64,000 nt of DNA from Oceanospirillaceae bacterium. Lineage in GTDB: Bacteria; Pseudomonadota; Gammaproteobacteria; Pseudomonadales; Oceanobacteraceae. The stretch is from NCBI GenBank assembly GCA_002724925.1, contig PBQA01000024.1, positions 1 to 64,000 of the forward strand, in the 5' to 3' direction. The translations under genes were made by a program, and so were the position numbers. The stretch's first letter is position 1, and every line of letters begins with the position of its first letter. This document shows positions 1 through 64,000 of the stretch, one piece after another. Under the pieces are notes generated by a model, which worked only from the letters and a program-made list of their open reading frames with translations, made no database searches and was not told the DNA's origin.

Positions 1-155
1 TCCGGACTGAATGACCGTCTTTGTCTTCTCATTGAACACCTCGTTATTAAGTGTAATGCTACCACTTAAAACAGTGTTCGGGTTTAGTCTGCCACTACAT
101 AATGCCGATATAGTGGCCATTAAACAGAAACTCTTAAGCAGGGCAATGATGGATT

Positions 156-1238
156 ATGCGTCTCTTTAATTTCTTTCTTATAGGTCTGTCTTTTCTCTTG
201 GCAGGCTTTTCTTCTTTTGTATCCGCTGCGCCTTCGGTTCAGGTCGTCTATCGAGGGCTTGATAGTCCGTGGGGGATGGCTGAGATTGCTCCGGGTAAAC
301 TGCTGGTCTCTGAGAAGGGGGGTAACTTCGTTCTTGTTGATGTGCAGTCCGGGGATGTACGCGACATCGCTGGTGCCCCTAAGGTTGTAGCGAATGGTCA
401 GGGTGGTCTGCTCGATGTGGCTGTTCCGCGTGATTATAAAGCCGGTGGCTGGATTTATTTTACCTACAGTGCTCCTGTTCAGGGTGAGGCTGCGACTGCA
501 CTTGCGCGAGCAAAGTTAAATCTCAAGAGTGGTATGTTGACCGACCGCCAGACTCTGCTGGTAACTACCTCGATATCAGACACCTCCCGTCATTTTGGCA
601 GCCGGATAGCGTTTGACGATGATCATGTGTTTTTTACTGTCGGTGATCGCGGTGTCCGTGAAAATGGTCAGGATCTCAGAACACATGCTGGCACTGTGAT
701 CCGGTTAAAGCGCGATGGTTCTGTGCCTGAGGATAATCCTTTTATTGAGTCAGGGCAGGGGCTGGATGAAATCTGGTCGTATGGGCATCGCAATGCTCAA
801 GGCATTACTTTTGATGCAGAGGGGCGTCTGTGGGTTATTGAGCACGGCCCTCGGGGTGGTGATGAGCTGAATCTGATTGCTAAAGCTGAGAATTATGGCT
901 GGCCGGTGGTTTCTCAGGGTAAGGAATATTGGGGGCCTTTTGATGTCGGCGTTAAGGAGAAAGATGGAATGCAGCCAGCGGCAAAAGTTTACGTGCCGTC
1001 GATTGCGCCGGGGAGTCTGATCTCAGTCAGAAGCGACAAGTACGGCTGGAAAGGTGATTTGTTGTCTGGGGCGCTCAAGCTGACGCATCTGAACAGAATT
1101 GTTATGAAGGACGGTAAGCCTGTAGATGAAGAACGTTACTTTGAAGAGCGTGGTCAGAGGCTGCGTGCGTTGCTTGAAGATAGCGAAGGTGTCATCTTTA
1201 TTGCTACGGATGCCGGTGAGCTGTGGCGTCTCGACTAA
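156..1238 (+). CDS. PQQ-dependent aldose-type sugar dehydrogenase, periplasmic (YliI-like)
   Basis: The protein is 360 residues long with an N-terminal signal peptide of about 25 residues (a hydrophobic core ending in VSAAP), so it should act in the periplasm. It has the beta-propeller signatures of the soluble glucose/aldose sugar dehydrogenase family: an early PWGMAE segment, EIWSYGHRNAQG in the middle, HGPRGGDELN and NYGWPVVSQG. In the family the GHRN and HGPRGGDE segments help to bind PQQ and calcium, and the enzyme oxidises aldoses to lactones while passing electrons to the respiratory chain. The length matches E. coli YliI. The start follows only a weak GGA-type ribosome site. The next gene begins 34 bases later, so the two may share a transcript. 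The physiological substrate cannot be read from the sequence. Confidence 0.85.
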   Translation: MRLFNFFLIGLSFLLAGFSSFVSAAPSVQVVYRGLDSPWGMAEIAPGKLLVSEKGGNFVLVDVQSGDVRDIAGAPKVVANGQGGLLDVAVPRDYKAGGWIYFTYSAPVQGEAATALARAKLNLKSGMLTDRQTLLVTTSISDTSRHFGSRIAFDDDHVFFTVGDRGVRENGQDLRTHAGTVIRLKRDGSVPEDNPFIESGQGLDEIWSYGHRNAQGITFDAEGRLWVIEHGPRGGDELNLIAKAENYGWPVVSQGKEYWGPFDVGVKEKDGMQPAAKVYVPSIAPGSLISVRSDKYGWKGDLLSGALKLTHLNRIVMKDGKPVDEERYFEERGQRLRALLEDSEGVIFIATDAGELWRLD

Positions 1239-1272
1239 CAAAAAATAGGATAAGCCAAGGAAGGAGCTCTCG

Positions 1273-2250
1273 ATGGTGGGAAACCAGTGCCTGATATGTG
1301 ATTGTTTTGTTGCTCCTGCTCTTTCCGTAGATCGGGACGTTGTCTGTGCTGATGTTCAATGTCGGAGATTGCATGATCAGCGTTTAACAATGGCCCCGAA
1401 TCTTTATGCACCGTATCTGGCATTTCAGAAATCTCTTATCCGGGAGCGAAGGTCTGCAGCGGCTGCGAATAGAGCGAAAGTTGCTCGTATCATCAGTGAT
1501 GAGGATGAGGAAGGCCGTCTGGCATTGCAGGAATACGTCACGGCTAGCGGCCGGAGTAAAGATATCGACCTGATAACTTTGCCGTCGGTGCCTCAGCATA
1601 CAGTCCCGTTAAGCGAGGAACGAAGGAAGAAATACATCAGGCACCTTGAAACTGAAATGGCAGAGGCAGTAGGGTGTGAAGATGTTTCTGAACTACCCCA
1701 TGATCAGCACTACACTCTGATTGATCGCCGGATCACTCAGGATGCCTTTCTGGCAGAGAACCCTGAGTTGGCAAGGCGGTCGGATGCCTTTTGTGAGATC
1801 TGTCGTGGCGGCTGCTGTATGAAGGGCGGCGACAGCGCTTATGTCTCTGCTGTTATGTTAAGGCGTCAGTTGGACGCTGACCCTGAATTAACTCCTGAGA
1901 GTTTGTTGTCGGCTTATATTGGTAGTATCCCTGAGACCGCTATTGATGGTGGTTGCATTAATCAAGGTGAAGCCGGGTGCGGATTGCCGCGTGATATGCG
2001 TTCGGATGTCTGCAATCACTTTCTGTGTGAGCCTGTCCGGGATTATCAGGCTAAGTCCGCAGAGACAAATGCTATTTCTGATGTTTTTGTAGTTCAGCGC
2101 AGTAATCACCAGTGGAATCGTTTTGCATCAGAGTCTGCAAATGCTCTTGTTGCGTGTTATCTGGTGGACGATGTGGGCTATCACGAAGTGAGCAACGCGC
2201 ACGAAACTCTGATCGGAGAGCAGGATGTTAGTCGTCGTGAAAAAGGATAA
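1273..2250 (+). CDS. Cys-rich protein with YkgJ-like metal-binding motif, function unknown
   Basis: This 325-residue soluble protein begins at an ATG preceded by a strong AAGGAAGGAG ribosome site. The first 32 residues contain a CxxC pair (CLICDC) and two further cysteines, as in a small zinc ribbon. Near residues 178-185 there is a CEICRGGCC cluster, followed by GGCINQGEAGCG and DVCNHFLCE. This pattern resembles the YkgJ family, in which clustered cysteines are predicted to hold zinc or an iron-sulfur centre. There is no signal peptide or membrane segment. A charged helical stretch lies around residues 50-125. It follows the sugar dehydrogenase closely and ends at a shared bidirectional terminator with folD. 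No biochemical function can be assigned; the family match rests on the cysteine spacing alone. Confidence 0.7.
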   Translation: MVGNQCLICDCFVAPALSVDRDVVCADVQCRRLHDQRLTMAPNLYAPYLAFQKSLIRERRSAAAANRAKVARIISDEDEEGRLALQEYVTASGRSKDIDLITLPSVPQHTVPLSEERRKKYIRHLETEMAEAVGCEDVSELPHDQHYTLIDRRITQDAFLAENPELARRSDAFCEICRGGCCMKGGDSAYVSAVMLRRQLDADPELTPESLLSAYIGSIPETAIDGGCINQGEAGCGLPRDMRSDVCNHFLCEPVRDYQAKSAETNAISDVFVVQRSNHQWNRFASESANALVACYLVDDVGYHEVSNAHETLIGEQDVSRREKG

Positions 2251-2262
2251 GTGGAGCGACGT

Positions 2263-2290
2263 AAAAAAGGGCGCTTAAGCGCCCTTTTTT
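2263..2290. terminator. bidirectional intrinsic terminator between convergent genes
   Basis: A perfect inverted repeat (GGGCGC-TTAA-GCGCCC) is flanked by six A residues on the left and six T residues on the right. It therefore reads as a Rho-independent terminator on both strands, closing the Cys-rich gene on the plus strand and folD on the minus strand. Confidence 0.93.
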
Positions 2291-2311
2291 GATGTGTAAC
2301 TTCTATTGCGA

Positions 2312-3169
2312 TTACTGGTCGTGCAGTTCTTCGCAAGCGAATAGGGTGTTCTCAAGCAGTTTGGCGCGAGTCATTGGGCCAACGCCGCCGGGAACAGGGG
2401 TGATGTGTGATGCGCGCTGTGCCGCTGCATCGAAATCAACGTCGCCAACCAGTTTGCCGCTGTCCAGGCGGTTGATGCCTACGTCGATGACGATAGCGCC
2501 GTCTTTCACCCATTCACCTTTAACGATGCCAGGCTTACCGACGGCTACAACAACGATGTCTGCCTGTCGTACGTGGCCTTCAAGGTCTTTTGTGAAGCGA
2601 TGGCAGGTGGTCACTGTGCAGCCTTTCAGCAGAAGCTCAAGGCCCATAGGGCGACCGACAATGTTTGATGCGCCTACGATGACTGCATGCATGCCGGTAA
2701 TGTCCTGGCCGGTGCCATCAAGAAGATCAACCACGCCTGCAGGTGTGCATGGGCGCAGAAGAGGCATGCGCTGAGCCAGACGGCCAACGTTGAATGGGTG
2801 GAAACCATCGACGTCTTTGGTTGGATCAATACGCTCAAGAATCTCGTCAGATTTAAGACCTGCCGGTAGCGGCAGCTGAACCAGAATGCCGTCGACGTCG
2901 TTGTCGTTGTTGAGTTGGTCGATAAGATCGAGCAATTCCTGCTGACTGGTTGTTGCCGGGAGGTCGAATGCTTTGCTGTTTATGCCTACCTGCTCACAGT
3001 CTTTGCGCTTGTGCGATACGTAGACCTGAGATGCTGGGTCAGTACCAACCAGAATGACGGCGAGGCCGGGAGCACGCTTGCCTTGCTCAAGGCGTGCATC
3101 AACACGCTCTTTAATGGATTCGCGCATGGCTTTGGCGGTGGCGTTGCCGTCAATCAGTTGTGCGGTCAT
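2312..3169 (-). CDS. folD: FolD, methylenetetrahydrofolate dehydrogenase / methenyltetrahydrofolate cyclohydrolase
   Basis: This 285-residue cytosolic protein has the full bifunctional FolD architecture. The catalytic domain contains the [14 protein letters not shown] segment, with the catalytic lysine, and the VQLPLP motif. The C-terminal half has the NADP-binding [11 protein letters not shown] loop and the signature [12 protein letters not shown] near the end. It interconverts 5,10-methylene-THF, 5,10-methenyl-THF and 10-formyl-THF and so supplies one-carbon units for purines, formyl-Met-tRNA and methionine; the cobalamin-dependent MetH encoded further along uses the same folate pool. Length and motifs are normal. 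It is transcribed toward the shared terminator and lies just before the tRNA cluster, as I recall for Pseudomonas. Confidence 0.97.
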
Positions 3170-3315
3170 TGAGTATCAACCCTAACAGTAAGCTGTAAAG
3201 CGCGCGATTTTCTCATGCCCGGGCCGTAAAACAAAGGGGGGCGGGGCGGACTTTCATCAGCCTGGTGAGAAATTAACCGAAGCATTTGTTTTTAAACATT
3301 TTTTTGAAAAACCCG

Positions 3316-3342
3316 TTGACGGGAAACTAAGCCATCTATAAT
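3316..3342 (+). promoter_or_regulatory. sigma-70 promoter of the tRNA cluster
   Basis: TTGACG at 3316-3321 and TATAAT at 3337-3342 lie about 45 bases before tRNA-Pro. The spacer is 15 bases, or 17 if TAATAT at 3339 serves as the -10 box. The bases just downstream are GC-rich (ATGCGC), like the discriminators of stable-RNA promoters under stringent control. The assignment rests on consensus match and position. Confidence 0.7.
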
Positions 3343-3385
3343 ATGCGCATCCACTTGAGGGGCTCAGCTTTTTAAGTTGTTAGAT

Positions 3386-3462
3386 CGGGGTATAGCGCAG
3401 TCTGGTAGCGCGCCTGGTTTGGGACCAGGATGTCGGGAGTTCGAATCTCTCTACCCCGACCA
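3386..3462 (+). tRNA. tRNA-Pro (anticodon TGG)
   Basis: The acceptor arms CGGGGTA and TACCCCG pair fully, the anticodon stem is CCTGG/CCAGG with the loop TTTGGGA giving anticodon TGG, and the T arm contains GTTCGAATC. The 3' CCA is encoded. It is the first gene of a three-tRNA cluster. Confidence 0.97.
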
Positions 3463-3488
3463 TTTAATCTCTCGGATTAGATGGACAT

Positions 3489-3565
3489 GCGCCCGTAGCT
3501 CAACTGGATAGAGCATCGGCCTTCTAAGCCGAGGGTTGCAGGTTCAAGCCCTGCCGGGTGCGCCA
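3489..3565 (+). tRNA. tRNA-Arg (anticodon TCT)
   Basis: The acceptor GCGCCCG pairs with CGGGTGC with one G-T wobble. The anticodon stem TCGGC/GCCGA encloses CTTCTAA, giving anticodon TCT, which reads AGA/AGG. The T arm is GGTTCAAGCC and CCA is encoded. It lies 26 bases after tRNA-Pro and is probably processed from the same transcript. Confidence 0.97.
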
Positions 3566-3592
3566 TTTTAATGGTAGCTCAGCAGTCTATGT

Positions 3593-3669
3593 GGTGGCCG
3601 TAGCTCAGTTGGTAGAGTCCAGGATTGTGATTCCTGTTGTCGCGGGTTCGATCCCCGTCGGCCACCCCA
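3593..3669 (+). tRNA. tRNA-His (anticodon GTG)
   Basis: The acceptor GTGGCCG pairs with CGGCCAC. An extra 5' G at 3593 pairs with the discriminator C at 3666, the G-1:C73 pair specific to tRNA-His. The anticodon stem CAGGA/TCCTG encloses TTGTGAT, giving GTG, and CCA is encoded. Confidence 0.97.
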
Positions 3670-3760
3670 CTTTCTCCCCTTCCTCTTGTTAGTCTCTTAG
3701 CCCTTTGGGGCGTATCTTCTTTCGTCCTTTCTGGTGGTTTTAACGTATTGCTCCTTGGGC

Positions 3761-3766
3761 TATAAT
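3761..3766 (+). promoter_or_regulatory. candidate -10 box of the tig promoter
   Basis: A perfect TATAAT lies 72 bases before the tig start codon in the gap after the tRNA cluster. The matching -35 region (TTTTAA about 17 bases upstream) is poor, so the promoter may depend on an activator or on bases around the -10 box. Confidence 0.45.
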
Positions 3767-3837
3767 CCGCGACCTTTATTTATTGACGGTTGGCCGGAGG
3801 CTTGCCGTTCCCACGAAAACTGATATGAGAGGCATCT

Positions 3838-5160
3838 ATGCAAGTGTCCATTGAGACAACCTCTGGTCTTGAACGTTGCATGACCGTTGGTGTACCCGCT
3901 GCGGAAGTAGAAGCGCAAGAAGTTGTAGAGTTGAAGCGCATCGCACAAAGCCAGAAAAACCAGAAAACTCCTGGCTTCCGTACTGGTAAGCCTCTGCCTC
4001 CGAAAGTTCTGAAGCAGCGCTTCGGTAAGCAGGCTCGCCTGGAAGCTGTATACAACCAGATGCAGCAGACTTTCTTCAAGGCGGTTCAGGAGCAGGAAAT
4101 CAAACTGGCAGGTATGCCTAAGTTTGAGCCTACTGTTGATGAAGCAGGAAAAGATCTCGAGTTCAAAGCAGTCTTTGAAGTGTATCCAGAGATCGCTCTG
4201 GCTGGCTTTGACAGCATCAAAATCGAGAAGCGCAGAGCTCAGGTTACTGACGCTGATCTCGACACTATGCTTGAAAATCTGCAGAAGCAGCAGGCTAAGT
4301 GGAACGAAAGCGAAGAAGCAGCCGCTGATGGCGATCAGGTTGTTGTAGATTTCGAAGGTTTCATCGACGGTGAAGCGTTCGAAGGTGGTCAGGCAAATGA
4401 TTACAACCTGACTCTGGGTTCTAACTCTATGATCCCGGGTTTCGAAGATGGTCTGGTTGGTAAGAAAGCGGGCGAAGAAACAACACTTGATGTTGCTTTC
4501 CCAGCGGATTATCACAAAGAAGACCTTCAGGGTAAGCCAGCTCAGTTCAAAGTGACTGTTAAAGCGGTTAAGAAGCCTGAAATGCCAGAGCTGAACGAAG
4601 ACTTCTTCAAAGGTTTCGGTATCGAAACTGCTGACCTGGAAGAGTTCAAAGTTGAGATTCGTAAGAACATGGAGCGTGAGCTCGGTCGTGCGATTCGCAA
4701 CCTGACCAAACAACAGGTTATCGCTGGTCTGCAGGAAAACAACGAAGTTGACGTTCCTTCTGCACTGGTTGATCAGGAAATTGATCGTCTGCGTCAGCAA
4801 GCTGTTCAGCAGTTTGGTGGTGGTCAGCAGATGGATGCTAGCATGCTTCCAGCTGAGCTGTTCAAAGAGCAGGCAGAAAAACGTGTTGTTATCGGCCTGC
4901 TGATGAATGCAGCGATTGAGTCTGCAGATCTGAAGCCGGACGAAGAAAAAGTTGAGGCGCTGATTGAAGAAATGGCGTCCGCTTACCAAGAGCCAGAACA
5001 GGTTCGCGAATACTACAACAGCAACCCGCAGCAGAAAGCTCAGGTTGAAGCTCTGGCCCTTGAAGACCAGGTAGTTGAGAAGGTTCTTGAGTCTGCTCAG
5101 GTAAGCGAAGTTGAGTCTAACTATGAGGAAGTCGTGCGTCTGGCTAACCAGCCTGCGTAA
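3838..5160 (+). CDS. tig: Trigger factor, ribosome-associated chaperone / prolyl isomerase
   Basis: The 440-residue protein has the normal length and three-part structure of trigger factor. The N-terminal ribosome-binding domain carries the FRTGKPLPPKVLKQRFG segment, a variant of the family signature that docks on ribosomal protein L23. The central FKBP-type peptidyl-prolyl isomerase domain follows at about residues 160-250 (DQVVVDFEGFIDGEAFEGG and GSNSMIPGFEDGL). The long helical C-terminal chaperone domain completes it. It binds nascent chains leaving the ribosome and delays misfolding. A GAGAGG ribosome site precedes the ATG. The gene heads the tig-clpP-clpX-lon order conserved in gammaproteobacteria and is separated from clpP by a strong terminator. 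Confidence 0.98.
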   Translation: MQVSIETTSGLERCMTVGVPAAEVEAQEVVELKRIAQSQKNQKTPGFRTGKPLPPKVLKQRFGKQARLEAVYNQMQQTFFKAVQEQEIKLAGMPKFEPTVDEAGKDLEFKAVFEVYPEIALAGFDSIKIEKRRAQVTDADLDTMLENLQKQQAKWNESEEAAADGDQVVVDFEGFIDGEAFEGGQANDYNLTLGSNSMIPGFEDGLVGKKAGEETTLDVAFPADYHKEDLQGKPAQFKVTVKAVKKPEMPELNEDFFKGFGIETADLEEFKVEIRKNMERELGRAIRNLTKQQVIAGLQENNEVDVPSALVDQEIDRLRQQAVQQFGGGQQMDASMLPAELFKEQAEKRVVIGLLMNAAIESADLKPDEEKVEALIEEMASAYQEPEQVREYYNSNPQQKAQVEALALEDQVVEKVLESAQVSEVESNYEEVVRLANQPA

Positions 5161-5211
5161 GAACTTACCATTCAGACCTGACTTTCAGCCGAGACATGGC
5201 TAAACTGAAAG

Positions 5212-5252
5212 ACAGCCGCTATCCTTTAAGGATAACGGCTGTTTTTCTTTTT
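5212..5252 (+). terminator. intrinsic terminator after tig
   Basis: ACAGCCG (5212) pairs with CGGCTGT (5236), and TATCC pairs with GGATA inside it, closing a TTTAA loop. A T-rich run follows. This should end tig transcription before clpP, possibly with some read-through. Confidence 0.9.
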
Positions 5253-5278
5253 ACTCACGTCAGGGAGTGCAGGGTCGA

Positions 5279-5902
5279 ATGTTTGACTCCATGAAGCAAC
5301 AATCAGAAATTATCGATAACGCTCTGGTACCAATGGTGGTAGAGCAGTCCGCGCGCGGCGAGCGCTCTTACGACATCTACTCACGCTTATTGAAAGAGCG
5401 CGTCATCTTTCTGGTGGGTCAGGTCGAAGACCATATGGCTAACCTGGTCGTAGCTCAGCTGCTGTTCCTTGAGTCTGAGAACCCGGATAAAGATATTCAC
5501 CTTTACATTAACTCACCGGGTGGTTCGGTAACTGCAGGCATGTCGATCTATGACACCATGCAGTTCATTAAGCCGGATGTGAGCACTATGGTTATTGGTC
5601 AGGCGTGCTCGATGGGCGCATTTCTGCTGGCAGCCGGTGCCGAAGGCAAGCGTTACAGCGTGCCGAATTCACGAGTGATGATTCACCAGCCAAGCGGTGG
5701 TGCTCAGGGTCAGGCAACTGACATTCTCATCCATGCTCAGAACATTCAGGACACAAAGGACCGTCTGAATCGCATTCTTGCGGAACATACGGGCCAACCG
5801 CTGGACAAAGTCATTGCGGATACTGAACGCGATAACTTTATGGATGCAGAAGCGGCGAAAGCCTACGGTATTGTCGATGAAGTCCTGACAAAACGGGCAT
5901 AA
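5279..5902 (+). CDS. clpP: ClpP, ATP-dependent Clp protease proteolytic subunit
   Basis: Starting at ATG 5279 the protein is 207 residues and its catalytic triad falls at Ser111, His136 and Asp185, as I recall the numbering of the E. coli precursor. The motifs are QACSMGAF around the serine and MIHQPSGG around the histidine. An in-frame GTG at 5267 would add four residues, but its AGGGA would touch the start codon, so the ATG with AGGG seven bases upstream is preferred. ClpP forms the two-ring barrel that degrades substrates fed by ClpX, encoded next. In the family the N-terminal propeptide is removed by autoprocessing. No separate promoter is obvious after the tig terminator. Confidence 0.97.
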
Positions 5903-5998
5903 CGAAATATTCCGCGTTAATTCTCTCCGGCGGCTTGAAATTGCCGTCGGAAGCATCCATCTTTGAATAAACAGTAAGTAAGACGACGAGGCAGTCGA

Positions 5999-7282
5999 AT
6001 GACCGACGAAACAAAAGGCAAAGGCGACGACGGTAAGCTGCTTTACTGCTCTTTTTGCGGTAAAAGCCAGCATGAAGTCCGTAAGTTGATCGCCGGGCCT
6101 TCGGTGTTTATCTGTGACGAATGCGTTGATTTGTGCAACGACATCATTCGTGAGGAAGTACAGGACGCCGAAACAAAAGGGAGCTCAGACCAGTTGCCGA
6201 CTCCGCAGGAGATCAAGGCGACACTGGATGAATACGTCATTGGCCAGGACAAAGCGAAGGTTGTGTTGGCCGTGGCCGTTTACAACCACTACAAGCGCTT
6301 GCAGCATGATGGTGGCAAGGCTGGCGTAGAGCTTTCTAAAAGTAATATCCTGCTGATCGGTCCGACGGGTAGTGGTAAAACGCTGCTGGCAGAAACGTTG
6401 GCGCGACTGCTGAATGTACCATTCACAATCGCTGACGCGACGACGCTTACGGAAGCGGGTTATGTGGGTGAGGATGTTGAGAATATCATCCAGAAACTGC
6501 TTCAGAAGTGTGACTATGACGTTGATAAGGCGCAGCGTGGTATCGTGTATATCGATGAAATCGATAAGATTTCACGTAAGTCTGACAACCCTTCGATCAC
6601 ACGCGATGTGTCGGGTGAGGGTGTTCAGCAGGCATTGCTCAAGCTGATTGAAGGTACGGTTGCATCGGTTCCGCCTCAGGGTGGACGTAAGCATCCGCAG
6701 CAGGAGTTCCTGCAGGTAGATACGGGTAATATCCTGTTTATTTGTGGTGGTGCTTTTGCTGGACTCGACAACATCATTCGCGACCGCTCTGAGAAAAGCT
6801 CAATTGGCTTCTCTGCCACTGTCAAAGGCAAAGAAGATGAGAAGGCCGTCGGTGACGTGCTTCGTGAAATTGAGTCGGGTGACCTGGTTAAGTTTGGTCT
6901 GATTCCAGAATTTATCGGTCGTCTGCCGGTTGTGGCAACGCTCGATGAGCTCGATGAAGATGCACTGGTACGTATTCTGACTGAGCCTAAGAACTCGCTG
7001 GTTCGTCAGTATCAGCGTTTGTTCGAGATGGAGGATGTCGAGCTGGAACTTCGTGATTCTGCCTTGGATGCTATCGCCAAATTGGCGATGGAACGCAAGA
7101 CGGGTGCTCGTGGTTTGCGCTCGATTCTGGAAGCCGCGTTATTGGATAGTATGTATCGTGTACCTTCCGAAGATCACGTTGCTAAAGTCGTCGTGGAAGA
7201 CTCTGTGATTCGCGGCGAGGCAGAACCTCTGATCATCTATGAAAGCAATGATGTTGGTAAAGTCTCACCAGATGACGACTGA
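5999..7282 (+). CDS. clpX: ClpX, ATPase specificity subunit of ClpXP
   Basis: The 427-residue protein starts with the ClpX zinc-binding domain (CSFCGKSQ and CDECVDLC, four cysteines), which recognises substrates and adaptors. The AAA+ module follows, with Walker A GPTGSGKT, Walker B VYIDEIDK, and the GYVGEDVE pore-loop region. Sensor and small-domain segments are intact, including [10 protein letters not shown] near the C-terminus. It unfolds ssrA-tagged and other substrates and threads them into ClpP. The gene lies 96 bases after clpP and precedes an intrinsic terminator. Nothing unusual is seen. Confidence 0.98.
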
Positions 7283-7308
7283 TCCACACTTTTAGAATTG
7301 CTTTACAG

Positions 7309-7340
7309 AGAAGGGGCCGATTGGCTCCTTTTCTTTTTCT
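7309..7340 (+). terminator. intrinsic terminator after clpX
   Basis: The stem AAGGGGCC/GGCTCCTT (one G-T pair) with a GATT loop is followed by a T-rich tract. It separates clpPX transcription from the lon promoter just downstream. Confidence 0.85.
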
Positions 7341-7345
7341 ATCCC

Positions 7346-7375
7346 CTTGTAATCCTCTGTTGCCATCCCCAATAT
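7346..7375 (+). promoter_or_regulatory. candidate sigma-32 heat-shock promoter of lon
   Basis: CTTGTAA at 7346-7352 and CCCCAATAT at 7367-7375 are separated by exactly 14 bases. The known RpoH consensus is CTTGAAA, 13-14 bases, CCCCATNT. The site lies about 37-66 bases before the lon start, and lon is a classical heat-shock gene. Confidence 0.65.
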
Positions 7376-7411
7376 CAATAGTGTTACAGATACTTTGAAC
7401 AGGTTGTAAAT

Positions 7412-9802
7412 ATGTCACAGCAAAACCTTCCGTTGTTGCCTCTTCGTGACGTCGTGGTGTTTCCAGCGATGGTCATTCCTCTGTTTGTCGGACGTGAAAA
7501 ATCGATCAACGCACTGCAGGAGGCAATGGATGGAGATAAGCGCATCATGCTGGCCGCGCAGCGCGATGCCGCCGACGATGCGCCTGTTCTTGAAGGTATG
7601 CATGAGACCGGTACGCTTGCGACCATCCTGCAGCTGCTGAAGCTCCCTGACGGTACGGTGAAAGTACTTGTGGAAGGTGATGTTCGTGCTCGCCTCGACA
7701 ATCTGGTCGATGCCGGGGATATGTATCGCGGTGATATTACCGTTGTCGAAGAAGAAGACCTGAGCGAGCGAGAGAACGAAGTTCTGCTCCGTTCTTTAAC
7801 AGGTCACTTCGAACAGTATGTTCAGTTGTCGAAAAAAGTCCCGAGTGAGGTTCTGTCGACAATATCCAACATTGAAGATGCCAGTCGACTCGCTGACACC
7901 ATTGCTGCCCACCTTTCGCTCAAGCTTGAAGAGAAGCAGGACGTTCTGGAAGTTCTGAACGCAAAAGATCGTGTTGAGCACCTGATGGAATTGATGGAAT
8001 CTGAGATTGACCTTCTTAAGGTTGAGAAGCGCATACGCGGTCGCGTTAAGAAACAGATGGAAAAAAGCCAGAGGGAGTACTATCTGAATGAGCAGATGAA
8101 AGCCATTCAGAAAGAACTCGGCGATATGGAAGACGGCTCTAATGAGTTTGAAGAGCTGACTAATCGCATCGAAGAGTCGGGCATGAGTAAAGACGCCCGT
8201 GAGAAAGCTGATGCCGAACTCAAGAAATTGCGCATGATGTCACCGATGTCGGCAGAAGCATCAGTGGTTCGCGGTTATCTCGACTGGCTGATCAATATTC
8301 CGTGGAAAAAACGTAGCCGGGTTAATAACGACATTACCAAAGCGAGCGAGATCCTCGATGCTGATCACTTTGGTCTCGAAGAGGTGAAGGAGCGAATCCT
8401 TGAATATCTGGCCGTCCAGAGCCGCGTGAAGAAGGTGAAAGGCGCGGTGCTCTGTCTGGTTGGGCCTCCAGGTGTAGGTAAGACGTCACTGGGTAAATCC
8501 ATTGCCCGCGCGACCAATCGTAAGTTTGTAAGAATGGCTCTGGGTGGCGTTCGTGATGAGGCAGAAATTCGCGGTCACCGTCGCACTTATATCGGTTCTA
8601 TGCCGGGTAAGCTCATTCAGAAAATGTCCAAGGTTGAAGTGAAGAACCCGCTCTTCCTGTTGGATGAAATTGACAAGATGGGTATGGATCATCGCGGTGA
8701 TCCGGCATCGGCACTTCTTGAGGTGCTTGATCCGGAGCAGAACACGGCATTCGCTGATCACTACCTTGAAGTAGATTACGATCTGTCTGATGTGATGTTT
8801 GTCTGCACATCGAACAGTATGGATATTCCAGGTCCGCTGCTGGATCGGATGGAAGTTATTCGTATTCCGGGTTATACCGAAGATGAAAAAGTTAACATTG
8901 CTCGTCGTTATTTGCTGCCGAAGCAGATCAAGCTGAATGGCTTGAAAGATAGCGAAATTGAGGTGTCTGATGAGCGCCTGCGCGAAATTATTCGCTACTA
9001 CACTCGCGAAGCCGGTGTACGAGGCCTTGAGCGCGAAGTAGCGAAGCTGTGCCGCCGGGTGGTTAAGGCGAATATGCTCGATAAGTCAGATGTGCAGCGC
9101 GAAATCAGTGAAGAAATGCTCCAGGACTACCTCGGAGTGCGCAAGTTCTCTTACGGCCTTGCCGCGTCTGATAATCAGGTAGGGCAGGTTACTGGCCTCG
9201 CATGGACGTCTGTGGGTGGTGAGCTACTGACACTCGAAGGTGCTGCGACGCCGGGTAAAGGCCGTATCGTGAAAACCGGTAAGCTGGGCGAGGTGATGCA
9301 GGAGTCGATTCAGGCGGCGCTGACTGTTGTTCGTTCGCGGGCTGCGGGTATGGGGATCGCGGAAGATTACTTCGAGAAGCACGACCTGCACATACACGTG
9401 CCTGAGGGGGCGACACCGAAAGATGGCCCGAGCGCAGGTATCGGCATGGTCACGGCTCTTGTGTCTGTTATGACGGGGATTCCGGTCAGGGCAGATGTTG
9501 CTATGACGGGTGAGATCACGTTGCGTGGCAAGGTACTGGCGATTGGTGGGCTGAAAGAAAAACTTCTTGCGGCGCATCGCGGTGGAATTAAGACGGTCGT
9601 CATTCCAAAAGAGAATGAAAAAGATCTGAAAGACATTCCGGATAACATTAAAGCAGATTTGCAGGTGCTTCCTGTGGACTGGATTGATGAAGTTCTTGAT
9701 GTCGCATTGGAGAGCAAACCAGAGGACGTGATTGGTGAAATTATGACCACTGATGATGCGAACACTAAAAAAGATGACTCAGGTCGGCCAAGTACCCACT
9801 AA
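7412..9802 (+). CDS. lon: Lon, ATP-dependent serine protease
   Basis: The 796-residue protein has the complete LonA layout. An N-terminal substrate-binding LAN domain (LPLLPLRDVVVFPAMV) and coiled coil come first, then the AAA+ domain with Walker A GPPGVGKTS and Walker B LFLLDEIDK. The C-terminal protease domain has Ser674 in DGPSAGIG and Lys717 in LKEKLLAA. The 43-residue Ser-Lys spacing equals that of the E. coli dyad (679/722). Lon degrades misfolded proteins and specific regulators. A heat-shock-like promoter lies immediately upstream, and the hupB promoter starts within about 10 bases of the stop codon. Confidence 0.98.
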   Translation: MSQQNLPLLPLRDVVVFPAMVIPLFVGREKSINALQEAMDGDKRIMLAAQRDAADDAPVLEGMHETGTLATILQLLKLPDGTVKVLVEGDVRARLDNLVDAGDMYRGDITVVEEEDLSERENEVLLRSLTGHFEQYVQLSKKVPSEVLSTISNIEDASRLADTIAAHLSLKLEEKQDVLEVLNAKDRVEHLMELMESEIDLLKVEKRIRGRVKKQMEKSQREYYLNEQMKAIQKELGDMEDGSNEFEELTNRIEESGMSKDAREKADAELKKLRMMSPMSAEASVVRGYLDWLINIPWKKRSRVNNDITKASEILDADHFGLEEVKERILEYLAVQSRVKKVKGAVLCLVGPPGVGKTSLGKSIARATNRKFVRMALGGVRDEAEIRGHRRTYIGSMPGKLIQKMSKVEVKNPLFLLDEIDKMGMDHRGDPASALLEVLDPEQNTAFADHYLEVDYDLSDVMFVCTSNSMDIPGPLLDRMEVIRIPGYTEDEKVNIARRYLLPKQIKLNGLKDSEIEVSDERLREIIRYYTREAGVRGLEREVAKLCRRVVKANMLDKSDVQREISEEMLQDYLGVRKFSYGLAASDNQVGQVTGLAWTSVGGELLTLEGAATPGKGRIVKTGKLGEVMQESIQAALTVVRSRAAGMGIAEDYFEKHDLHIHVPEGATPKDGPSAGIGMVTALVSVMTGIPVRADVAMTGEITLRGKVLAIGGLKEKLLAAHRGGIKTVVIPKENEKDLKDIPDNIKADLQVLPVDWIDEVLDVALESKPEDVIGEIMTTDDANTKKDDSGRPSTH

Positions 9803-9808
9803 GGCCGC

Positions 9809-9837
9809 TTGACGCTCTTGGGGGTAGTTGGTATAAA
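9809..9837 (+). promoter_or_regulatory. sigma-70 promoter of hupB
   Basis: TTGACG at 9809-9814 and TATAAA at 9832-9837 are separated by exactly 17 bases. They begin just after the lon stop codon and lie 80-100 bases before hupB, so HU has its own strong promoter independent of lon. Confidence 0.8.
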
Positions 9838-9915
9838 TCAACGCTCTCAAGTTTCTGTAGCGATCATCCAGTCGCACAACAAAACTAAAGATATGGATGC
9901 AATAAGGGGATAAGT

Positions 9916-10188
9916 GTGAACAAGTCTGAATTGATTGATGCTATTGCGGCTTCTGCTGATCTGCCAAAAGCAGCGGCTGGTCGTGCTCTGGATGCCATGA
10001 TTGAGGCAGTGGGCGGTGCTCTGAAAGAAGGTGATCAGGTTGCTCTGGTTGGCTTTGGTACATTCCTGGTTAAAGAGCGTGCCGCTCGTACAGGTCGTAA
10101 TCCGCAGACTGGCGCTCCGATCGAAATCAAAGCGGCTAAAGTACCTGGCTTCAAGCCTGGTAAAGCGCTGAAAGACGCTGTCAACTAA
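9916..10188 (+). CDS. hupB: HU-beta-like nucleoid DNA-binding protein
   Basis: The 90-residue protein starts at a GTG preceded by AAGGGGA and has the bacterial HU fold: an N-terminal helical dimerisation part ([11 protein letters not shown]), the GFGTF turn, and the DNA-binding arm with GRNPQTG and the [16 protein letters not shown] end. It bends and compacts DNA. Position directly after lon is conserved in gammaproteobacteria. The tRNA-Asp gene starts 20 bases after the stop codon without a promoter of its own that I can see, so the two are probably on one transcript ending at the terminator at 10290. Confidence 0.97.
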
Positions 10189-10207
10189 GACACCGTTTTA
10201 AGGGTTA

Positions 10208-10284
10208 GGACCGGTAGTTCAGTTGGTTAGAATACCGGCCTGTCACGCCGGGGGTCGCGGGTTCGAGTCCCGTCCGGTCCGCCA
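10208..10284 (+). tRNA. tRNA-Asp (anticodon GTC)
   Basis: The acceptor GGACCGG pairs with CCGGTCC. The anticodon stem CCGGC/GCCGG encloses CTGTCAC, giving GTC. The T arm GGGTTCGAGTCCC and the encoded CCA are present. It lies 20 bases after hupB and six bases before a strong terminator. Confidence 0.97.
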
Positions 10285-10289
10285 GAATA

Positions 10290-10315
10290 AAGCGCATCCT
10301 AGATGCGCTTTTTTT
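10290..10315 (+). terminator. intrinsic terminator after hupB / tRNA-Asp
   Basis: The perfect stem AAGCGCATC/GATGCGCTT has a three-base CTA loop and is followed by a run of T. Confidence 0.93.
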
Positions 10316-10355
10316 GTGTATAGTGCTGTTGCTGACGATCAGCTCTTATAATTAT

Positions 10356-10410
10356 TAATGCCGCCTGTCGCGGTAGGCACTAAGCCCGGAAGTACCGGGC
10401 ATTAGGGAGG
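10356..10410 (+). promoter_or_regulatory. structured 5' leader of ppiD
   Basis: Several short inverted repeats lie just before the ppiD ribosome site (AGGGAGG, 10404-10410). TAATGCC at 10356 can pair with GGCATTA at 10398; GCCT at 10363 can pair with AGGC at 10375; GCCCGG at 10384 can pair with CCGGGC at 10395. The first and last pairings share bases, so they compete. Whether this matters for expression is unknown. Confidence 0.35.
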
Positions 10411-10414
10411 AAAC

Positions 10415-12235
10415 ATGCTACAGACCATGCGTAATAATGCGCAGGGCATCATCGCCAAAATCATCGTAGGTTTTATTATTGTTGTTTTCGCACTTTGGGG
10501 TGTCGAAAGCATCGTAAATCTGGGCGGTGGTGAAAAACCCGTAGCGACGGTTGGCGACTACGAGATCAGCCGCGTTGAAGTGCAGCAGAAAATTGCTGAA
10601 CAGAAAAATCAACTGCGCCGCCAGTTTGGCGACCAGTATGATGAAGGCCTGTTCAACGACAAGTTTCTTGAACAGTCTGCGGTAGAGCAATTAATTAACG
10701 AGAAGGTTGCTCAAACTCAGGCCGACAAGCTGGATCTGTATGCTGCAAAAGGTATTATCGATCAGATGATCGTAAATACACCGTCCTTCCAGACGGCTGG
10801 TGAGTACGATCCTGAACAATTTAAACTGGTGTTGCGCATGAACGGTTATTCCGTTGCTCAGTACCGCGCTATGCTTGCCGATAGTGTTCGTCAGAACCAG
10901 GTGCGTGCAGCCTTTATGCTGTCGACCATTGAAACTCCCTTCGAAATGCAACTTCGTCAGTCTCTTGAAAACGAACAGCGGACATTCTCTTACGCGTCTG
11001 TGTCGGCTGATCAGTTCAAGGATTCTGTAGAAGTTCTTGACGACGAAATTACTGCGTACTACGACGAAAACATTCAACGTTTTATGACGCCAGAGCGTGC
11101 GCGAATCCGCTACGTTCTTTTGTCTCGCGATAGCATCGAAAACGCGCAGGAAGTCACTGAAGAAGATCTCGAAGTGGCGTACCAGGATTATGTTGCTGAT
11201 ATTGAGCAGACTGAGCAGCGTGAATCTGCACATATTCTGTTCCTGACTGAAGATCGCTCAGAAAGCGAAGCCATTGAACTGGCTGAGGCAGCTCGCGCTC
11301 GTTTGGATAGTGGTGAGTCTTTCGCGGCTGTTGCGGCAGACTTGTCAGAAGATGGTGGCTCAGCCGATATGGGCGGCTCTCTGGGCGTGAATCCACGCGG
11401 TGCGTTTGACCCAGCGTTTGATGATGCTCTTTATGCTCTGGAAGAAGGCGGTGTGTCAGAGCCGGTCGTCACTGAGTTCGGTGTGCATATTATTAAAGCT
11501 GTGTCAGTGCAGTCGGCAGATGTACCCGCAATGTCTGAGGTTCGTGATGAACTGGTCGATATTGTGAAAGCGGAGAAGGCCGGCTTCCTGTTCGCGGAGC
11601 GCAGCCAGGAGCTTGCGAATTCGGCCTTTTCGGCAGAGACTATTGAAGAGCTTGCAGCAAGTTCAGGTCTGGAAGTTCAGACCAGCGATTACTTTACCCA
11701 AACAAGCGGTCAGGGTGTTGCTGATTCAGATCAGGTTCGTCGCACAGCCTTTGAAGATAACATGAAGCTTGATCGTGAGCTGAGTGATCTGGTGGATATG
11801 GAATCTGGCTCTATGGTGTTTGTCGTTGATGATTATCAGGATGCCCAGCCTAAACCACTTGATGAAGTACGTGGCCAGGTCGTAGCTGCGCTTACCAGTC
11901 AGAAAGCCCTTGAGGCTGCTTCTGATAAAGCAAAAGCGATTCTTGAAGGTGTTGCAGATGCTGAATGGAATGAAGCTACCACCACATTGCGCCAGTCAAC
12001 GGAAGCGCCTCGCGTAGCACAGCAAAAGGCGTTCTCTCTGGCTGAAGGTGAGTCTGATGTCGTGTCTTCACCCGTCGGTTATACCGTCGTGAAGCTGACA
12101 TCTGTAGATCGTAAGTCCTGGGACGATATGGCTGTGACCGAAGAGCTTAAAACGGCTGTTCGTAACCAGTCCGCTCGAGACGATATGGTTAGCTATCAGG
12201 CATGGTCAAAGGCGAACACTGAGATTGTTCAGTGA
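10415..12235 (+). CDS. ppiD: PpiD-like periplasmic folding factor (SurA_N / parvulin domain)
   Basis: The 606-residue protein has a short cytosolic N-terminus (MLQTMRNNAQG) and one transmembrane helix at about residues 15-35, which anchors the rest in the periplasm. A SurA_N-like chaperone region follows. The single parvulin-type prolyl isomerase domain lies at about residues 265-370 (ESAHILF, GGSADMGGSLG, VVTEFGVHIIK). A second helical chaperone region makes up the C-terminus. In E. coli PpiD sits near the SecYEG exit and binds emerging secreted proteins. The position after hupB is the conserved one. The parvulin domain looks complete, although in many PpiD proteins it is catalytically weak. 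It ends before a strong bidirectional terminator. Confidence 0.93.
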   Translation: MLQTMRNNAQGIIAKIIVGFIIVVFALWGVESIVNLGGGEKPVATVGDYEISRVEVQQKIAEQKNQLRRQFGDQYDEGLFNDKFLEQSAVEQLINEKVAQTQADKLDLYAAKGIIDQMIVNTPSFQTAGEYDPEQFKLVLRMNGYSVAQYRAMLADSVRQNQVRAAFMLSTIETPFEMQLRQSLENEQRTFSYASVSADQFKDSVEVLDDEITAYYDENIQRFMTPERARIRYVLLSRDSIENAQEVTEEDLEVAYQDYVADIEQTEQRESAHILFLTEDRSESEAIELAEAARARLDSGESFAAVAADLSEDGGSADMGGSLGVNPRGAFDPAFDDALYALEEGGVSEPVVTEFGVHIIKAVSVQSADVPAMSEVRDELVDIVKAEKAGFLFAERSQELANSAFSAETIEELAASSGLEVQTSDYFTQTSGQGVADSDQVRRTAFEDNMKLDRELSDLVDMESGSMVFVVDDYQDAQPKPLDEVRGQVVAALTSQKALEAASDKAKAILEGVADAEWNEATTTLRQSTEAPRVAQQKAFSLAEGESDVVSSPVGYTVVKLTSVDRKSWDDMAVTEELKTAVRNQSARDDMVSYQAWSKANTEIVQ

Positions 12236-12257
12236 TTTGTATCTTGTCCTGAATAAG

Positions 12258-12284
12258 AAAAGGCAGCCATTGGCTGCCTTTTTT
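12258..12284. terminator. bidirectional terminator between ppiD and fabI
   Basis: The stem GGCAGCC/GGCTGCC with an ATT loop is preceded by four A residues and followed by six T residues. It serves the plus-strand ppiD and the convergent minus-strand fabI. Confidence 0.93.
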
Positions 12285-12309
12285 ATTGGTCGCTGAGCGT
12301 GGTCTGGAA

Positions 12310-13104
12310 TCAGTCTTCCATCTCTTCCAGGCTCATTGCGCAGGTATTGAACCCGCCATCAACGTAGATGTTCTGCGCTGTCACACCCGATGCCATGTCT
12401 GAACACAGGAATACGGCTGTGTTGGCGACTTCAGCGGCCGTGATGTTTCGCTTCAGAGGAGCGCGTTCCGCATTTTTCTTGAGCATTTTGCGGAAGCTCT
12501 TAATGCCTGATGCTGCCAGTGTTTTGATTGGTCCTGCAGAAATGGAGTTGACCCGGATACCGTCTGGGCCAGTTGAGCCCGCAAGATAGCGGACAGACGC
12601 TTCCAGAGAGGCTTTGGCGAGCCCCATGACGTTGTAGTTCGGCAGCGTCTGCTGAGAACCATGATAGGTGAGGGTCAGCATGGCGCCATTTCGTCCCTCC
12701 ATCATGGGTTTTGCATGCTTGGCGAGTGCTACGAAGCTGTATGAGCTGATGTCATGTGCAATGCGGAAACCTTCGCGACTAGTGATGTCGAGGTAGTCAC
12801 CATTAAGTTCTTCTGCAGGCGCGAATCCAACAGAATGGATGAGAATGTCGATGCCGTCCCATTGCTGCTTGAGTGAGTCGAATACGCCTTGAATATCCTC
12901 GTCCGAGGATACGTCACACGGAAAACAAAGATCTGAGTTCCATTCTGCCGCCATTTTTTTTACACGGTCGCCAAGCTTGTCGCCCTGGTAAGTAAAAGCG
13001 AGTTCGGCGCCTTCTCTGTGAAATGCCTCTGCAATGGCATAGGCGATAGAGTGTTTGCTGGCTACGCCAACAATAAGGGCTTTTTTGCCACTGAGTAGAC
13101 CCAC
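12310..13104 (-). CDS. fabI: FabI, NADH-dependent enoyl-ACP reductase
   Basis: The 264-residue protein is a member of the short-chain dehydrogenase superfamily with the FabI-specific N-terminus ([24 protein letters not shown]) and the catalytic [13 protein letters not shown] segment, with the Tyr-(x6)-Lys pair characteristic of FabI. The C-terminal [17 protein letters not shown] segment is also typical. It reduces the trans-2-enoyl-ACP double bond in the last step of each fatty-acid elongation cycle and is the target of triclosan. It lies 12 bases downstream of the solute-binding protein gene on the same strand, and so probably forms the end of an mltD-SBP-fabI transcript. Confidence 0.97.
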
Positions 13105-13116
13105 GATAGGCTCCTG

Positions 13117-14568
13117 TTATTCTGTTTGTGTCGTATTGTTCGTTGCGGGATAGCGTATGATTACCGGCTCTTCGTCGTCATCCCGATCTGGCCTGCCCAG
13201 AACGCGCGCTCTTTGACGCCGGTCCAGGCCGATATAACCGCCACTGTAAATATCTGACGGGGAAAGAAGATTTCCCTTCTTCTCTCCGGGCTCGGGGAGC
13301 GTTACCCAAGGCCAGCAAGCATATTGATAATAGGGAATGTCGTATAGAGCGGCAATATGGAGATTGCTATCGTTCGCCGTCAGATATTGAAGATCGTTAG
13401 CGTAACTCTCAGGGGATTCAACCGTATTAGTCTGCGGGATAGCAATGACGGCCGCTTCAAAAAAACCAGTGCGAATCCGGGATTTGAATATGCGCGCCGG
13501 TACCTGTGAGTAGCCAGCCTGTCCTGCCCACCTGAGTGTTGGCGCAGGGCTGAAAATGACGTCAGCGATCAGCTCTTGCGGTTTCTCTCCATTGATCGCG
13601 TCGCGGACCTGTTCTGTCAGAAGAGAGAATCGACGCTTATCAAGGCTGCTCGAAGCAATCAGCAACACCTTTAATGCGGGATCTGCATCGCTGACGATGT
13701 GAGTGATGTTTTTAGTATCAAGAAGCGCTTTTAGCCAGGCGTCTGGCATGTCTGACCTGGCTGTTGTGCTTATGCAGTCAACCTGGCCCTGAATAAATTG
13801 ATCAAACCTGTCAGGGGAGGCCCTGTGTATGATCAATCGACGAATACTGAAGCGGTTGCTCAATGCCGGGATGTTGTCCCCCCACCAGTCTGTATTTCTC
13901 TCAAGACTCATGGTCGTATCATTCAAGTCGACGGGTAAGTATGGCCCATTAACGGGAGGTAGTGCATCGGCCCCCAGTCCGGCTGCGTGTCCGGGCATGA
14001 TCCGCAGCCCAAACAAGGCGGCAGGTGCCTCGTCATAGTCTGTTGAATAATGTAGTGCAAAGTGCTCAGCATCGTATTGGGTGATGCCGGTCAGCATTTG
14101 ATCGATGAGCTGACGCTGGTAGGGGGTTCCGGATGTCAGTTCAGAGAGGTAAAAGAGGGTGTAGACCACGTCTTTTGTGGTCACGGGAATACCGTCACTC
14201 CAGATGGCGGATGGATGAAGGCGGAAAATAATCCGGTGTTTCTCAGGTTCGTCGTGCCAGCTCGCTGCTAATAGGGGCGGTCTTAGCCCGCTGCGATCAG
14301 GCTTTCCTGCGAGCGGAACATAGAGGTCGTCGAGCAGGTCGTCTGACGGCGCTGAAGGCAACCGCTTCCAGTTTTTGGGAATGGTCGCGGCGAGTGTTGT
14401 GAACGCACCCGCAATTCTCATTGCGGGCGTTGGCTTTATGACGTCAATGACAGGGAGCTCAGGGAGTGTCTTTGCGTCTTCGGTGAAGACGTCCAGAGCG
14501 TATGTTGTTGAGGCACTCAGAGTCGACCAGAGCGCCAGTATGGCCAGAGCTGCTCTAGCGAATGACAT
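13117..14568 (-). CDS. Periplasmic family-5 (oligopeptide-type) solute-binding protein, orphan
   Basis: The 483-residue protein has a cleavable signal peptide (hydrophobic core ending in STTYALD) and the SBP_bac_5 fold signature WSDGIPVTTKDVVYTL near residues 120-135, as in OppA/DppA proteins that bind peptides for ABC import. The rest of the family is recognisable but diverged. No permease or ATPase genes lie nearby, so the partner transporter must be elsewhere or the protein has another envelope role. The start overlaps the end of mltD by 14 bases, which points to translational coupling with this murein hydrolase. A role in binding murein peptides is possible but only inferred. Confidence 0.75.
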   Translation of the reverse strand: MSFARAALAILALWSTLSASTTYALDVFTEDAKTLPELPVIDVIKPTPAMRIAGAFTTLAATIPKNWKRLPSAPSDDLLDDLYVPLAGKPDRSGLRPPLLAASWHDEPEKHRIIFRLHPSAIWSDGIPVTTKDVVYTLFYLSELTSGTPYQRQLIDQMLTGITQYDAEHFALHYSTDYDEAPAALFGLRIMPGHAAGLGADALPPVNGPYLPVDLNDTTMSLERNTDWWGDNIPALSNRFSIRRLIIHRASPDRFDQFIQGQVDCISTTARSDMPDAWLKALLDTKNITHIVSDADPALKVLLIASSSLDKRRFSLLTEQVRDAINGEKPQELIADVIFSPAPTLRWAGQAGYSQVPARIFKSRIRTGFFEAAVIAIPQTNTVESPESYANDLQYLTANDSNLHIAALYDIPYYQYACWPWVTLPEPGEKKGNLLSPSDIYSGGYIGLDRRQRARVLGRPDRDDDEEPVIIRYPATNNTTQTE

Positions 14569-16147
14569 CTACATACAGCGTCAGGTTCTGGCCGGGCTTG
14601 AGATAGCGTCCACCCAGCTTGCTGGAGTTCCAGCGCTTAATTTCAGAAACACTGACATTAAACCGTGAGCCAATGGTGCTGAGGTTGTCGCCGCTGCGTA
14701 CTTTGTAGTACACCTTGCGAACTTCTTCGCGCTGACCGTTAGATTCCGTCGTCCAGATCGTCAGCTTTTGGCCAACCTTTAATGGGTCGCCGGGGGCCAT
14801 GCCATTCCAGCGGCTCAGCTTGTTGACTGAGGTATCGTACATGCGGGCGATTTTCCAGAAGCTATCCCCGTTCTTAACACGGTAATCAACGCGTTGAGAA
14901 CGATTCGATGTCTGACCTGCATTCTGTTTGCGGGTCAGGCGTTCGCTCAGGCTGAGTCCGTACTCTCCGCCGGCCTTTAGCGCAGACGGAATAAGCAGCT
15001 GTTGGCCTGCGTAAATGGTGTCTGATCGTAACTGGTTGGCACTGCGGACAACGTCTGCGGTGATGTTGTGTTTACGCGCAATCGTGATCAGGCTATCGCC
15101 AGAGCGTACGGTGTAGCGTTGCCACTTCAGTCGGGCGTTCTCGTCGAGGTTTGCGAGGTTGTCGAGATAAAGAAATTCCTGTGTCGCTGGGATCAGAACT
15201 TCATGCGGTCCTTCAGGATGCGTCGCCCAGCGATTGAACTGGGGGTTCAGGCGATATATTTCATCCAGGTCGGTGTTTGCAAGTTCGGCAACCTGTGACA
15301 GATCGATCTGTCCGCCTGTTGGAACAACGGCAAAGTAAGGAGCATCTTCGACGTCTTTCCAGGCGATGTCATAGTTTTCTCTGTTCTTCAATAAGTAAGA
15401 AATTGCGACTAGTTTTGGTACGTAAGCCCGGGTTTCTTTGGGTAGGTCGAGGCTCCAGAAATCGGTATCTAAGCCCTTACGCTTGTTTTTTCTGATGGCC
15501 TTTCTTACGGTGCCAGCGCCTGAGTTGTAGCTCGCGAGAGCTAGCATCCAGTCGCCGTCAAACCGACCAGCGAGATATTCCAGGTAGTCGAGGGCGGCAT
15601 TGGTAGCGCTGCGGATATCCCGGCGGCCATCGTGCCACCAGTCCTGATGCAGACCGTAGGCGCGCCCGGTGGATGGTATGAACTGCCAGACGCCAGATGC
15701 GCGACCATGGCTGTACGCGAAAGGGTCAAAAGCACTTTCAACCACTGGCAGAAGTGCCAACTCACCAGGAATTTCACGTCGTTCAACTTCGCTTGCAATG
15801 TAATGCAGGTAGCGACGCGCGCGATCAGACACCTGCTCAAGGTGCCTCGGGTGTTTGATGTACCAATCCATATGGCGTTTCACACGCGCATTCGATGTAT
15901 CGAGTTCTAACCCGAAATTACGTACTACCCGGTCCCAGGAGGTTGCCGGAGACAGAGGCTCTGTGACCTCATCTTCAGCCTCTGCTTCTGTCAGGGTATC
16001 TATCGTGATATCTGTCGTGGCTTGACTGACTGGCTGATCTGGCGCGGCGCCGGCGATCGTGTCTTCGGAGGCAGGTTCGTTTTTCGGGGCGATGGAACTG
16101 CACGCTGACAGGACTGCCGTCAGCAGGCATACTTGCAATAACTTCAT
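14555..16147 (-). CDS. mltD: MltD-like membrane-bound lytic murein transglycosylase with LysM repeats
   Basis: The 530-residue protein begins with a lipoprotein signal whose lipobox is LSAC (Cys16). After a linker comes a goose-lysozyme-like SLT domain at about residues 125-240 with the catalytic Glu137 in VVESAFDPFAYS and the ASGVWQFIPSTG segment. Three LysM peptidoglycan-binding repeats follow, at about residues 345-390, 420-465 and 480-525 (YTVRSGDSLITIA, YRVKNGDSFWKIA, YKVRSGDNLSTIG). It should cleave glycan strands with formation of 1,6-anhydromuramic ends while anchored in the outer membrane. It is divergently transcribed from the methyltransferase gene and overlaps the solute-binding gene downstream. 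Confidence 0.95.
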   Translation of the reverse strand: MKLLQVCLLTAVLSACSSIAPKNEPASEDTIAGAAPDQPVSQATTDITIDTLTEAEAEDEVTEPLSPATSWDRVVRNFGLELDTSNARVKRHMDWYIKHPRHLEQVSDRARRYLHYIASEVERREIPGELALLPVVESAFDPFAYSHGRASGVWQFIPSTGRAYGLHQDWWHDGRRDIRSATNAALDYLEYLAGRFDGDWMLALASYNSGAGTVRKAIRKNKRKGLDTDFWSLDLPKETRAYVPKLVAISYLLKNRENYDIAWKDVEDAPYFAVVPTGGQIDLSQVAELANTDLDEIYRLNPQFNRWATHPEGPHEVLIPATQEFLYLDNLANLDENARLKWQRYTVRSGDSLITIARKHNITADVVRSANQLRSDTIYAGQQLLIPSALKAGGEYGLSLSERLTRKQNAGQTSNRSQRVDYRVKNGDSFWKIARMYDTSVNKLSRWNGMAPGDPLKVGQKLTIWTTESNGQREEVRKVYYKVRSGDNLSTIGSRFNVSVSEIKRWNSSKLGGRYLKPGQNLTLYVDVIR

Positions 16148-16220
16148 ACAACTGGTGTCTGACTACGTTTTTCTGTCAGTCTATCAGCATAATCCATGCC
16201 CGCAAGGCGAACAGTGTCAA

Positions 16221-16988
16221 ATGAAACACGGCCACAGAATAAAAACTCAGGTTCAGAAGCGGTGGTTAAGCCGCAAGGACACACAGCGACTGATGGCGCT
16301 TGAAGGTTCCTGGCTGGAAGAAAGGGTCTCACACCTCCGAGGGCGCCATTTGCTGTATGCCGGCGTCGATACTGACCCTAAGTTCCTCAGTCGCAGCAGA
16401 GCGGACCATACCTTTCGGGTTGGGATGCCTTGGCAAAAAGGTTTGGTTGACTGTCAGGCTCGAATCGACAATACGCATTGGCCTTTCCCCAACGAGACGT
16501 TAGATGTTGTTGTTCTGCAGCATGCGCTTGATATGACAAACCGGCCACACCAGCTCGTGCGGGAGGCAACCCGTACGCTGGTCTCTGGTGGCTATCTGGT
16601 GGTCGTTGGCTTCAATCCCTACAGTGCCTGGGGTGGTGCCCGGTGGCTGCGGACCATGTCTACGGAGCTGCCCTGGGTGTCCAATCCGGTCGCGCCATTG
16701 CGCTTATCAGACTGGTTAATGTTGCTGGACTTTCGGGTCGAAAATGTCACTACTGCGGCACACCTTTGGCCTATAAAGATTGGCTCGGAGGCCCTGAGTC
16801 GTCGCGTTGACCGGGTTCTGGCGGGCAACCGGATCTTTGCGGGTAATGTGTATATTCTGGTTGCACGTAAAACAGTAGCGGGCATGACAACGATCCGTTC
16901 AGAGCGTAAAGTGCGCCGCGAATCAAAGCTGGGGTTTGCGATTCCAGCAACCCGAAAGCCAGTATCCAGAACAAAAGGGTCAATGTAA
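16221..16988 (+). CDS. Class I SAM-dependent methyltransferase
   Basis: From ATG 16221 the protein has 255 residues. The frame stays open upstream, but that part overlaps the start of the divergent mltD, so the internal ATG is preferred. A glycine-containing nucleotide-binding segment (LLYAGVDTDP) stands in the SAM-binding position, and NETLDVVVLQHALDM and REATRTLVSGGYLVVVGFNP match the methyltransferase-11 motifs that follow. The product is annotated in many gammaproteobacteria only as a methyltransferase-domain protein adjacent to rnhA; its substrate is unknown. The stop codon is three bases before rnhA, so the two are translationally coupled with dnaQ in one operon. Confidence 0.8.
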   Translation: MKHGHRIKTQVQKRWLSRKDTQRLMALEGSWLEERVSHLRGRHLLYAGVDTDPKFLSRSRADHTFRVGMPWQKGLVDCQARIDNTHWPFPNETLDVVVLQHALDMTNRPHQLVREATRTLVSGGYLVVVGFNPYSAWGGARWLRTMSTELPWVSNPVAPLRLSDWLMLLDFRVENVTTAAHLWPIKIGSEALSRRVDRVLAGNRIFAGNVYILVARKTVAGMTTIRSERKVRRESKLGFAIPATRKPVSRTKGSM

Positions 16989-16991
16989 GTC

Positions 16992-17426
16992 ATGAAGGTA
17001 GAGTTGTTCACCGATGGTGCGTGCAAGGGGAACCCTGGCCCTGGTGGTTGGGGCGCACTGTTAAAATACGGCGCAAATGAGAAAGAGCTGTGGGGTGGTG
17101 AAGACAATACGACAAACAACCGCATGGAGTTGATGGCAGCCATCGAGGGGTTGAAAGCGCTGACTCGTCCTTGCCAGGTCATTCTGACTACAGACTCCAA
17201 ATACGTGAAACAAGGTATTAATCAGTGGCTGGCCGGGTGGAAGAAGAACGGTTGGAAGACGGCGTCAAAGCAACCTGTGAAAAATAAGGATTTGTGGCAG
17301 GCTCTGGACAAAGAATGCGCGCGCCATCAGGTAGAATGGCACTGGGTTAAAGGCCACGCCGGTCACGACGGAAATGAACGTGCTGATCAACTGGCAAATC
17401 GTGGTGCAGCAGAGGCAGTTAAATGA
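16992..17426 (+). CDS. rnhA: Ribonuclease HI
   Basis: The 144-residue enzyme has all catalytic residues of RNase HI: Asp8 (LFTDGAC), Glu46 (NRMELMAA), Asp68 (LTTDSKYV), His122 (KGHAGH) and Asp132 (ERADQLA), each two less than the E. coli numbering. The basic handle region is present ([20 protein letters not shown]). It degrades the RNA of RNA-DNA hybrids during replication. Its end overlaps the dnaQ start by four bases (ATGA), the classical rnhA-dnaQ coupling, although here both genes run in the same direction. Confidence 0.98.
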
Positions 17427-18121
17427 GACAGGTAGTACTTGATACGGAAACCACCGGTATTGGTGATGGTCACAGAATCATCGAAATTGGTTGTGTTGAG
17501 GTTATTAAACGCAAGCTGACCGGACGGCATTATCACGTCTATATCAATCCTGAGCGACCGATTGATGAAGAGGCGGCGGAAGTTCATGGTATTACTAATG
17601 AATGGTTGATAGAGCAGGGCGCGCCCGTGTTCGGTCAGGTGGTCGATGACTTCCGCTCGTTTATTGATGGTGCTCAACTGGTCATTCATAACGCGCCGTT
17701 TGACGTTGGCATGATGGATGCCGAGTTCTCGCGACTGAATATGACGCCAACACGGGATTTCTGTGGCATTCTCGATACTCTCGTGATGGCGCGCCAGATG
17801 CACCCTGGGGCGCGTGCGAGTCTTGATGCCTTGTGTAAGCGCTACGGCATTGATAACTCGCATCGTGAGCTTCACGGAGCGTTGCTCGATGCTGAGATCC
17901 TGGCCGATGTTTATCTGATGATGACAGGCGGCCAGACTGACCTCGCCCTTGGGGAGGACGAGTCAGAGTCAGAGGTCGTAGAACTGGATCTTGGGGACAT
18001 TAATATCGATGCCGCGGCGTTGAAGGTCGTAAAGGCCACTAATGAAGAAACCGCAGCTCATGAGGCGTTTCTGGATTTAATTGATAAGAAAAGTGAAGGG
18101 GCGCTTTGGCGCCGCTCTTAA
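17423..18121 (+). CDS. dnaQ: DNA polymerase III epsilon subunit, 3'-5' proofreading exonuclease
   Basis: The 232-residue protein starts with exonuclease motif I (VLDTETTG, Asp7 and Glu9), continues with motif II ([11 protein letters not shown]) and ends the catalytic domain with motif III ([18 protein letters not shown]). This is the DEDDh exonuclease that proofreads replication as part of the polymerase III core. After about residue 185 there is an acidic linker and a short C-terminal tail, in the position where epsilon contacts the alpha subunit. It overlaps rnhA by four bases. The 200-base gap after it holds no recognisable gene; it probably contains the promoter of the fimL-like gene. Confidence 0.97.
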
Positions 18122-18330
18122 TAATAAAAAGCTGAATAGTGAAACTGAGAAGGCGAGCACGGATTTATCACCCGGTCAGGTTATGTTGAATTATGCCGCT
18201 TCTTCGGGATATCGGTGCGTCTGTCTGCCAATAGGTGAAAGCACTCATCACTTCGGTAGAATCCGCCAGAGCGACTAATCAGTGATAAACAAACCGGCAG
18301 CAGCATCGGCCGGACAGGAAGACAATAAAA

Positions 18331-19971
18331 ATGGCAGATTTACCTAGCGCAGAAGCTTCAAATCAGTTTGCATCGTCGTTACACGTCGTGCGCAGAGAGA
18401 TTGAACACGCGCTGGACCATGCAGCGGTTCAGCTGGATAACTACAGCAGCGATGGCAGTGAAGAAACCATCCGCGCTTTCCTCGAAGAAATCCGGCAGCT
18501 GCGCGGCACGTTTAAAATGCTCGATTTCCGCGCAGGCGAACGCTTGTGTGAAGAACTGACCGAGACTATTCGTCGATCACTCAAATCCGGTGTTAATGAG
18601 GGCCTTCTTGAAGCCAGCACTCAGGCTGTGGTGTATCTGAAACGATACATTGAGTTTGTGATTACTGGTCAGGATGTTGCACCTTCTTTGTTGATACCCA
18701 CGATCAATCTGGTACGTCGTGAGCGTGCCGAGAAGGGATTGCCTGAAGGCTATTTCTTCCTTAATAACTTACGCCCCAAACTGGATCAGCCGTCTGCGTC
18801 TGCCAACCGTACGGTAGCGTATCGTCGCGTGCGGCAGATGCTGCAGTTGGGTTTGTTGGGTCTTATTCGTGGCTCAGGTAAACGAGGTCCGCTGCAGGTG
18901 CTGGTCAGGGCAGTAGAGCGGCTTGAGCAGGCTGCCAGAGGCACACATGGCTGGGTTTTCTGGGAAGTGGTCTCGGGCGCCCTGGATGCATTGCAGCAGG
19001 AAGATTTCGAAGTGACGTCGCAGCGTATATCGCTGGTCGGGCAGCTGGACCGACAGGTCCGCAAACTTCAGGCATCAGAAGGGGGCGCGTTTAATGAACA
19101 ACCCTCGGATGCGCTGCTGAAAGAATTTCTATACCTGGTCGCGTTGGCGCAGCCAGAATCTGATCGGCTGAAGGTGCTGCACAGCAGCTTCCAGTTGACT
19201 GATCACGTTCGTGAGCGGGAGCTGCGAGTCACCCGTAATGATTTGAGTGGTCCTGATCAGTCTGCGTTGGTGTCTTTTGCTCGCGCACTTCAGGATGAAA
19301 TCGAAGCGCTGAAAGATATTATTGATCGTAGCCAGCGAAATCCAGAGCTGGCCGCTGAAGACTCAGAGCTGATTGAGCGACTGGAGCGCATCTCCGACAC
19401 GCTGATTATGGTTGATATGAACCCAACCGCTGAATTAGCCGACGGGGTCATTCGCCAGATTCGCTCGGGGCAGACAGATATTGAAGGCCTGGCGGACGAT
19501 ATTATTCGCATTGAGCAGGATGTTCAGGCAATTGTTCAGTCTAATAGCCTGAAGGGCGCTCAGGTTATTGATCCGGTAACGCTCAAAGAAGCAAACATTG
19601 CTGTGGTTTCTGAGTCCGTTACTGCTCTTGTTATGGTTAAGAGAGCGGTAGCTTCTTACGTAGATAGCGGTGATAAGCTGCACGTTAAGAACGTGGGCAA
19701 GAGTCTGCGTGATGTCAGTGGTGCTGTTATTTTTCTAGGTAAGGCAGACCTTCGCTCCATGTTGCTTGAGCTTGAAGAGTTCGTCGAGCATCAGGTGATG
19801 GATTCGAGAGTGGCACCTTCGGCTCAGGATATGGATGCATTTGCTGACGCGGTAACTGCAGTTGAGTACTATCTGGATACTTATGATTCACCCGCTTCCG
19901 GAGGCAGTGATGCGTTGCGTATGGCCGAAGAAAGTATGGTGCAACTGAGAGCTGGTCATGTTGCAAACTAG
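18331..19971 (+). CDS. fimL: FimL-like protein, degenerate HPt-type regulator of twitching motility
   Basis: The 546-residue protein is all-helical and soluble, with an N-terminal HPt-like bundle (residues 5-115) and further helical regions. It resembles the N-terminal part of the ChpA/PilL chemosensory kinase without the kinase, CheW or receiver domains. In P. aeruginosa FimL is about this length, lies near dnaQ and rnhA, and promotes type IV pilus function through cAMP and the polar hub protein FimV. The same position here is my main reason for the name. In the N-terminal bundle no clear HxxKG phosphorylation site is visible; RQLRGTFKMLDF stands at the place where an active HPt would carry the histidine. 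No pilus genes lie in the window. Confidence 0.72.
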   Translation: MADLPSAEASNQFASSLHVVRREIEHALDHAAVQLDNYSSDGSEETIRAFLEEIRQLRGTFKMLDFRAGERLCEELTETIRRSLKSGVNEGLLEASTQAVVYLKRYIEFVITGQDVAPSLLIPTINLVRRERAEKGLPEGYFFLNNLRPKLDQPSASANRTVAYRRVRQMLQLGLLGLIRGSGKRGPLQVLVRAVERLEQAARGTHGWVFWEVVSGALDALQQEDFEVTSQRISLVGQLDRQVRKLQASEGGAFNEQPSDALLKEFLYLVALAQPESDRLKVLHSSFQLTDHVRERELRVTRNDLSGPDQSALVSFARALQDEIEALKDIIDRSQRNPELAAEDSELIERLERISDTLIMVDMNPTAELADGVIRQIRSGQTDIEGLADDIIRIEQDVQAIVQSNSLKGAQVIDPVTLKEANIAVVSESVTALVMVKRAVASYVDSGDKLHVKNVGKSLRDVSGAVIFLGKADLRSMLLELEEFVEHQVMDSRVAPSAQDMDAFADAVTAVEYYLDTYDSPASGGSDALRMAEESMVQLRAGHVAN

Positions 19972-20599
19972 TCTGACACTTATCAGTAGTGTCGCTATTT
20001 TTATCGCGGTTGTTGTCGCACTTTTTCTGTGGGCCAGAAAAGGATGGTTCAGGCAATGGCTGCGCGGTACAGCGGGCATGGTGCTGATTGCTGGTGCGAT
20101 ATGGTTGGGGCTGGTTGTCTGGGATCTGGCGAGTTATCGCTCTGCAATTCAGGAACGACCCTTGGCGACAGTCAGTATTTATGAGATTGAGCCGCAGGTG
20201 TTTGATCTGACACTGGTTGATTCTGAGGGTGAAGAAGAGCGTTTCGTTGTGAAAGGCGACCAGTGGCAGCTTGATGTTCGTATGCTTGTCTGGACCGGCC
20301 CGCTGCTTGCCCTCGGTAAAGAGCCTCTGTATCGCTTTGACCGACTGTCTGGGAGATATCTGAGTCTTGAGGAAGAGCGTAATTCACCGAGAACGGTCTA
20401 TGGCTTCGGAGGCTCCGAGGGTTTTGATATCTGGAGCTGGTTGCGTAACTACGATCTTTGGCTGGACGCTGATTTCGGTAGCGCAGTCTACATGCCTATG
20501 GAAAACGGAGCGGTCTTCAGTGTTGTCCGCACGACAAAAGGTTTGGTTGCCCGCCCAGTGAATGACGTTGCAGAAACTGCTGTCGCTAGTCAGTGGTGA
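19958..20599 (+). CDS. Conserved inner-membrane protein, two transmembrane helices
   Basis: The 213-residue protein has two N-terminal membrane helices (about residues 5-25 and 38-58) joined by a basic loop (RKGWFRQWLRG), followed by a periplasmic or cytosolic globular part rich in beta-strand patterns. It overlaps the fimL-like gene by 14 bases, so the two are co-translated, and it ends at a strong terminator. Proteins with this layout beside FimL in pseudomonads have been labelled as multidrug or cation transport proteins, but there is nothing in the sequence that looks like a transporter. The function is unknown; a link to FimL is suggested only by the overlap. Confidence 0.7.
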   Translation: MLQTSLTLISSVAIFIAVVVALFLWARKGWFRQWLRGTAGMVLIAGAIWLGLVVWDLASYRSAIQERPLATVSIYEIEPQVFDLTLVDSEGEEERFVVKGDQWQLDVRMLVWTGPLLALGKEPLYRFDRLSGRYLSLEEERNSPRTVYGFGGSEGFDIWSWLRNYDLWLDADFGSAVYMPMENGAVFSVVRTTKGLVARPVNDVAETAVASQW

Positions 20600-20634
20600 A
20601 ACAAAAAGCAGAACAGAGATACAAAAAGAGATAC

Positions 20635-20663
20635 AAAAAAAGCGGCCTGAGGCCGCTTTTTTT
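20635..20663. terminator. bidirectional intrinsic terminator
   Basis: The stem AGCGGCC/GGCCGCT with a TGA loop is flanked by A6 on the left and T6 on the right. It closes the fimL operon on the plus strand and the SCP2-domain gene on the minus strand. Confidence 0.94.
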
Positions 20664-20677
20664 CAATCTGGCAATTA

Positions 20678-20992
20678 TTAAGCAGGGAACAGTTCGCCCA
20701 GCTTAGTGGCCAGCATCATGTCGCCTTCAACTTTCAGTTGGCCAGACATGAATGCCATCATACCGTCCAGATCACCATTAACGATGCCCTGAAGTGTTTC
20801 GCTGTTCATGATCAGAGTGACGTTAGGATCACCCGCTTCACCCTGAACAACTTCGCAGGCGCCGTCTTTAACGATCAGGTGGTAGTTGTCCGCATCTTCG
20901 ATGTTGAACTGGAAAACCAGGTCCAGGCCTTCAGCGGCAGCCGGGTTGAATTTAGCGTTCATTTCATTGATGAATTCAGCAGCAGATGACAT
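20678..20992 (-). CDS. SCP2 sterol-carrier-domain protein
   Basis: The 104-residue protein consists of a single SCP2 domain: a short N-terminal helix, the FQFNIEDADNYHLIVKDGACEV sheet region, the DPNVTLIMNSETLQGI segment, and the GQLKVEGDMMLATKLGELF end that lines the lipid tunnel. Such stand-alone bacterial SCP2 proteins bind hydrophobic ligands, presumably acyl chains or lipids, in the cytosol; the ligand here is unknown. The gene is monocistronic, running toward the shared terminator. About 235 bases separate it from sohB, which is divergently transcribed. Confidence 0.9.
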   Translation of the reverse strand: MSSAAEFINEMNAKFNPAAAEGLDLVFQFNIEDADNYHLIVKDGACEVVQGEAGDPNVTLIMNSETLQGIVNGDLDGMMAFMSGQLKVEGDMMLATKLGELFPA

Positions 20993-21226
20993 ATCAATAT
21001 CCTTCGGTTACTTACGTATTGTTCTACGGCGGCGAAAGTACTGCCGTTGATTCGTGCCTGTTCAGGCCTGTCGACACTCTAAGTGGCCCTCCAAAAGGTG
21101 TCAACGAAATTCGAACGATTGTTTGAATTTCAAACGGCGGTGACTTCTCTTGCCTGACAGAGCTTGCGGCCTGCCGGGTTTTCGTTATGCTGGCTTTTCC
21201 CAAATACAGGATTAAAGGATATCTGA

Positions 21227-22291
21227 GTGGAGTTTATTGCAGATTACGGCAGCTTTCTGTTGAAGACCGTCACATTGGTTGTGGCCATTTTGGTGGTCGT
21301 CGGTGGAATGATTGCTCTCGGCAGTCGACAAAAAAAGTCGGGGTCTGAGGGTGAGCTTAAGATTCGTAAACTCAATGAGCAGCTTGAAGACTACAAAGAG
21401 CAGCTCGAGAGTGAAATCAATACAGAAGCAACTCTGAAGCATCTTGAGAAAGAGCGTAAGAAAGAAGAAAAAGCCAAACAGAAGGCAGAAAAGAAAGCGG
21501 CTTCTGCCGGTGCAGATGCGTCGAAAGAAACCAAACGTGTCTACGTTATCGACTTTGACGGTGACATCAAAGCGTCTGATGTTGATCTTATGCGTCGCGA
21601 GATCACAGCAGTGCTGACCATGGCCACCAAAGACGATGAGGTCGTGATTCGTCTCGAAAGTGGTGGCGGCATGGTGCACTCGTACGGCCTTGCAGCGTCA
21701 CAGCTGAAACGTATCCGCGACAAGGGCATACAGCTCACTGTCTGTATCGACAAAGTGGCTGCCAGTGGCGGTTACATGATGGCGTGCCTTGCCGATCGGG
21801 TCGTTGCGGCGCCTTTCGCGATTGTAGGGTCGATTGGTGTTGTTGCTCAGCTACCGAATTTTAATAAGCTCCTGAAGAAAAACGATGTCGATTTCGAGAT
21901 GTTCACTGCAGGCGAATACAAGCGCACAGTGACCATGTTTGGTGAGAACACCGATAAAGCGCGGGAGAAGTTTCAGTCCGACCTGAACGATACTCACGTG
22001 CTGTTCAAACAACACGTAAAACAGTTTCGTCCTCGCGTAGATATCGATGCGGTTGCTACCGGCGATATCTGGTATGGCCAGCAGGCACTCGACCAAAAGC
22101 TGATAGACGAAGTAGGAACAAGTGACGACTATCTTGTCTCAGCATGCGAGCGCGCGGATGTGTATACCGTCGCATATGAGTATCGCCGCTCATTTCAGGA
22201 ACGCATGGGCTTTGCCGCCCAGGCTGGATTTGAGCGTGCTGTTACACGTGTGCTGACCGCTGTTCAGAATCAGATGCAGACGAAGGGGTAA
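21227..22291 (+). CDS. sohB: SohB-like inner-membrane serine protease (S49 family)
   Basis: The 354-residue protein starts at a GTG preceded by AAAGGA. A transmembrane helix lies at about residues 12-34, followed by a highly charged Lys/Glu coiled-coil (residues 45-95) and the S49 protease domain. The nucleophile is Ser180 in AASGGYMMA, and the general base is probably Lys232 in AGEYKRTV, the arrangement of the SppA/SohB Ser-Lys dyad. SohB is a probable periplasmic peptidase; overexpression suppresses the loss of HtrA in E. coli. The acuI-like gene starts four bases after the stop, so the two are in one operon. Confidence 0.93.
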   Translation: MEFIADYGSFLLKTVTLVVAILVVVGGMIALGSRQKKSGSEGELKIRKLNEQLEDYKEQLESEINTEATLKHLEKERKKEEKAKQKAEKKAASAGADASKETKRVYVIDFDGDIKASDVDLMRREITAVLTMATKDDEVVIRLESGGGMVHSYGLAASQLKRIRDKGIQLTVCIDKVAASGGYMMACLADRVVAAPFAIVGSIGVVAQLPNFNKLLKKNDVDFEMFTAGEYKRTVTMFGENTDKAREKFQSDLNDTHVLFKQHVKQFRPRVDIDAVATGDIWYGQQALDQKLIDEVGTSDDYLVSACERADVYTVAYEYRRSFQERMGFAAQAGFERAVTRVLTAVQNQMQTKG

Positions 22292-22295
22292 GACG

Positions 22296-23288
22296 ATGAG
22301 TTTTTTAGCATATCGGGTAGTCGAAGCGGATAAGAAATTTGAAGCGTCGTGGGTTGAACAAAGTGATGCTGACTTGCCAGAAGGTGATGTTCTTATTGAG
22401 GTGTCTTACTCCTCGGTGAACTACAAAGACGCGCTCTCGGCCAGCGGTAATCGCGGTGTGACCAAAGAATACCCCCATACGCCAGGCATTGATGCTGCAG
22501 GGGTTGTTCTTGAAAGCAGCGATAGTGCATTTGCCAAGGGTGATGAAGTCGTCGTTTTCGGTTATGACCTCGGCATGAATACGAGTGGTGGTTACGGCCA
22601 GCATATCCGTGTGCCAGCGGCTTGGGTGCTTAAGAAGCCAGCAGGCATCTCGGCGGCAGAAGCAATGGCATGGGGAACTGCAGGCTTTACAGCCGCCCTG
22701 AGCGTACAAAAGCTTGAACGCGCAGGTATCTCTCCAGATCGCGGTCCAGTACTGGTTACGGGTGCTACTGGCGGTGTTGGCTCTGTGGCGGTCTCTCTGC
22801 TGTCTAAGCTTGGCTACAGTGTTGTTGCGCTTTCCGGTAAGGCAGATAAGAACGACTGGCTCGAATCTCTGGGTGCAAAACGCATCGTAAGCCGTGATAA
22901 CGTGCTGTCACTGAAGGGTAAGGCGATGGCGAAGCCTGTCTATCAGGCTGCGGTTGATACGGTCGGTGGGGATATGGTGTCAGCCATATTGCCGCAACTG
23001 ATGCCTGAGGGCGCTGTGACAACGTGCGGTATGATTGCCGGAGTTAAAGTGGAAGCGAGTGTGTTCCCGTTTATTCTGCGTGGCGTCAGCCTTCTTGGTG
23101 TGGATTCTGTTGAGATTCCACGAGCGGATAAACAGGCGGTACTGGATAAGGCCGCAGCCGATTGGAAGCTGGACAGCCTTGAGAGTATGACGACTGAAAT
23201 TGGCCGCAAAGAACTTCCGGACGTTCTTGCCCGGATCATCAAAGGTGAAGGCGTCGGCCGCTATCGCGTCAACCTGAATAAAGACTGA
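22296..23288 (+). CDS. acuI: AcuI/YhdH-type acrylyl-CoA reductase (zinc-free MDR family)
   Basis: The 330-residue protein belongs to the quinone-oxidoreductase branch of the medium-chain dehydrogenases. It has the YhdH N-terminus (SSVNYKDALSASGNRG, PHTPGIDAAG) and the nucleotide-binding VTGATGGVGSVAVSLLSKLGY loop. In the AcuI/YhdH subfamily this enzyme reduces toxic acryloyl-CoA to propionyl-CoA with NADPH, which is relevant to DMSP-degrading marine bacteria, but the gene is widespread also without that pathway. It is preceded by sohB with a four-base gap. It is convergent with the antiporter gene, with one base between the stop codons. Confidence 0.9.
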   Translation: MSFLAYRVVEADKKFEASWVEQSDADLPEGDVLIEVSYSSVNYKDALSASGNRGVTKEYPHTPGIDAAGVVLESSDSAFAKGDEVVVFGYDLGMNTSGGYGQHIRVPAAWVLKKPAGISAAEAMAWGTAGFTAALSVQKLERAGISPDRGPVLVTGATGGVGSVAVSLLSKLGYSVVALSGKADKNDWLESLGAKRIVSRDNVLSLKGKAMAKPVYQAAVDTVGGDMVSAILPQLMPEGAVTTCGMIAGVKVEASVFPFILRGVSLLGVDSVEIPRADKQAVLDKAAADWKLDSLESMTTEIGRKELPDVLARIIKGEGVGRYRVNLNKD

Positions 23289-23289
23289 T

Positions 23290-24450
23290 TCAATCGCGTC
23301 TCAACCTATCGCTGATTGCGATTGGGTTGGGGTAATTGAATACAACAATATAGCTGGACAGAACAAACGTCATAATCGCCGTTGCCTGTACTAGCAGTGA
23401 AGCGCGCTCGCTAAGTAGCGCGCTCTCAATTGCGACAAAGACCACCAGAAGCGAAAACTCACTGATTTGCCCGAGACGGAAACCCACATCCCACGCAAGC
23501 CGGGGTGTTTCACTGAAACGGCCAAGTAGCAGCCGGAAGGTCAGTGGCTTCAGAATCAGTACTGCGGCAGCGAGAAGTGCTGCTCCCAGAAGTACATCCT
23601 CAAGCATTCCCAGATTGACCCCTGCACCGAGAGTGAAGAAGAACATCACCAAAAAGAAATCACGCAGTGGCTTGAGGCTGATGGCCATGAACTGCGCGAT
23701 AGGGCTGGTTGCCAGAGTGACGCCCGCAATAAATGCACCGATTTCCTCAGACAGGCCAACATAGGCAGCACCTTCAGCGACGGCCAGGCACCAGCCAATC
23801 GCCATGATGAAAAGATATTCCTGATAGCGGTCAAAGCGCTGGATCAATGGTAAGAGAAGATACTTAACGATCAGGTAGCAGCCGCCAGCGAGTATTGGCA
23901 GTGCTATAAATGGCTGCCAGACCGGATGCTCGGAATCGCCACTCATTACGCCGAGGAGAATAAGGGTGAGGATGGCGATCATATCCTGAATCAGGAGTAA
24001 GCCAACCATCAGTTCGCCGCTATGTTTGTGGTGTAACACAGTGGTTGGCAGGAGTTTGAGGCCAATGATCGTACTGGAAAACATACACGCAAGCCCGACT
24101 ATCACAGCGTCCATCATGCCGTATCCCAGCAGGTGGGTAATGCCTGCGCCGATGCCGAAAAAGACCAGTGAGCTCAACAATGCCACTGACATTGCTTTCT
24201 TTAATACAGCAAAAAGGGAAGAGGGCTGCATGTCGAGCCCAAGCAGAAACAAAAGAAATATGATGCCGATATGAGCCATGTCAGTGAGCTCATCAGGGTG
24301 CTCAATCCAGCCCATGCCGTATGGGCCTGCGATGGCGCCGAGGGCAATATAAGCAACGAGAATAGGTTGGCGAGTGTAGAGTGCGAATGTCGCGAGAACG
24401 AGCGCTCCAGCGAAAATAAGAAAGAAAGAAAAAACGATATCCTGTGGCAT
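23290..24450 (-). CDS. CPA2-family cation:proton antiporter (KefB/YbaL-like membrane domain only)
   Basis: The 386-residue protein is almost entirely hydrophobic with about 12 membrane helices, a normal CPA2 core. Typical segments are the N-terminal YIALGAIAGPYGMG, the GIIFLLFLLGLDMQ segment, and the EEIGAFIAGVTLA motif in the ion-translocation region. The usual C-terminal RCK/TrkA-N regulatory domain of Kef channels is missing, as in shorter Na+/H+ or K+/H+ antiporters of this family. Substrate ion and regulation are unknown. A perfect 11-bp inverted repeat lies 12-35 bases upstream of the start and is a plausible operator. Confidence 0.9.
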   Translation of the reverse strand: MPQDIVFSFFLIFAGALVLATFALYTRQPILVAYIALGAIAGPYGMGWIEHPDELTDMAHIGIIFLLFLLGLDMQPSSLFAVLKKAMSVALLSSLVFFGIGAGITHLLGYGMMDAVIVGLACMFSSTIIGLKLLPTTVLHHKHSGELMVGLLLIQDMIAILTLILLGVMSGDSEHPVWQPFIALPILAGGCYLIVKYLLLPLIQRFDRYQEYLFIMAIGWCLAVAEGAAYVGLSEEIGAFIAGVTLATSPIAQFMAISLKPLRDFFLVMFFFTLGAGVNLGMLEDVLLGAALLAAAVLILKPLTFRLLLGRFSETPRLAWDVGFRLGQISEFSLLVVFVAIESALLSERASLLVQATAIMTFVLSSYIVVFNYPNPIAISDRLRRD

Positions 24451-24461
24451 AACTCCCCCAA

Positions 24462-24485
24462 ATGTGACTTAAGGTTAAGTCACAT
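24462..24485. promoter_or_regulatory. perfect 11-bp inverted repeat upstream of the antiporter gene
   Basis: ATGTGACTTAA at 24462-24472 is repeated in inverted orientation at 24475-24485, with only GG between them. It has no T tract outside the stem to suggest a terminator, and lies between the DUF934 gene end (24519) and the antiporter start (24450). The symmetry fits a dimeric repressor or activator site, but the protein is unknown. Confidence 0.5.
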
Positions 24486-24518
24486 AAGGCAGGAGCGCCA
24501 CAGAAAAGAGAGCCAGTT

Positions 24519-24965
24519 TTAGCTCAGGCGGCGTCTGAACAGCGGGCGCTGATCATTGACGTCATTCTGGTAAGGGTTTGTGAAGGTTGAGAAGGCTGCA
24601 ATGGCATCCTCAACAATTTGATCTTCACGCAGCGCGTAGGTGTCGAAGCCGCAGCGCTTCATGAAAAACACCTGATCAATCAGAACGTCACCCACAGCAC
24701 GCAGTTCAGCTTTATAGCCGTACTTCTCACGTAGCAGACGTGCGGCGGAGTAACCACGGCCGTCGGCGAACTTAGGGAAGTCGATCGATATGCGGGCAAA
24801 GTTGTCTGCGTCTTCACCAAACAGGTCTGCTGTCTGCTCGCTTGATACTGTCAGTTCAAGCGACTGGCCAGTTAAAGCGTCTTTCTCTTCCTGCCATTGC
24901 TCAAGGGTGACAGATTTGAGTTCTGTGTCCTGAACAGGGCCCTGGGTATTAATCAGGTTTGCCAT
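24519..24965 (-). CDS. DUF934-family protein, partner of the sulfite reductase
   Basis: Starting at ATG 24965 (with a perfect AAGGAGG ribosome site eight bases upstream) the protein has 148 residues. It carries the typical DUF934 segments: ISIDFPKFADGRGYSAARLLREKYGYKAELRAVGDVLIDQVFFMKRCGFD. In proteobacteria these small proteins follow cysI and are thought to act in assimilatory sulfite reduction, perhaps passing electrons to the hemoprotein or assisting its assembly. The start lies inside the last codons of cysI (17-base overlap), so the genes are coupled. A longer frame beginning at 24995 lacks a ribosome site and is rejected. Confidence 0.87.
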   Translation of the reverse strand: MANLINTQGPVQDTELKSVTLEQWQEEKDALTGQSLELTVSSEQTADLFGEDADNFARISIDFPKFADGRGYSAARLLREKYGYKAELRAVGDVLIDQVFFMKRCGFDTYALREDQIVEDAIAAFSTFTNPYQNDVNDQRPLFRRRLS

Positions 24966-26622
24966 AGACAGCCTCCTTAAATGGGGTGTGACCAACGCGG
25001 CGGTAGACTTCGAGGAAAGATTCTCCGTCGTTACGCTGGTCTACATAGAAATCGAGAATCTTAGCGATGACATCTGGCATCGCTTCGCGTGCGAATGACG
25101 GGCCGAGGATCTTGCCCAGAGAAGAACCGTCCGCATCGTTACCACCAGAGTTGCCACCCAGCGATACCTGATAGAACTCTTCACCTTTCTTGTCGACACC
25201 CAATACGCCGATGTTACCGACATGGTGGTGACCGCAGGCGTTCATGCAGCCCGAGATGTTCAGGTCGATCTCGCCCAGATCCCAGAGGTAATCCAGATCT
25301 TCGAAGCGCGCCTGAATGGCTTCCGCAACAGGGATCGACTTAGCATTCGCCAGTGCACAGAAATCACCGCCAGGGCAGCAGATCATGTCAGTGAGCAGGC
25401 CCAGTGTTGGTGTGGCCATACCCAGATCTTTCAGTTTCTGCCACAAACCAAACAGATCAGTCTGCTCAACATCTGCCAGTACCAGGTTCTGGTTATGCGT
25501 AGAACGTAGCTCACCGAAGCTGTACTCGTCAGCGAGATCGGCTACTTGATCAAGTTGCTCAGCGGTGATGTCACCTGGTGGCGTACCAATCTGCTTCAGT
25601 GTCAGCGTCACTACAGCGTAACCAGGTTTCTTATGACTGCGGACGTTACGCTCCATCCAGCGAGAGAATGCTTTATTCTCGTTACGTGCTACTTCAAGCT
25701 CTGCCGTCGCATCAGTCAGTGTTTTGTATGCAGGGTCAACAAAGTGCTGTTTAACACGCTCAAGCTCAGCTTGAGTCAGCTTGCCTTCGCCATCTTTTAA
25801 GCGATTGAATTCAGCGTCAACGAGCTCGCGCATGCGATCAATACCCAAAGCTTTTACCAGGATCTTGATGCGTGCCTTGTACTTGTTGTCACGACGACCG
25901 AACTGGTTGTAAACGCGGATAGTTGCGTCCAGGTAAGTCAGCAGGTCTTCTTCTGGCAGGAAGGCACAGATCTCTTCGCCCAGAATTGGGGTACGACCCA
26001 GGCCACCACCGACAAGTACTCGGTAACCGATTTCGCCAGCGTCGTTCTTGACGATATTGATGCCGATATCGTGCATCGTAATTGCCGCACGGTCCTGGCC
26101 AGGCACTGCATTGACTGCGATCTTGAACTTACGCGGCAGGAATGCGAACTCCGGGTGGAAGGTTGACCACTGACGAATGATTTCGCAGTACGGGCGTGGG
26201 TCCACGATTTCTTCTGCAATAACACCGGCGTACTCATCAGTCGTGGTGTTACGGATACAGTTACCACTGGTCTGCACGGCGTGCATCTGTACTTCGGCAA
26301 GGTCCGCAAGGATCTGTGGGCACTGCTCCAGCTCTGGCCAGTTGAACTGAACGTTCTGGCGCGTCGAGATGTGTGCGTACCCTTTGTCATAAGTGCGGGC
26401 GACATAAGCCAGCTTACGCACCTGAGCAGAGTTAAGTGCGCCGTAAGGCACTGCGACACGAAGCATTGGTGCATAGCGCTGCACATAAATGCCGTTCTGC
26501 AGTCGCAGTGGCAGGAACTCTTCTTCAGAGATCTTACCGTCCAGATAGCGCTCCATCTGACCCTTGAACTGGGCGACGCGCTCGTTCAGCAATTGCTGAT
26601 CGTACTGATCGTATACGTACAT
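24949..26622 (-). CDS. cysI: Assimilatory sulfite reductase hemoprotein (nitrite/sulfite reductase family)
   Basis: From ATG 26622 the protein has 557 residues. It contains two ferredoxin-like half-domains and the siroheme-[4Fe-4S] cysteines in CCPGGDFCALA and ISGCMNACGHHHVG. The N-terminal part has LRLQNGIYVQRYAPMLRVAVPYG and the siroheme-binding TSGNCIRNTT region. It reduces sulfite to sulfide for cysteine biosynthesis in the cytosol. No flavoprotein CysJ is encoded beside it; this matches the ferredoxin-linked variants found with DUF934. It shares a 250-base divergent promoter region with the cholesterol-oxidase-like gene. Confidence 0.93.
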   Translation of the reverse strand: MYVYDQYDQQLLNERVAQFKGQMERYLDGKISEEEFLPLRLQNGIYVQRYAPMLRVAVPYGALNSAQVRKLAYVARTYDKGYAHISTRQNVQFNWPELEQCPQILADLAEVQMHAVQTSGNCIRNTTTDEYAGVIAEEIVDPRPYCEIIRQWSTFHPEFAFLPRKFKIAVNAVPGQDRAAITMHDIGINIVKNDAGEIGYRVLVGGGLGRTPILGEEICAFLPEEDLLTYLDATIRVYNQFGRRDNKYKARIKILVKALGIDRMRELVDAEFNRLKDGEGKLTQAELERVKQHFVDPAYKTLTDATAELEVARNENKAFSRWMERNVRSHKKPGYAVVTLTLKQIGTPPGDITAEQLDQVADLADEYSFGELRSTHNQNLVLADVEQTDLFGLWQKLKDLGMATPTLGLLTDMICCPGGDFCALANAKSIPVAEAIQARFEDLDYLWDLGEIDLNISGCMNACGHHHVGNIGVLGVDKKGEEFYQVSLGGNSGGNDADGSSLGKILGPSFAREAMPDVIAKILDFYVDQRNDGESFLEVYRRVGHTPFKEAVYGKPD

Positions 26623-26876
26623 AGTGATCCGGTTGCAATAATTGGAGTTATAGAAATAGGGGCGCACTTTAGCCTGAAACGGCTTATCTGAAAATCAGAA
26701 AATGCGAATATTACTAATCGGTTTTACAGAACGTTTTACGGGTGCAGCTGCGAATTCACAGGCTTTTAAAGACAATGAGACACACGTGCCCCAAAGAAAC
26801 GATTGTTGATAGATAGGCGCAGTGAAATCGCAGAGAATGAGGTGACTGGATACCACAATAATACATAAGGATTCCC

Positions 26877-28589
26877 ATGAGCAGCACGCATAAACCGTCT
26901 CAGAACAACAAATCTACAAAAGCCGGTGAAAATTCATCAGGCATGACTCGTCGGGCATTTCTAGGTCGTTCGGCGATGACCGCTGCTGCCACGGCAGGTG
27001 CCACTACCGTGAGCCTTGCAGTAATCAGCCCGAAGGCAGAAGCCGGTTGGTGGGATGTGTTTGAACCTGCTACGCCTCACACTCCCGTCAGTATTGCGCC
27101 ATATTACACGGCAATCACGGTGGGTACGGGGTATGGCTCATCGGTAACCGCATTGCGCCTCGGGGAAGCGGGAATAGATACCCTGATGATTGAAATGGGC
27201 CAGCTTTGGGATCAGTTGGCGTCCGACGGCAAGGTGCATTGCAACATGATCAATGCAGATGCTCGATCTATGTGGTTCAAAGACCGTACAGAAGCACCCG
27301 TCTCGAACATACTCGGTTTGCCATTGGTCGATCGCAATATTGATCGCTATCCGGGGGTTTTAGATACCTTGTCTTACGACAATATGAAGGTGTATCTCGG
27401 GCGCGGTGTAGGCGGCGGTTCTCTCGTCAACGGTGGCATGGCGGTAGTGCCTAAGCGTGCGTTTTTTGAAGAGATACTACCGGATGTTGGCGCTGACGAT
27501 ATGTACGACCGTTGGTACCCGCTGGCGCAGAGTATGCTGCACGTTAATAGTGTCACGGATGAGGTGTACGAATCTGATTACTATCAGTTCAGCCGCATGG
27601 CTGAAACGTGCGCGCACAAAGCCGGGTTCCAGACCTCCGATGTGCCGAACGTCTACGACTTTGATTACATGGCCGAAGAAATCGCCGGCAATGTCGAGCC
27701 CTCCGCGACCGCGAACGAAGTCATCTATGGCAATAATCACGGGAAACAAAGCCTGGATAAAAACTACATTCCGCAAGCTATCGGGACCGGCAATGTCACG
27801 CTGCGTACCATGACACGAGTGGCCTCGATCACCCAGGGTGCGAATGGTGTTTATACGCTCCAACTGGAAACCATTAATGTGGCAGGCGACATTGTCGAAC
27901 GACTCAGCGTGCAGTGTCGGTACCTGTTTTTAGGAGCGGGTACGATGGGCACAACGGAACTTCTGATGCGTGCGAGAGAAACCGGTGCGCTACCCGCACT
28001 CAGCGATGAAATCGGCCAGGGCTGGGGCAATAACGGCAACTTTATGGTGTCGATTGCCAACCCGTTGTGGAAACTTACCGGCGCTAAACAGTCAGGGATG
28101 CCGGTGCGTGGAATAGATAACTGGGATGACCCTGAGGCCCAGGTGTTCGCTGAAATAGCGCCGTTTCCGGCGGGTATCGAGACCTACACAAGTCTGTTTC
28201 TGGCGATTACTAATAACCCTGAACGGGGGTATATGACCTATGATGCAACTGCTGACAACGTAAGGTTGCATTGGGGGCCGGATCAGTCGCAGCCTTCCTT
28301 TGATGCTGCGAAGAAAGTATTCGACCGCTACAACAAAGCGAACTACTGCCACTACCGACGAGGACTGTTCGAGGGCAATCAGCCGTACGCCGACTTCTTT
28401 ACCTATCATCCGCTGGGCGGCTGCCTGCTTGGCAAGGCAACTGACCTTTATGGCCGATTGAAGGGGTACGACAACCTTTATACCGTTGATGGTTCGCTGA
28501 TTCCGGGGAATGTGGGGGTGAATCCATTTCTGACGATTACTGCACTCGCCGAAAGGAATATTCATAAAATCCTGAGAGAAGATTTTTGA
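26877..28589 (+). CDS. GMC-family cholesterol oxidase-like enzyme with Tat signal
   Basis: The 570-residue protein has a Tat signal (TRRAFLGRSAMTAAATAG, twin arginines at 25-26) so it should be exported folded with FAD. The FAD-binding loop is VGTGYGSSV (residues 82-90), and the GRGVGGGSLVNGGMAV segment is the GMC signature. The sequence closely follows actinobacterial type I cholesterol oxidases, including EVIYGNNHGKQSLDK, and the catalytic residues are all present: Glu435 in PAGIETYTS, His511 in YHPLGG and Asn549 in VGVNPF, corresponding to Glu361, His447 and Asn485 of the Streptomyces enzyme. It should oxidise and isomerise 3-beta-hydroxysteroids. No other steroid genes lie nearby, so the natural substrate may be another sterol or hopanoid. 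Confidence 0.87.
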   Translation: MSSTHKPSQNNKSTKAGENSSGMTRRAFLGRSAMTAAATAGATTVSLAVISPKAEAGWWDVFEPATPHTPVSIAPYYTAITVGTGYGSSVTALRLGEAGIDTLMIEMGQLWDQLASDGKVHCNMINADARSMWFKDRTEAPVSNILGLPLVDRNIDRYPGVLDTLSYDNMKVYLGRGVGGGSLVNGGMAVVPKRAFFEEILPDVGADDMYDRWYPLAQSMLHVNSVTDEVYESDYYQFSRMAETCAHKAGFQTSDVPNVYDFDYMAEEIAGNVEPSATANEVIYGNNHGKQSLDKNYIPQAIGTGNVTLRTMTRVASITQGANGVYTLQLETINVAGDIVERLSVQCRYLFLGAGTMGTTELLMRARETGALPALSDEIGQGWGNNGNFMVSIANPLWKLTGAKQSGMPVRGIDNWDDPEAQVFAEIAPFPAGIETYTSLFLAITNNPERGYMTYDATADNVRLHWGPDQSQPSFDAAKKVFDRYNKANYCHYRRGLFEGNQPYADFFTYHPLGGCLLGKATDLYGRLKGYDNLYTVDGSLIPGNVGVNPFLTITALAERNIHKILREDF

Positions 28590-28625
28590 TTGTTGCAGAG
28601 AACCGGGGGCGCTGGTCGTGACTGC

Positions 28626-29360
28626 TTAGTGCAATCCGACCGGGCGGGCATCAAGAATCAGACGTTCCGGGTAATCGGTGAATACCGCCTGAACTCCGGC
28701 ACGATACATTTTCTGCGCGGTTTCAAAATCATTGACGGTGTAGCAGGCCATGGGAGTTCCGGCTTCATGAATATCTTTGATAACGGCTTCGTCATAGAAG
28801 TCGGCCGCAAAATGCAGCCCAGTGGCGCCGACTTCCTCCAGACGATTGAACCAGTCACGGGGGATCGCCTCGACATTCAGTGCGCGGGTATATTCAGGCA
28901 GAAACTCCCGCGCAGCGTAGAGAGCGTGGACGTTAAAGCTCGATAATAGAAGGGTGTGTTCGAACGGCACCTGCTTTAAGGCTTGTTTCATCGCCCAGAC
29001 GGTTTCCGTCTCGCGGCCTATGGTCGGTTTGATTTCAATGTTCAGATTCAGATTGAGCTGGTTTGCTAGCGCCAGAAGCTCTGTCATGGTGAGGATTTTC
29101 TCGTCTGAATTAAACGGCGAATACCAAGTGCCTGCATCCAGAGACTTGAGCTCGGCCAATGTTTTCTGAATCACCAGGCCGCGACCATCGGTGCAACGAT
29201 TTACGTCGGAATCGTGAAATACAACAGCAACGTTATCAGAACTGATCGTGACGTCGACCTCGACCCATTCGGCGTTCAGGCGTGCCGCTTCGCGGATGGC
29301 TGCGGCAGTGTTTTCGGGTGCATGACCGCTAGCGCCGCGATGAGCGATCACCGGCTTCAT
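28626..29360 (-). CDS. Cytosolic glycerophosphodiester phosphodiesterase (UgpQ-like)
   Basis: From the internal ATG 29360 the protein has 244 residues and no signal peptide, so it resembles the cytosolic UgpQ rather than periplasmic GlpQ. The catalytic GDPD motifs are complete: IAHRGASGHAPENT, EVDVTISSDNVAVVFHD, and NLNIEIKP. It hydrolyses glycerophosphodiesters to glycerol 3-phosphate and an alcohol. The frame extends 15 residues upstream to 29405, but the start at the conserved MKPVIAHRG is more likely; neither start has a good ribosome site. It stands alone between the cholesterol-oxidase gene (convergent) and the MATE gene. Confidence 0.9.
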   Translation of the reverse strand: MKPVIAHRGASGHAPENTAAAIREAARLNAEWVEVDVTISSDNVAVVFHDSDVNRCTDGRGLVIQKTLAELKSLDAGTWYSPFNSDEKILTMTELLALANQLNLNLNIEIKPTIGRETETVWAMKQALKQVPFEHTLLLSSFNVHALYAAREFLPEYTRALNVEAIPRDWFNRLEEVGATGLHFAADFYDEAVIKDIHEAGTPMACYTVNDFETAQKMYRAGVQAVFTDYPERLILDARPVGLH

Positions 29361-29567
29361 CTGGGTGTAAGCCGAGGGGATGATGTTAATTCTGTTCAGC
29401 GGCATATCAGAAGCTCAGAAAGCAGTAGATTTTCCTGTACGCTAAACCGCCTTGCCGATTCGGGCAAGTAATAAGTCGTGAGTCAGGTTTCTGAGTGCGC
29501 GCCACTTTGTATTTGCTCCATGTTTCTGCGCGCAGATTACCACGCTTTGTGCTGTCGCCATGGGCCT

Positions 29568-30941
29568 TCAGACCCGGATGTGCGACCAGTGCTTGCGGCT
29601 CCAAATAGCCCCGTAGATTACCGCGAGCGACATACGCTGGCAGGCCTGCAGAATCCAGATGCCCGTGAGGCCATAGCCCAGATACGGGCCTATGCACCAT
29701 GCCAGTGGCAGGAATACGATCCACTGCATCACCAGGTTGATTTTGAGCACCTGCTTACTGGCACCAGCACCGAGCAGTGTTTGATTGAATATGATGGATG
29801 CCACTTCGAATGCGATGGCGAAACCAAGGATGCGAAGCGGCCAGGTGCCTAATTCAATCAGGGCTGGGTCGTTGGTGAATATGTTTAATACCGCCTGAGG
29901 CGCAACCCACATCGGCAGACCGAGGATGGCCATAATCACCACGGATACTCTCAATACATCCCAACCCCAGCGATGGGCGTTTTCTTTCTCTTCTGCGCCT
30001 AATGCATGGCCGACCAGGCTGGCGCCAGCAATACCCAAGCCGACTGCCGGCATGATCAGCATCAGCGACAGCTGTGTCAGAATATGGCCTATAGCCTGTT
30101 CCTGGGTGCCTATCAGACCGATGATCCAGAACAGTACGCTCAGACCGAGAGCAAACAGTGTCTGACTGACCGAATTCGGGATCGCCAGGCGTACCAGTTG
30201 GCGGATGGTGTGGCGGCTGAGGTGATACAACTGGCGGAAGCGGGTATCGAGAGCAAAGGTGCGCCAGTAAAAGAGGGTGGCGGCAAGTACCAGAGAGGCC
30301 GCGGAGCCCATGCCGGAACCTACAGCGCCGAAACCTTCCCAGTAGGTTGTGCCGAGCACCGTCAAGCCAAAGATCAGGAAGTAGCTGAACACAATATTGC
30401 TCAGGTGCATGATCAAGGCGATCTTCAGGTATACCGCGCTTTCGCCGATGCCGCTCCAGAAGCCCCGGAATACAAAGGTCATGCCGACAAAGGTGAGGGC
30501 AGCGGTGCGCCATGAAAAGTACTCAGACGCTACTGCAACCACGGCGGCATCGTCGGTGTAAAAACCTATGTACTGCTCGGCGAAGGCCACAAACAGTATC
30601 GTCGAGGGGACTCCTATCAACAGAGTCAGGAACAGGCCAGCAAATAAGGGCTCTGTGGTTCTGTGGTGGCGTTTAGCGCCATAGTGCCGGGCAACTATGG
30701 CCTGCACGGCGGCAGAGAGCCCCATCATCACCGAAACGCAGAGGAAATTGGCGTAGCTGCCAATGCCGACACCCGCGAGGGCGACGTCATTCAGCTGGCC
30801 CACCATGGCGGCGTCGATTAGGTTGGTGATGCTTTGCGACAGCATGCTGCCGATGATTGGAATGCCGATCACCAGAATGCGATTAAGCCGCGCCAGTTCG
30901 ACGCGGCTTAATCTTGACAGCAGCAGGCGGCTGAACTGCAT
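29568..30941 (-). CDS. MATE-family efflux transporter (DinF/NorM-like)
   Basis: The 457-residue membrane protein has about 12 transmembrane helices in two homologous halves, the usual MATE plan. The N-terminal segment IPIIGSMLSQSITNLIDAAMVGQL contains the conserved start of the first MatE repeat, and the second repeat starts around residue 235 with LVRLAIPNSVSQTLF. Such pumps exchange Na+ or H+ for cationic drugs or metabolites. The gene begins 16 bases after metH ends, on the same strand, so it is likely transcribed with metH; whether the proteins are functionally linked is unclear. Confidence 0.9.
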   Translation of the reverse strand: MQFSRLLLSRLSRVELARLNRILVIGIPIIGSMLSQSITNLIDAAMVGQLNDVALAGVGIGSYANFLCVSVMMGLSAAVQAIVARHYGAKRHHRTTEPLFAGLFLTLLIGVPSTILFVAFAEQYIGFYTDDAAVVAVASEYFSWRTAALTFVGMTFVFRGFWSGIGESAVYLKIALIMHLSNIVFSYFLIFGLTVLGTTYWEGFGAVGSGMGSAASLVLAATLFYWRTFALDTRFRQLYHLSRHTIRQLVRLAIPNSVSQTLFALGLSVLFWIIGLIGTQEQAIGHILTQLSLMLIMPAVGLGIAGASLVGHALGAEEKENAHRWGWDVLRVSVVIMAILGLPMWVAPQAVLNIFTNDPALIELGTWPLRILGFAIAFEVASIIFNQTLLGAGASKQVLKINLVMQWIVFLPLAWCIGPYLGYGLTGIWILQACQRMSLAVIYGAIWSRKHWSHIRV

Positions 30942-30957
30942 ATCAGTTCAGACCCTC

Positions 30958-33900
30958 TTAGCGATCGTAAGACAGGTTGGGCGCCAGCCAGCGCTCCATC
31001 TGCTCCAGCTCCATATCCTTACGGGCGGCGATGTCGGTAACCTGATCCTTATCGATCTTACCAAGGCCGAAGTACTTCGACTCAGGATGCGAGAAATACC
31101 AGCCGCTGACAGATGCCGCTGGCGTCATGGCGAAGTTTTCAGTCAGAAAAACACCGGTGTTAGCTTCACCGTCGAGCAGAGCAAACAGTGTCGCTTTCTC
31201 TGTGTGGTCCGGGCAGGCAGGGTAGCCTGGCGCTGGACGAATGCCTTGATACTTTTCCTTGATCAGAGCTTCGTTGTCCAGTTGCTCATCGGCTGCGTAG
31301 CCCCAGAGATCTTTACGAACGATTTCGTGCATACGCTCAGCGAACGCCTCGGCAAGTCGGTCAGCCAGCGCTTTCATCATGATGCTGTTGTAATCATCGT
31401 GGTTGGCATCAAATTCGTTAGCAAGTTTTTCTGCTTCGATGCCTGCGGTCACAATAAAGCCGCCCATGTAGTCTTCCACTGTTTTACCGTTGACAGTACC
31501 TTCTGGCGCAACGAAATCGGCCAGCGAGTAGTTAGGCTGACTGGTTGGCTTGTCGGTCTGCTGGCGAAGTTGATGCAGTACAGCGAGTTCCTCAGAACCG
31601 TCTTCGTTGAAAACTACGATGTCATCATTGCCGCGCTTGTTCGCTGGCCAAAGCCCTACAACACCGCGCGCGTTGAACAGTTTCTCATCAACAATGCGCT
31701 TAAGCATCGCCTGGGCGTCTTTGAACAGGTTGGTTGCGGCTTCACCGACCACTTCGTCTTCGAGAATACGAGGGAATTTACCCGCCAGTTCCCACGACAT
31801 AAAGAACGGCGTCCAGTCGATGTAATCCACCAGCTCGGCCAGATCGAAATTTTCGTAAACGCTCAGGCCAAGCTTGTTTGGCTTCGGCGGATGATAGTTC
31901 GCCCAGTCTGCGCTGAATGCGTTCTCGCAGGCCTTTTCGTATGGCAGTAGGGCCTTCGCTTTGCGGTTGGCGTTGCGTTCACGCACCGCAATGTACTCTT
32001 CGCGGCGCTCTTCGATGAACACTTTTTTGGCCTCAGGAGAAACCAGTTTCTGAGCAACACCCACGGCGCGCGAAGCATCCGGCACATAGACAGCAATGTC
32101 ATTCTGGAACTGTGGTTCAATTTTAACGGCAGTGTGTGCTTTGGATGTGGTGGCGCCACCGATCATCAGCGGTACATGATAGTCCAGGCGCTGCATCTCA
32201 CGAGCGACGTGCACCATCTCATCCAGAGAAGGCGTGATCAGACCCGAGAGGCCGATGATGTCGCAGTTTTCTTCTTTGGCCACTTTCAGAATCTTGTCGG
32301 CAGGGACCATTACGCCCAGATCAACCACTTCGAAGTTATTGCACTGCAGAACAACGCCAACGATATTCTTACCGATGTCGTGAACGTCGCCCTTTACGGT
32401 CGCCATCAGGATTTTGCCCTGAGACTCAGACTTCCCGTCTTTTTCAGCTTCGATATAGGGCAGCAGGTAAGCGACGGCTTGTTTCATAACTCGGGCGCTT
32501 TTTACCACCTGTGGCAGGAACATTTTACCTGAGCCGAACAGGTCACCGACCACGTTCATGCCGTCCATCAGCGGACCTTCGATCACCTGAATGGGGCGGT
32601 CGAACATCTGGCGGGCTTCTTCGGTGTCTTCTTCAACGTAAGAGTTGATGCCTTTAACGAGTGCGTGAGTCAGACGTTCAGCGACGGGCAGGGAACGCCA
32701 CTCTTCGCTCTCTTTCTCTTGAACAGAACCGTCGCCGCGGTACTTTTCAGCAATTTCGAGAAGGCGGTCGGTACCGTCTTCGCGCTTGTTAAGAATGACG
32801 TCCTCAACGCGATCTTTCAGCTCGGCTGGCAAGTCGTCGTATACCGCTAACTGGCCGGCATTAACGATACCCATGCTGAGTCCGTTCTGGATGGCGTAGT
32901 ACAGGAATACCGAGTGAATGGCTTCACGTACCGGCTCGTTGCCACGGAACGAAAAGGACACGTTACTCACGCCGCCGGAGATCTTGGCGTGTGGCAGATT
33001 CTCGGTGATGTACTTACAGCTGTTGATGAAATCAACCGCGTAGTTGTTGTGCTCTTCAATCCCTGTGGCAACGGCAAAGATGTTCGGGTCGAAGATGATG
33101 TCTTCGGGTGCGAAGCCGACCTTATCAACCAGAACACGATAGGAGCGTTCACAGATTTCGTTCTTACGCTGCTCGGTATCGGCCTGGCCTTTTTCATCAA
33201 AGGCCATAACGACAACGGCCGCGCCATAGCGTTTGCAACGCTTGGCTTTCTCAATGAACTCCTCTTCGCCTTCTTTGAGTGAGATGGAGTTAACGATGGC
33301 CTTGCCTTGTATGCATTTCAGGCCCGCTTCGATGATCTCCCACTTGGAGGAGTCGACCATCACAGGTACGCGTGCGATATCGGGCTCAGAGGCAATCAGG
33401 TTCAGGTAACGAACCATGGCAGCTTCTGAATCAAGCATGCCTTCGTCCATGTTGATGTCGATGATCTGAGCACCGTTCTCAACCTGAAGGCGGGCAATTT
33501 CCAGCGCCTCGTCGTAGTTTTCTTCTTTGATCAGGCGTTTGAACCTGGCAGAACCAGTGACGTTGGCGCGCTCGCCGACGTTCACGAACAGGCTGGTTTC
33601 ATCGAAGTTGAATGGCTCAAGGCCAGACAAGCGGCACGCCGGTTTTATCTCTGGAATCACGCGCGGCTTGTGCTTTTTGACTGCTTCGGCGATGGCCTTG
33701 ATGTGAGCAGGAGAGGTACCACAGCAGCCACCGATAATGTTCAGAAAGCCGCTGGCAGCGAATTCTTCAACGATTCCTGCCATCTCCGCAGGTGACTGAT
33801 CGTATTCGCCAAATTCGTTTGGCAGGCCCGCATTCGGGTGTGCTGAGACAAAGCAGTGGGACTTGTTCGACAGCTCTTCAACGTGAGGGCGCAGCTCTTC

Positions 33901-34683
33901 TGCACCCAAGGCACAATTGAGGCCAATGGTCAGCGGTTTGGCGTGCGCCAGAGAGTTGTAGAAGGCTTCTGCGGTTTGTCCAGACAAGGTACGGCCTGAG
34001 GCATCGGTAATGGTGCCAGAGATCATGATCGGCAGTTCTTCACCGCGCTGTTCGAAAACTTCCTGTACCGCAAACACCGCCGCTTTTGCATTCAACGTAT
34101 CGAAGACGGTCTCGATCAGAATAATGTCGGCGCCTCCGTCCATCAGGCCTTCGGTGGCCTCGATGTATTCTTCAACCAGCTGATCGAAGGTGATAGCGCG
34201 ATAACCGGGGTCGTTTACGTCTGGTGAAATAGAGCAGGTCTTGCTGGTTGGGCCAAGAACACCGGCAACGTAGCGCGGGATGCCAGTTTCTGCTTCGACC
34301 TCGTCGGCCACCTGACGTGCGACTGCCGCGGCTGCTCGGTTCAGTTCAGGTACCAGGTCTTCCATGTCGTAGTCGGCCTGAGATACGCGGGTAGAGTTGA
34401 AACTGTTTGTTTCAACAATATCTGCGCCGGCCTCGTAATACTGGCGATGGATGCCTGCGATGATCTCGGGCTGGGTGATCACCAAGAGATCGTTGTTGCC
34501 CTTAACATCCTGAGGGATGTCGGCAAAGCGCTCGCCGCGATAGTCCGCTTCTTCCAGCTGATGGCTCTGAATCAGAGTGCCCATGCCGCCGTCCAGAATA
34601 TGTATACGCTCCTGCATGTTCTTTTTCAGAGTCGTAATTCGTTGTTGGCGCTGTTGAATCAGGTTGTCGTTGTTTGAACTCAT
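30958..34683 (-). CDS. metH: MetH, cobalamin-dependent methionine synthase
   Basis: The 1241-residue protein has all four MetH modules. The homocysteine-binding barrel (residues 20-345) has zinc ligands in [10 protein letters not shown] and [11 protein letters not shown]. The pterin-binding barrel (360-640) has [14 protein letters not shown]. The cobalamin module (660-900) has the cofactor-ligand motif [10 protein letters not shown] (DxHxxG) and [13 protein letters not shown]. The C-terminal AdoMet reactivation domain (910-1230) has [15 protein letters not shown]. It transfers the methyl of 5-methyl-THF to homocysteine through cob(I)alamin. The length equals the usual size. I saw no cobalamin or SAH riboswitch in the 170-base divergent region upstream. 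Confidence 0.98.
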
Positions 34684-34856
34684 AACACTATCGGTTAACT
34701 GGCGAAAAATGGCGCCAAATATTACCAGAGTGGATGTGATCTGTCCTGCTTTCGAGTCGATGTGATGTTTTGGATGTAAACCTGAGTGTTTTGCTTGGGT
34801 ATTTCGTAAGAAGCCCCATATACGTTACAATGTGCGCAAGTTTACGAGGGAGTCAT

Positions 34857-35447
34857 ATGACTACATACGTTGAGATTACGCCGGACGCTGAAGAGTACCT
34901 GGCTGGCCTTCTGGAAAAACAGACTGTCGAAGGCATGTCTGTGCGCATTTTTATCACGCAGCCGGGTACGCGGCACGCCGAAACTTGCCTGGCCTATTGC
35001 CGCCCGGACGAAGTGAACCCGAACGATGTGCTGCAGCAGATGGAGAAGCTCAAGGTATATGTCGAGGCAATGAGCATTCCATACCTCGAAGAGTCAAAAA
35101 TCGACTTTGCCAAAGACCGTATGGGTGGCCAGCTGACGATTAAGGCGCCTAATGCCAAGATGCCCAAGGTCACTGACGACAGTCCTGTCGAAGAACGCAT
35201 TAACTACATTCTTTATACTGAGATTAATCCGGGCCTGGCTTCACACGGTGGGGAAGTGTCTCTGGTTGAGCTGACAGACGAGGGTGTTGCCGTTCTGAAG
35301 TTTGGCGGTGGTTGCCAGGGCTGTAGTGCGGTTGATATGACACTGAAAGACGGCGTCGAGGCGACGCTGGTGTCAAAAGTACCAGAGATACAGAGTGTGC
35401 GCGACGTAACGGACCACACACAGACCGACAACGCCTACTTTAAGTAG
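34857..35447 (+). CDS. nfuA: NfuA, iron-sulfur cluster carrier protein
   Basis: From ATG 34857 (GAGGGAG ribosome site) the protein has 196 residues. The N-terminal degenerate A-type domain (residues 1-95) lacks the cluster cysteines of true A-type carriers, as in E. coli NfuA. The C-terminal Nfu domain carries Cys153 and Cys156 in [19 protein letters not shown]. The protein bridges a [4Fe-4S] cluster between two subunits and delivers it to apo-enzymes, especially under oxidative stress. The frame is open further upstream, but only this ATG has a ribosome site and matches the family. It is divergent from metH. Confidence 0.96.
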
Positions 35448-35547
35448 GCTGAAAGCGAGTCCTGATGGGCCTTCGGGTTGGGTTGAGGTGTCATGAGGTA
35501 ACAGAAAGTGTGCTCCAGTGGGCGGCTTCAGTTACCTCGGGTATCAC

Positions 35548-35850
35548 CTATTGCAGCGATTCGAACGTCGCGCCCGCCCGAAACACCTGGGGTGCTATTT
35601 CCCTGACGCGGCAAACGCGTATTCTGGCTTGCAAGGGCGTCACTGGCCCACTGCCAGGGGCAAGCACAAAATCAGCCAGATCACCGTTCTTCAGCGCAGT
35701 GTGACTTTCGAGTTGAATCCCATGGCTACTGAGATCAATGCACGTCACTTGCTGTGTTACTCCATCGTTGGTGATTAATTGAGCCGGTGCATCAATCTGC
35801 ATTCTCATGTGGCGACGTTTTTCTTCGTAGGTGCGAGACAGTGTTTGCAT
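35548..35850 (-). CDS. Single-domain PilZ protein, probable c-di-GMP receptor
   Basis: The 100-residue protein consists of one PilZ domain. The c-di-GMP-binding elements can be seen: the basic EEKRRHMRMQI region near residue 10-18 (RxxxR) and the DLSSHGIQLES segment near residue 40, corresponding to D/NxSxxG. Such small proteins bind c-di-GMP and act on flagellar or pilus output or exopolysaccharide by protein contact. The start has an AGGGGA ribosome site. The gene stands alone, opposite the rssB-like gene, with a gap of about 180 bases that should contain both promoters. Confidence 0.88.
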   Translation of the reverse strand: MQTLSRTYEEKRRHMRMQIDAPAQLITNDGVTQQVTCIDLSSHGIQLESHTALKNGDLADFVLAPGSGPVTPLQARIRVCRVREIAPQVFRAGATFESLQ

Positions 35851-36034
35851 GCGGTCCCCTTCGGTAGGCTGCGGTACGTTTCAATGCTACTTCTGAATCC
35901 ATAGCAGATATCTAGCAGAGTTCATGCCATTGCCTGTTAAGCCGGCAGCGCTTCTGACAATTGCCTCATAATCGTTGCACTGGTTATGAGTTAGAGGTAC
36001 CGTTCGCCAGATATTCGACGCTGGGGAGAAGCTG

Positions 36035-37207
36035 ATGGCCGCGACCGTGCTGGTCATTGACGATGATTCCACTGTCCGGGACAGTGTGGTTGCGTACCTT
36101 GATGACTGCGATTACGACATGCAGTCCGCGGGCAGTGCTCAAGAAGCGCTGGACGCTATAGAAGTTTCCGTGCCAGATGCGGTTGTCTGCGATCTTAAGA
36201 TGCCGGGCGTGCATGGCATTCAGTTGCTCGAGAAGCTCCGGGAGAACCATCCTGACTTACCGGTGATTGTTGTTTCTGGTGCCGGAGTAATGGACGACGT
36301 AGTGCACGCCCTGCGCCTCGGTGCTGCCGACTTTCTGGTCAAACCAATTCTTGACCTGGAAGTGCTTGTGCACTCCTTGCGGAAAGCGCTTAGCCACCAA
36401 TCTCTTCAGCGTGAAAACAGAGCCTATCGAGAACATCTTGAGGCCACCAATCGTGAATTAAAGCTTGGCCTTGATGAGTTGCGAGCAGACCAGCAAGCAG
36501 GTCGCCACGCCCAGCTGCGCATGCTGCCGGAACCCCTGAGTATGGGAGATGTGTCCTGTGAGCATAAGTTGCAGCCATCCCTGATGCTGAGTGGCGATTT
36601 TCTTGATTTTATGGAAGTGGACGACGATCGTTTGGCGTTCTACATTGCTGACGTCTCAGGGCATGGGGCATCTTCAGCCTTCGTTACTGTACTTCTTAAG
36701 AACCTTACCTACCGACTTAAACGAAACTTTCAGCGTGGCTCAAGTGACGACATCCTGAAACCAGATCTCGTGCTGGCTCGTATTAATAGTGAGCTGCTTG
36801 CGTCTGAACTCGACAAACATCTGACGATGTTTTACGGCGTGCTGACGTTATCGACGGGTGTACTCTCGTATTCTGTAGGGGGGCATTTCCCTATGCCTGT
36901 GCTTATCAGTGACGGCGAAGCGAAGTTTTTTGAAGGCCGCGGTATGCCGGTTGGATTATTCAAAGATGCAGAGTACAAGTCGATTGATGTTGAGTTGGCC
37001 GGTGACTTTTGTCTTATGATGTTTTCCGATGGAATACTGGAAATAATCGATGAACCGTCCTTGAATGATAAAGAAAGTAAGTTGCTGGCGATGGCCAGCG
37101 AAGCGGAAGGTAAGTTGGACGCCTTCTGGTCAATTGCAGGCGTTGCCGCGCATGACGAAGTGCCGGACGACATAGCCGTAGCCACAGTGTGTAGAGGTGT
37201 TTTATGA
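36035..37207 (+). CDS. RssB-like response regulator with PP2C-type phosphatase domain
   Basis: The 390-residue protein has a receiver domain (residues 3-120) with the acidic pocket DDD, the phosphoacceptor in CDLKMPG and the lysine in LVKP. A short coiled-coil linker (125-160) leads to a PP2C/SpoIIE-type phosphatase domain (165-390) with LSGDFLDF, DVSGHGASSAFVT and MMFSDGILE, the metal-binding aspartates. It overlaps the STAS gene by four bases (ATGA). In Pseudomonas the RssB-RssC pair has the same layout; there the phosphatase acts on the phosphorylated anti-sigma-factor antagonist and so affects RpoS. No RsbW-type kinase gene is adjacent. The RssB name is by architecture and neighbour. Confidence 0.85.
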   Translation: MAATVLVIDDDSTVRDSVVAYLDDCDYDMQSAGSAQEALDAIEVSVPDAVVCDLKMPGVHGIQLLEKLRENHPDLPVIVVSGAGVMDDVVHALRLGAADFLVKPILDLEVLVHSLRKALSHQSLQRENRAYREHLEATNRELKLGLDELRADQQAGRHAQLRMLPEPLSMGDVSCEHKLQPSLMLSGDFLDFMEVDDDRLAFYIADVSGHGASSAFVTVLLKNLTYRLKRNFQRGSSDDILKPDLVLARINSELLASELDKHLTMFYGVLTLSTGVLSYSVGGHFPMPVLISDGEAKFFEGRGMPVGLFKDAEYKSIDVELAGDFCLMMFSDGILEIIDEPSLNDKESKLLAMASEAEGKLDAFWSIAGVAAHDEVPDDIAVATVCRGVL

Positions 37208-37689
37208 CATCAGGTGTGGTTGAAGTCGCCTTCGAAGAGGGCGTACATGTTATTCGCCTGAGTGGCGATGTCAGGTTGAATTTGTGCTCTACCCTTGAGC
37301 GTTACGTTGATGAATTCCTGGCCCAGGGGCATTTTCACAACGTAATGATCGACCTTTCTGCCGCCGAGGGTATTGATAGTACGACGCTCGGCCAGCTCGC
37401 TAAAATCTCTATTCTCTGTCGGGAGCGGTTCGACATAACACCGACAATTAGTAGCCCGAACGAGGGTATCACCCGTATTCTTCTTAGTATGGGGTTCGAT
37501 CAGGTATTTCACATCGTTGACAATGAAATCGAAGATGATGGTCGTTTTGAGCGCTGGGCTGCGGATGCTGTTGATGAAGAATGCGCGCGCGAGCAGGTGA
37601 TAGAAGCGCATAAGGTACTGATGAGCCTCAATCACAAAAACGAAGAAACGTTTCGTGAGCTGGTTGATACGCTCGAAGCGGGCCGTTAA
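37204..37689 (+). CDS. STAS-domain anti-sigma-factor antagonist (RssC-like)
   Basis: The 161-residue protein has an N-terminal STAS domain (residues 1-105) with VIRLSGDVRLNLCSTLERYV and the phosphorylation loop DLSAAEGIDSTTLGQLAKI, in which Ser/Thr near residue 60 would be phosphorylated by a kinase. A helical C-terminal tail of about 50 residues (EEDGRFERW, CAREQVIEAHKVLMSLN) distinguishes it from short SpoIIAA proteins. Translation is coupled to the upstream phosphatase gene by a four-base overlap, so the two should act as a partner-switching pair. The gpsA gene begins 54 bases downstream. Confidence 0.87.
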   Translation: MTSGVVEVAFEEGVHVIRLSGDVRLNLCSTLERYVDEFLAQGHFHNVMIDLSAAEGIDSTTLGQLAKISILCRERFDITPTISSPNEGITRILLSMGFDQVFHIVDNEIEDDGRFERWAADAVDEECAREQVIEAHKVLMSLNHKNEETFRELVDTLEAGR

Positions 37690-37743
37690 TCCAATAAACA
37701 ATAGATATCCTAAAGTAGCGAATAAAAAACTCAGGGGGAAGGT

Positions 37744-38769
37744 GTGGCTATTAAGCGTGCTGCCGTGATTGGCGGGGGAAGCTTTGGAACTGTGATTGCA
37801 AATATTCTGGCCGATAACGGTGTCGAAATACTGCAATGGATGAGAAACGAATCCGTTGCTGACTCGATCAATCAAGAGCATGTGAATCCCGACTATTTGC
37901 CGGATACCAAACTCAACCCGGCGTTGAGGGCGACAACCGATCTCAAGGAAGCAGTTGAAGGGGTAGACGTCATTTTTGTGTCCGTTCCCAGTAAGTTTGT
38001 GCGTCAGGTTGTTGGTTCTTTTGCTTCCGATCTTAAGCCCGAGCAGGCTCTCGTGAGTACCACAAAAGGCATCGAGCCGGACCGGTTTCTATTGATGAGT
38101 CAGGTCCTTGAGGAGTTGTGTCCTGATAATCCAGTAGCTGTCATTAGTGGTCCGAATCTCGCAAAAGAAATCGCAAAGCGTGAGCTTGCAGCAACAGTAA
38201 TTGCAAGTAGAAACAGTGACTTACGACGAAATCTTCAGGAATCACTTAGCTGCAGTTATTTTCGGGTTTACGCTTCTGACGACCTCTATGGCGTCGAGCT
38301 TGGTGGAGCTCTGAAGAATATTTACGCCATTGTGTCGGGCTTTATCGCTGCACTGGGCATGGGTGAGAATACAAAGTCGATGATCATTACGCGATCTTTG
38401 GCCGAGATGAGTCGTTTTGCAGAAGCCATGGGGGCCAACCCGCTCACCTTCCTGGGTCTGGCGGGGGTTGGGGATCTTGTGGTGACGTGCATGTCGCCGC
38501 TAAGTCGTAACTATCGGGTCGGTTACGCCATTGGTTCTGGACAGTCACTTGAAGAGTCGGTCGACGAGCTGGGTGAAGTTGCAGAAGGTGTGAATACCCT
38601 GCGCTATGTCAGGGAAAAAGCTCTGGAACTTGATATATATATGCCTCTGGTAATGGGCGCGTATGAGATTCTCTTTAATCATGCTGATCCTAAAGACGTG
38701 GCTAAAGGATTAATGACTGGCGCGTTTGCGTCGGACGTGGAATTTGCTTTGCCCAGTCACAAAATTTAA
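37744..38769 (+). CDS. gpsA: NAD(P)+-dependent glycerol-3-phosphate dehydrogenase
   Basis: The 341-residue protein starts at a GTG with AGGGGGAAGG just upstream. The N-terminal Rossmann motif is GGGSFGTVIANILADN, a form common in pseudomonads. The substrate-binding GELGGALKNIYAI-like segment (VELGGALKNIYAI, with the catalytic lysine) and the LTFLGLAGVGDLVVTC segment follow. It reduces dihydroxyacetone phosphate to sn-glycerol 3-phosphate for phospholipid synthesis. It may be read from the rssB-like promoter or from its own, as 54 bases separate it from the STAS gene. A stem-loop region at 38771-38800 follows at once. Confidence 0.96.
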   Translation: MAIKRAAVIGGGSFGTVIANILADNGVEILQWMRNESVADSINQEHVNPDYLPDTKLNPALRATTDLKEAVEGVDVIFVSVPSKFVRQVVGSFASDLKPEQALVSTTKGIEPDRFLLMSQVLEELCPDNPVAVISGPNLAKEIAKRELAATVIASRNSDLRRNLQESLSCSYFRVYASDDLYGVELGGALKNIYAIVSGFIAALGMGENTKSMIITRSLAEMSRFAEAMGANPLTFLGLAGVGDLVVTCMSPLSRNYRVGYAIGSGQSLEESVDELGEVAEGVNTLRYVREKALELDIYMPLVMGAYEILFNHADPKDVAKGLMTGAFASDVEFALPSHKI

Positions 38770-38770
38770 G

Positions 38771-38800
38771 GCAACCCCTGTGGTTGCCTGCAACCACAGG
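38771..38800 (+). promoter_or_regulatory. mutually exclusive hairpins masking the sixA ribosome site
   Basis: GCAACC at 38771 can pair with GGTTGC at 38782, and alternatively CCTGTGGTTG at 38777-38786 pairs perfectly with CAACCACAGG at 38791-38800, which abuts and partly covers the AGGAG ribosome site (38798-38802) of sixA. The two pairings share 38782-38786. There is no T tract, so this is not a standard terminator. Confidence 0.5.
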
Positions 38801-38810
38801 AGATGTATGT

Positions 38811-39293
38811 ATGCCTCGGCTCTTCATCTTTCGTCATGGCACGGCAGTGCCCGGAATGGATCTCGATTCGGATCGACCTCTTACGCCTCTGGGCGAAGGC
38901 GAGGCCAGGAGCGCAGGGCAGTGGCTGGCGCCTCTGATCTCTGCTGATACCCGCCTGGTTGTCAGCCCTTACCTTCGGGCGCAGCAAACAGCGCTGGCCC
39001 TCAACACCCCCTGTGAAACAGAAGTCTGGCCAGGGCTGACACCGTCGGGGGATCCTTCGGCAGTCTCGGAATTCCTCATTGAGGAGACCCGTGATGTGAT
39101 CGTCGTGTCTCACCTCCCGCTGGTCGGTCGTCTCGCTTCGCTACTCGTTGATGGTCGTGCGCTCGATCAGCCTTGGTCGCCGGCAGAAGGATGGGTTCTC
39201 GGTGGAGATGTTTTTGCACCCGGCTGCATGACGGTTGAACAGATCTGGTATCCGGCTCTCGGGAATACGTTTGGTGAGGCATCAAATCACTGA
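38811..39293 (+). CDS. sixA: SixA-type phosphohistidine phosphatase
   Basis: From ATG 38811 the protein has 160 residues of the histidine phosphatase superfamily. The nucleophile is His9 in FRHGTAVPG, and the other catalytic elements are VVSPYLRAQQT (arginine) and VVSHLPLVGRL (second histidine). It is close in length to E. coli SixA (161), which removes phosphate from phosphohistidine in ArcB and the nitrogen phosphotransferase system. The upstream in-frame TTG at 38784 lies within a hairpin and is rejected. It follows gpsA with a gap of about 40 bases. Confidence 0.9.
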   Translation: MPRLFIFRHGTAVPGMDLDSDRPLTPLGEGEARSAGQWLAPLISADTRLVVSPYLRAQQTALALNTPCETEVWPGLTPSGDPSAVSEFLIEETRDVIVVSHLPLVGRLASLLVDGRALDQPWSPAEGWVLGGDVFAPGCMTVEQIWYPALGNTFGEASNH

Positions 39294-39373
39294 ATAAAGG
39301 GCCTTTTTCACCTTGAGGTCCTGCATTCGGCAGGGTAGTGTCTGGCGTTTGTTTATTTCTAAAGCGACAGGCT

Positions 39374-40168
39374 ATGACCCAAGCGTTACATATTGCCCAC
39401 GCCAACGGCTTCACTGGCGGAACCTATAATGTTCTGGCAGACCGTCTTTCTGCACACTATCGTGTCGACGCCATAAATCAGATTGCGCATAACCCCAAGT
39501 ACCCGGTGACGGATAACTGGAATCATCTCGTTCAGGAATTGATACATCATTTCGAAACTCAGTTCAGTCAGCCTGTGATTGCCGTGGGGCACTCGCTCGG
39601 AGGTGTGCTGAGCCTACTGGTAGCGCTGCGGCGCCCAGATCTCGTTAAGGCGCTTATCATCCTCGATTCACCAGTCATGCCTGCCTGGCAAGCGCACGGT
39701 ATGCGATTTCTTAAATTGACGCGACTCAATGAAAGGCTTTTTCCGATTCGCAGGATTGAAGAACGTAAAACGCAATGGGCCGACTTCGATGATGCGCGAG
39801 AGTACTTCTCGGGTAAATCTTTGATGAGAAACTTTGATTCGAGATGTCTTGATGATTACATCCGCAGCGGGACCCGCGAAGAGGATGGTGTGCTTAAGTT
39901 GACCTACGACCCGCAACTTGAGGCCAATATATGGCGTACCATTCCTCACAATATACACTCGCGAGTTAAAGGAAAGTTAAAGGTGCCTGCGGCAGTCATT
40001 GGCGGAAAGAGCAGTGAGTACTTTAAACCCGTCAATGGTGCCTACATGAAAGCCATCGGCATGAAGCTTAAGTGGATCGAAGGGTCGCACATGTTTCCGC
40101 TGGAAAACCCCGAACCTACCGCTGATCTGATTCATCATACAATCCGGGAGTTGCTGGGTGGCCGCTGA
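39374..40168 (+). CDS. Alpha/beta-hydrolase fold protein
   Basis: From ATG 39374 the protein has 264 residues with the alpha/beta hydrolase plan: an early AHANGFTGGTYN oxyanion-hole region, the nucleophile elbow GHSLGG (serine near residue 78), and a C-terminal GSHMFPLENP with the catalytic histidine. No signal peptide is present. Proteins of this type are often found as a pair beside sixA/gpsA in related bacteria, but the substrate is not known; ester or thioester hydrolysis is a guess based on fold alone. Its end overlaps the next hydrolase gene by 11 bases. Confidence 0.8.
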   Translation: MTQALHIAHANGFTGGTYNVLADRLSAHYRVDAINQIAHNPKYPVTDNWNHLVQELIHHFETQFSQPVIAVGHSLGGVLSLLVALRRPDLVKALIILDSPVMPAWQAHGMRFLKLTRLNERLFPIRRIEERKTQWADFDDAREYFSGKSLMRNFDSRCLDDYIRSGTREEDGVLKLTYDPQLEANIWRTIPHNIHSRVKGKLKVPAAVIGGKSSEYFKPVNGAYMKAIGMKLKWIEGSHMFPLENPEPTADLIHHTIRELLGGR

Positions 40169-41015
40169 ATTACAAGATGCCCCGTTGGCAGGCTTGCAGT
40201 GGAGTGGGAGTGGTGAAGCCTGCAAAGGCGGAGAGAGAGTTCTTTGCCTTCACGGGTGGCTGGATAATGCGGCAAGCTTCTCGTTGCTGGCTGAACGGCT
40301 CACGCAAGGTGCCGACGGTAATACCACGGTCGCGATAGATCTTCCCGGCCACGGAAAGTCTGGTTGGCATTCGCCTGGTCAGGGGTATCCTATATGGGGT
40401 TATACCCACGAGCTGAAAACCGTAATCGATACCATGGCGTCTCCAGTTGATTTGGTGGCTCATTCGTTGGGTGGGTCACTAGCACTGTGCCTTGCCGCTG
40501 CATTCCCTGAAACGGTCCGCTCGATCGCTCTATTGGACGCTCCTGGCCCCATGGTGACACCCGAAAATCAGATCGCATCGCAACTGCGTGACGGTGTGCT
40601 GTCTCGCGATAAGTTGCGTCCCTCACGCCAGTTTTCATCGATAGCAGACGCTGTTGCTGCCAGAAAAAAAGCAACCCCTGAGCTTAGCGAAAGTGCACTG
40701 ACGATATTGGTAGAACGCAATCTGGCTAAGTGCGAATCCCATTTCGAGTGGCGTACCGATCCTCAATTAAAGCTGACTTCTGACCTGCGTCTGAGCGAGA
40801 CCCAGGTAGAGCACCTGATGCGCGCCGTAAAGTGCCCGGTGTTGAGCATTCGGGCAGAAAGCGGCCTTCTGCCACTGAAGTTCTTTGAACATCGAATGGG
40901 ATACCTGCAAAATGTCGACTCGTTGCAATTGCCAGGTCATCACCACTTTCACCTGGAAGAAGAGACTGCTCCGGCCATTGCTGACGCGATATTAACTTTC
41001 TGGAAAGGACTCTGA
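40158..41015 (+). CDS. Alpha/beta-hydrolase fold protein
   Basis: The 285-residue protein begins at a GTG inside the end of the preceding hydrolase gene, with GGGAG upstream. It has the classical fold motifs: LHGWLDNAASF at the oxyanion hole, DLPGHGKSG, the nucleophile elbow AHSLGGSLAL and GHHHFHLEE with the probable catalytic histidine. It resembles the epoxide-hydrolase/esterase branch and is clearly different in sequence from its neighbour, so the pair is not a recent duplication. Three or four genes from here on overlap or nearly touch (stop-start overlap ATGA at 41015). The substrate is unknown. Confidence 0.82.
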   Translation: MAAELQDAPLAGLQWSGSGEACKGGERVLCLHGWLDNAASFSLLAERLTQGADGNTTVAIDLPGHGKSGWHSPGQGYPIWGYTHELKTVIDTMASPVDLVAHSLGGSLALCLAAAFPETVRSIALLDAPGPMVTPENQIASQLRDGVLSRDKLRPSRQFSSIADAVAARKKATPELSESALTILVERNLAKCESHFEWRTDPQLKLTSDLRLSETQVEHLMRAVKCPVLSIRAESGLLPLKFFEHRMGYLQNVDSLQLPGHHHFHLEEETAPAIADAILTFWKGL

Positions 41016-41734
41016 TGAACGCCTCCGTAGTTAAGCAGGCAATCTGGTTTGTTGTACTTATTTCCGCACTGCTTGCCGCGCTTGCGACCGGCTGGATGCT
41101 GCATAAGCCGGCCGATTACGGTTACAGCTTCTGGTACGACCAGATGGACATCCGCGGGCATATCGACAAGTACGGCCCTAAAAACCGCTATATTCGTGGC
41201 TTTGACGATCTTTCGCGGGAGCAGCATCTTGAACTGTTCGGCGGTATCGTTGATGCCGTGCATAACCAGGGCAGAGGGTTAGCAGAGCTTGAATTTACCG
41301 ACAGTCGTGGCCGCACAAAACCATTATTGAGAAAGCCCGAAATTGTTCATCTGCAGGACGTTGCCAACCTGATTGATGTGCTGTCAGTGGCGGGTGCGGT
41401 CAGCCTGTTAATCGCAGCAATCGGTACCTTTATGCTGATACGGCGTCGTATCCCCATTCAATGGAAGCAACAGGGTCTCTTGCTCGGCGGACTTCTGGGG
41501 GCGGTTGCTCTTGTGCTTTTGATTGCTGGCCCGAAAGCCGTCTTTTATCAGCTTCATGTCTGGATCTTCCCGGATGACCATCAATGGTTCTTTTACTATC
41601 AGGAATCGCTGATGAGCACCATGATGAAGGCCCCGGATTTGTTCGGTGGGATAGGGGCGACGATTGGTTTTGTTGGTTTTGGGCTTTATCTGGCGTACCT
41701 GGTGATTTTACATCGCTTTCTGAGGCGAGGTTGA
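41015..41734 (+). CDS. DUF1461-like integral membrane protein
   Basis: The 239-residue protein has membrane helices at about residues 8-28, 125-145, 155-175 and 210-232, with a long periplasmic loop after the first helix. The layout and the HLQDVANLIDVLSVAG and IFPDDHQWFFYYQESLMSTMMKAPDLFGGIG segments look like the DUF1461/TIGR01906 family, where a His-containing loop precedes the second helix. No function is known for the family. The start codon shares bases with the stop of the hydrolase gene, and the next membrane protein follows directly. Confidence 0.68.
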   Translation: MNASVVKQAIWFVVLISALLAALATGWMLHKPADYGYSFWYDQMDIRGHIDKYGPKNRYIRGFDDLSREQHLELFGGIVDAVHNQGRGLAELEFTDSRGRTKPLLRKPEIVHLQDVANLIDVLSVAGAVSLLIAAIGTFMLIRRRIPIQWKQQGLLLGGLLGAVALVLLIAGPKAVFYQLHVWIFPDDHQWFFYYQESLMSTMMKAPDLFGGIGATIGFVGFGLYLAYLVILHRFLRRG

Positions 41735-41735
41735 T

Positions 41736-42185
41736 TTGCGAAAAAAGAGCGTGCTGAGTTTCCTGATACTAGCTCTTATACCCTGCGTGATATTGCTTGT
41801 GTTGCTGGTTGTAGTGAGTTTGGTGTTTGGAGTGGGAGTCGGTGCCGCGTCATGGGCTTATCTTACTGTATTTTCGATCGTCGCAATTCCGACAACCCTC
41901 TTGCCTTCAGTGATAATTACAGGACTTCTGATCTTTGGGGATTTTAATGATCAGGTTGGCAAAGACTCGTTGGGGCTGAAATTGCTATGGTTTATTTGTC
42001 TTGTTGGCTCTCTGCTTCTGACGTATGTCGCCTGTTTCGAATTTGTGCTGGGCAATGAGGACCCCAGTGATGGTGCGCTCATCACAATGACCATCATGCT
42101 CCATATATCGACGAGCCCTGTATGGTTAATATGCAATCTCGCCTGGTATCATTTCTTGCCTGCTTTTACACAAACTAGAGAGTGA
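41736..42185 (+). CDS. Small integral membrane protein, four helices, unknown
   Basis: The 149-residue protein is very hydrophobic with four predicted membrane helices (about residues 8-30, 38-65, 82-105 and 113-140). The only suitable start is a TTG two bases after the previous stop, with GAGG eight bases upstream. I do not recognise the family. Because it directly follows the DUF1461-like gene, the two proteins may form one membrane complex. Downstream begins the disrupted helicase gene. Confidence 0.55.
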   Translation: MRKKSVLSFLILALIPCVILLVLLVVVSLVFGVGVGAASWAYLTVFSIVAIPTTLLPSVIITGLLIFGDFNDQVGKDSLGLKLLWFICLVGSLLLTYVACFEFVLGNEDPSDGALITMTIMLHISTSPVWLICNLAWYHFLPAFTQTRE

Positions 42186-42299
42186 CCAGTGGCGCTTTTG
42201 TCTTAGTCGGGCCAAATGATTCGCGCAGAGTCGGCAGGCCTGATTCTCAGTTTTTGCTATAGTTCGCGGCTCGAATGATTTACTAAAAAAGGAGTTGTG

Positions 42300-42884
42300 G
42301 TGATTTTCGATACGATGCAGTTCAGATTTTCCTGGCGTCCTTATCAGCAGCGTGTGTTGCAAGCAATTGATGATCATCCGGATGACAAACGACTGCATAT
42401 TGTTGCTGCCCCGGGTGCCGGTAAAACCGTCCTGGGTCTGGAAGTGTTCCGGAAATTGCGTCGCCCGACACTGGTGCTTTCGCCCACCCGTATTATCAGG
42501 GATCAGTGGATACGTCGCCTCACGGATTTTGGGGTGGAAGGTGAACCGTTCGATCTTCACTGGATAAGTACTGATCTATCCCGGCCTGCTCTGTTGACGT
42601 CTGCGACTTATCAGGCAGTGCATGTAAAAGCCGTGAGGCAGGGTGCACAGGTTCCACCTGATGATGAGCCTGAACCGCCTGAGACTGACGATCAGTCATC
42701 TATCCCTGATGCTAAGGCGCTACCCCTGATGCTAAGGCGCTACTGGCTGTGATTGCTCAAGGCGGCATAGAGGTTGTCGTTTTGGACGAGGCACACCATC
42801 TTACAGCCGAGTGGTGGAAAGCTTTGAAAGCTGTTGTTACCTCGGTTCCTGAAATCGTTCTCGTGTCACTTACAGCGACAACTG
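42300..42884 (+). pseudogene. DEAD/DEAH-type helicase, N-terminal fragment, frameshifted and truncated
   Basis: The reading frame starts at GTG 42300 behind AAAGGAG and shows SF2 helicase motifs: FSWRPYQQRVL (Q-like region), Walker A VAAPGAGKT and VLSPTRIIRDQW. At 42704-42743 a 20-bp unit is present twice in tandem, which shifts the frame and stops translation at 42752. If one copy is removed, the frame reads on without interruption (IPDAKALLAVIAQGG) into the DEAH box VVVLDEAHHL and the SLTAT motif III. The homology ends abruptly at about 42880-42888, where a truncated recombinase begins on the other strand. The C-terminal part appears to lie at 54647-55101. The gene is therefore dead in two ways. 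Confidence 0.85.
42704..42743. repeat. 20-bp perfect tandem duplication inside the helicase fragment
   Basis: Positions 42704-42723 and 42724-42743 are identical. Since 20 is not a multiple of three, the second copy causes the frameshift in the helicase gene. Perfect identity suggests a recent event or an assembly artefact. Confidence 0.95.
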
Positions 42885-43195
42885 GTCAAGTTGAATCGGT
42901 TTGGCTTGCTTTTGGACGACCGGGTGTAATTCGGCAATACCCTTTAAGACTTTTTTCACATGAGGGGCTTTGGTGGGATCAGGGAAGCCCTGATCAAGAT
43001 GCCAAGCTGCCAAACCGGCTAGTCGTTGACGCAGTGTATTCACGGACAATGTATTGGCATAATCCACCAGATACCTCGCCACACTGTCGGCCGTTGCAGG
43101 AAGAAAGCCACCCCAATGACTTTCAAAATGTTCAATCGCCGCACGGTAACTTAACCGAGTGTTATCGCTCGGATGTAGTGATCTACATCTGTCAT
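42880..43195 (-). pseudogene. Tyrosine recombinase (integrase), N-terminal fragment, frameshifted
   Basis: On the minus strand an ATG at 43195 with AAGGAA upstream starts TDVDHYIRA, after which about ten bases seem to be missing and the frame shifts into NTRLSYRAAIEHFESHWGG, TADSVARYLVDYA and QGFPDPTKAPHVKKVLKGI. These are typical of the N-terminal SAM-like core-binding domain of a family of site-specific integrases. The sequence stops near QAKPIQLDQL, at the helicase junction, so the whole catalytic domain (R-H-R-Y) is lost. It begins three bases after the merR stop codon. It cannot be active and only marks the left end of the island. Confidence 0.82.
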
Positions 43196-43197
43196 GC

Positions 43198-43647
43198 CTA
43201 TTTCCTTGTACCGCTTGGCGAGCGCTCGTTCCTTGTACCGCTTGGCGAGCGCTCGGGTTTTGGTAGTAACTCTCCCAATATCCCGCACTGGTCGACCGAT
43301 CTCGCGTTGCCGCATTTAAGCCGTAGCTGCTTGAGGTCGCCATGAAGCTTTTGTAAGTCCTCGATACGAGACTCTGCAACGAGCAGGTGCGTATCAATCA
43401 TCTCATTTACCGCCTCGCACGGCGTCTCCGGCGAGTTTTGTAACGATACCAGGTGTTTAATTTCGCTTAAGGTCAGGTCCAGCGCACGGCAGTTTTTGAT
43501 GAAAGACAGTTTTTCTAATACCACACTGTTATACAAACGAAAGTTTCCTTCGGTACGCTCAGGCGCCGAAATTAAGCCTTCTTTCTCGTAGTAGCGAATT
43601 GTCTGGATCGAGCATCCACTGCGTTTTGCCAGCTCACCAATTTTCAT
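43198..43647 (-). CDS. MerR-family Pb/Cd-responsive regulator (PbrR/CadR-like)
   Basis: The 149-residue protein has the MerR winged helix (MKIGELAKRSGCSIQTIRYYEKEGL), a long dimerisation helix and metal-binding cysteines Cys77, Cys112 and Cys121. Their spacing (35 and 9) equals that of PbrR (78, 113, 122 as I recall), whereas CadR has a shorter last interval, so lead or a broad Pb/Cd/Zn response is likely. The C-terminus ends in two exact copies of a nine-residue stretch (NERSPSGTR type) encoded by a 27-bp tandem duplication and is abnormal for the family. It is divergent from the HMA-CDF gene, whose promoter it should control by DNA untwisting. Confidence 0.9.
   Translation of the reverse strand: MKIGELAKRSGCSIQTIRYYEKEGLISAPERTEGNFRLYNSVVLEKLSFIKNCRALDLTLSEIKHLVSLQNSPETPCEAVNEMIDTHLLVAESRIEDLQKLHGDLKQLRLKCGNARSVDQCGILGELLPKPERSPSGTRNERSPSGTRK
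43202..43255. repeat. 27-bp perfect tandem duplication at the 3' end of merR
   Basis: Positions 43202-43228 and 43229-43255 are identical. The unit is nine codons long, so the merR frame is kept and its C-terminus has a repeated ERSPSGTR block. This is the second perfect tandem duplication within 500 bases, the first being at 42704. Confidence 0.95.
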
Positions 43648-43665
43648 CTTTCTTTAACCCGCCTC

Positions 43666-43696
43666 TTGACTCTATAGTTACTACAGAGTTTACACT
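43666..43696 (+). promoter_or_regulatory. MerR-type promoter and operator of the HMA-CDF gene
   Basis: TTGACT at 43666-43671 and TACACT at 43691-43696 are separated by 19 bases, the long spacer characteristic of MerR-controlled promoters. The spacer holds a near-perfect dyad, ACTCTATAG (43669-43677) and CTACAGAGT (43681-43689), with one mismatch. The site lies between merR and the divergent transporter gene. Confidence 0.92.
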
Positions 43697-43725
43697 TTCT
43701 ATTAATGTATAAACAAGAGCCAGCT

Positions 43726-44631
43726 ATGACTGAAGACTCGAAGACTTGTGGTTGCAATGCCAGTCAAGACACGTCATTGCAACCTGAATCGCAAGCAGAA
43801 AGTGATGCTCAGGCTGAAATGAGCCACCTGAGCGTATTTGACGTTCCTAAGATGGATTGCCCATCCGAAGAGAACTTGATTCGTACGGCTTTTGCTAGCT
43901 TTGAAGCAACCGTCGTCTTCGAATTCGACTTGCCCGGACGCAAGGTGCATATATATCACCCTAATATGGCGGATAAAGTGGAAAAAGCCATGAAGTCTGT
44001 TGGCCTCGGGGCAAGCTTGGTCTCATTCGAGTCAGTAGATCACAATGCGGTTCAGGCTGCCTTGGAAGTCACAACAATCAATGAAACGCGGGAGGCTCAG
44101 GCATTAAAGTGGCTGCTGGCCATTAATGCCTTCATGTTTGTACTTGAGCTCGGCGTGGGCATTGTGGCGCAATCTACAGGGCTTATCGCCGACTCACTGG
44201 ATATGTTCGCCGATGCGGCGGTCTACGGCGTGTCGCTATATGCAGTGGGCAAGGCGGCCAAGTTTAAACTCAAAGCGGCTCACTTTTCGGGTTGGCTGCA
44301 GATTGCACTTGCTCTGGGTGTTCTATCGGAGGTTGCCAGACGCTTTTTATATGGAAGTGAACCGGTCTCGGTGCTCATGATGAGCTTTGGCGCCGTGGCC
44401 TTGATAGCAAATATTACCTGTCTCTTGTTGATCTTCAAATCGCGAAACCAAGGCTCCCATATGAAAGCGAGCTGGATATTTTCTGCCAATGACGTGTTGG
44501 CCAATGCGGGCGTGATAACAGCGGGAGTTCTAGTGGCGGTGACAGGGTCTCAAATGCCAGATTTGGTCATCGGCCTATTAATAGCAGGCCTGGTTATGTG
44601 GGGGGCGGTTCGCATCTTGCGACTGAATTAA
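43726..44631 (+). CDS. CDF-type cation efflux protein with N-terminal HMA-like domain
   Basis: From ATG 43726 the protein has 301 residues. The N-terminus has a Cys pair (KTCGCNAS), and residues 38-110 form a heavy-metal-associated-like domain with VPKMDCPSEENLIR, which has one cysteine instead of CxxC. The transmembrane part (from about residue 125) has the CDF metal site in IADSLDMFADAAVYGVSLY and a second site near FSANDVLANAGVI. There is no large C-terminal cytosolic domain. It should export Zn, Cd or a related divalent ion from the cytosol to the periplasm, where CzcCBA could take over. It is the direct target of the divergent MerR-type regulator. Confidence 0.85.
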   Translation: MTEDSKTCGCNASQDTSLQPESQAESDAQAEMSHLSVFDVPKMDCPSEENLIRTAFASFEATVVFEFDLPGRKVHIYHPNMADKVEKAMKSVGLGASLVSFESVDHNAVQAALEVTTINETREAQALKWLLAINAFMFVLELGVGIVAQSTGLIADSLDMFADAAVYGVSLYAVGKAAKFKLKAAHFSGWLQIALALGVLSEVARRFLYGSEPVSVLMMSFGAVALIANITCLLLIFKSRNQGSHMKASWIFSANDVLANAGVITAGVLVAVTGSQMPDLVIGLLIAGLVMWGAVRILRLN

Positions 44632-44638
44632 ACGCGAT

Positions 44639-45271
44639 ATGGTCAATACAATCCGACAACTACTCACCAATAAGCCATTGATGCTATTGCTCATCAGTGG
44701 CGTGCTCTGCGCTTGCGTTAGCAACAATCGGCCAAACAATATTACTTCTATTGGTATCGAGGACTTAACTCAAAAAAAGGCAGTGAATGCCATTATTTTT
44801 GACAATTTAAGCCCCGTAGTACAGGAAAAAACAAACAATTTCGATCAAGCGGCCAAAGATATAACCAATGCTTTAAAGGAACAAGCCAAGGCCAATAAAA
44901 TACGCCTAAATAACACAGCCACATATACTGGGGATTGGCTCGATGTTGCCGATCTGCATTTCAATGACGCAGACTATAACTGGACCCTAAGGTTTTGGGA
45001 CTCAAACCTACCTAAGTTAGGATTTCAAAACTTTTCAACAGACATAGATTCCTCCATCGAGGTGCATTTCCGCTATTGCAAGGAACGAACGATACAATTT
45101 GCGAATATTTCGGAATTTCAATTATCGAAAGATCGCGAATATTGGCTAAAACATTTTTACCCTGCAGCGATACACAGCCTGTATTTATTGATGAAAGGCA
45201 ATATAGAACTAGCACCCATTCAAGTAAAAGCTTATGGCGGCAGGTTGGTTAGCGGCACAAAACTTGGTTAG
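44639..45271 (+). CDS. Putative lipoprotein, unknown function
   Basis: The 210-residue protein begins with a lipoprotein signal (MLLLISGVLCAC, lipobox ending at Cys). The mature part is polar, without repeats or known motifs (ATYTGDWLDVADLHFND, WDSNLPKLGFQNFSTD). Base composition is A+T-rich and codon use differs from the backbone, in line with transfer. It starts seven bases after the HMA-CDF stop and is probably in the same MerR-controlled transcript. I do not recognise the family. Envelope location and context suggest a metal-related role, but this is inference. Confidence 0.6.
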   Translation: MVNTIRQLLTNKPLMLLLISGVLCACVSNNRPNNITSIGIEDLTQKKAVNAIIFDNLSPVVQEKTNNFDQAAKDITNALKEQAKANKIRLNNTATYTGDWLDVADLHFNDADYNWTLRFWDSNLPKLGFQNFSTDIDSSIEVHFRYCKERTIQFANISEFQLSKDREYWLKHFYPAAIHSLYLLMKGNIELAPIQVKAYGGRLVSGTKLG

Positions 45272-45342
45272 AGTGAACACTTCATCTTTGTGTTAAATCG
45301 CGAGACAGAAATATTTATTGTTCCCAAGTTAAATGTGAATTC

Positions 45343-45371
45343 TTGACATCCTATTGTGTATGTTTTAATCG
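45343..45371 (+). promoter_or_regulatory. candidate promoter of the czc operon
   Basis: A perfect -35 box TTGACA lies at 45343-45348, and TAATCG at 45366-45371 is a weak -10 box at 17 bases. It lies 20-48 bases before the ATG of the small secreted protein and within an A+T-rich gap. A weak -10 next to a perfect -35 would be in keeping with an activated promoter. Confidence 0.45.
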
Positions 45372-45390
45372 AAATCTAGTGGCAGTCCTG

Positions 45391-45744
45391 ATGGTAAAAC
45401 CCACCCTAATATATTTGATGCTCGTATTGACGGTTTTTCAGTCAAGTATCGCTATGGGGGATGTAGACCAGATAACACAGTCAGGCTCTGATAATTTTTC
45501 AATTAATAATATTCTAATTGGGCTCGGCGAGATTGATCCGCCTGAAACAAATATTGATCCGCTTGAAGAGGAGCACGATTGCAGTCACTGCAGCCTTTGC
45601 CATGGACATGGTTGTCCCGTGATTTTAGTTAAAACGTTGAGTTTTACGTTTCAAAAAGCACGAACAAATGTCCCTGATTATCGTAAACGCATCTCCTCTG
45701 AAGTGCCTAGTCCTCTCTTACGCCCTCCTATCTTACGATCTTAA
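45391..45744 (+). CDS. Small secreted Cys/His-rich protein (CzcI-like position)
   Basis: From ATG 45391 the protein has 117 residues. A signal peptide (LIYLMLVLTVFQSSIA) is followed by an acidic stretch and a dense metal-binding motif, HDCSHCSLCHGHGCPV, with four cysteines and three histidines. In metal-resistance operons a small periplasmic protein (CzcI, CnrX/Y-type) often stands before czcC, and this gene is in the same place; the sequence itself I do not recognise. A longer frame starting with TTG at 45343 is rejected because that TTG is the -35 box. A role as a periplasmic metal buffer or sensor is an inference. Confidence 0.6.
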   Translation: MVKPTLIYLMLVLTVFQSSIAMGDVDQITQSGSDNFSINNILIGLGEIDPPETNIDPLEEEHDCSHCSLCHGHGCPVILVKTLSFTFQKARTNVPDYRKRISSEVPSPLLRPPILRS

Positions 45745-45802
45745 TTAAACAAACTATTCACTCCGCTAACGCGGAATAGATTGACTTAATCAGGATCATT
45801 TT

Positions 45803-47074
45803 ATGCGAATTAACCCACTTAATCGGTGTCGGGCGATTTGCCTGTCAGCTATAGTTTTGGTCGCCGGTATATCCGCGTCTCCTAGCTATGCAAGTACTGA
45901 CCCCGCTCTTACATTAAAAGACGCCATTGCCCAGACGCTAGAACGGAACCCGCAGCTATATCAGTACACCCTCGCTACTGAAATATTTGAAGCTCGAAAG
46001 CAAACCCACTCTTTGCGTCCAGCAATAGAACTCGAACTCGAAGTAGAAAACTTTGCGGGATCCGGCGATACCCAAGGGTTTGACGGTGCAGAAACCACAC
46101 TACAACTCTCATCGGTTATTGAACTAGGGAGCAAGCGCAAGGCGCGTATGTCCCTAGTAGATGCTCGAATCAATAAAAATCATTGGGAACAGCAAGCGGC
46201 CACATTGGATGTCTTGGGTCAACTGACCCAAGTATTTATCGAAGGCTTGTCAACGCAGGCAAATATCGACCTTGCTAACAACTCATTGAATCTGTCGCGA
46301 TCACTGTTCAAGGCCGTACAAACACGAGCCAGGCAAGGCGCGACACCTGAAGCCGAGGTTATGCGTGCGCAGGCTGCCGTCATTCGGGCGGAGCTTCAAT
46401 TAGCGGCGTTGACCTCAAAGCTTCAACGACAAAAAATACTGCTGGCACGTTTTTGGGGCGAGACATCTCCCGAATTTAGTCACCTAAATGGAAATTTATT
46501 CGAATCTGGTAAGAGCGAGAGTTTCGATCAGCTTTATGCGCGCATTAAGACATCGCCTTCTCTTCAGGTATTTGCGAGTGATGCACGAATAAAAGATGCG
46601 GAAGTCACGTTAGCTCGCGCAAGTGGTCGCAGCGATATTACCTGGCGTGCAGGTGTTAGGCGCTTTGAAGATACCGGTGATTCTGCGTTAACCGCTGGCC
46701 TGTCAATGCCGCTGTTTGCATCCAAGCGAAACCGAGGTGAAGTTAAAGCCGCACTCGCTGAACGCAACGCCACTGAGTATGCCAAGCAAGACTCCCTCCT
46801 GCGTTTGCATGCAAAACTCTTCGAAGCTTGGTCTCTACGAAACCAAAACATGGACGCTGTGATGAAGATGGAAGACACGGCCATCCCCGCTCTGGAAAAG
46901 GCATTTCAATTAACCAAAAAAGCGTATGAAAACGGACGATATCGATATCAAGATCTCGTCGCAGCACAGGAAGAGTTACTCGCGACAAAACAAGCCCTTA
47001 TTGATGCCGCCACGAATGTGCAGATAAGCCAGGTACTGATCGAACAGTTAACCGGTGCATCGATCTCTGAATAA
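45803..47074 (+). CDS. czcC: CzcC-like outer-membrane efflux channel (TolC family)
   Basis: The 423-residue protein has a signal peptide (ISASPSYAS) and two outer-membrane-efflux repeats made of long helical hairpins, typical of the CusC/CzcC group. Segments such as LTLKDAIAQTLERNPQL near the mature N-terminus and KKAYENGRYRYQDLVAAQEELL near the C-terminus are characteristic. It would form the trimeric outer-membrane duct of the RND pump. An AGGA ribosome site precedes the ATG. It is first in the czcCBA order. Confidence 0.92.
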   Translation: MRINPLNRCRAICLSAIVLVAGISASPSYASTDPALTLKDAIAQTLERNPQLYQYTLATEIFEARKQTHSLRPAIELELEVENFAGSGDTQGFDGAETTLQLSSVIELGSKRKARMSLVDARINKNHWEQQAATLDVLGQLTQVFIEGLSTQANIDLANNSLNLSRSLFKAVQTRARQGATPEAEVMRAQAAVIRAELQLAALTSKLQRQKILLARFWGETSPEFSHLNGNLFESGKSESFDQLYARIKTSPSLQVFASDARIKDAEVTLARASGRSDITWRAGVRRFEDTGDSALTAGLSMPLFASKRNRGEVKAALAERNATEYAKQDSLLRLHAKLFEAWSLRNQNMDAVMKMEDTAIPALEKAFQLTKKAYENGRYRYQDLVAAQEELLATKQALIDAATNVQISQVLIEQLTGASISE

Positions 47075-47129
47075 ACCGTTTTGAACAATTTAAATGACCC
47101 ATCAATACATGGATCAAACAGGACTAACA

Positions 47130-48023
47130 ATGAATAAATACTTACTCACACTATTTCTATTGCTTGGCGTTTTAGCGCCGATTCAAAGCACCTTGGCGGA
47201 TGACGACGATGATGAATATGAAGAAATCAGTCGAATTAACGACGAGTTATCTACCAAGGTAGGCATTGTTACCGCAAAAGCAACTGCCGGGACAATCAGT
47301 CAAACCGTTACCGTCTATGGGAACGTGACACAAGCGCCTGAGAACAGTCACGAAATTTATGCGCGTTTCCCCGGCATTATCAAATCAGTCAATGTTGTAA
47401 TCGGTGATACCGTTAAAAAAGGGGATCGCATCGCGACCATTGAGTCAAATGAAAGCTTAAAAAGCTATCCAATACACGCTCCGGCATCCGGGGTTATTGT
47501 GCAACGCCACGCGAACCCAGGTGAACCGACACAACAACGGCGGTTATTGACGATTACCAACTTGGATACGGTGTGGATAGAGTTCCGTATTTACCCGGAA
47601 AAGCAGGCAAAAGTGAGCGCGGGACAGCCTGTTTCTATCACCATCAACGATAAGACTATTCGTTCCGATGTAGCCCACCTAATACCGGCTGAAGATAAAC
47701 CATACGTACTTGCGCGCGTCAAGCTTGATAACGATGAATTAAGGCTTTCTCCAGGTCTGCTTGCCAAAGGGAAAATACATACCAATGAATTTGACGTTTC
47801 TTTGGTGGTGACGAAAGACGCCGTACAAGAATTGGGGGAACGATTAGGCGTGTTTGTTAAAGAAGGTGAAGCTTATGAGTTTGCGCCTTTGGTACTAGGG
47901 AAATCCGACGACAATTTCATTGAGGTTGTTTCAGGACTGGAACATGGGGCCGAATATGTTTCAGAAAATAGCTACTTAATCAAAGCGGATATTTTGAAAT
48001 CCGAAGCTGAAGACGACGACTAG
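47130..48023 (+). CDS. czcB: CzcB-like periplasmic adaptor (membrane fusion protein)
   Basis: From ATG 47130 (AGGA upstream) the protein has 297 residues with a signal peptide and a mature N-terminus rich in aspartate (ADDDDDEYEE), perhaps metal-binding. The barrel-sandwich hybrid domain is recognisable by VNVVIGDTVKKGDRIATIES and YPIHAPASGVIVQRHANPGE. The coiled-coil hairpin between them is very short, shorter than in canonical CzcB/CusB. It should link the CzcA pump to the CzcC channel. A frame opening 12 codons earlier (47094) has no signal-peptide logic and is not used. Confidence 0.9.
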   Translation: MNKYLLTLFLLLGVLAPIQSTLADDDDDEYEEISRINDELSTKVGIVTAKATAGTISQTVTVYGNVTQAPENSHEIYARFPGIIKSVNVVIGDTVKKGDRIATIESNESLKSYPIHAPASGVIVQRHANPGEPTQQRRLLTITNLDTVWIEFRIYPEKQAKVSAGQPVSITINDKTIRSDVAHLIPAEDKPYVLARVKLDNDELRLSPGLLAKGKIHTNEFDVSLVVTKDAVQELGERLGVFVKEGEAYEFAPLVLGKSDDNFIEVVSGLEHGAEYVSENSYLIKADILKSEAEDDD

Positions 48024-51149
<3,126 letters not shown>

Positions 51150-51155
51150 TTGTCA

Positions 51156-51177
51156 TACCCCGGCGAAAGCCGGGGTA
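51156..51177. repeat. extragenic palindrome with GAAA tetraloop
   Basis: TACCCCGGC and GCCGGGGTA form a perfect nine-base-pair stem closed by GAAA, seven bases after czcA. There is no T tract. Similar GTCAT-(stem)-GAAA-(stem) sequences are common intergenic repeats in proteobacteria. It may stabilise the czc mRNA 3' end. Confidence 0.75.
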
Positions 51178-51282
51178 GCTAACTCCGGCTGAGTCGTCGT
51201 GGCGATTAGCTGATGTACTAAATTATTTATAATAACAGAGGCCTGAAATTGCCGTCAGCAACTTCAAAGCAAGGGAAATATA

Positions 51283-51879
51283 ATGAAAATACTTTTGAAA
51301 AAAATACCAACTTTATGGATTCAATTTCTGCTTTTTACCATTGTGATGCTGTCAGTATATCCGGTAACTGCTGATGACGAGGTTGCGCTTGGCCGCGTAC
51401 AGGCACCGGTGACTATCATCGAGTACGGCTCGTTAACATGCGACTACTGCATCTATTTTCACAGAGAAGTACTGCCGCACATACAATCACGATATATCGA
51501 TACTGGCCAAGTGCGTTTTATCTATCGTAATTTTCCAACCAGCAATGCGGCAATACGCGGCGCGGTGGCTGCGCGCTGTGCTGGTGACCTATACTATAAG
51601 ATGCTAGATGTGTTGTTCGCGCGAGTAGGAGCTTGGGCCGAGGCGGATGATGTTGACAGAGCGCTGATTCAGCAGGCTGCCGCCCTCAACATAGATGAGG
51701 AAGACTTTTATGCCTGCATCAATGATCCGAGTCAAGACCAAGCTATAATAGCCGTGCAACTGCAAGCCAAAACAGAATTTGATATAATCGGTACGCCCAC
51801 GTTTGTTGTTAATGGCAAGGTCGTACGGGGCAAAAAGACTATTGAGCAAATAGACGCTTTGATCAACAAAGCACTCTAG
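51283..51879 (+). CDS. DsbA-family periplasmic thiol oxidoreductase
   Basis: The 198-residue protein has a signal peptide (hydrophobic stretch of about residues 13-28) and a thioredoxin fold with a helical insertion. The redox motif is CDYC in SLTCDYCIYFH, and the cis-proline is in IIGTPTFVVNG. It belongs to the group of DsbA-like proteins that also includes Com1/BdbD types. A further cysteine pair (ARCAG and YACIN) lies in the helical part. It has its own gap of 130 bases after czcA. Its role in the island may be to protect or form disulfides in Cys-rich envelope proteins under metal stress; this is an inference. Confidence 0.87.
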   Translation: MKILLKKIPTLWIQFLLFTIVMLSVYPVTADDEVALGRVQAPVTIIEYGSLTCDYCIYFHREVLPHIQSRYIDTGQVRFIYRNFPTSNAAIRGAVAARCAGDLYYKMLDVLFARVGAWAEADDVDRALIQQAAALNIDEEDFYACINDPSQDQAIIAVQLQAKTEFDIIGTPTFVVNGKVVRGKKTIEQIDALINKAL

Positions 51880-52094
51880 ACTCTCGCCGGTCAGCCACCA
51901 ATAAATCCGAATAGGGGGCAAAGTTATTCGCGCTTTTTAATACGAACATTTTGGAGGATGAAATGACTTTCGGGTATTGCCGGCAGGCGATCTATTCTCC
52001 AGGACGGCGATGGTTTTGATAATGATCACCGCCGCCTTGTGGAATCAGTGTATTGATCGCCGTTGCGTTTTTGTGATGCTCGTAAATACTTGCT
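51880..52094. other. gap between the DsbA-like gene and the second CDF gene
   Basis: The stretch holds no convincing gene. A GGAGG sequence precedes an 18-codon frame at 51963-52019, without resemblance to anything I know; it may be a leftover of a lost gene. No clear terminator separates the two convergent genes. Confidence 0.4.
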
Positions 52095-52712
52095 TTATTC
52101 GCCATGCTTGTTGCCATGCTCATCATGTTTATCCATGTGAGCATCCCGCAAAATATCGATGCCACCATAGAGTGCAATGCATGCAACAGCGATCCCTACC
52201 AGCAAGTCCGGCAAATTTGAACCTGTCCAGATAACAATGATGCCCGCAAGTATCACGCCGCCATTTGCGACAAAATCATTCATGCTGAAAGTGGTCGCTG
52301 CGCGCAAATTTACATCTTTACTTTGCAATTTCTTCAACAGGTAGAGTGACAGAAGATTCACCACCGCTGCGATGACAGCCATCGTCATCATCATTGCGCC
52401 CGCAGGTTCCGATCCCTCAAAATAGCGACGAATCGCATCTAGCACCACGCCGCCGGCGAAGATTAATAGCATAATCCCGGAAAAACGTGCCGCGCCGCGC
52501 TTCCACGTGCGAGAACGAGATAAGGCAAGCAGACTTAATCCATACACAATAGCGTCGGATGAGTTATCAAGGCCGTTGGCGATAAGCGCGTTGGAGTCAC
52601 CGACAAAACCCGTCGCCAAGAACCCCACCGCGATAGCCACGTTTAGCCAGAGCACAATCCAAAGCGTGCGACGCTTGTCAGCCGAATCGAGATCAAAATT
52701 GGCTTCACTCAT
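52095..52712 (-). CDS. Second CDF-type cation transporter without HMA domain
   Basis: From ATG 52712 (GGAG nine bases upstream) the protein has 205 residues, about six membrane helices and a His-rich tail (DKHDEHGNKHG). The CDF-type segment NALIANGLDNSSDAIVYGLSLLALS aligns with the equivalent segment of the HMA-CDF protein at 43726, and the SMNDFVANGGVILAG segment aligns with its second site, so the two are distant paralogues. The likely role is divalent metal export to the periplasm. The start overlaps the stop of the SpoIIAA-like gene by eight bases, so the two are coupled. Confidence 0.8.
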   Translation of the reverse strand: MSEANFDLDSADKRRTLWIVLWLNVAIAVGFLATGFVGDSNALIANGLDNSSDAIVYGLSLLALSRSRTWKRGAARFSGIMLLIFAGGVVLDAIRRYFEGSEPAGAMMMTMAVIAAVVNLLSLYLLKKLQSKDVNLRAATTFSMNDFVANGGVILAGIIVIWTGSNLPDLLVGIAVACIALYGGIDILRDAHMDKHDEHGNKHGE

Positions 52713-53088
52713 AGGCAATATCTCCATGACCAGCACGCGCCCATAATTCAGCGCTGTCTATTTCATTGGAGTCAAAAAAGCGCATTTCAGCGGAGGGGAA
52801 TAATGGGTCGAAAAGCTTCGTTCCCCATTCCTGCCAGTTCTTGTTACCCACGATAGCAATTCGGCCAAACTTATCCTGGTGTTTCGCATCGAACTTTAAA
52901 TCGCGCCAAAGGCCGCTTAAGTCCCAGCCGGAGAAGTTGGACGCGAGCTCGATGAGCATGGGAACTGAAGCTGATTCCTTGGCCGCTATGCGCTCGAAAA
53001 TCGGCACGAAGCGATCATAATCTGAACCTCCGGGCGTACCTCTGGCTTTAATTCGGACCAGTTCATTTTCTTCTGCTATATCAAGCAT
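52705..53088 (-). CDS. SpoIIAA-like STAS protein
   Basis: The 127-residue soluble protein belongs to the SpoIIAA-like group (PF11964 type), with the pattern FERIAAKESASVPMLIELA, DLSGLWRDLKFDAKH and GRIAIVGNKNWQEWGTKLFDPLFP, followed by the acidic residues of the C-terminus (RFFDSNEIDSAELWAR). Such proteins are often encoded in stress or metal islands; their function is not known, but a lipid- or partner-binding role has been suggested. It is the first gene of a two-gene unit with the CDF transporter. Confidence 0.82.
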   Translation of the reverse strand: MLDIAEENELVRIKARGTPGGSDYDRFVPIFERIAAKESASVPMLIELASNFSGWDLSGLWRDLKFDAKHQDKFGRIAIVGNKNWQEWGTKLFDPLFPSAEMRFFDSNEIDSAELWARAGHGDIAYE

Positions 53089-53169
53089 AACGTTTCCCTC
53101 TAGGCATTTTTAAGTGGCTGTTAGAGCAAGTATTCTGTAGATGTGACTACTCTCGTGACTATGGATTCA

Positions 53170-53385
53170 TTATTGTGCAAGTGGGAGCACCACCAAACCA
53201 ATCGCCAGCCAAGCATAAGCAATGATTGTAAACACCAGCAATATCCAGTCCCCAATACTTCTATCTGCTGACATCGACCCTTCTTTTTTCGAATACCACC
53301 AATATATAAATACGCCCGATAGAGCGATAAACATTACGTTTAAGAAAAAAGAGTAATCTATTTTAAAAAATTCCCGATCGGTCAT
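53170..53385 (-). pseudogene. Small membrane protein or C-terminal fragment of a membrane transporter
   Basis: The frame gives 71 residues with two membrane helices (about 12-32 and 48-68) separated by a polar loop. It starts at the ATG exactly at the junction with the truncated kfrA-like gene (53394), and the frame is also open on the other side of the junction. It could be the 3' end of a larger permease gene whose 5' part was deleted in the same event that removed the start of kfrA. It may instead be a genuine small protein. The sequence alone does not decide. Confidence 0.4.
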
Positions 53386-53393
53386 CGATTTGG

Positions 53394-54305
53394 GACGCAA
53401 TTCGCGTAGAGCTGGGCAATACCGGCTCTAGGTCCACAATCCATCGTTATTTTCGCGAGATCGAAGAAGAGGCGTCAGCTCGATTGGATGATGAGGCTCT
53501 GCTCAGCCAGCCTATAAAAGAGCTTGTCGGACGCCTTGCCTCAGTGCTCCGCCAGGAGGCTCAATCTCTAGTTGAAGAACATCAAACCAAGCATCAAAGC
53601 CAGGTAAGGTCACTTACCGATCGCATTCAAGAACTCGAAAGCTCGCTTGCCAACACAAATAACACTTTAGAAACAAAAGAGCGTGAGCTGAAAGTCGTGC
53701 TCTCCGATCATGATGCCAAAGAAACGTTGAAAGCAAATGCTGCCAAAGCCAATCAAGCCAACGAAAAGCTTCAAGTACTGTTAGCCGAGAAGCAGGCTCA
53801 GATCGAGTCACTGGAAGAAAAGCATCGTCACAACCGCGAAGCGATGGAGCATTACCGGCAATCCGTTAAGGATCAGCGTGAGCAAGATCAACGAAAACAT
53901 GAGCACCAAGTACAGCAATTGCAAGCTGAAATCAGGACTTTAAATCAAACACTTTCTGTTAAGCAGGGTGATATCACGCAGCTGAACAAAGACAACGGAA
54001 GATTGGCAGCTGAGCTTGGCGCCACACAGAAAACGGTTGCAAAGCTGGAAGCCGAGCAGCGCAAACTAATAACAAATTTGGAGTCGAAATCAGCAGAAGT
54101 CGAGTCACTCAAAACCCAACTATCCGAGCTCGAAAAACAATCAGAGGAACTCGATAAGCTTAAAAGGCTGAATGAAGAGCTGCTCGCCTGGAAAGCCCAG
54201 GCGTCTGTATCGATTGGCAAGCTGGAAACGGAAATCTCAATTAAGACAGAAATGATGAATCGTTTACTGGAAGAAAGAAGTAAAACCCCGGAAGCCAGTG
54301 GATGA
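53394..54305 (+). pseudogene. KfrA-type DNA-binding coiled-coil protein, 5'-truncated
   Basis: Reading from 53394 the frame encodes DAIRVELGNTGSRSTIHRYF, the second half of the KfrA N-terminal DNA-binding domain, followed by a very long coiled coil (about residues 40-295, Glu/Lys/Gln-rich heptads). No start codon or ribosome site exists upstream; the frame meets a stop at 53364, and the preceding bases belong to the adjacent membrane-protein fragment. KfrA proteins are autoregulated plasmid or island proteins that help partition or organise DNA. The N-terminus including the first helices is lost, so DNA binding is doubtful. It marks the right end of the island. Confidence 0.82.
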
Positions 54306-54646
54306 CCTGCTGCTCTCAGGCTCAGTAGGGTATTTGCTCTTATCGCTGGCCACCTCAGGCGCTTCGCAGACCCTATTGCTGTTTTCCGACAGAGAGGGCT
54401 CATACCCGGTCGGCTGCGCAATTTTAGCCCAAAGAGCGGTGCAAATCGATAGCAGAAGTCAGCGTTATATCGAATTACGCATACCATGCGTAATTGCGCG
54501 TAATTTCCAAAAAATCGAGTGGCGCCAGGGGTTTGCATTCGAAGTGGCTAAATTTGGGAGTTTTACCGGCCACCTAAAAACTTGTCTCGGATATTTTCAA
54601 TAAAAACAGTAGGTTAGGCCAGCTTTGGTGAATTTTCCAGGATGAC
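54306..54646. other. non-coding right end of the island
   Basis: These 341 bases lie between the kfrA-like stop and the helicase C-terminal fragment. A plus-strand frame exists (54298-54603) but has no family resemblance and no ribosome site. The clear feature is the palindromic site at 54473-54505. The A+T content rises toward the right border. Confidence 0.55.
54473..54505. repeat. palindromic site, candidate recombinase core or KfrA operator
   Basis: AATTACGC at 54473-54480 and GCGTAATT at 54488-54495 are exact inverted copies separated by the seven bases ATACCAT, whose AT/AT ends extend the dyad to ten bases. A third copy, GCGTAATT, follows in direct orientation at 54498-54505. Inverted arms around a six-to-eight-base crossover region are the layout of tyrosine-recombinase core sites. 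A site for the KfrA-like protein is the alternative. Confidence 0.5.
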
Positions 54647-55101
54647 GGCCGACCCTCTCTCTGGGACAAATTGGTGAAGCGGTTGCCTCAAGTCTCGCAG
54701 AGGCTGGATACATCGAAACCCCAAGGAAACAGCTATTTGTAGAGCGAATAAAGCACGCAGATGGAACCTACTTTGTTGGAATGTTAGGTGGTACCTTTTA
54801 TGAATCGTCTATGTTTTCTGATGCTTTAGCTGAGGTCGTCAGCCCAATTGATTCACCAAGGTACTTGATCAGACGAAAGGGTAGTTATGGCCGCTCTGAC
54901 TTTCATGCAGTACCGCTGAAGCTGGCCTTGAATAAAAGTAATGCTGAGGCCTTTCATCGAAACTGGGAGCGGTATGTCGGGCCGGCAGAGTTAATCTATA
55001 CCCGAAACGCAGAGGGACGAAATGTCCTGGCGAAATCACGCCTTAAAGCGTTTTCATCGGCGTTTGCGCGGGAGGTTCGCCGGGAGGATCAGTGGCTTTG
55101 A
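54647..55101 (+). pseudogene. Helicase C-terminal fragment, severed from its N-terminus
   Basis: From 54647 the frame reads RPTLSLGQIGEAVASSLAEAGYIE and continues to SPRYLIRRKGSYG, FHAVPLKLALNKSNAEAFHRNWERYVGPAELIYTR and ends at 55101. A stop codon lies directly before it and no start is appropriate. From memory, this resembles the C-terminal region of large DEAD/DEAH-box helicase proteins of the type whose N-terminus is at 42300. The central part with the second RecA domain is absent from the window. Downstream is normal backbone (rluA, convergent). Confidence 0.65.
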
Positions 55102-55114
55102 CTGCTGACTCTGT

Positions 55115-55783
55115 TTAAAAGCCGGGCTCCAATTTGAACTCCATGCGCTCCCCCGTTGCTGGGTGACCAAAATCCAGCTCTTTCGCGTGCAAGCAAAGTC
55201 TTGGTTCTGACTCCGCAGCATCGCCTGCGTAAAGCGTATCGCCAACAATCGGGTGTCCGATCTGCTGCATATGCAGGCGTAACTGATGCGAACGACCGGT
55301 CTTCGGAAACAGCGCGACGCGGGTATTACCGTTCTCCACAGAGAGTTTTTGCCAGCGTGTCAGTGCATAACGGCCGTCCGTGTGGCTGATCATCTGGCGT
55401 GGACGATTTGGCCAGTCGACGATGATGGGTAGGTTGATGCACCCCTGATTGCCGGATACTTCTCCCATCACGACCGCTTCGTAGACTTTGCGCGTGGTCT
55501 GGGCTTCAAACTGGCGCTGGACGGTATTCAGCGCTTTTTTGTCGCGGGCAAACACCAGAATGCCAGAGGTGTCCTGATCCAGCCGGTGAATCACCAGAAT
55601 CTCGCCATAGCGTTCCTCGAGTCGACTGACGCAGGAGTCCTTCAGGTACCGCCCCGGCACGCTTAGCAGGCCGGCAGGCTTGTTGACGACGATGATGTCG
55701 TCGTCGATATAGAGCGGCGGGATCAGGCCGTCGTTCGGTATGTGGCGGGTATCCCGCCGTGAGGTGTGCCGACCCTCAGTCAT
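55115..55783 (-). CDS. rluA: RluA-family pseudouridine synthase
   Basis: The 222-residue protein lacks an S4 domain and consists only of the catalytic domain, like E. coli RluA (219). The catalytic aspartate is in HRLDQDTSGILVFA, and KPAGLLSVPGR and the FPKTGRSHQLRLHMQQIGHPIVGD segment are typical. RluA modifies U746 of 23S rRNA and U32 of several tRNAs. It overlaps the end of the upstream yegQ/trhP gene by four bases (ATGA), so the two tRNA/rRNA modification genes are co-translated. The C-terminal end is close to the helicase fragment, which runs in the opposite direction. Confidence 0.92.
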   Translation of the reverse strand: MTEGRHTSRRDTRHIPNDGLIPPLYIDDDIIVVNKPAGLLSVPGRYLKDSCVSRLEERYGEILVIHRLDQDTSGILVFARDKKALNTVQRQFEAQTTRKVYEAVVMGEVSGNQGCINLPIIVDWPNRPRQMISHTDGRYALTRWQKLSVENGNTRVALFPKTGRSHQLRLHMQQIGHPIVGDTLYAGDAAESEPRLCLHAKELDFGHPATGERMEFKLEPGF

Positions 55784-57159
55784 GATGTTGGCGTCACCTG
55801 TTCGGCGGCGATCACTGCGCTTTGGTCTGGAGCATCTGGGAGGTTGCGGATCAGCATGGCACGCTTCATCGGCAAGTGCTCAAGGCCGTCTGCCGGAAGG
55901 GTAACAATAAAGCCGGAGCCCGGTGCGTCGTCGCGCGGATTGCCACCGGTGTCGCGGATATCATTCAACGTGTAAGTCACATTGCCCGCGGTGGTCATCA
56001 GCTCCACGGTGTCGCCGTTCTGGAAGCGGTTTTTCACTTCAATGGTCAGGCGTCCATCGCGAACGTCGGTCACCTGACCGACAAACTGTTGATGAACGGA
56101 TGCCGAGTTGCCGCGTTCGTAGTTCTGGTATTCATCGTGCACATGGCGACGGAAGAACCCTTCGGTGTAACCGCGGTTTGACATGTTCTCAAGGGTATCC
56201 ATCAGGCCTCGGTCAAAGCCTCTGCCTGCGACTGCGTCGTCAATGGCTTTGCGATACGCCTGTGCGGTCCGGGCGACGTAGTAATGCGACTTTGTACGAC
56301 CTTCAATTTTCAGAGAGTGAACACCCAGCTCGACCAGCTTCTCGATATGCTGAATGGCGCGCAGGTCTTTCGAATTCATGATGTAGGTGCCGTGCTCGTC
56401 TTCGAACGCTGGCATGTATTCGTTAGGGCGGTTGCCTTCCTGCAGCAGGAATATCTTATCCGAGGTCGCACCGCGCCCGAGTGTTGGGTCGAACTCGTTC
56501 ACCCCTTTCGGGATGACATCGCCACCGGCGGTTTCTTCTGCTTCGTGGGCGTCGTACTTCCAGCGGCAGGCGTTGGTGCAGGTGCCCTGATTGGGGTCGC
56601 GATGGTTCATGTAGCCCGACAGCAGGCAGCGGCCTGAGTAGGCGATACAGAGTGCGCCATGAACGAAAACTTCGATTTCCATTTCTGGGCACTTTTCGCG
56701 GATTTCGGCAATTTCCTCGATGGAAAGCTCGCGCGAGAGAATGATCCGGCTGACGCCCTGACGACGCCAGAACTCGACGCTGGCCCAGTTAACGACGTTC
56801 GCCTGTACCGACAGGTGAATCACCTGATCTGGCCACTTGTCTTTTACCATCATAATCAGGCCAGGGTCGGACATGATCAGCGCATCCGGCTTCATTTCAA
56901 TGACGGGTTCAATATCGCGCATATAAGTCGCAATTTTTGAGTTGTGCGGGGCGATGTTGCTGGCGACGTAGAACTGCTTGCCCAGATTGTGGGCGTACTC
57001 AATGCCGGTGGCCAGATTCTCCATATTGAAGTCGTTGTTGCGTACGCGAAGGCTATAACGCGGCTGCCCGGCATAAACCGCATCTGCACCGTAGGCAAAC
57101 GCGTATTTCATATTGTTCAGCGTACCTGCCGGAGAGAGCAGTTCTGGGGTGAAAGTCAT
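55780..57159 (-). CDS. trhP: TrhP (YegQ), U32-peptidase-family tRNA hydroxylation protein
   Basis: The 459-residue protein has the U32 family N-terminus (ELLSPAGTLNNMKYAFAYGADAVYAG), the EVFVHGALCIAYSGRC signature, and the cysteine cluster in CTNACRWKYD. A C-terminal beta-barrel domain completes the YegQ form. In E. coli this protein (TrhP) is needed for prephenate-dependent 5-hydroxylation of uridine 34 in several tRNAs; the cysteines probably bind an iron-sulfur cluster. It precedes rluA on the same strand with a four-base overlap. Confidence 0.94.
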   Translation of the reverse strand: MTFTPELLSPAGTLNNMKYAFAYGADAVYAGQPRYSLRVRNNDFNMENLATGIEYAHNLGKQFYVASNIAPHNSKIATYMRDIEPVIEMKPDALIMSDPGLIMMVKDKWPDQVIHLSVQANVVNWASVEFWRRQGVSRIILSRELSIEEIAEIREKCPEMEIEVFVHGALCIAYSGRCLLSGYMNHRDPNQGTCTNACRWKYDAHEAEETAGGDVIPKGVNEFDPTLGRGATSDKIFLLQEGNRPNEYMPAFEDEHGTYIMNSKDLRAIQHIEKLVELGVHSLKIEGRTKSHYYVARTAQAYRKAIDDAVAGRGFDRGLMDTLENMSNRGYTEGFFRRHVHDEYQNYERGNSASVHQQFVGQVTDVRDGRLTIEVKNRFQNGDTVELMTTAGNVTYTLNDIRDTGGNPRDDAPGSGFIVTLPADGLEHLPMKRAMLIRNLPDAPDQSAVIAAEQVTPTS

Positions 57160-57229
57160 GATGTAGCCTCCGCGGAAATTCGAGCGCGGAGACTAGCATA
57201 ATTTGGCGTTTCTGGCAGCCGTCGCTGTA

Positions 57230-57760
57230 TCAGGCGGTCAGGCCGAAAGGCGAGATCTCTGTGTCTGCCAAAGTACGGAGTACGGTTGCAGAAACAGGCC
57301 GTTGTTTAACATTGGCCAGTGTTGCCGTCCACTCGTTATCAAGGTCGCGCCAGTAGCTCGCCAGGCCTGCGCCATCACCGCCCAGTGCGTCGAGCTCCTG
57401 ATGCAGTTCGTTGATGTTGCCTCGGATTAACGCAGTATCGTCGGAGTCTTCGTCGAAAAGGGCGGCAAAGGCAGTATGGGTCGCTGAGAATACCAGGGCG
57501 GCGATACGCCCATTGAGCGAGTCGGTGTTTTCGAACGTTGCTTCCCAGTCAGAAAATGCGTTGTAGAAGCGCTCAAGATTAGACTCTGACTTCAGGTCTC
57601 CACAGATAAAAGCCCGGAGTTTTGATGTTGCTTTTTTCCAATGCTCAAAGCTTGCGCCTGTCTCGCTTTCTTCGAGCGCTAAGTGCGGGGTGCAGCTATC
57701 GGCAAGTGCCAGGCACCAGGTGCTTCGAGCGATCGGGCTTAGAAGGTTATCGGATGACAC
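57230..57760 (-). CDS. Conserved hypothetical protein, helical
   Basis: This 176-residue cytosolic protein is acidic and predicted to be helical (SFEHWKKATSKLRAFICGD, HQELDALGGDGAGLASYWRD). No signal peptide, membrane segment or catalytic motif is visible, and I do not recognise the family. It stands upstream of trhP on the same strand with a gap of 70 bases that includes a GC-rich inverted repeat (CTCCGCG/CGCGGAG at 57168-57192). Codon use matches the backbone, so it is probably a real gene. Confidence 0.6.
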   Translation of the reverse strand: MSSDNLLSPIARSTWCLALADSCTPHLALEESETGASFEHWKKATSKLRAFICGDLKSESNLERFYNAFSDWEATFENTDSLNGRIAALVFSATHTAFAALFDEDSDDTALIRGNINELHQELDALGGDGAGLASYWRDLDNEWTATLANVKQRPVSATVLRTLADTEISPFGLTA

Positions 57761-57954
57761 GTATTAAACTCCGTGATCAATGGGTAGGTGCTTATTGTAC
57801 AGAAAAAGTAGCAATGAGAGCTTGATCACATGGTCATGGTGAAGCATGTATGACAGTTCGCGTTTTACAAACTGGCATGGCATGTAGTCTTGACTTTGCA
57901 TAAATCTCAGCGTTGTCTATTGTCTAATATGTGTACAGTGAAGCGGCAAGGCCT

Positions 57955-58338
57955 ATGAATACTGAGCTTACACTGGTAGATGTATCCGGCACACACCTAT
58001 CAGTCGATATTAATCAGCTCACCCCGATGGGATTTGAGAGTGTGATCAGTCAGCGTGAACTCGCTGAGTTGAGGGATGAGAGTGGCCGGTTTCGGGAATT
58101 CGAAATGCAGTTGCGCGCGTCTAATGATGAACAGAATACCTACCTGGAAAGTCTTGGCGTCTGTCGTGTGCATTCAGTCAGGCGCATCTGTGCGGATAAG
58201 TCGGTATTGTGTCTGCGTTTTGAGGCATCACCCTGTGATGTATACAAGCGTCTGGCGGGCGCTGGCATAGGAAATATTAACATTCACCCGATGGGTGAGA
58301 TGTGCGCAGATATTCCAGAAATCTTACGGCGTGCCTGA
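57955..58338 (+). CDS. Small hypothetical protein
   Basis: From ATG 57955 (AAGG six bases upstream) the frame gives 127 residues (TELTLVDVSGTHLSVDINQL, GVCRVHSVRRICADKSVLCLRFEASPCD). It has a mixed alpha-beta pattern and four cysteines and is soluble. No family is recognised. The 3' end overlaps the convergent YigZ-family gene by 15 bases. The 190-base upstream gap shows no clear promoter. Confidence 0.5.
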   Translation: MNTELTLVDVSGTHLSVDINQLTPMGFESVISQRELAELRDESGRFREFEMQLRASNDEQNTYLESLGVCRVHSVRRICADKSVLCLRFEASPCDVYKRLAGAGIGNINIHPMGEMCADIPEILRRA

Positions 58339-58935
58339 TGTTATTTCGAATAATCGGGCATCCCCGTGATTTCGCAGAAGGGTCTCCTGATCCTCTGTGA
58401 CCGTTAGTGTAAGAGCAACCCCGGTTTCCGAATATTGCTCTTCCTCAACGGCGGCTCCGACTTCTATCGCTATATAGCGGGCCTGAGCTTCATTTTTGAA
58501 ATCGCAGCGTATACATAGCGTCTTGACGGGGCGCCACTCCACCCAATTTTCTTTGCCAAAGCTCATGATCGCGTCCGACGCAGAACTGCCGTACGCGCGC
58601 TGAAGGCCGCCCATGCCCAGTTTAATACCACCGAAGTACCGGGTAATCAGAATTGCACAGTTGATTACGTTGTGGTGCTGCATCACTTTCAATATGGGTG
58701 GGCCACTGGTGCCGCCGGGCTCTCCATCATCACTGAACCCTTCGACTACCTGACCTTCCGGGTTTATGGCGCGAAAGCCATAACAGACATGATTAGCTTT
58801 GGGGTGGGCCTCCTTGAGGGCCTGCTGCCGTATCTTGGTAATCTCTGGGTCTGTGATCGGAAGTATTTCAGCGATAAATCGACTGTTTTTGACGTCTGTT
58901 TCGCAGCTGTGGCCGTTCAGTGGGAATACAAGCAT
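58324..58935 (-). CDS. YigZ/IMPACT-family protein
   Basis: The 203-residue protein has the UPF0029 N-terminal domain with KNSRFIAEI, the ANHVCYGFR segment, DDGEPGGTSGPPIL and RYFGGIKLGMGGLQRAYG, which are invariant in the family, and a ferredoxin-like C-terminal domain (residues 135-200). The eukaryotic relative IMPACT regulates Gcn2; the bacterial proteins may act on the ribosome or bind nucleic acids, but the role is not settled. It directly abuts rlmG (stop and start share a base at 58935), so the two are co-expressed. Confidence 0.9.
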   Translation of the reverse strand: MLVFPLNGHSCETDVKNSRFIAEILPITDPEITKIRQQALKEAHPKANHVCYGFRAINPEGQVVEGFSDDGEPGGTSGPPILKVMQHHNVINCAILITRYFGGIKLGMGGLQRAYGSSASDAIMSFGKENWVEWRPVKTLCIRCDFKNEAQARYIAIEVGAAVEEEQYSETGVALTLTVTEDQETLLRNHGDARLFEITSGTP

Positions 58936-60023
58936 TAGCGAACGCAGCGATAAATGTTGAAGCGTTTGTCGTCAGAAATAAGCGCTACGTCTTTAAATAG
59001 TCGCTTCAGTACTTTTGTGTACGGCAGGTGGCGGTTTGCAACGACAAGAAGCTCTCCGCCTTGGCGTAACTGATGGAAGCTCTCATGAAACATACTCTCT
59101 GCGATGGAGGTTAACTGTTTGTGGCCATCATGAAACGGGGGGTTGCAGATGACCATGTCGAGCGTTTCTTCCACGGAGGACAGGATATTGCCTTGTCGTA
59201 CGTCTCCTCGCAGGTTGTTAGCCTGAAGATTTGATCTTGCTGCCAGTGTCGCCAGTTGAGAATCGTCGGTCGCTATCAGGGTTGCTTGCGGGTTACTTTT
59301 CGCTATATGCGCCGAGAGTATGCCGTTGCCGCACCCAAGATCGCAGATGGTTCCGGTCTGCCCTGTCGGCAGGTGTTTAAGTAGGGCTCGCGCGCCGGGG
59401 TCGGGCCTGTCGCCGCAGAATACGCCCGCAGGTGCTGACAGAGAAAATCCAGAGATATCGTAGCGTCGGGTCACAGGGGCGACGTCAGAAAACTTACTGA
59501 GGCCGCGTAATTTGACTAGCCTCGCTTTGCGGACAACCGGCAGTTGTTCGTAATGCTCCGCCTTCTCCTCAAGCCAGTTCAATAGTGGAATAGGTATGTG
59601 CTTGGCCATTCCGGCAAGAAGAATCGTGGCGTCTGGATATACTTTTGCCAGGTAGTAGAGCTGCGCAGATAGCTGCTCTTTCTGCTTGGGTATCCGGACC
59701 AGTACTTGAGTGTCTCGCGAACTCACATTGTCCAGACGGTCGGCATCTGAAAAATCTGGGTACTCCAGAAAAGTGGCTTCGGGCAGGCCGTTTTCGAGGC
59801 GATTCTGTTGCGTCGCTATTCGCGCACAAAAACTGTCATGCCATACCTGCGCTTCGGGGAATGCGCAGGACAGGGCACCGTACCGATCATTTAAAATTAG
59901 TCTGACTGGTGCATCAGACTCGTTGAGCATATATCCGTCAGCAGCATCCCAGGGCATGCTGATGTTTGCTGGCACTTCGGGATAGCAGCGAAGTGCCAGA
60001 TCGGCTTCAGGCCAGTGGGGCAT
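58935..60023 (-). CDS. rlmG: RlmG, 23S rRNA m2G1835 methyltransferase
   Basis: The 362-residue protein has the two-domain form of the RlmG/RsmC group. The N-terminal half is a degenerate methyltransferase domain (LNDRYGALSCAFPE). The C-terminal catalytic domain has the SAM-binding DLGCGNGILSAHIA and the base-flipping motif NPPFHDGH. The VRIPKQKEQLSAQLYYLAK segment resembles RlmG more than RsmC. RlmG methylates N2 of G1835 in 23S rRNA. Upstream the small basic-protein gene ends at the same base where rlmG starts. Confidence 0.85.
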   Translation of the reverse strand: MPHWPEADLALRCYPEVPANISMPWDAADGYMLNESDAPVRLILNDRYGALSCAFPEAQVWHDSFCARIATQQNRLENGLPEATFLEYPDFSDADRLDNVSSRDTQVLVRIPKQKEQLSAQLYYLAKVYPDATILLAGMAKHIPIPLLNWLEEKAEHYEQLPVVRKARLVKLRGLSKFSDVAPVTRRYDISGFSLSAPAGVFCGDRPDPGARALLKHLPTGQTGTICDLGCGNGILSAHIAKSNPQATLIATDDSQLATLAARSNLQANNLRGDVRQGNILSSVEETLDMVICNPPFHDGHKQLTSIAESMFHESFHQLRQGGELLVVANRHLPYTKVLKRLFKDVALISDDKRFNIYRCVR

Positions 60024-60361
60024 CAGTACAGATCTTCGTCGCGCTTGTTGTTATCAAGTAGGCTGAGAAGGTCAGGGTCGCGCTCTCTCTTCTCTTCTTC
60101 ACGCTTGTCTTCGCGATCTTTTTGCGAATCATTGCGCTGCGTGTTCTCTTTCTTGCGGGCGGCCGCCTCTTGATCCGCTTTCAGTTGCTTCTTTGCATCC
60201 GGATTGGATTCAAGAAACTTCTCAAAAACAGATTTGTTCTTCTTGCTGGTGCGCTTGCCGCTTTGCCGATCGGTACCGGCCTCTCGCTTCAATTTCTTGA
60301 TACTGCCGGTCTTCACCTGATGGATGCGAGACAGAGAGCGGGTCTTCTTTTTACGTGTCAT
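60023..60361 (-). CDS. Small highly basic, charged protein, unknown
   Basis: From ATG 60361 the protein has 112 residues, with a basic N-terminus (TRKKKTRSLSRIHQVK) and a long run of Lys, Glu, Arg and Asp toward the C-terminus (KKENTQRNDSQKDREDKREEE), so it is probably disordered. The start resembles YihI (Der GTPase-activating protein) and other nucleolar-type RNA-binding proteins, but the YihI C-terminus is absent. It is co-directional with rlmG and the YigZ gene with overlaps of one base, which suggests a ribosome-related operon. Confidence 0.6.
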   Translation of the reverse strand: MTRKKKTRSLSRIHQVKTGSIKKLKREAGTDRQSGKRTSKKNKSVFEKFLESNPDAKKQLKADQEAAARKKENTQRNDSQKDREDKREEEKRERDPDLLSLLDNNKRDEDLY

Positions 60362-60437
60362 GGTGACTACTTCGAAAAAATGATGTCCCATTCTACCGGA
60401 GTCACATGCTGTTTTCATCGGGTGTATACTCCGCGTC

Positions 60438-61379
60438 ATGTATATCTCTCTGCTTATTCAAACTCTGTCCATCACAGCCCCGGTCGTCCTGCTTGTCGTG
60501 CTTGGGGTTTACTTACGTCACAAACAGCATATTGATGATGCCTTTGTGACTACCTCTTCACGGCTTGTCTTTAATGTGTCTCTGCCGGTACTTATGTTCC
60601 TGGCGATTGTGACAGCGGACATGTCAGTGTCCCAGCATTTACCACTGGTGTGGTTTTCGCTGGGGGCGGCGCTCGGCGCGTTCGCTCTTGTCTGGTGTGT
60701 ATCAAGGTTTGTTCGTGTGCCTGCTGCGCGACACGGAGCCTTTGTTCAGGGGGCTTTTCGCTCTAATCTCGGTATTATCGGGCTGGCCCTCTGTCTTAAT
60801 GCGTATCCGGAAGAGGGCGCAATACTGGGGGCGCTGGTACTGGCGGTCGTTACTCCGGTATACAATCTGCTTTCGGTGTGGGTGTTGGCGTCAGGGGATA
60901 AGGAAATCTCCTGGGGGCAGCAATTGATGACGACTCTCCGCAACCCTCTCATTATCGCCATAGGGCTGGCGAGCGTGGTTCGTCTGTCGGAACTTCTGCT
61001 TCCTCAGGTTCTTTTGCAGACGGGCGAAATCCTGGCAGGGCTGACGCTGCCATTGGCGTTGATCGGTATTGGTGCATCTCTGACAATGAGCAGGGCCCTG
61101 GTCGTCGACCCTGTGGTTTGGCTTGCGGTAGCATTGAAACTTGTGATTCTGCCGTCCGTTGTTGTTTTTTCGGCCTTTAGTTTGGGGGTTAGTGGCGCTT
61201 CTCTGGGCGTTGTTGCGCTGATGTTTGCGTCCCCTACGGCTGCTGCTGCGTTTGTTATGGCTAAGAGCATGAATGCAGATGCTCGACTCACAGCCGATAT
61301 TATTGCCTTGTCGACACTTGGGTCAGGTGTGACGGTGACGACGATTATCTATGTTCTGAATCTGTCGGGGCTGTTATAG
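60438..61379 (+). CDS. AEC-family (auxin efflux carrier-like) transporter
   Basis: The 313-residue protein has ten predicted membrane helices in two five-helix bundles, as in bile-acid:Na+ symporter/AEC carriers. The NVSLPVLMFLAI segment of the first bundle and GLTLPLALIGIGASL of the second are the typical crossover motifs. Such proteins export small organic acids or malonate-like compounds; the substrate cannot be predicted. It is divergent from the basic-protein gene and followed after 35 bases by the DUF4062-type gene. Confidence 0.88.
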   Translation: MYISLLIQTLSITAPVVLLVVLGVYLRHKQHIDDAFVTTSSRLVFNVSLPVLMFLAIVTADMSVSQHLPLVWFSLGAALGAFALVWCVSRFVRVPAARHGAFVQGAFRSNLGIIGLALCLNAYPEEGAILGALVLAVVTPVYNLLSVWVLASGDKEISWGQQLMTTLRNPLIIAIGLASVVRLSELLLPQVLLQTGEILAGLTLPLALIGIGASLTMSRALVVDPVVWLAVALKLVILPSVVVFSAFSLGVSGASLGVVALMFASPTAAAAFVMAKSMNADARLTADIIALSTLGSGVTVTTIIYVLNLSGLL

Positions 61380-61414
61380 TTGGCCGCTTCACAGAACCCT
61401 ATTTTCGTACGGAA

Positions 61415-62299
61415 ATGCCGAAAAAAGACTATCTCCTGATCTACGTATCCAGTCTGCCGGATGATGCTGCAGCGCGCTTCGAGGTGGATCGACATATCGC
61501 CCTGGCGGGTGCCGTCGGTTCCGGCCTTGCCTGGGATGGGCGTTACGCGCAGTACGATTGGGAGTTGGTAAAACGGCAGATTGCTCAAGCAGATACTTTT
61601 TTGCTGCTGCTTGGCGAAAGCTACGGTCCGACGACGCCGACGGGCATCAGCTTTCAGCATCGCGAGCTGGTGTATGCTCAATCCCTTCATAAACCGGTCT
61701 ATTATCTGATGCAGACTGGCATGGAAGGGAACCGCAGCAGCGACGTCAGACTGCAAGAGCTGCGACAGCAGGTCCGAAGTCAGGTCTCTGGCAAGATCTG
61801 GCACTTGCTGGATGAGCTGACTGTACACGTGAAAACCTTGCTCAAAAACTGGGATCGTGATGTTAGGGCGCTGACGGGCATGAGCGAAGAAAGCTCGACG
61901 GTGCAGCTATCGACCCGCTCAATTCCCGCTAAGGTCACTCCTGTCGGGACGCCTCCCAGAAAAGACATTGAGCTGATTGCTCAAGCCAACGTTTATCGCG
62001 GCGGAAATCTTGCACATCAGCTGATCAAAGTACCGATGAAGACAGACAGAATATGGCGCAGTATTTTGCCATTGTTGCGGCTTGGTGCCAGCGAAGATCG
62101 TCTGAGAGCGCACATGGAACAGGTACTGACGGCCGAAGTGAAGGCCAGATTGTTGTCTGACAACCCTGGAAGTCACGCGGTGGATGGTGTCAGGGTTGAG
62201 AGAAACCAGTTCAGACGCGTGCTGGATGATTGGTCTTCGGATGGTTACATAGAGCATGTCAGGCAGGGAGCACGCACTATCTGGTCACTCCCTTCCTAG
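61415..62299 (+). CDS. DUF4062-type protein with C-terminal winged-helix-like region
   Basis: The 294-residue protein begins with LLIYVSSLPDDAAARFEVDRHI and continues with ADTFLLLLGESYGPTTPTGISFQHRELVYAQSLHKPVYYL. This matches DUF4062, a TIR/Rossmann-like domain usually found at the N-terminus of NLR-like and defence proteins (pattern VSS-ER and LLGxRYG-S-E). The C-terminal part (residues 180-294) contains helices and a wHTH-like end (RRVLDDWSSDGYIEHVRQGARTIWSL), suitable for DNA or protein binding. It follows the AEC gene with a 35-base gap and may be co-transcribed. Its function is unknown; a defence role is only suggested by the domain. Confidence 0.7.
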   Translation: MPKKDYLLIYVSSLPDDAAARFEVDRHIALAGAVGSGLAWDGRYAQYDWELVKRQIAQADTFLLLLGESYGPTTPTGISFQHRELVYAQSLHKPVYYLMQTGMEGNRSSDVRLQELRQQVRSQVSGKIWHLLDELTVHVKTLLKNWDRDVRALTGMSEESSTVQLSTRSIPAKVTPVGTPPRKDIELIAQANVYRGGNLAHQLIKVPMKTDRIWRSILPLLRLGASEDRLRAHMEQVLTAEVKARLLSDNPGSHAVDGVRVERNQFRRVLDDWSSDGYIEHVRQGARTIWSLPS

Positions 62300-62329
62300 T
62301 TTGAGGCCTGTTATCAGGCTAAGTGCTAA

Positions 62330-62695
62330 TCAGCTACCCAGAAGATTAGAGCGCTGCTCCCATTCCGTTTTCATGCTGTCGCAGACCGTGTTGCAGACAT
62401 CAAATATAAACGGTGCGGCGATGCTGAAAAATGCCATGTTACCTTCCTGGCGGCGCTTCACAAGGCCGTGCGTGCGCAACGTAGACAGGTGTTTGGAAAC
62501 GTTAGGCTGTGATGCGCCGGTATTTTCGACCAGTTCAGTGACTGATTTTTCGCCACTCTGAAGTTGATGAAGAATTTTCAGGCGCATTGGGTCTGAGAGG
62601 AGTCTGAATCGCTGAGCAATCAGCTCTAGCATTTCATCTGACATGGGTTCAGCATTGCTCGGCTCTGCATTGTTCGACTCTGAATTCTTCAACAT
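62330..62695 (-). CDS. ArsR-family transcriptional repressor
   Basis: From ATG 62695 the protein has 121 residues with the ArsR winged helix: FRLLSDPMRLKILHQLQSGEKSVTELVENTGASQPNVSKHLSTLRTHGLVKRRQEGN. The only cysteines are in FDVCNTVCDS in the last helix, a CxxxC pair at the position where some ArsR proteins sense metals or thiols. It lacks the CxC motif of helix 3 of classical ArsR. Sulfide- or persulfide-sensing regulators of the BigR/SqrR group also have a cysteine in this helix, but their first cysteine is missing. The target may be the divergent apbE gene or itself. Confidence 0.87.
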   Translation of the reverse strand: MLKNSESNNAEPSNAEPMSDEMLELIAQRFRLLSDPMRLKILHQLQSGEKSVTELVENTGASQPNVSKHLSTLRTHGLVKRRQEGNMAFFSIAAPFIFDVCNTVCDSMKTEWEQRSNLLGS

Positions 62696-62911
62696 GGTGT
62701 CTCGTACTCGGCGTTTCGTTTCAAAAGTAATTCTCAGTCTCATTATATATGATGCCCAGCGAATCGAATATAACTGTTAAGTTATTGTGTCATTCCATTT
62801 TGTAATCCTTTCCAAGCTTTCGGCTATAAGGACGAAAAGGGGGAGCTGTCGTGGTGGAAGTTACAGTCACTCTGTATACTTCGCACAATCATGATGAAAG
62901 GCTTTGTATCA

Positions 62912-63943
62912 ATGAATAAGCACCTTCTGGCAGTGATCGCTGTCTTAGTCAGTACGTTTCTCGTCGCTTCCTGCTCTGAACCACAGCCAGAACTTCGTCG
63001 CATTTCCGGCTTCACAATGGGGTCGCAGTATCACATCAGCTGGTTTGGTGGTGAGGCAACGCCTACAGAGGTGCATGAACAGGTCGAAGACAGACTGGCG
63101 CATCTGATTGCGGTCTTTTCTACTTATGAAAGAAACTCCGAGCTGTCACGGTTAAATGAAACCTCAGAAACCCTGGTCGGCAAGGCGGTTAATGTTAGTC
63201 CTGAACTTATGTCTGTCCTTCAGGATGCCAGCTACATCAATCGCTACAGTATGGGGCGTCTTGATGTGACTGTTGGCCCGCTGGTCAATCTCTGGGGGTT
63301 CGGTCCTGAAGAGCGGGAAGGGCTGCCTAGTCAGGCGGAAGTAGACCAACTACTAGATAACGTAGGGATGGATAAGTTATCGCTCGATAAAGAAAAAAAT
63401 GAAATTAAGATGAGTGCCCCTTTGTATATCGACCTGTCAGCGGTCGCCAAAGGCTGGGCTGTTGATGACATAGGGTTATTACTGGAAGCCATGGAGATCA
63501 ACGACTACCTTGTTGAAATCGGTGGCGAGGTTCGTATTCGTGGTGCGAAACCTTCTGGTGACTGGCGCATCGCTATTGAACGCCCGGTGATGGAGGTGGG
63601 GCGCTCGGCGCAGAAGATCATCGCCCCCGGAGATAATGCGGTCGCCACATCGGGAGACTACCGGAACTATTTTGAAGAAAATGGTCAACGGTATTCACAC
63701 ACTATTGATCCGCTGACGGGTTATCCAATTCGTCACGGCCTGGCGTCAGTCAGTGTTATTCTTCCTACGTGCTCACTGGCAGACGCGTGGGCAACGGCTC
63801 TTAATGTGGCCGGGCCAGAGGCGGCCATGGCACTGGCTGAGGCAAATGACCTTCCAGCCTATTTTATTATTCGTGATGGTGACGGTTTCAAAGAAGCCTC
63901 CTCATCAGCATTTAACCGGATGTTCGGCACCACAGGCCATTGA
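62912..63943 (+). CDS. apbE: ApbE, FAD:protein FMN transferase, lipoprotein
   Basis: From ATG 62912 the protein has 343 residues and a lipoprotein signal ending at Cys21 (LVASC). The ApbE motifs are complete: RISGFTMGSQYHISW, the DLSAVAKGWAVDDI segment, YLVEIGGEVRIRG, HTIDPLTGYP and ADAWATALN (metal and FAD ligands). It attaches FMN to threonine residues of the NqrB and NqrC subunits of the Na+-pumping NADH:quinone reductase. The following gene looks like nqrM, the other assembly factor, in the order known for nqrF-apbE-nqrM, although nqrF is not directly upstream here. Confidence 0.95.
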   Translation: MNKHLLAVIAVLVSTFLVASCSEPQPELRRISGFTMGSQYHISWFGGEATPTEVHEQVEDRLAHLIAVFSTYERNSELSRLNETSETLVGKAVNVSPELMSVLQDASYINRYSMGRLDVTVGPLVNLWGFGPEEREGLPSQAEVDQLLDNVGMDKLSLDKEKNEIKMSAPLYIDLSAVAKGWAVDDIGLLLEAMEINDYLVEIGGEVRIRGAKPSGDWRIAIERPVMEVGRSAQKIIAPGDNAVATSGDYRNYFEENGQRYSHTIDPLTGYPIRHGLASVSVILPTCSLADAWATALNVAGPEAAMALAEANDLPAYFIIRDGDGFKEASSSAFNRMFGTTGH

Positions 63944-63971
63944 TCATCGGTACTATTTTTGGAGTTTGATT

Positions 63972-64000
63972 ATGTCGACAATTCTTGTTGCCTTCGGTGT
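63972..64000 (+). CDS. nqrM: Start of a gene cut by the window edge, probably nqrM
   Basis: An ATG with GGAG 8-11 bases upstream opens MSTILVAFG, after which the window ends. NqrM, a small membrane protein that delivers iron to the Nqr complex, begins with a comparable hydrophobic helix and follows apbE in other gammaproteobacteria. The assignment is by position and these nine residues. Confidence 0.5.

Follow-up and report, generated by a model that had tools for sequence, protein, structure and literature searches.

The prototype of TnpS/TnpT resolution is Tn4651 of plasmid pWW0, in which a TnpS-type recombinase and a DNA-binding partner, TnpT, are encoded divergently and about 180 bp apart. 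The pWW0 record names this pair a site-specific integrase and a DNA-binding protein, which we take to be tnpS and tnpT. TnXax1 belongs to the same Tn4651 subgroup, according to PMC7157771. TnXocp1 and related tnpA-tnpS-tnpT transposons are described in PMC4619425 as Tn3-family elements with linked tnpA and tnpS and with passenger genes, czcCBA among them, between tnpS and tnpT; 5-bp direct repeats flank TnXocp1, and the inverted repeats compared there begin with GGGG, except that of TnXax1 (GAGG). A further likeness is the Tn4651-like metal transposon of Halomonas plasmid pZM3H1, a truncated Tn3-family element that has lost its transposase end and kept its metal genes together with tnpS/tnpT (PMC3606827); it carries mer and czcD on a plasmid, and insertion into a helicase is not reported in the portion of that paper available.

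The locus considered here lies in a stretch of 64,000 nucleotides (hereafter the window) from a marine Oceanospirillaceae bacterium (contig PBQA01000024.1). An insert of 11,778 bp, at 42880-54657, separates two pieces of a helicase gene, and from its gene content and right end it is judged to be what remains of a Tn3-family transposon belonging to the TnpS/TnpT (Tn4651-like) type. We are highly confident that such a transposon inserted into the helicase, that a deletion of about 5.7 kb came later, and that recombination between species came later still. The features of the locus are as follows.

42297-42879, plus strand: 5′ part of an accessory SF2 helicase gene, covering about residues 1-189 out of 893, its reading frame disrupted at a 20-bp tandem duplication
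42700-42739, no strand: the 20-bp duplication itself, in tandem and with a second copy that is 95% identical, at which the helicase goes out of frame
42879/42880, no strand: left junction, the scar of a deletion, at which the helicase runs directly into truncated tnpS
42880-43195, minus strand: tnpS remnant, the N-terminal third of a tyrosine recombinase, with the C-terminal catalytic part lost and the frame broken near the start
43198-43647, minus strand: CadR/PbrR-type MerR-family regulator with a 27-bp tandem duplication in its 3′ end
43705-44631, plus strand: cation diffusion facilitator (CDF) transporter
44639-45271, plus strand: hypothetical cargo protein
45343-45744, plus strand: hypothetical small cargo protein
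45803-47074, plus strand: CzcC-like outer membrane protein of an RND efflux system
47094-48023, plus strand: CzcB-like periplasmic adaptor
48033-51149, plus strand: CzcA/CusA-family RND heavy-metal efflux pump
51283-51879, plus strand: DsbA-like thioredoxin-fold protein
52095-52736, minus strand: second CDF transporter
52705-53088, minus strand: SpoIIAA-like protein
53394-54305, plus strand: tnpT remnant, a KfrA_N-type helper of TnpS, with its first 26 residues and the upstream rst-like site lost
54606-54657, minus strand: right terminal inverted repeat region (IRR), whose outermost 25 bp equal both ends of the complete G246 element
54658-55101, plus strand: 3′ part of this helicase gene, encoding residues 747-893

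The tnpS and tnpT remnants are divergent, as in Tn4651, but are separated by the cargo; cargo in this position was considered as a new architecture and rejected as such, having already been described, with czcCBA, for TnXocp1 (PMC4619425). Compared with TnXocp1 as presented there, the window copy is truncated and resides in another host group. The inverted repeat in the window begins GAGGG, as against the GGGG of that set other than TnXax1. TnXax1 is also named in the annotation of plasmid matches to the TnpA of the complete G287 element (55.9% identity among the matches listed, a pairwise similarity only), and its cargo differs from that of the window element.

Both helicase pieces, 42297-42879 and 54658-55101, match in order an intact 893-aa helicase of G008, a Thalassolituus of the same genus, in which the gene stands at the same locus (L006:1712-4393) between the same neighbours. 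Chance is no sensible account of this match. At the protein level the left piece is homologous over 42300-42883 (residues 2-146, E 4.7e-75, and 135-189, E 4.9e-22), its nucleotide match stops at 42879, and its translation contains what we take to be Walker A, DEAH and SLTAT-type motifs. Homology resumes at 54658 with residues 747-893 (E 6.0e-81). An earlier sequence-only reading had proposed that one helicase was split by a mobile metal island; it saw the same motifs, placed the left end at about 42884 and the right start at about 54647, and predicted both an intact homologue covering the two ends in order and a related genome with the gene unbroken at this site, and in all of this it is borne out, the right start being near to rather than at the observed position. 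That reading missed the frame break inside the left piece, a break that also occurs in a second species, G004.

The missing part, residues about 190-746 (1675 bp), is absent at the locus and has no other match in the 99.96% complete genome at E 1e-20. A weak Helicase_C match (residues 497-554 of the intact protein, E 0.025) falls within it, so that the loss probably took the second RecA domain, as had been supposed from the sequence. A hydrophobic stretch in the lost part was noted by eye.

The right edge of the insert is sharply defined, with 54657 being the exact end of homology at two other insertion sites (G246 and G232). Of the terminal inverted repeats the window copy has only the right one, and with the left one lost the insert is filed as a relic of the family and not as a working member. 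The Tn3 DDE transposase (PF01526) is absent from this copy, and the best match in G000 to the TnpA type of elements L080 and L108 reaches 31% identity, which is no near relative. The left flank is deleted, and with it the 5-bp target duplication has lost its left copy. A conserved rst-like stretch beside tnpT, common to L060, L023, L025, L080 and L084, has no match in the window between 42 and 55.2 kb. The idea that two rst copies might flank the cargo as an excisable cassette was set aside, the rst-like stretch having been found on the tnpT side only. By itself the relic can hardly be able to move.

In other families, relatives occur that are complete, with a transposase, a repeat at each end and 5-bp target duplications. 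That of G246 (L080) spans 17,142 bp with perfect 35-bp repeats and AAGAA/AAGAA duplications, and that of G287 (L108) spans 14,306 bp with both inverted repeats, TATAT/TATAT duplications and the order tnpT-czcA-czcB-czcC-CDF-MerR-tnpS-tnpA; the TnpA of each is a Tn3 DDE transposase (PF01526), and the tnpT product of L080 is a KfrA_N protein. A relative in G325 looks complete and has unlike flanks, TTCTT and AAAAG. G246 contains a second kind of element, with a broken tnpA and only the right repeat found, which matches window 42873-51124, tnpS stub included, at 96.0% nucleotide identity over 8.3 kb; at the protein level the TnpS remnant is 97-98% identical to its counterparts in the G287 element and in one G246 element. 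The tnpT remnant and right end have 92.8% nucleotide identity to the complete G246 element. With tnpS and cargo nearest one element (96%) and tnpT and right end nearest another (92.8%), the ancestral transposon was already a mosaic; window 51214-53393 was unmatched in the five stretches compared. A plasmid search with window 42800-54800 gave no match, and one with the complete G287 element gave four records, each covering 2% of the query (czcA). At a Moraxella locus, two inverted-repeat searches gave nothing convincing; its tnpA-side end was recognised by eye.

These relatives recast the island's boundaries. The sequence-only reading had it bounded by an integrase and KfrA; the metal genes and their mobility stand, while the "integrase" is the tnpS stub, the "KfrA" is tnpT, both remnants of a Tn3-family element, and the true right end is the inverted repeat at 54657. 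Related cargo lies without any helicase match in stretches of G027, G246, G287, G325 and G150, a finding that the same reading would have counted against itself; it shows the cargo to be mobile and refutes only an obligatory link with the helicase, not the insertion.

In the history we favour, a transposon with CadR-CDF-czcCBA cargo between tnpS and tnpT entered the accessory helicase in a Thalassolituus lineage between codons 746 and 747, a position based on the exact right terminus and on the target duplications of complete relatives; since the left copy of its own 5-bp duplication is gone, a duplication cannot prove this site. The left scar is most simply explained by one later deletion, about 5.7 kb long, which would have run from helicase codon about 190 into tnpS, taking the helicase middle, the left inverted repeat, tnpA and most of tnpS, with an additional loss of the tnpT start and rst-like site. 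No genome was found in which the helicase still contains a full-length transposon, and we infer the number and order of the deletions. That integration was itself linked to deletion, as first suggested, does not fit well: the transposon terminates cleanly at the right junction, and on the left the deletion took its terminus as well. The deletion is therefore most readily understood as a separate step that followed the insertion.

Other routes to the same structure can be envisioned. One-ended transposition characteristically leaves one end precise and the other ragged, and the insert has one of each, so a transposon that was already truncated might have moved by its right repeat while its left end varied, the helicase DNA being lost separately. 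The ragged end should then abut the target beside the right insertion point; the left junction instead lies 1675 bp away in the helicase, so that a deletion would be needed all the same, and we regard this route as extremely unlikely. If an incoming fragment had replaced 1675 bp with 11.8 kb by illegitimate recombination, insertion and deletion would have occurred together in a single step, as is implicit in the earlier reading's linkage of the two, and a one-sided illegitimate join seemingly did happen at this locus in G004; however, the right edge would then coincide by accident, to the base, with a transposon terminus used at other sites, which makes such a replacement very unlikely. A tyrosine-integrase genomic island at an att site in the helicase, to which the integrase and KfrA remnants towards the two ends might point, is hardly credible, because these two genes belong to the resolution system of a Tn3-family element whose complete relatives have a DDE transposase, inverted repeats and 5-bp duplications, and because no exact direct repeat shared by the two 240-bp border regions exceeds 9 bp, the one of that length lying at neither edge. 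Att-type direct repeats at the two borders were thus rejected.

Insertion followed by deletion leaves the last step, transfer. G004 has the same broken locus with shared junctions, in a tract of roughly 15 kb that is mostly 99-100% identical, as against a median of 84% for the neighbourhood, and on this contrast the immobile relic appears to have passed between the two species through recombination in the chromosomal DNA at its flanks; the tract is observed, and its route and direction are our reading of it. It is reasonably likely that the relic still spreads in this way, the G004 join having relied on homology at its right side and, it seems, on microhomology of a few bases at its left, in a native allele without the helicase.

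The suggestion that the helicase was a defence-type gene fared less well. No full-length match to a defence model was found, only partial, low-score ones (PbeA and others). Among 10 neighbours scanned for six relatives, one had a strong PADLOC match (PDC-S03), one a lesser match (mad1, 44 bits), one matches of about 20 bits or less, and seven none, so that no repeated defence neighbourhood emerged in this set; a defence role is at best weakly suggested.

Knowledge of Tn3-family elements is unchanged by this locus, which is ordinary genome evolution and a neat instance of a type already described. The case is well resolved, in that the intact gene, the complete transposon relatives, the scar and the later transfer are all visible. 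With its cargo genes still open, the locus probably still serves as a metal-efflux island, now immobilised in the chromosome. It illustrates how a metal-resistance transposon, at an accessory gene's expense, can turn into such an island and still be able to cross species lines.

The two helicase pieces in the window are parts of one gene whose middle is gone, as the sequence-only reading had proposed, and an unbroken counterpart exists in a relative: G008, another Thalassolituus genome, carries an uninterrupted 893-aa helicase, flanked by the same two neighbours as the window locus and collinear with both pieces.

42297-42879: 5′ helicase fragment
42880-54657: insert
54658-55101: 3′ helicase fragment

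Window 42194-42879 aligns with 4496-3831 of the G008 locus (L006), and the window from 54658 on with L006 from 2155 downward, at 81–82% nucleotide identity; the 1675 bp of helicase between the aligned parts is missing from the window and has no other match (E 1e-20) in the 3.97-Mb genome G000, where the window lies on contig C18. The split is real and well explained. The C-terminal piece occurs in three of nine genomes of the genus: the gene is intact in G008, whereas G000 and G004 share one and the same break. A tblastn search of loci L017-L022 (L022 being a 4-kb contig end) found no helicase at the locus in the other six.

At this locus the helicase, whose first domain is similar to XPB/Rad25, is an accessory gene. 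Matches to it are rare in the order (4/293 genomes, E 1e-20); two of these four copies are broken by the metal island and another, in G213, contains an in-frame stop. Of the seven helicase loci in the genome collection, G008 itself included, the other six (one Verrucomicrobia, five Bacillaceae-type genera) share 35–42% identity with the G008 protein. The suggestion that it might be a defence-type gene is unsupported: PADLOC gave only partial, low matches to the helicase, and one strong match among 10 neighbours of its relatives.

The insert, earlier described as a metal set bounded by an integrase and KfrA, does contain both genes, and their identities can be revised. The minus-strand “integrase” is an N-terminal stub of a TnpS-type recombinase, and the “KfrA” protein is similar to TnpT-like proteins; the insert is what is left of a transposon of a known kind, sitting in an accessory gene. 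Comparison with the locus in G027, from another genus of the family, shows that the first 50–55 residues of the stub's open frame are regulator DNA read in another frame, and close to its start the tnpS remnant has lost a few bases, which shifts the frame. The stub matches 339 plasmid records, none across more than 80% of the query, and “site-specific integrase” is the annotation of most of the 30 listed; a Moraxella osloensis plasmid has the order DNA-binding protein, mer operon, merR, site-specific integrase, Tn3 transposase. All 10 cargo frames examined are open. The regulator's 3′ end holds a 27-bp tandem duplication (43202-43255) that neither the G027 nor the G246 copy has.

Complete relatives exist in G246 (17,142 bp, with 35-bp perfect inverted repeats and AAGAA at either side) and G287 (14,306 bp, with TATAT at either side and czc cargo ordered as in the window), and G325 has a similar element with both inverted repeats and flanks unlike each other. 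A second G246 element occurs at two sites; its transposase is broken, and of its repeats only the right one was detected. The copy used for comparison is 96.0% identical in nucleotides to window 42873-51124, and its TnpS 98% identical to the stub.

The edges of the insert bear on how it arose. On the right, the elements of G246 and G232 stop matching exactly at 54657, where the inverted repeat has its outer end. The left edge (42879/42880) truncates helicase and tnpS alike. Measured against the element of G287, the transposon lacks 4025 bp there, which with the 1675 bp of helicase makes a loss of about 5.7 kb. Both edges are explained if transposition into the helicase came first and a single later deletion took helicase and transposon DNA together. 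At a second break, 53393/53394, the tnpT start and the rst-like site were lost. The left deletion is not of the classic transposase-made adjacent type, in which the inverted repeat stays in place. The earlier proposal is right about the lost middle, but its link between integration and deletion needs changing: the right edge is a repeat end and, in the preferred reading, deletion follows transposition as a separate event. Very probably, a transposon inserted in the helicase, suffered a left-edge deletion, and was passed between species as a relic.

In the usual arrangement, according to PMC7157771, tnpS and tnpT form a divergent pair with rst between, and PMC4619425 describes varying passengers between the two genes in TnXocp1 and relatives. 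Our survey, which typed 51 of 57 tnpT rows against 57 of 78 tnpS rows, agrees with both: 33/51 had a divergent tnpS within 1.5 kb, nine a more distant one (window and G004 among them), and nine were unpaired.

By its matches, the island is of mosaic origin. Its tnpS and cargo are closest to the second G246 element (96%), whereas the complete G246 element is the nearest to its tnpT and right end (92.8%); 51214-53393 is unmatched in the five stretches compared. G027 has window 43183-51213 at 97.3% identity, in a 16-kb stretch where neither tnpA nor tnpT nor the TnpS core was matched.

Compared with G004, a second species, in steps of 500 bp (minimum alignment 200 bp), window 40501-55500 has a median identity of 99.8% (27 steps, 21 at 99% or more, lowest 93.4), against 84.4% outside it (94 steps, 76 at 70–90%, extremes 66.4 and 98.4). 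Such a near-identical tract in a much more diverged background marks recent interspecies recombination. The picture is blurred by raised identity outside the tract (91–98% at 1-6500 and 9501-10500, around tRNA genes) and by a dip to 93–97% at 48.5–50.5 kb within czcA, which suggests that at 48501-50500 a different czc copy recombined in on a second occasion. Window 27001-28500 has no match in the compared parts of G004 and G001. At the position equivalent to window 53317-53912, G004 (L005:3308-4162) has a frame that, judged by eye, encodes an IS3-like transposase.

Window 41669-42409 is missing from G004, which has in its place another small gene and a 185-bp diverged copy of the neighbouring rlu gene's end (nearest to G001, 88% over 163 bp, and 79% identical to the window copy); helicase sequence follows from 42410, with about 5 bp common at the join. 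This replaced stretch suggests transfer into G004, at a site where the native allele had carried no helicase. The literature describes homology-facilitated illegitimate recombination as one such route, and the G004 join would combine homology on the right with microhomology on the left. No near relative of the transposase was found in G000 (best 31% identity). It is reasonably likely that an immobile relic can still cross between species through recombination of its flanking chromosomal DNA.
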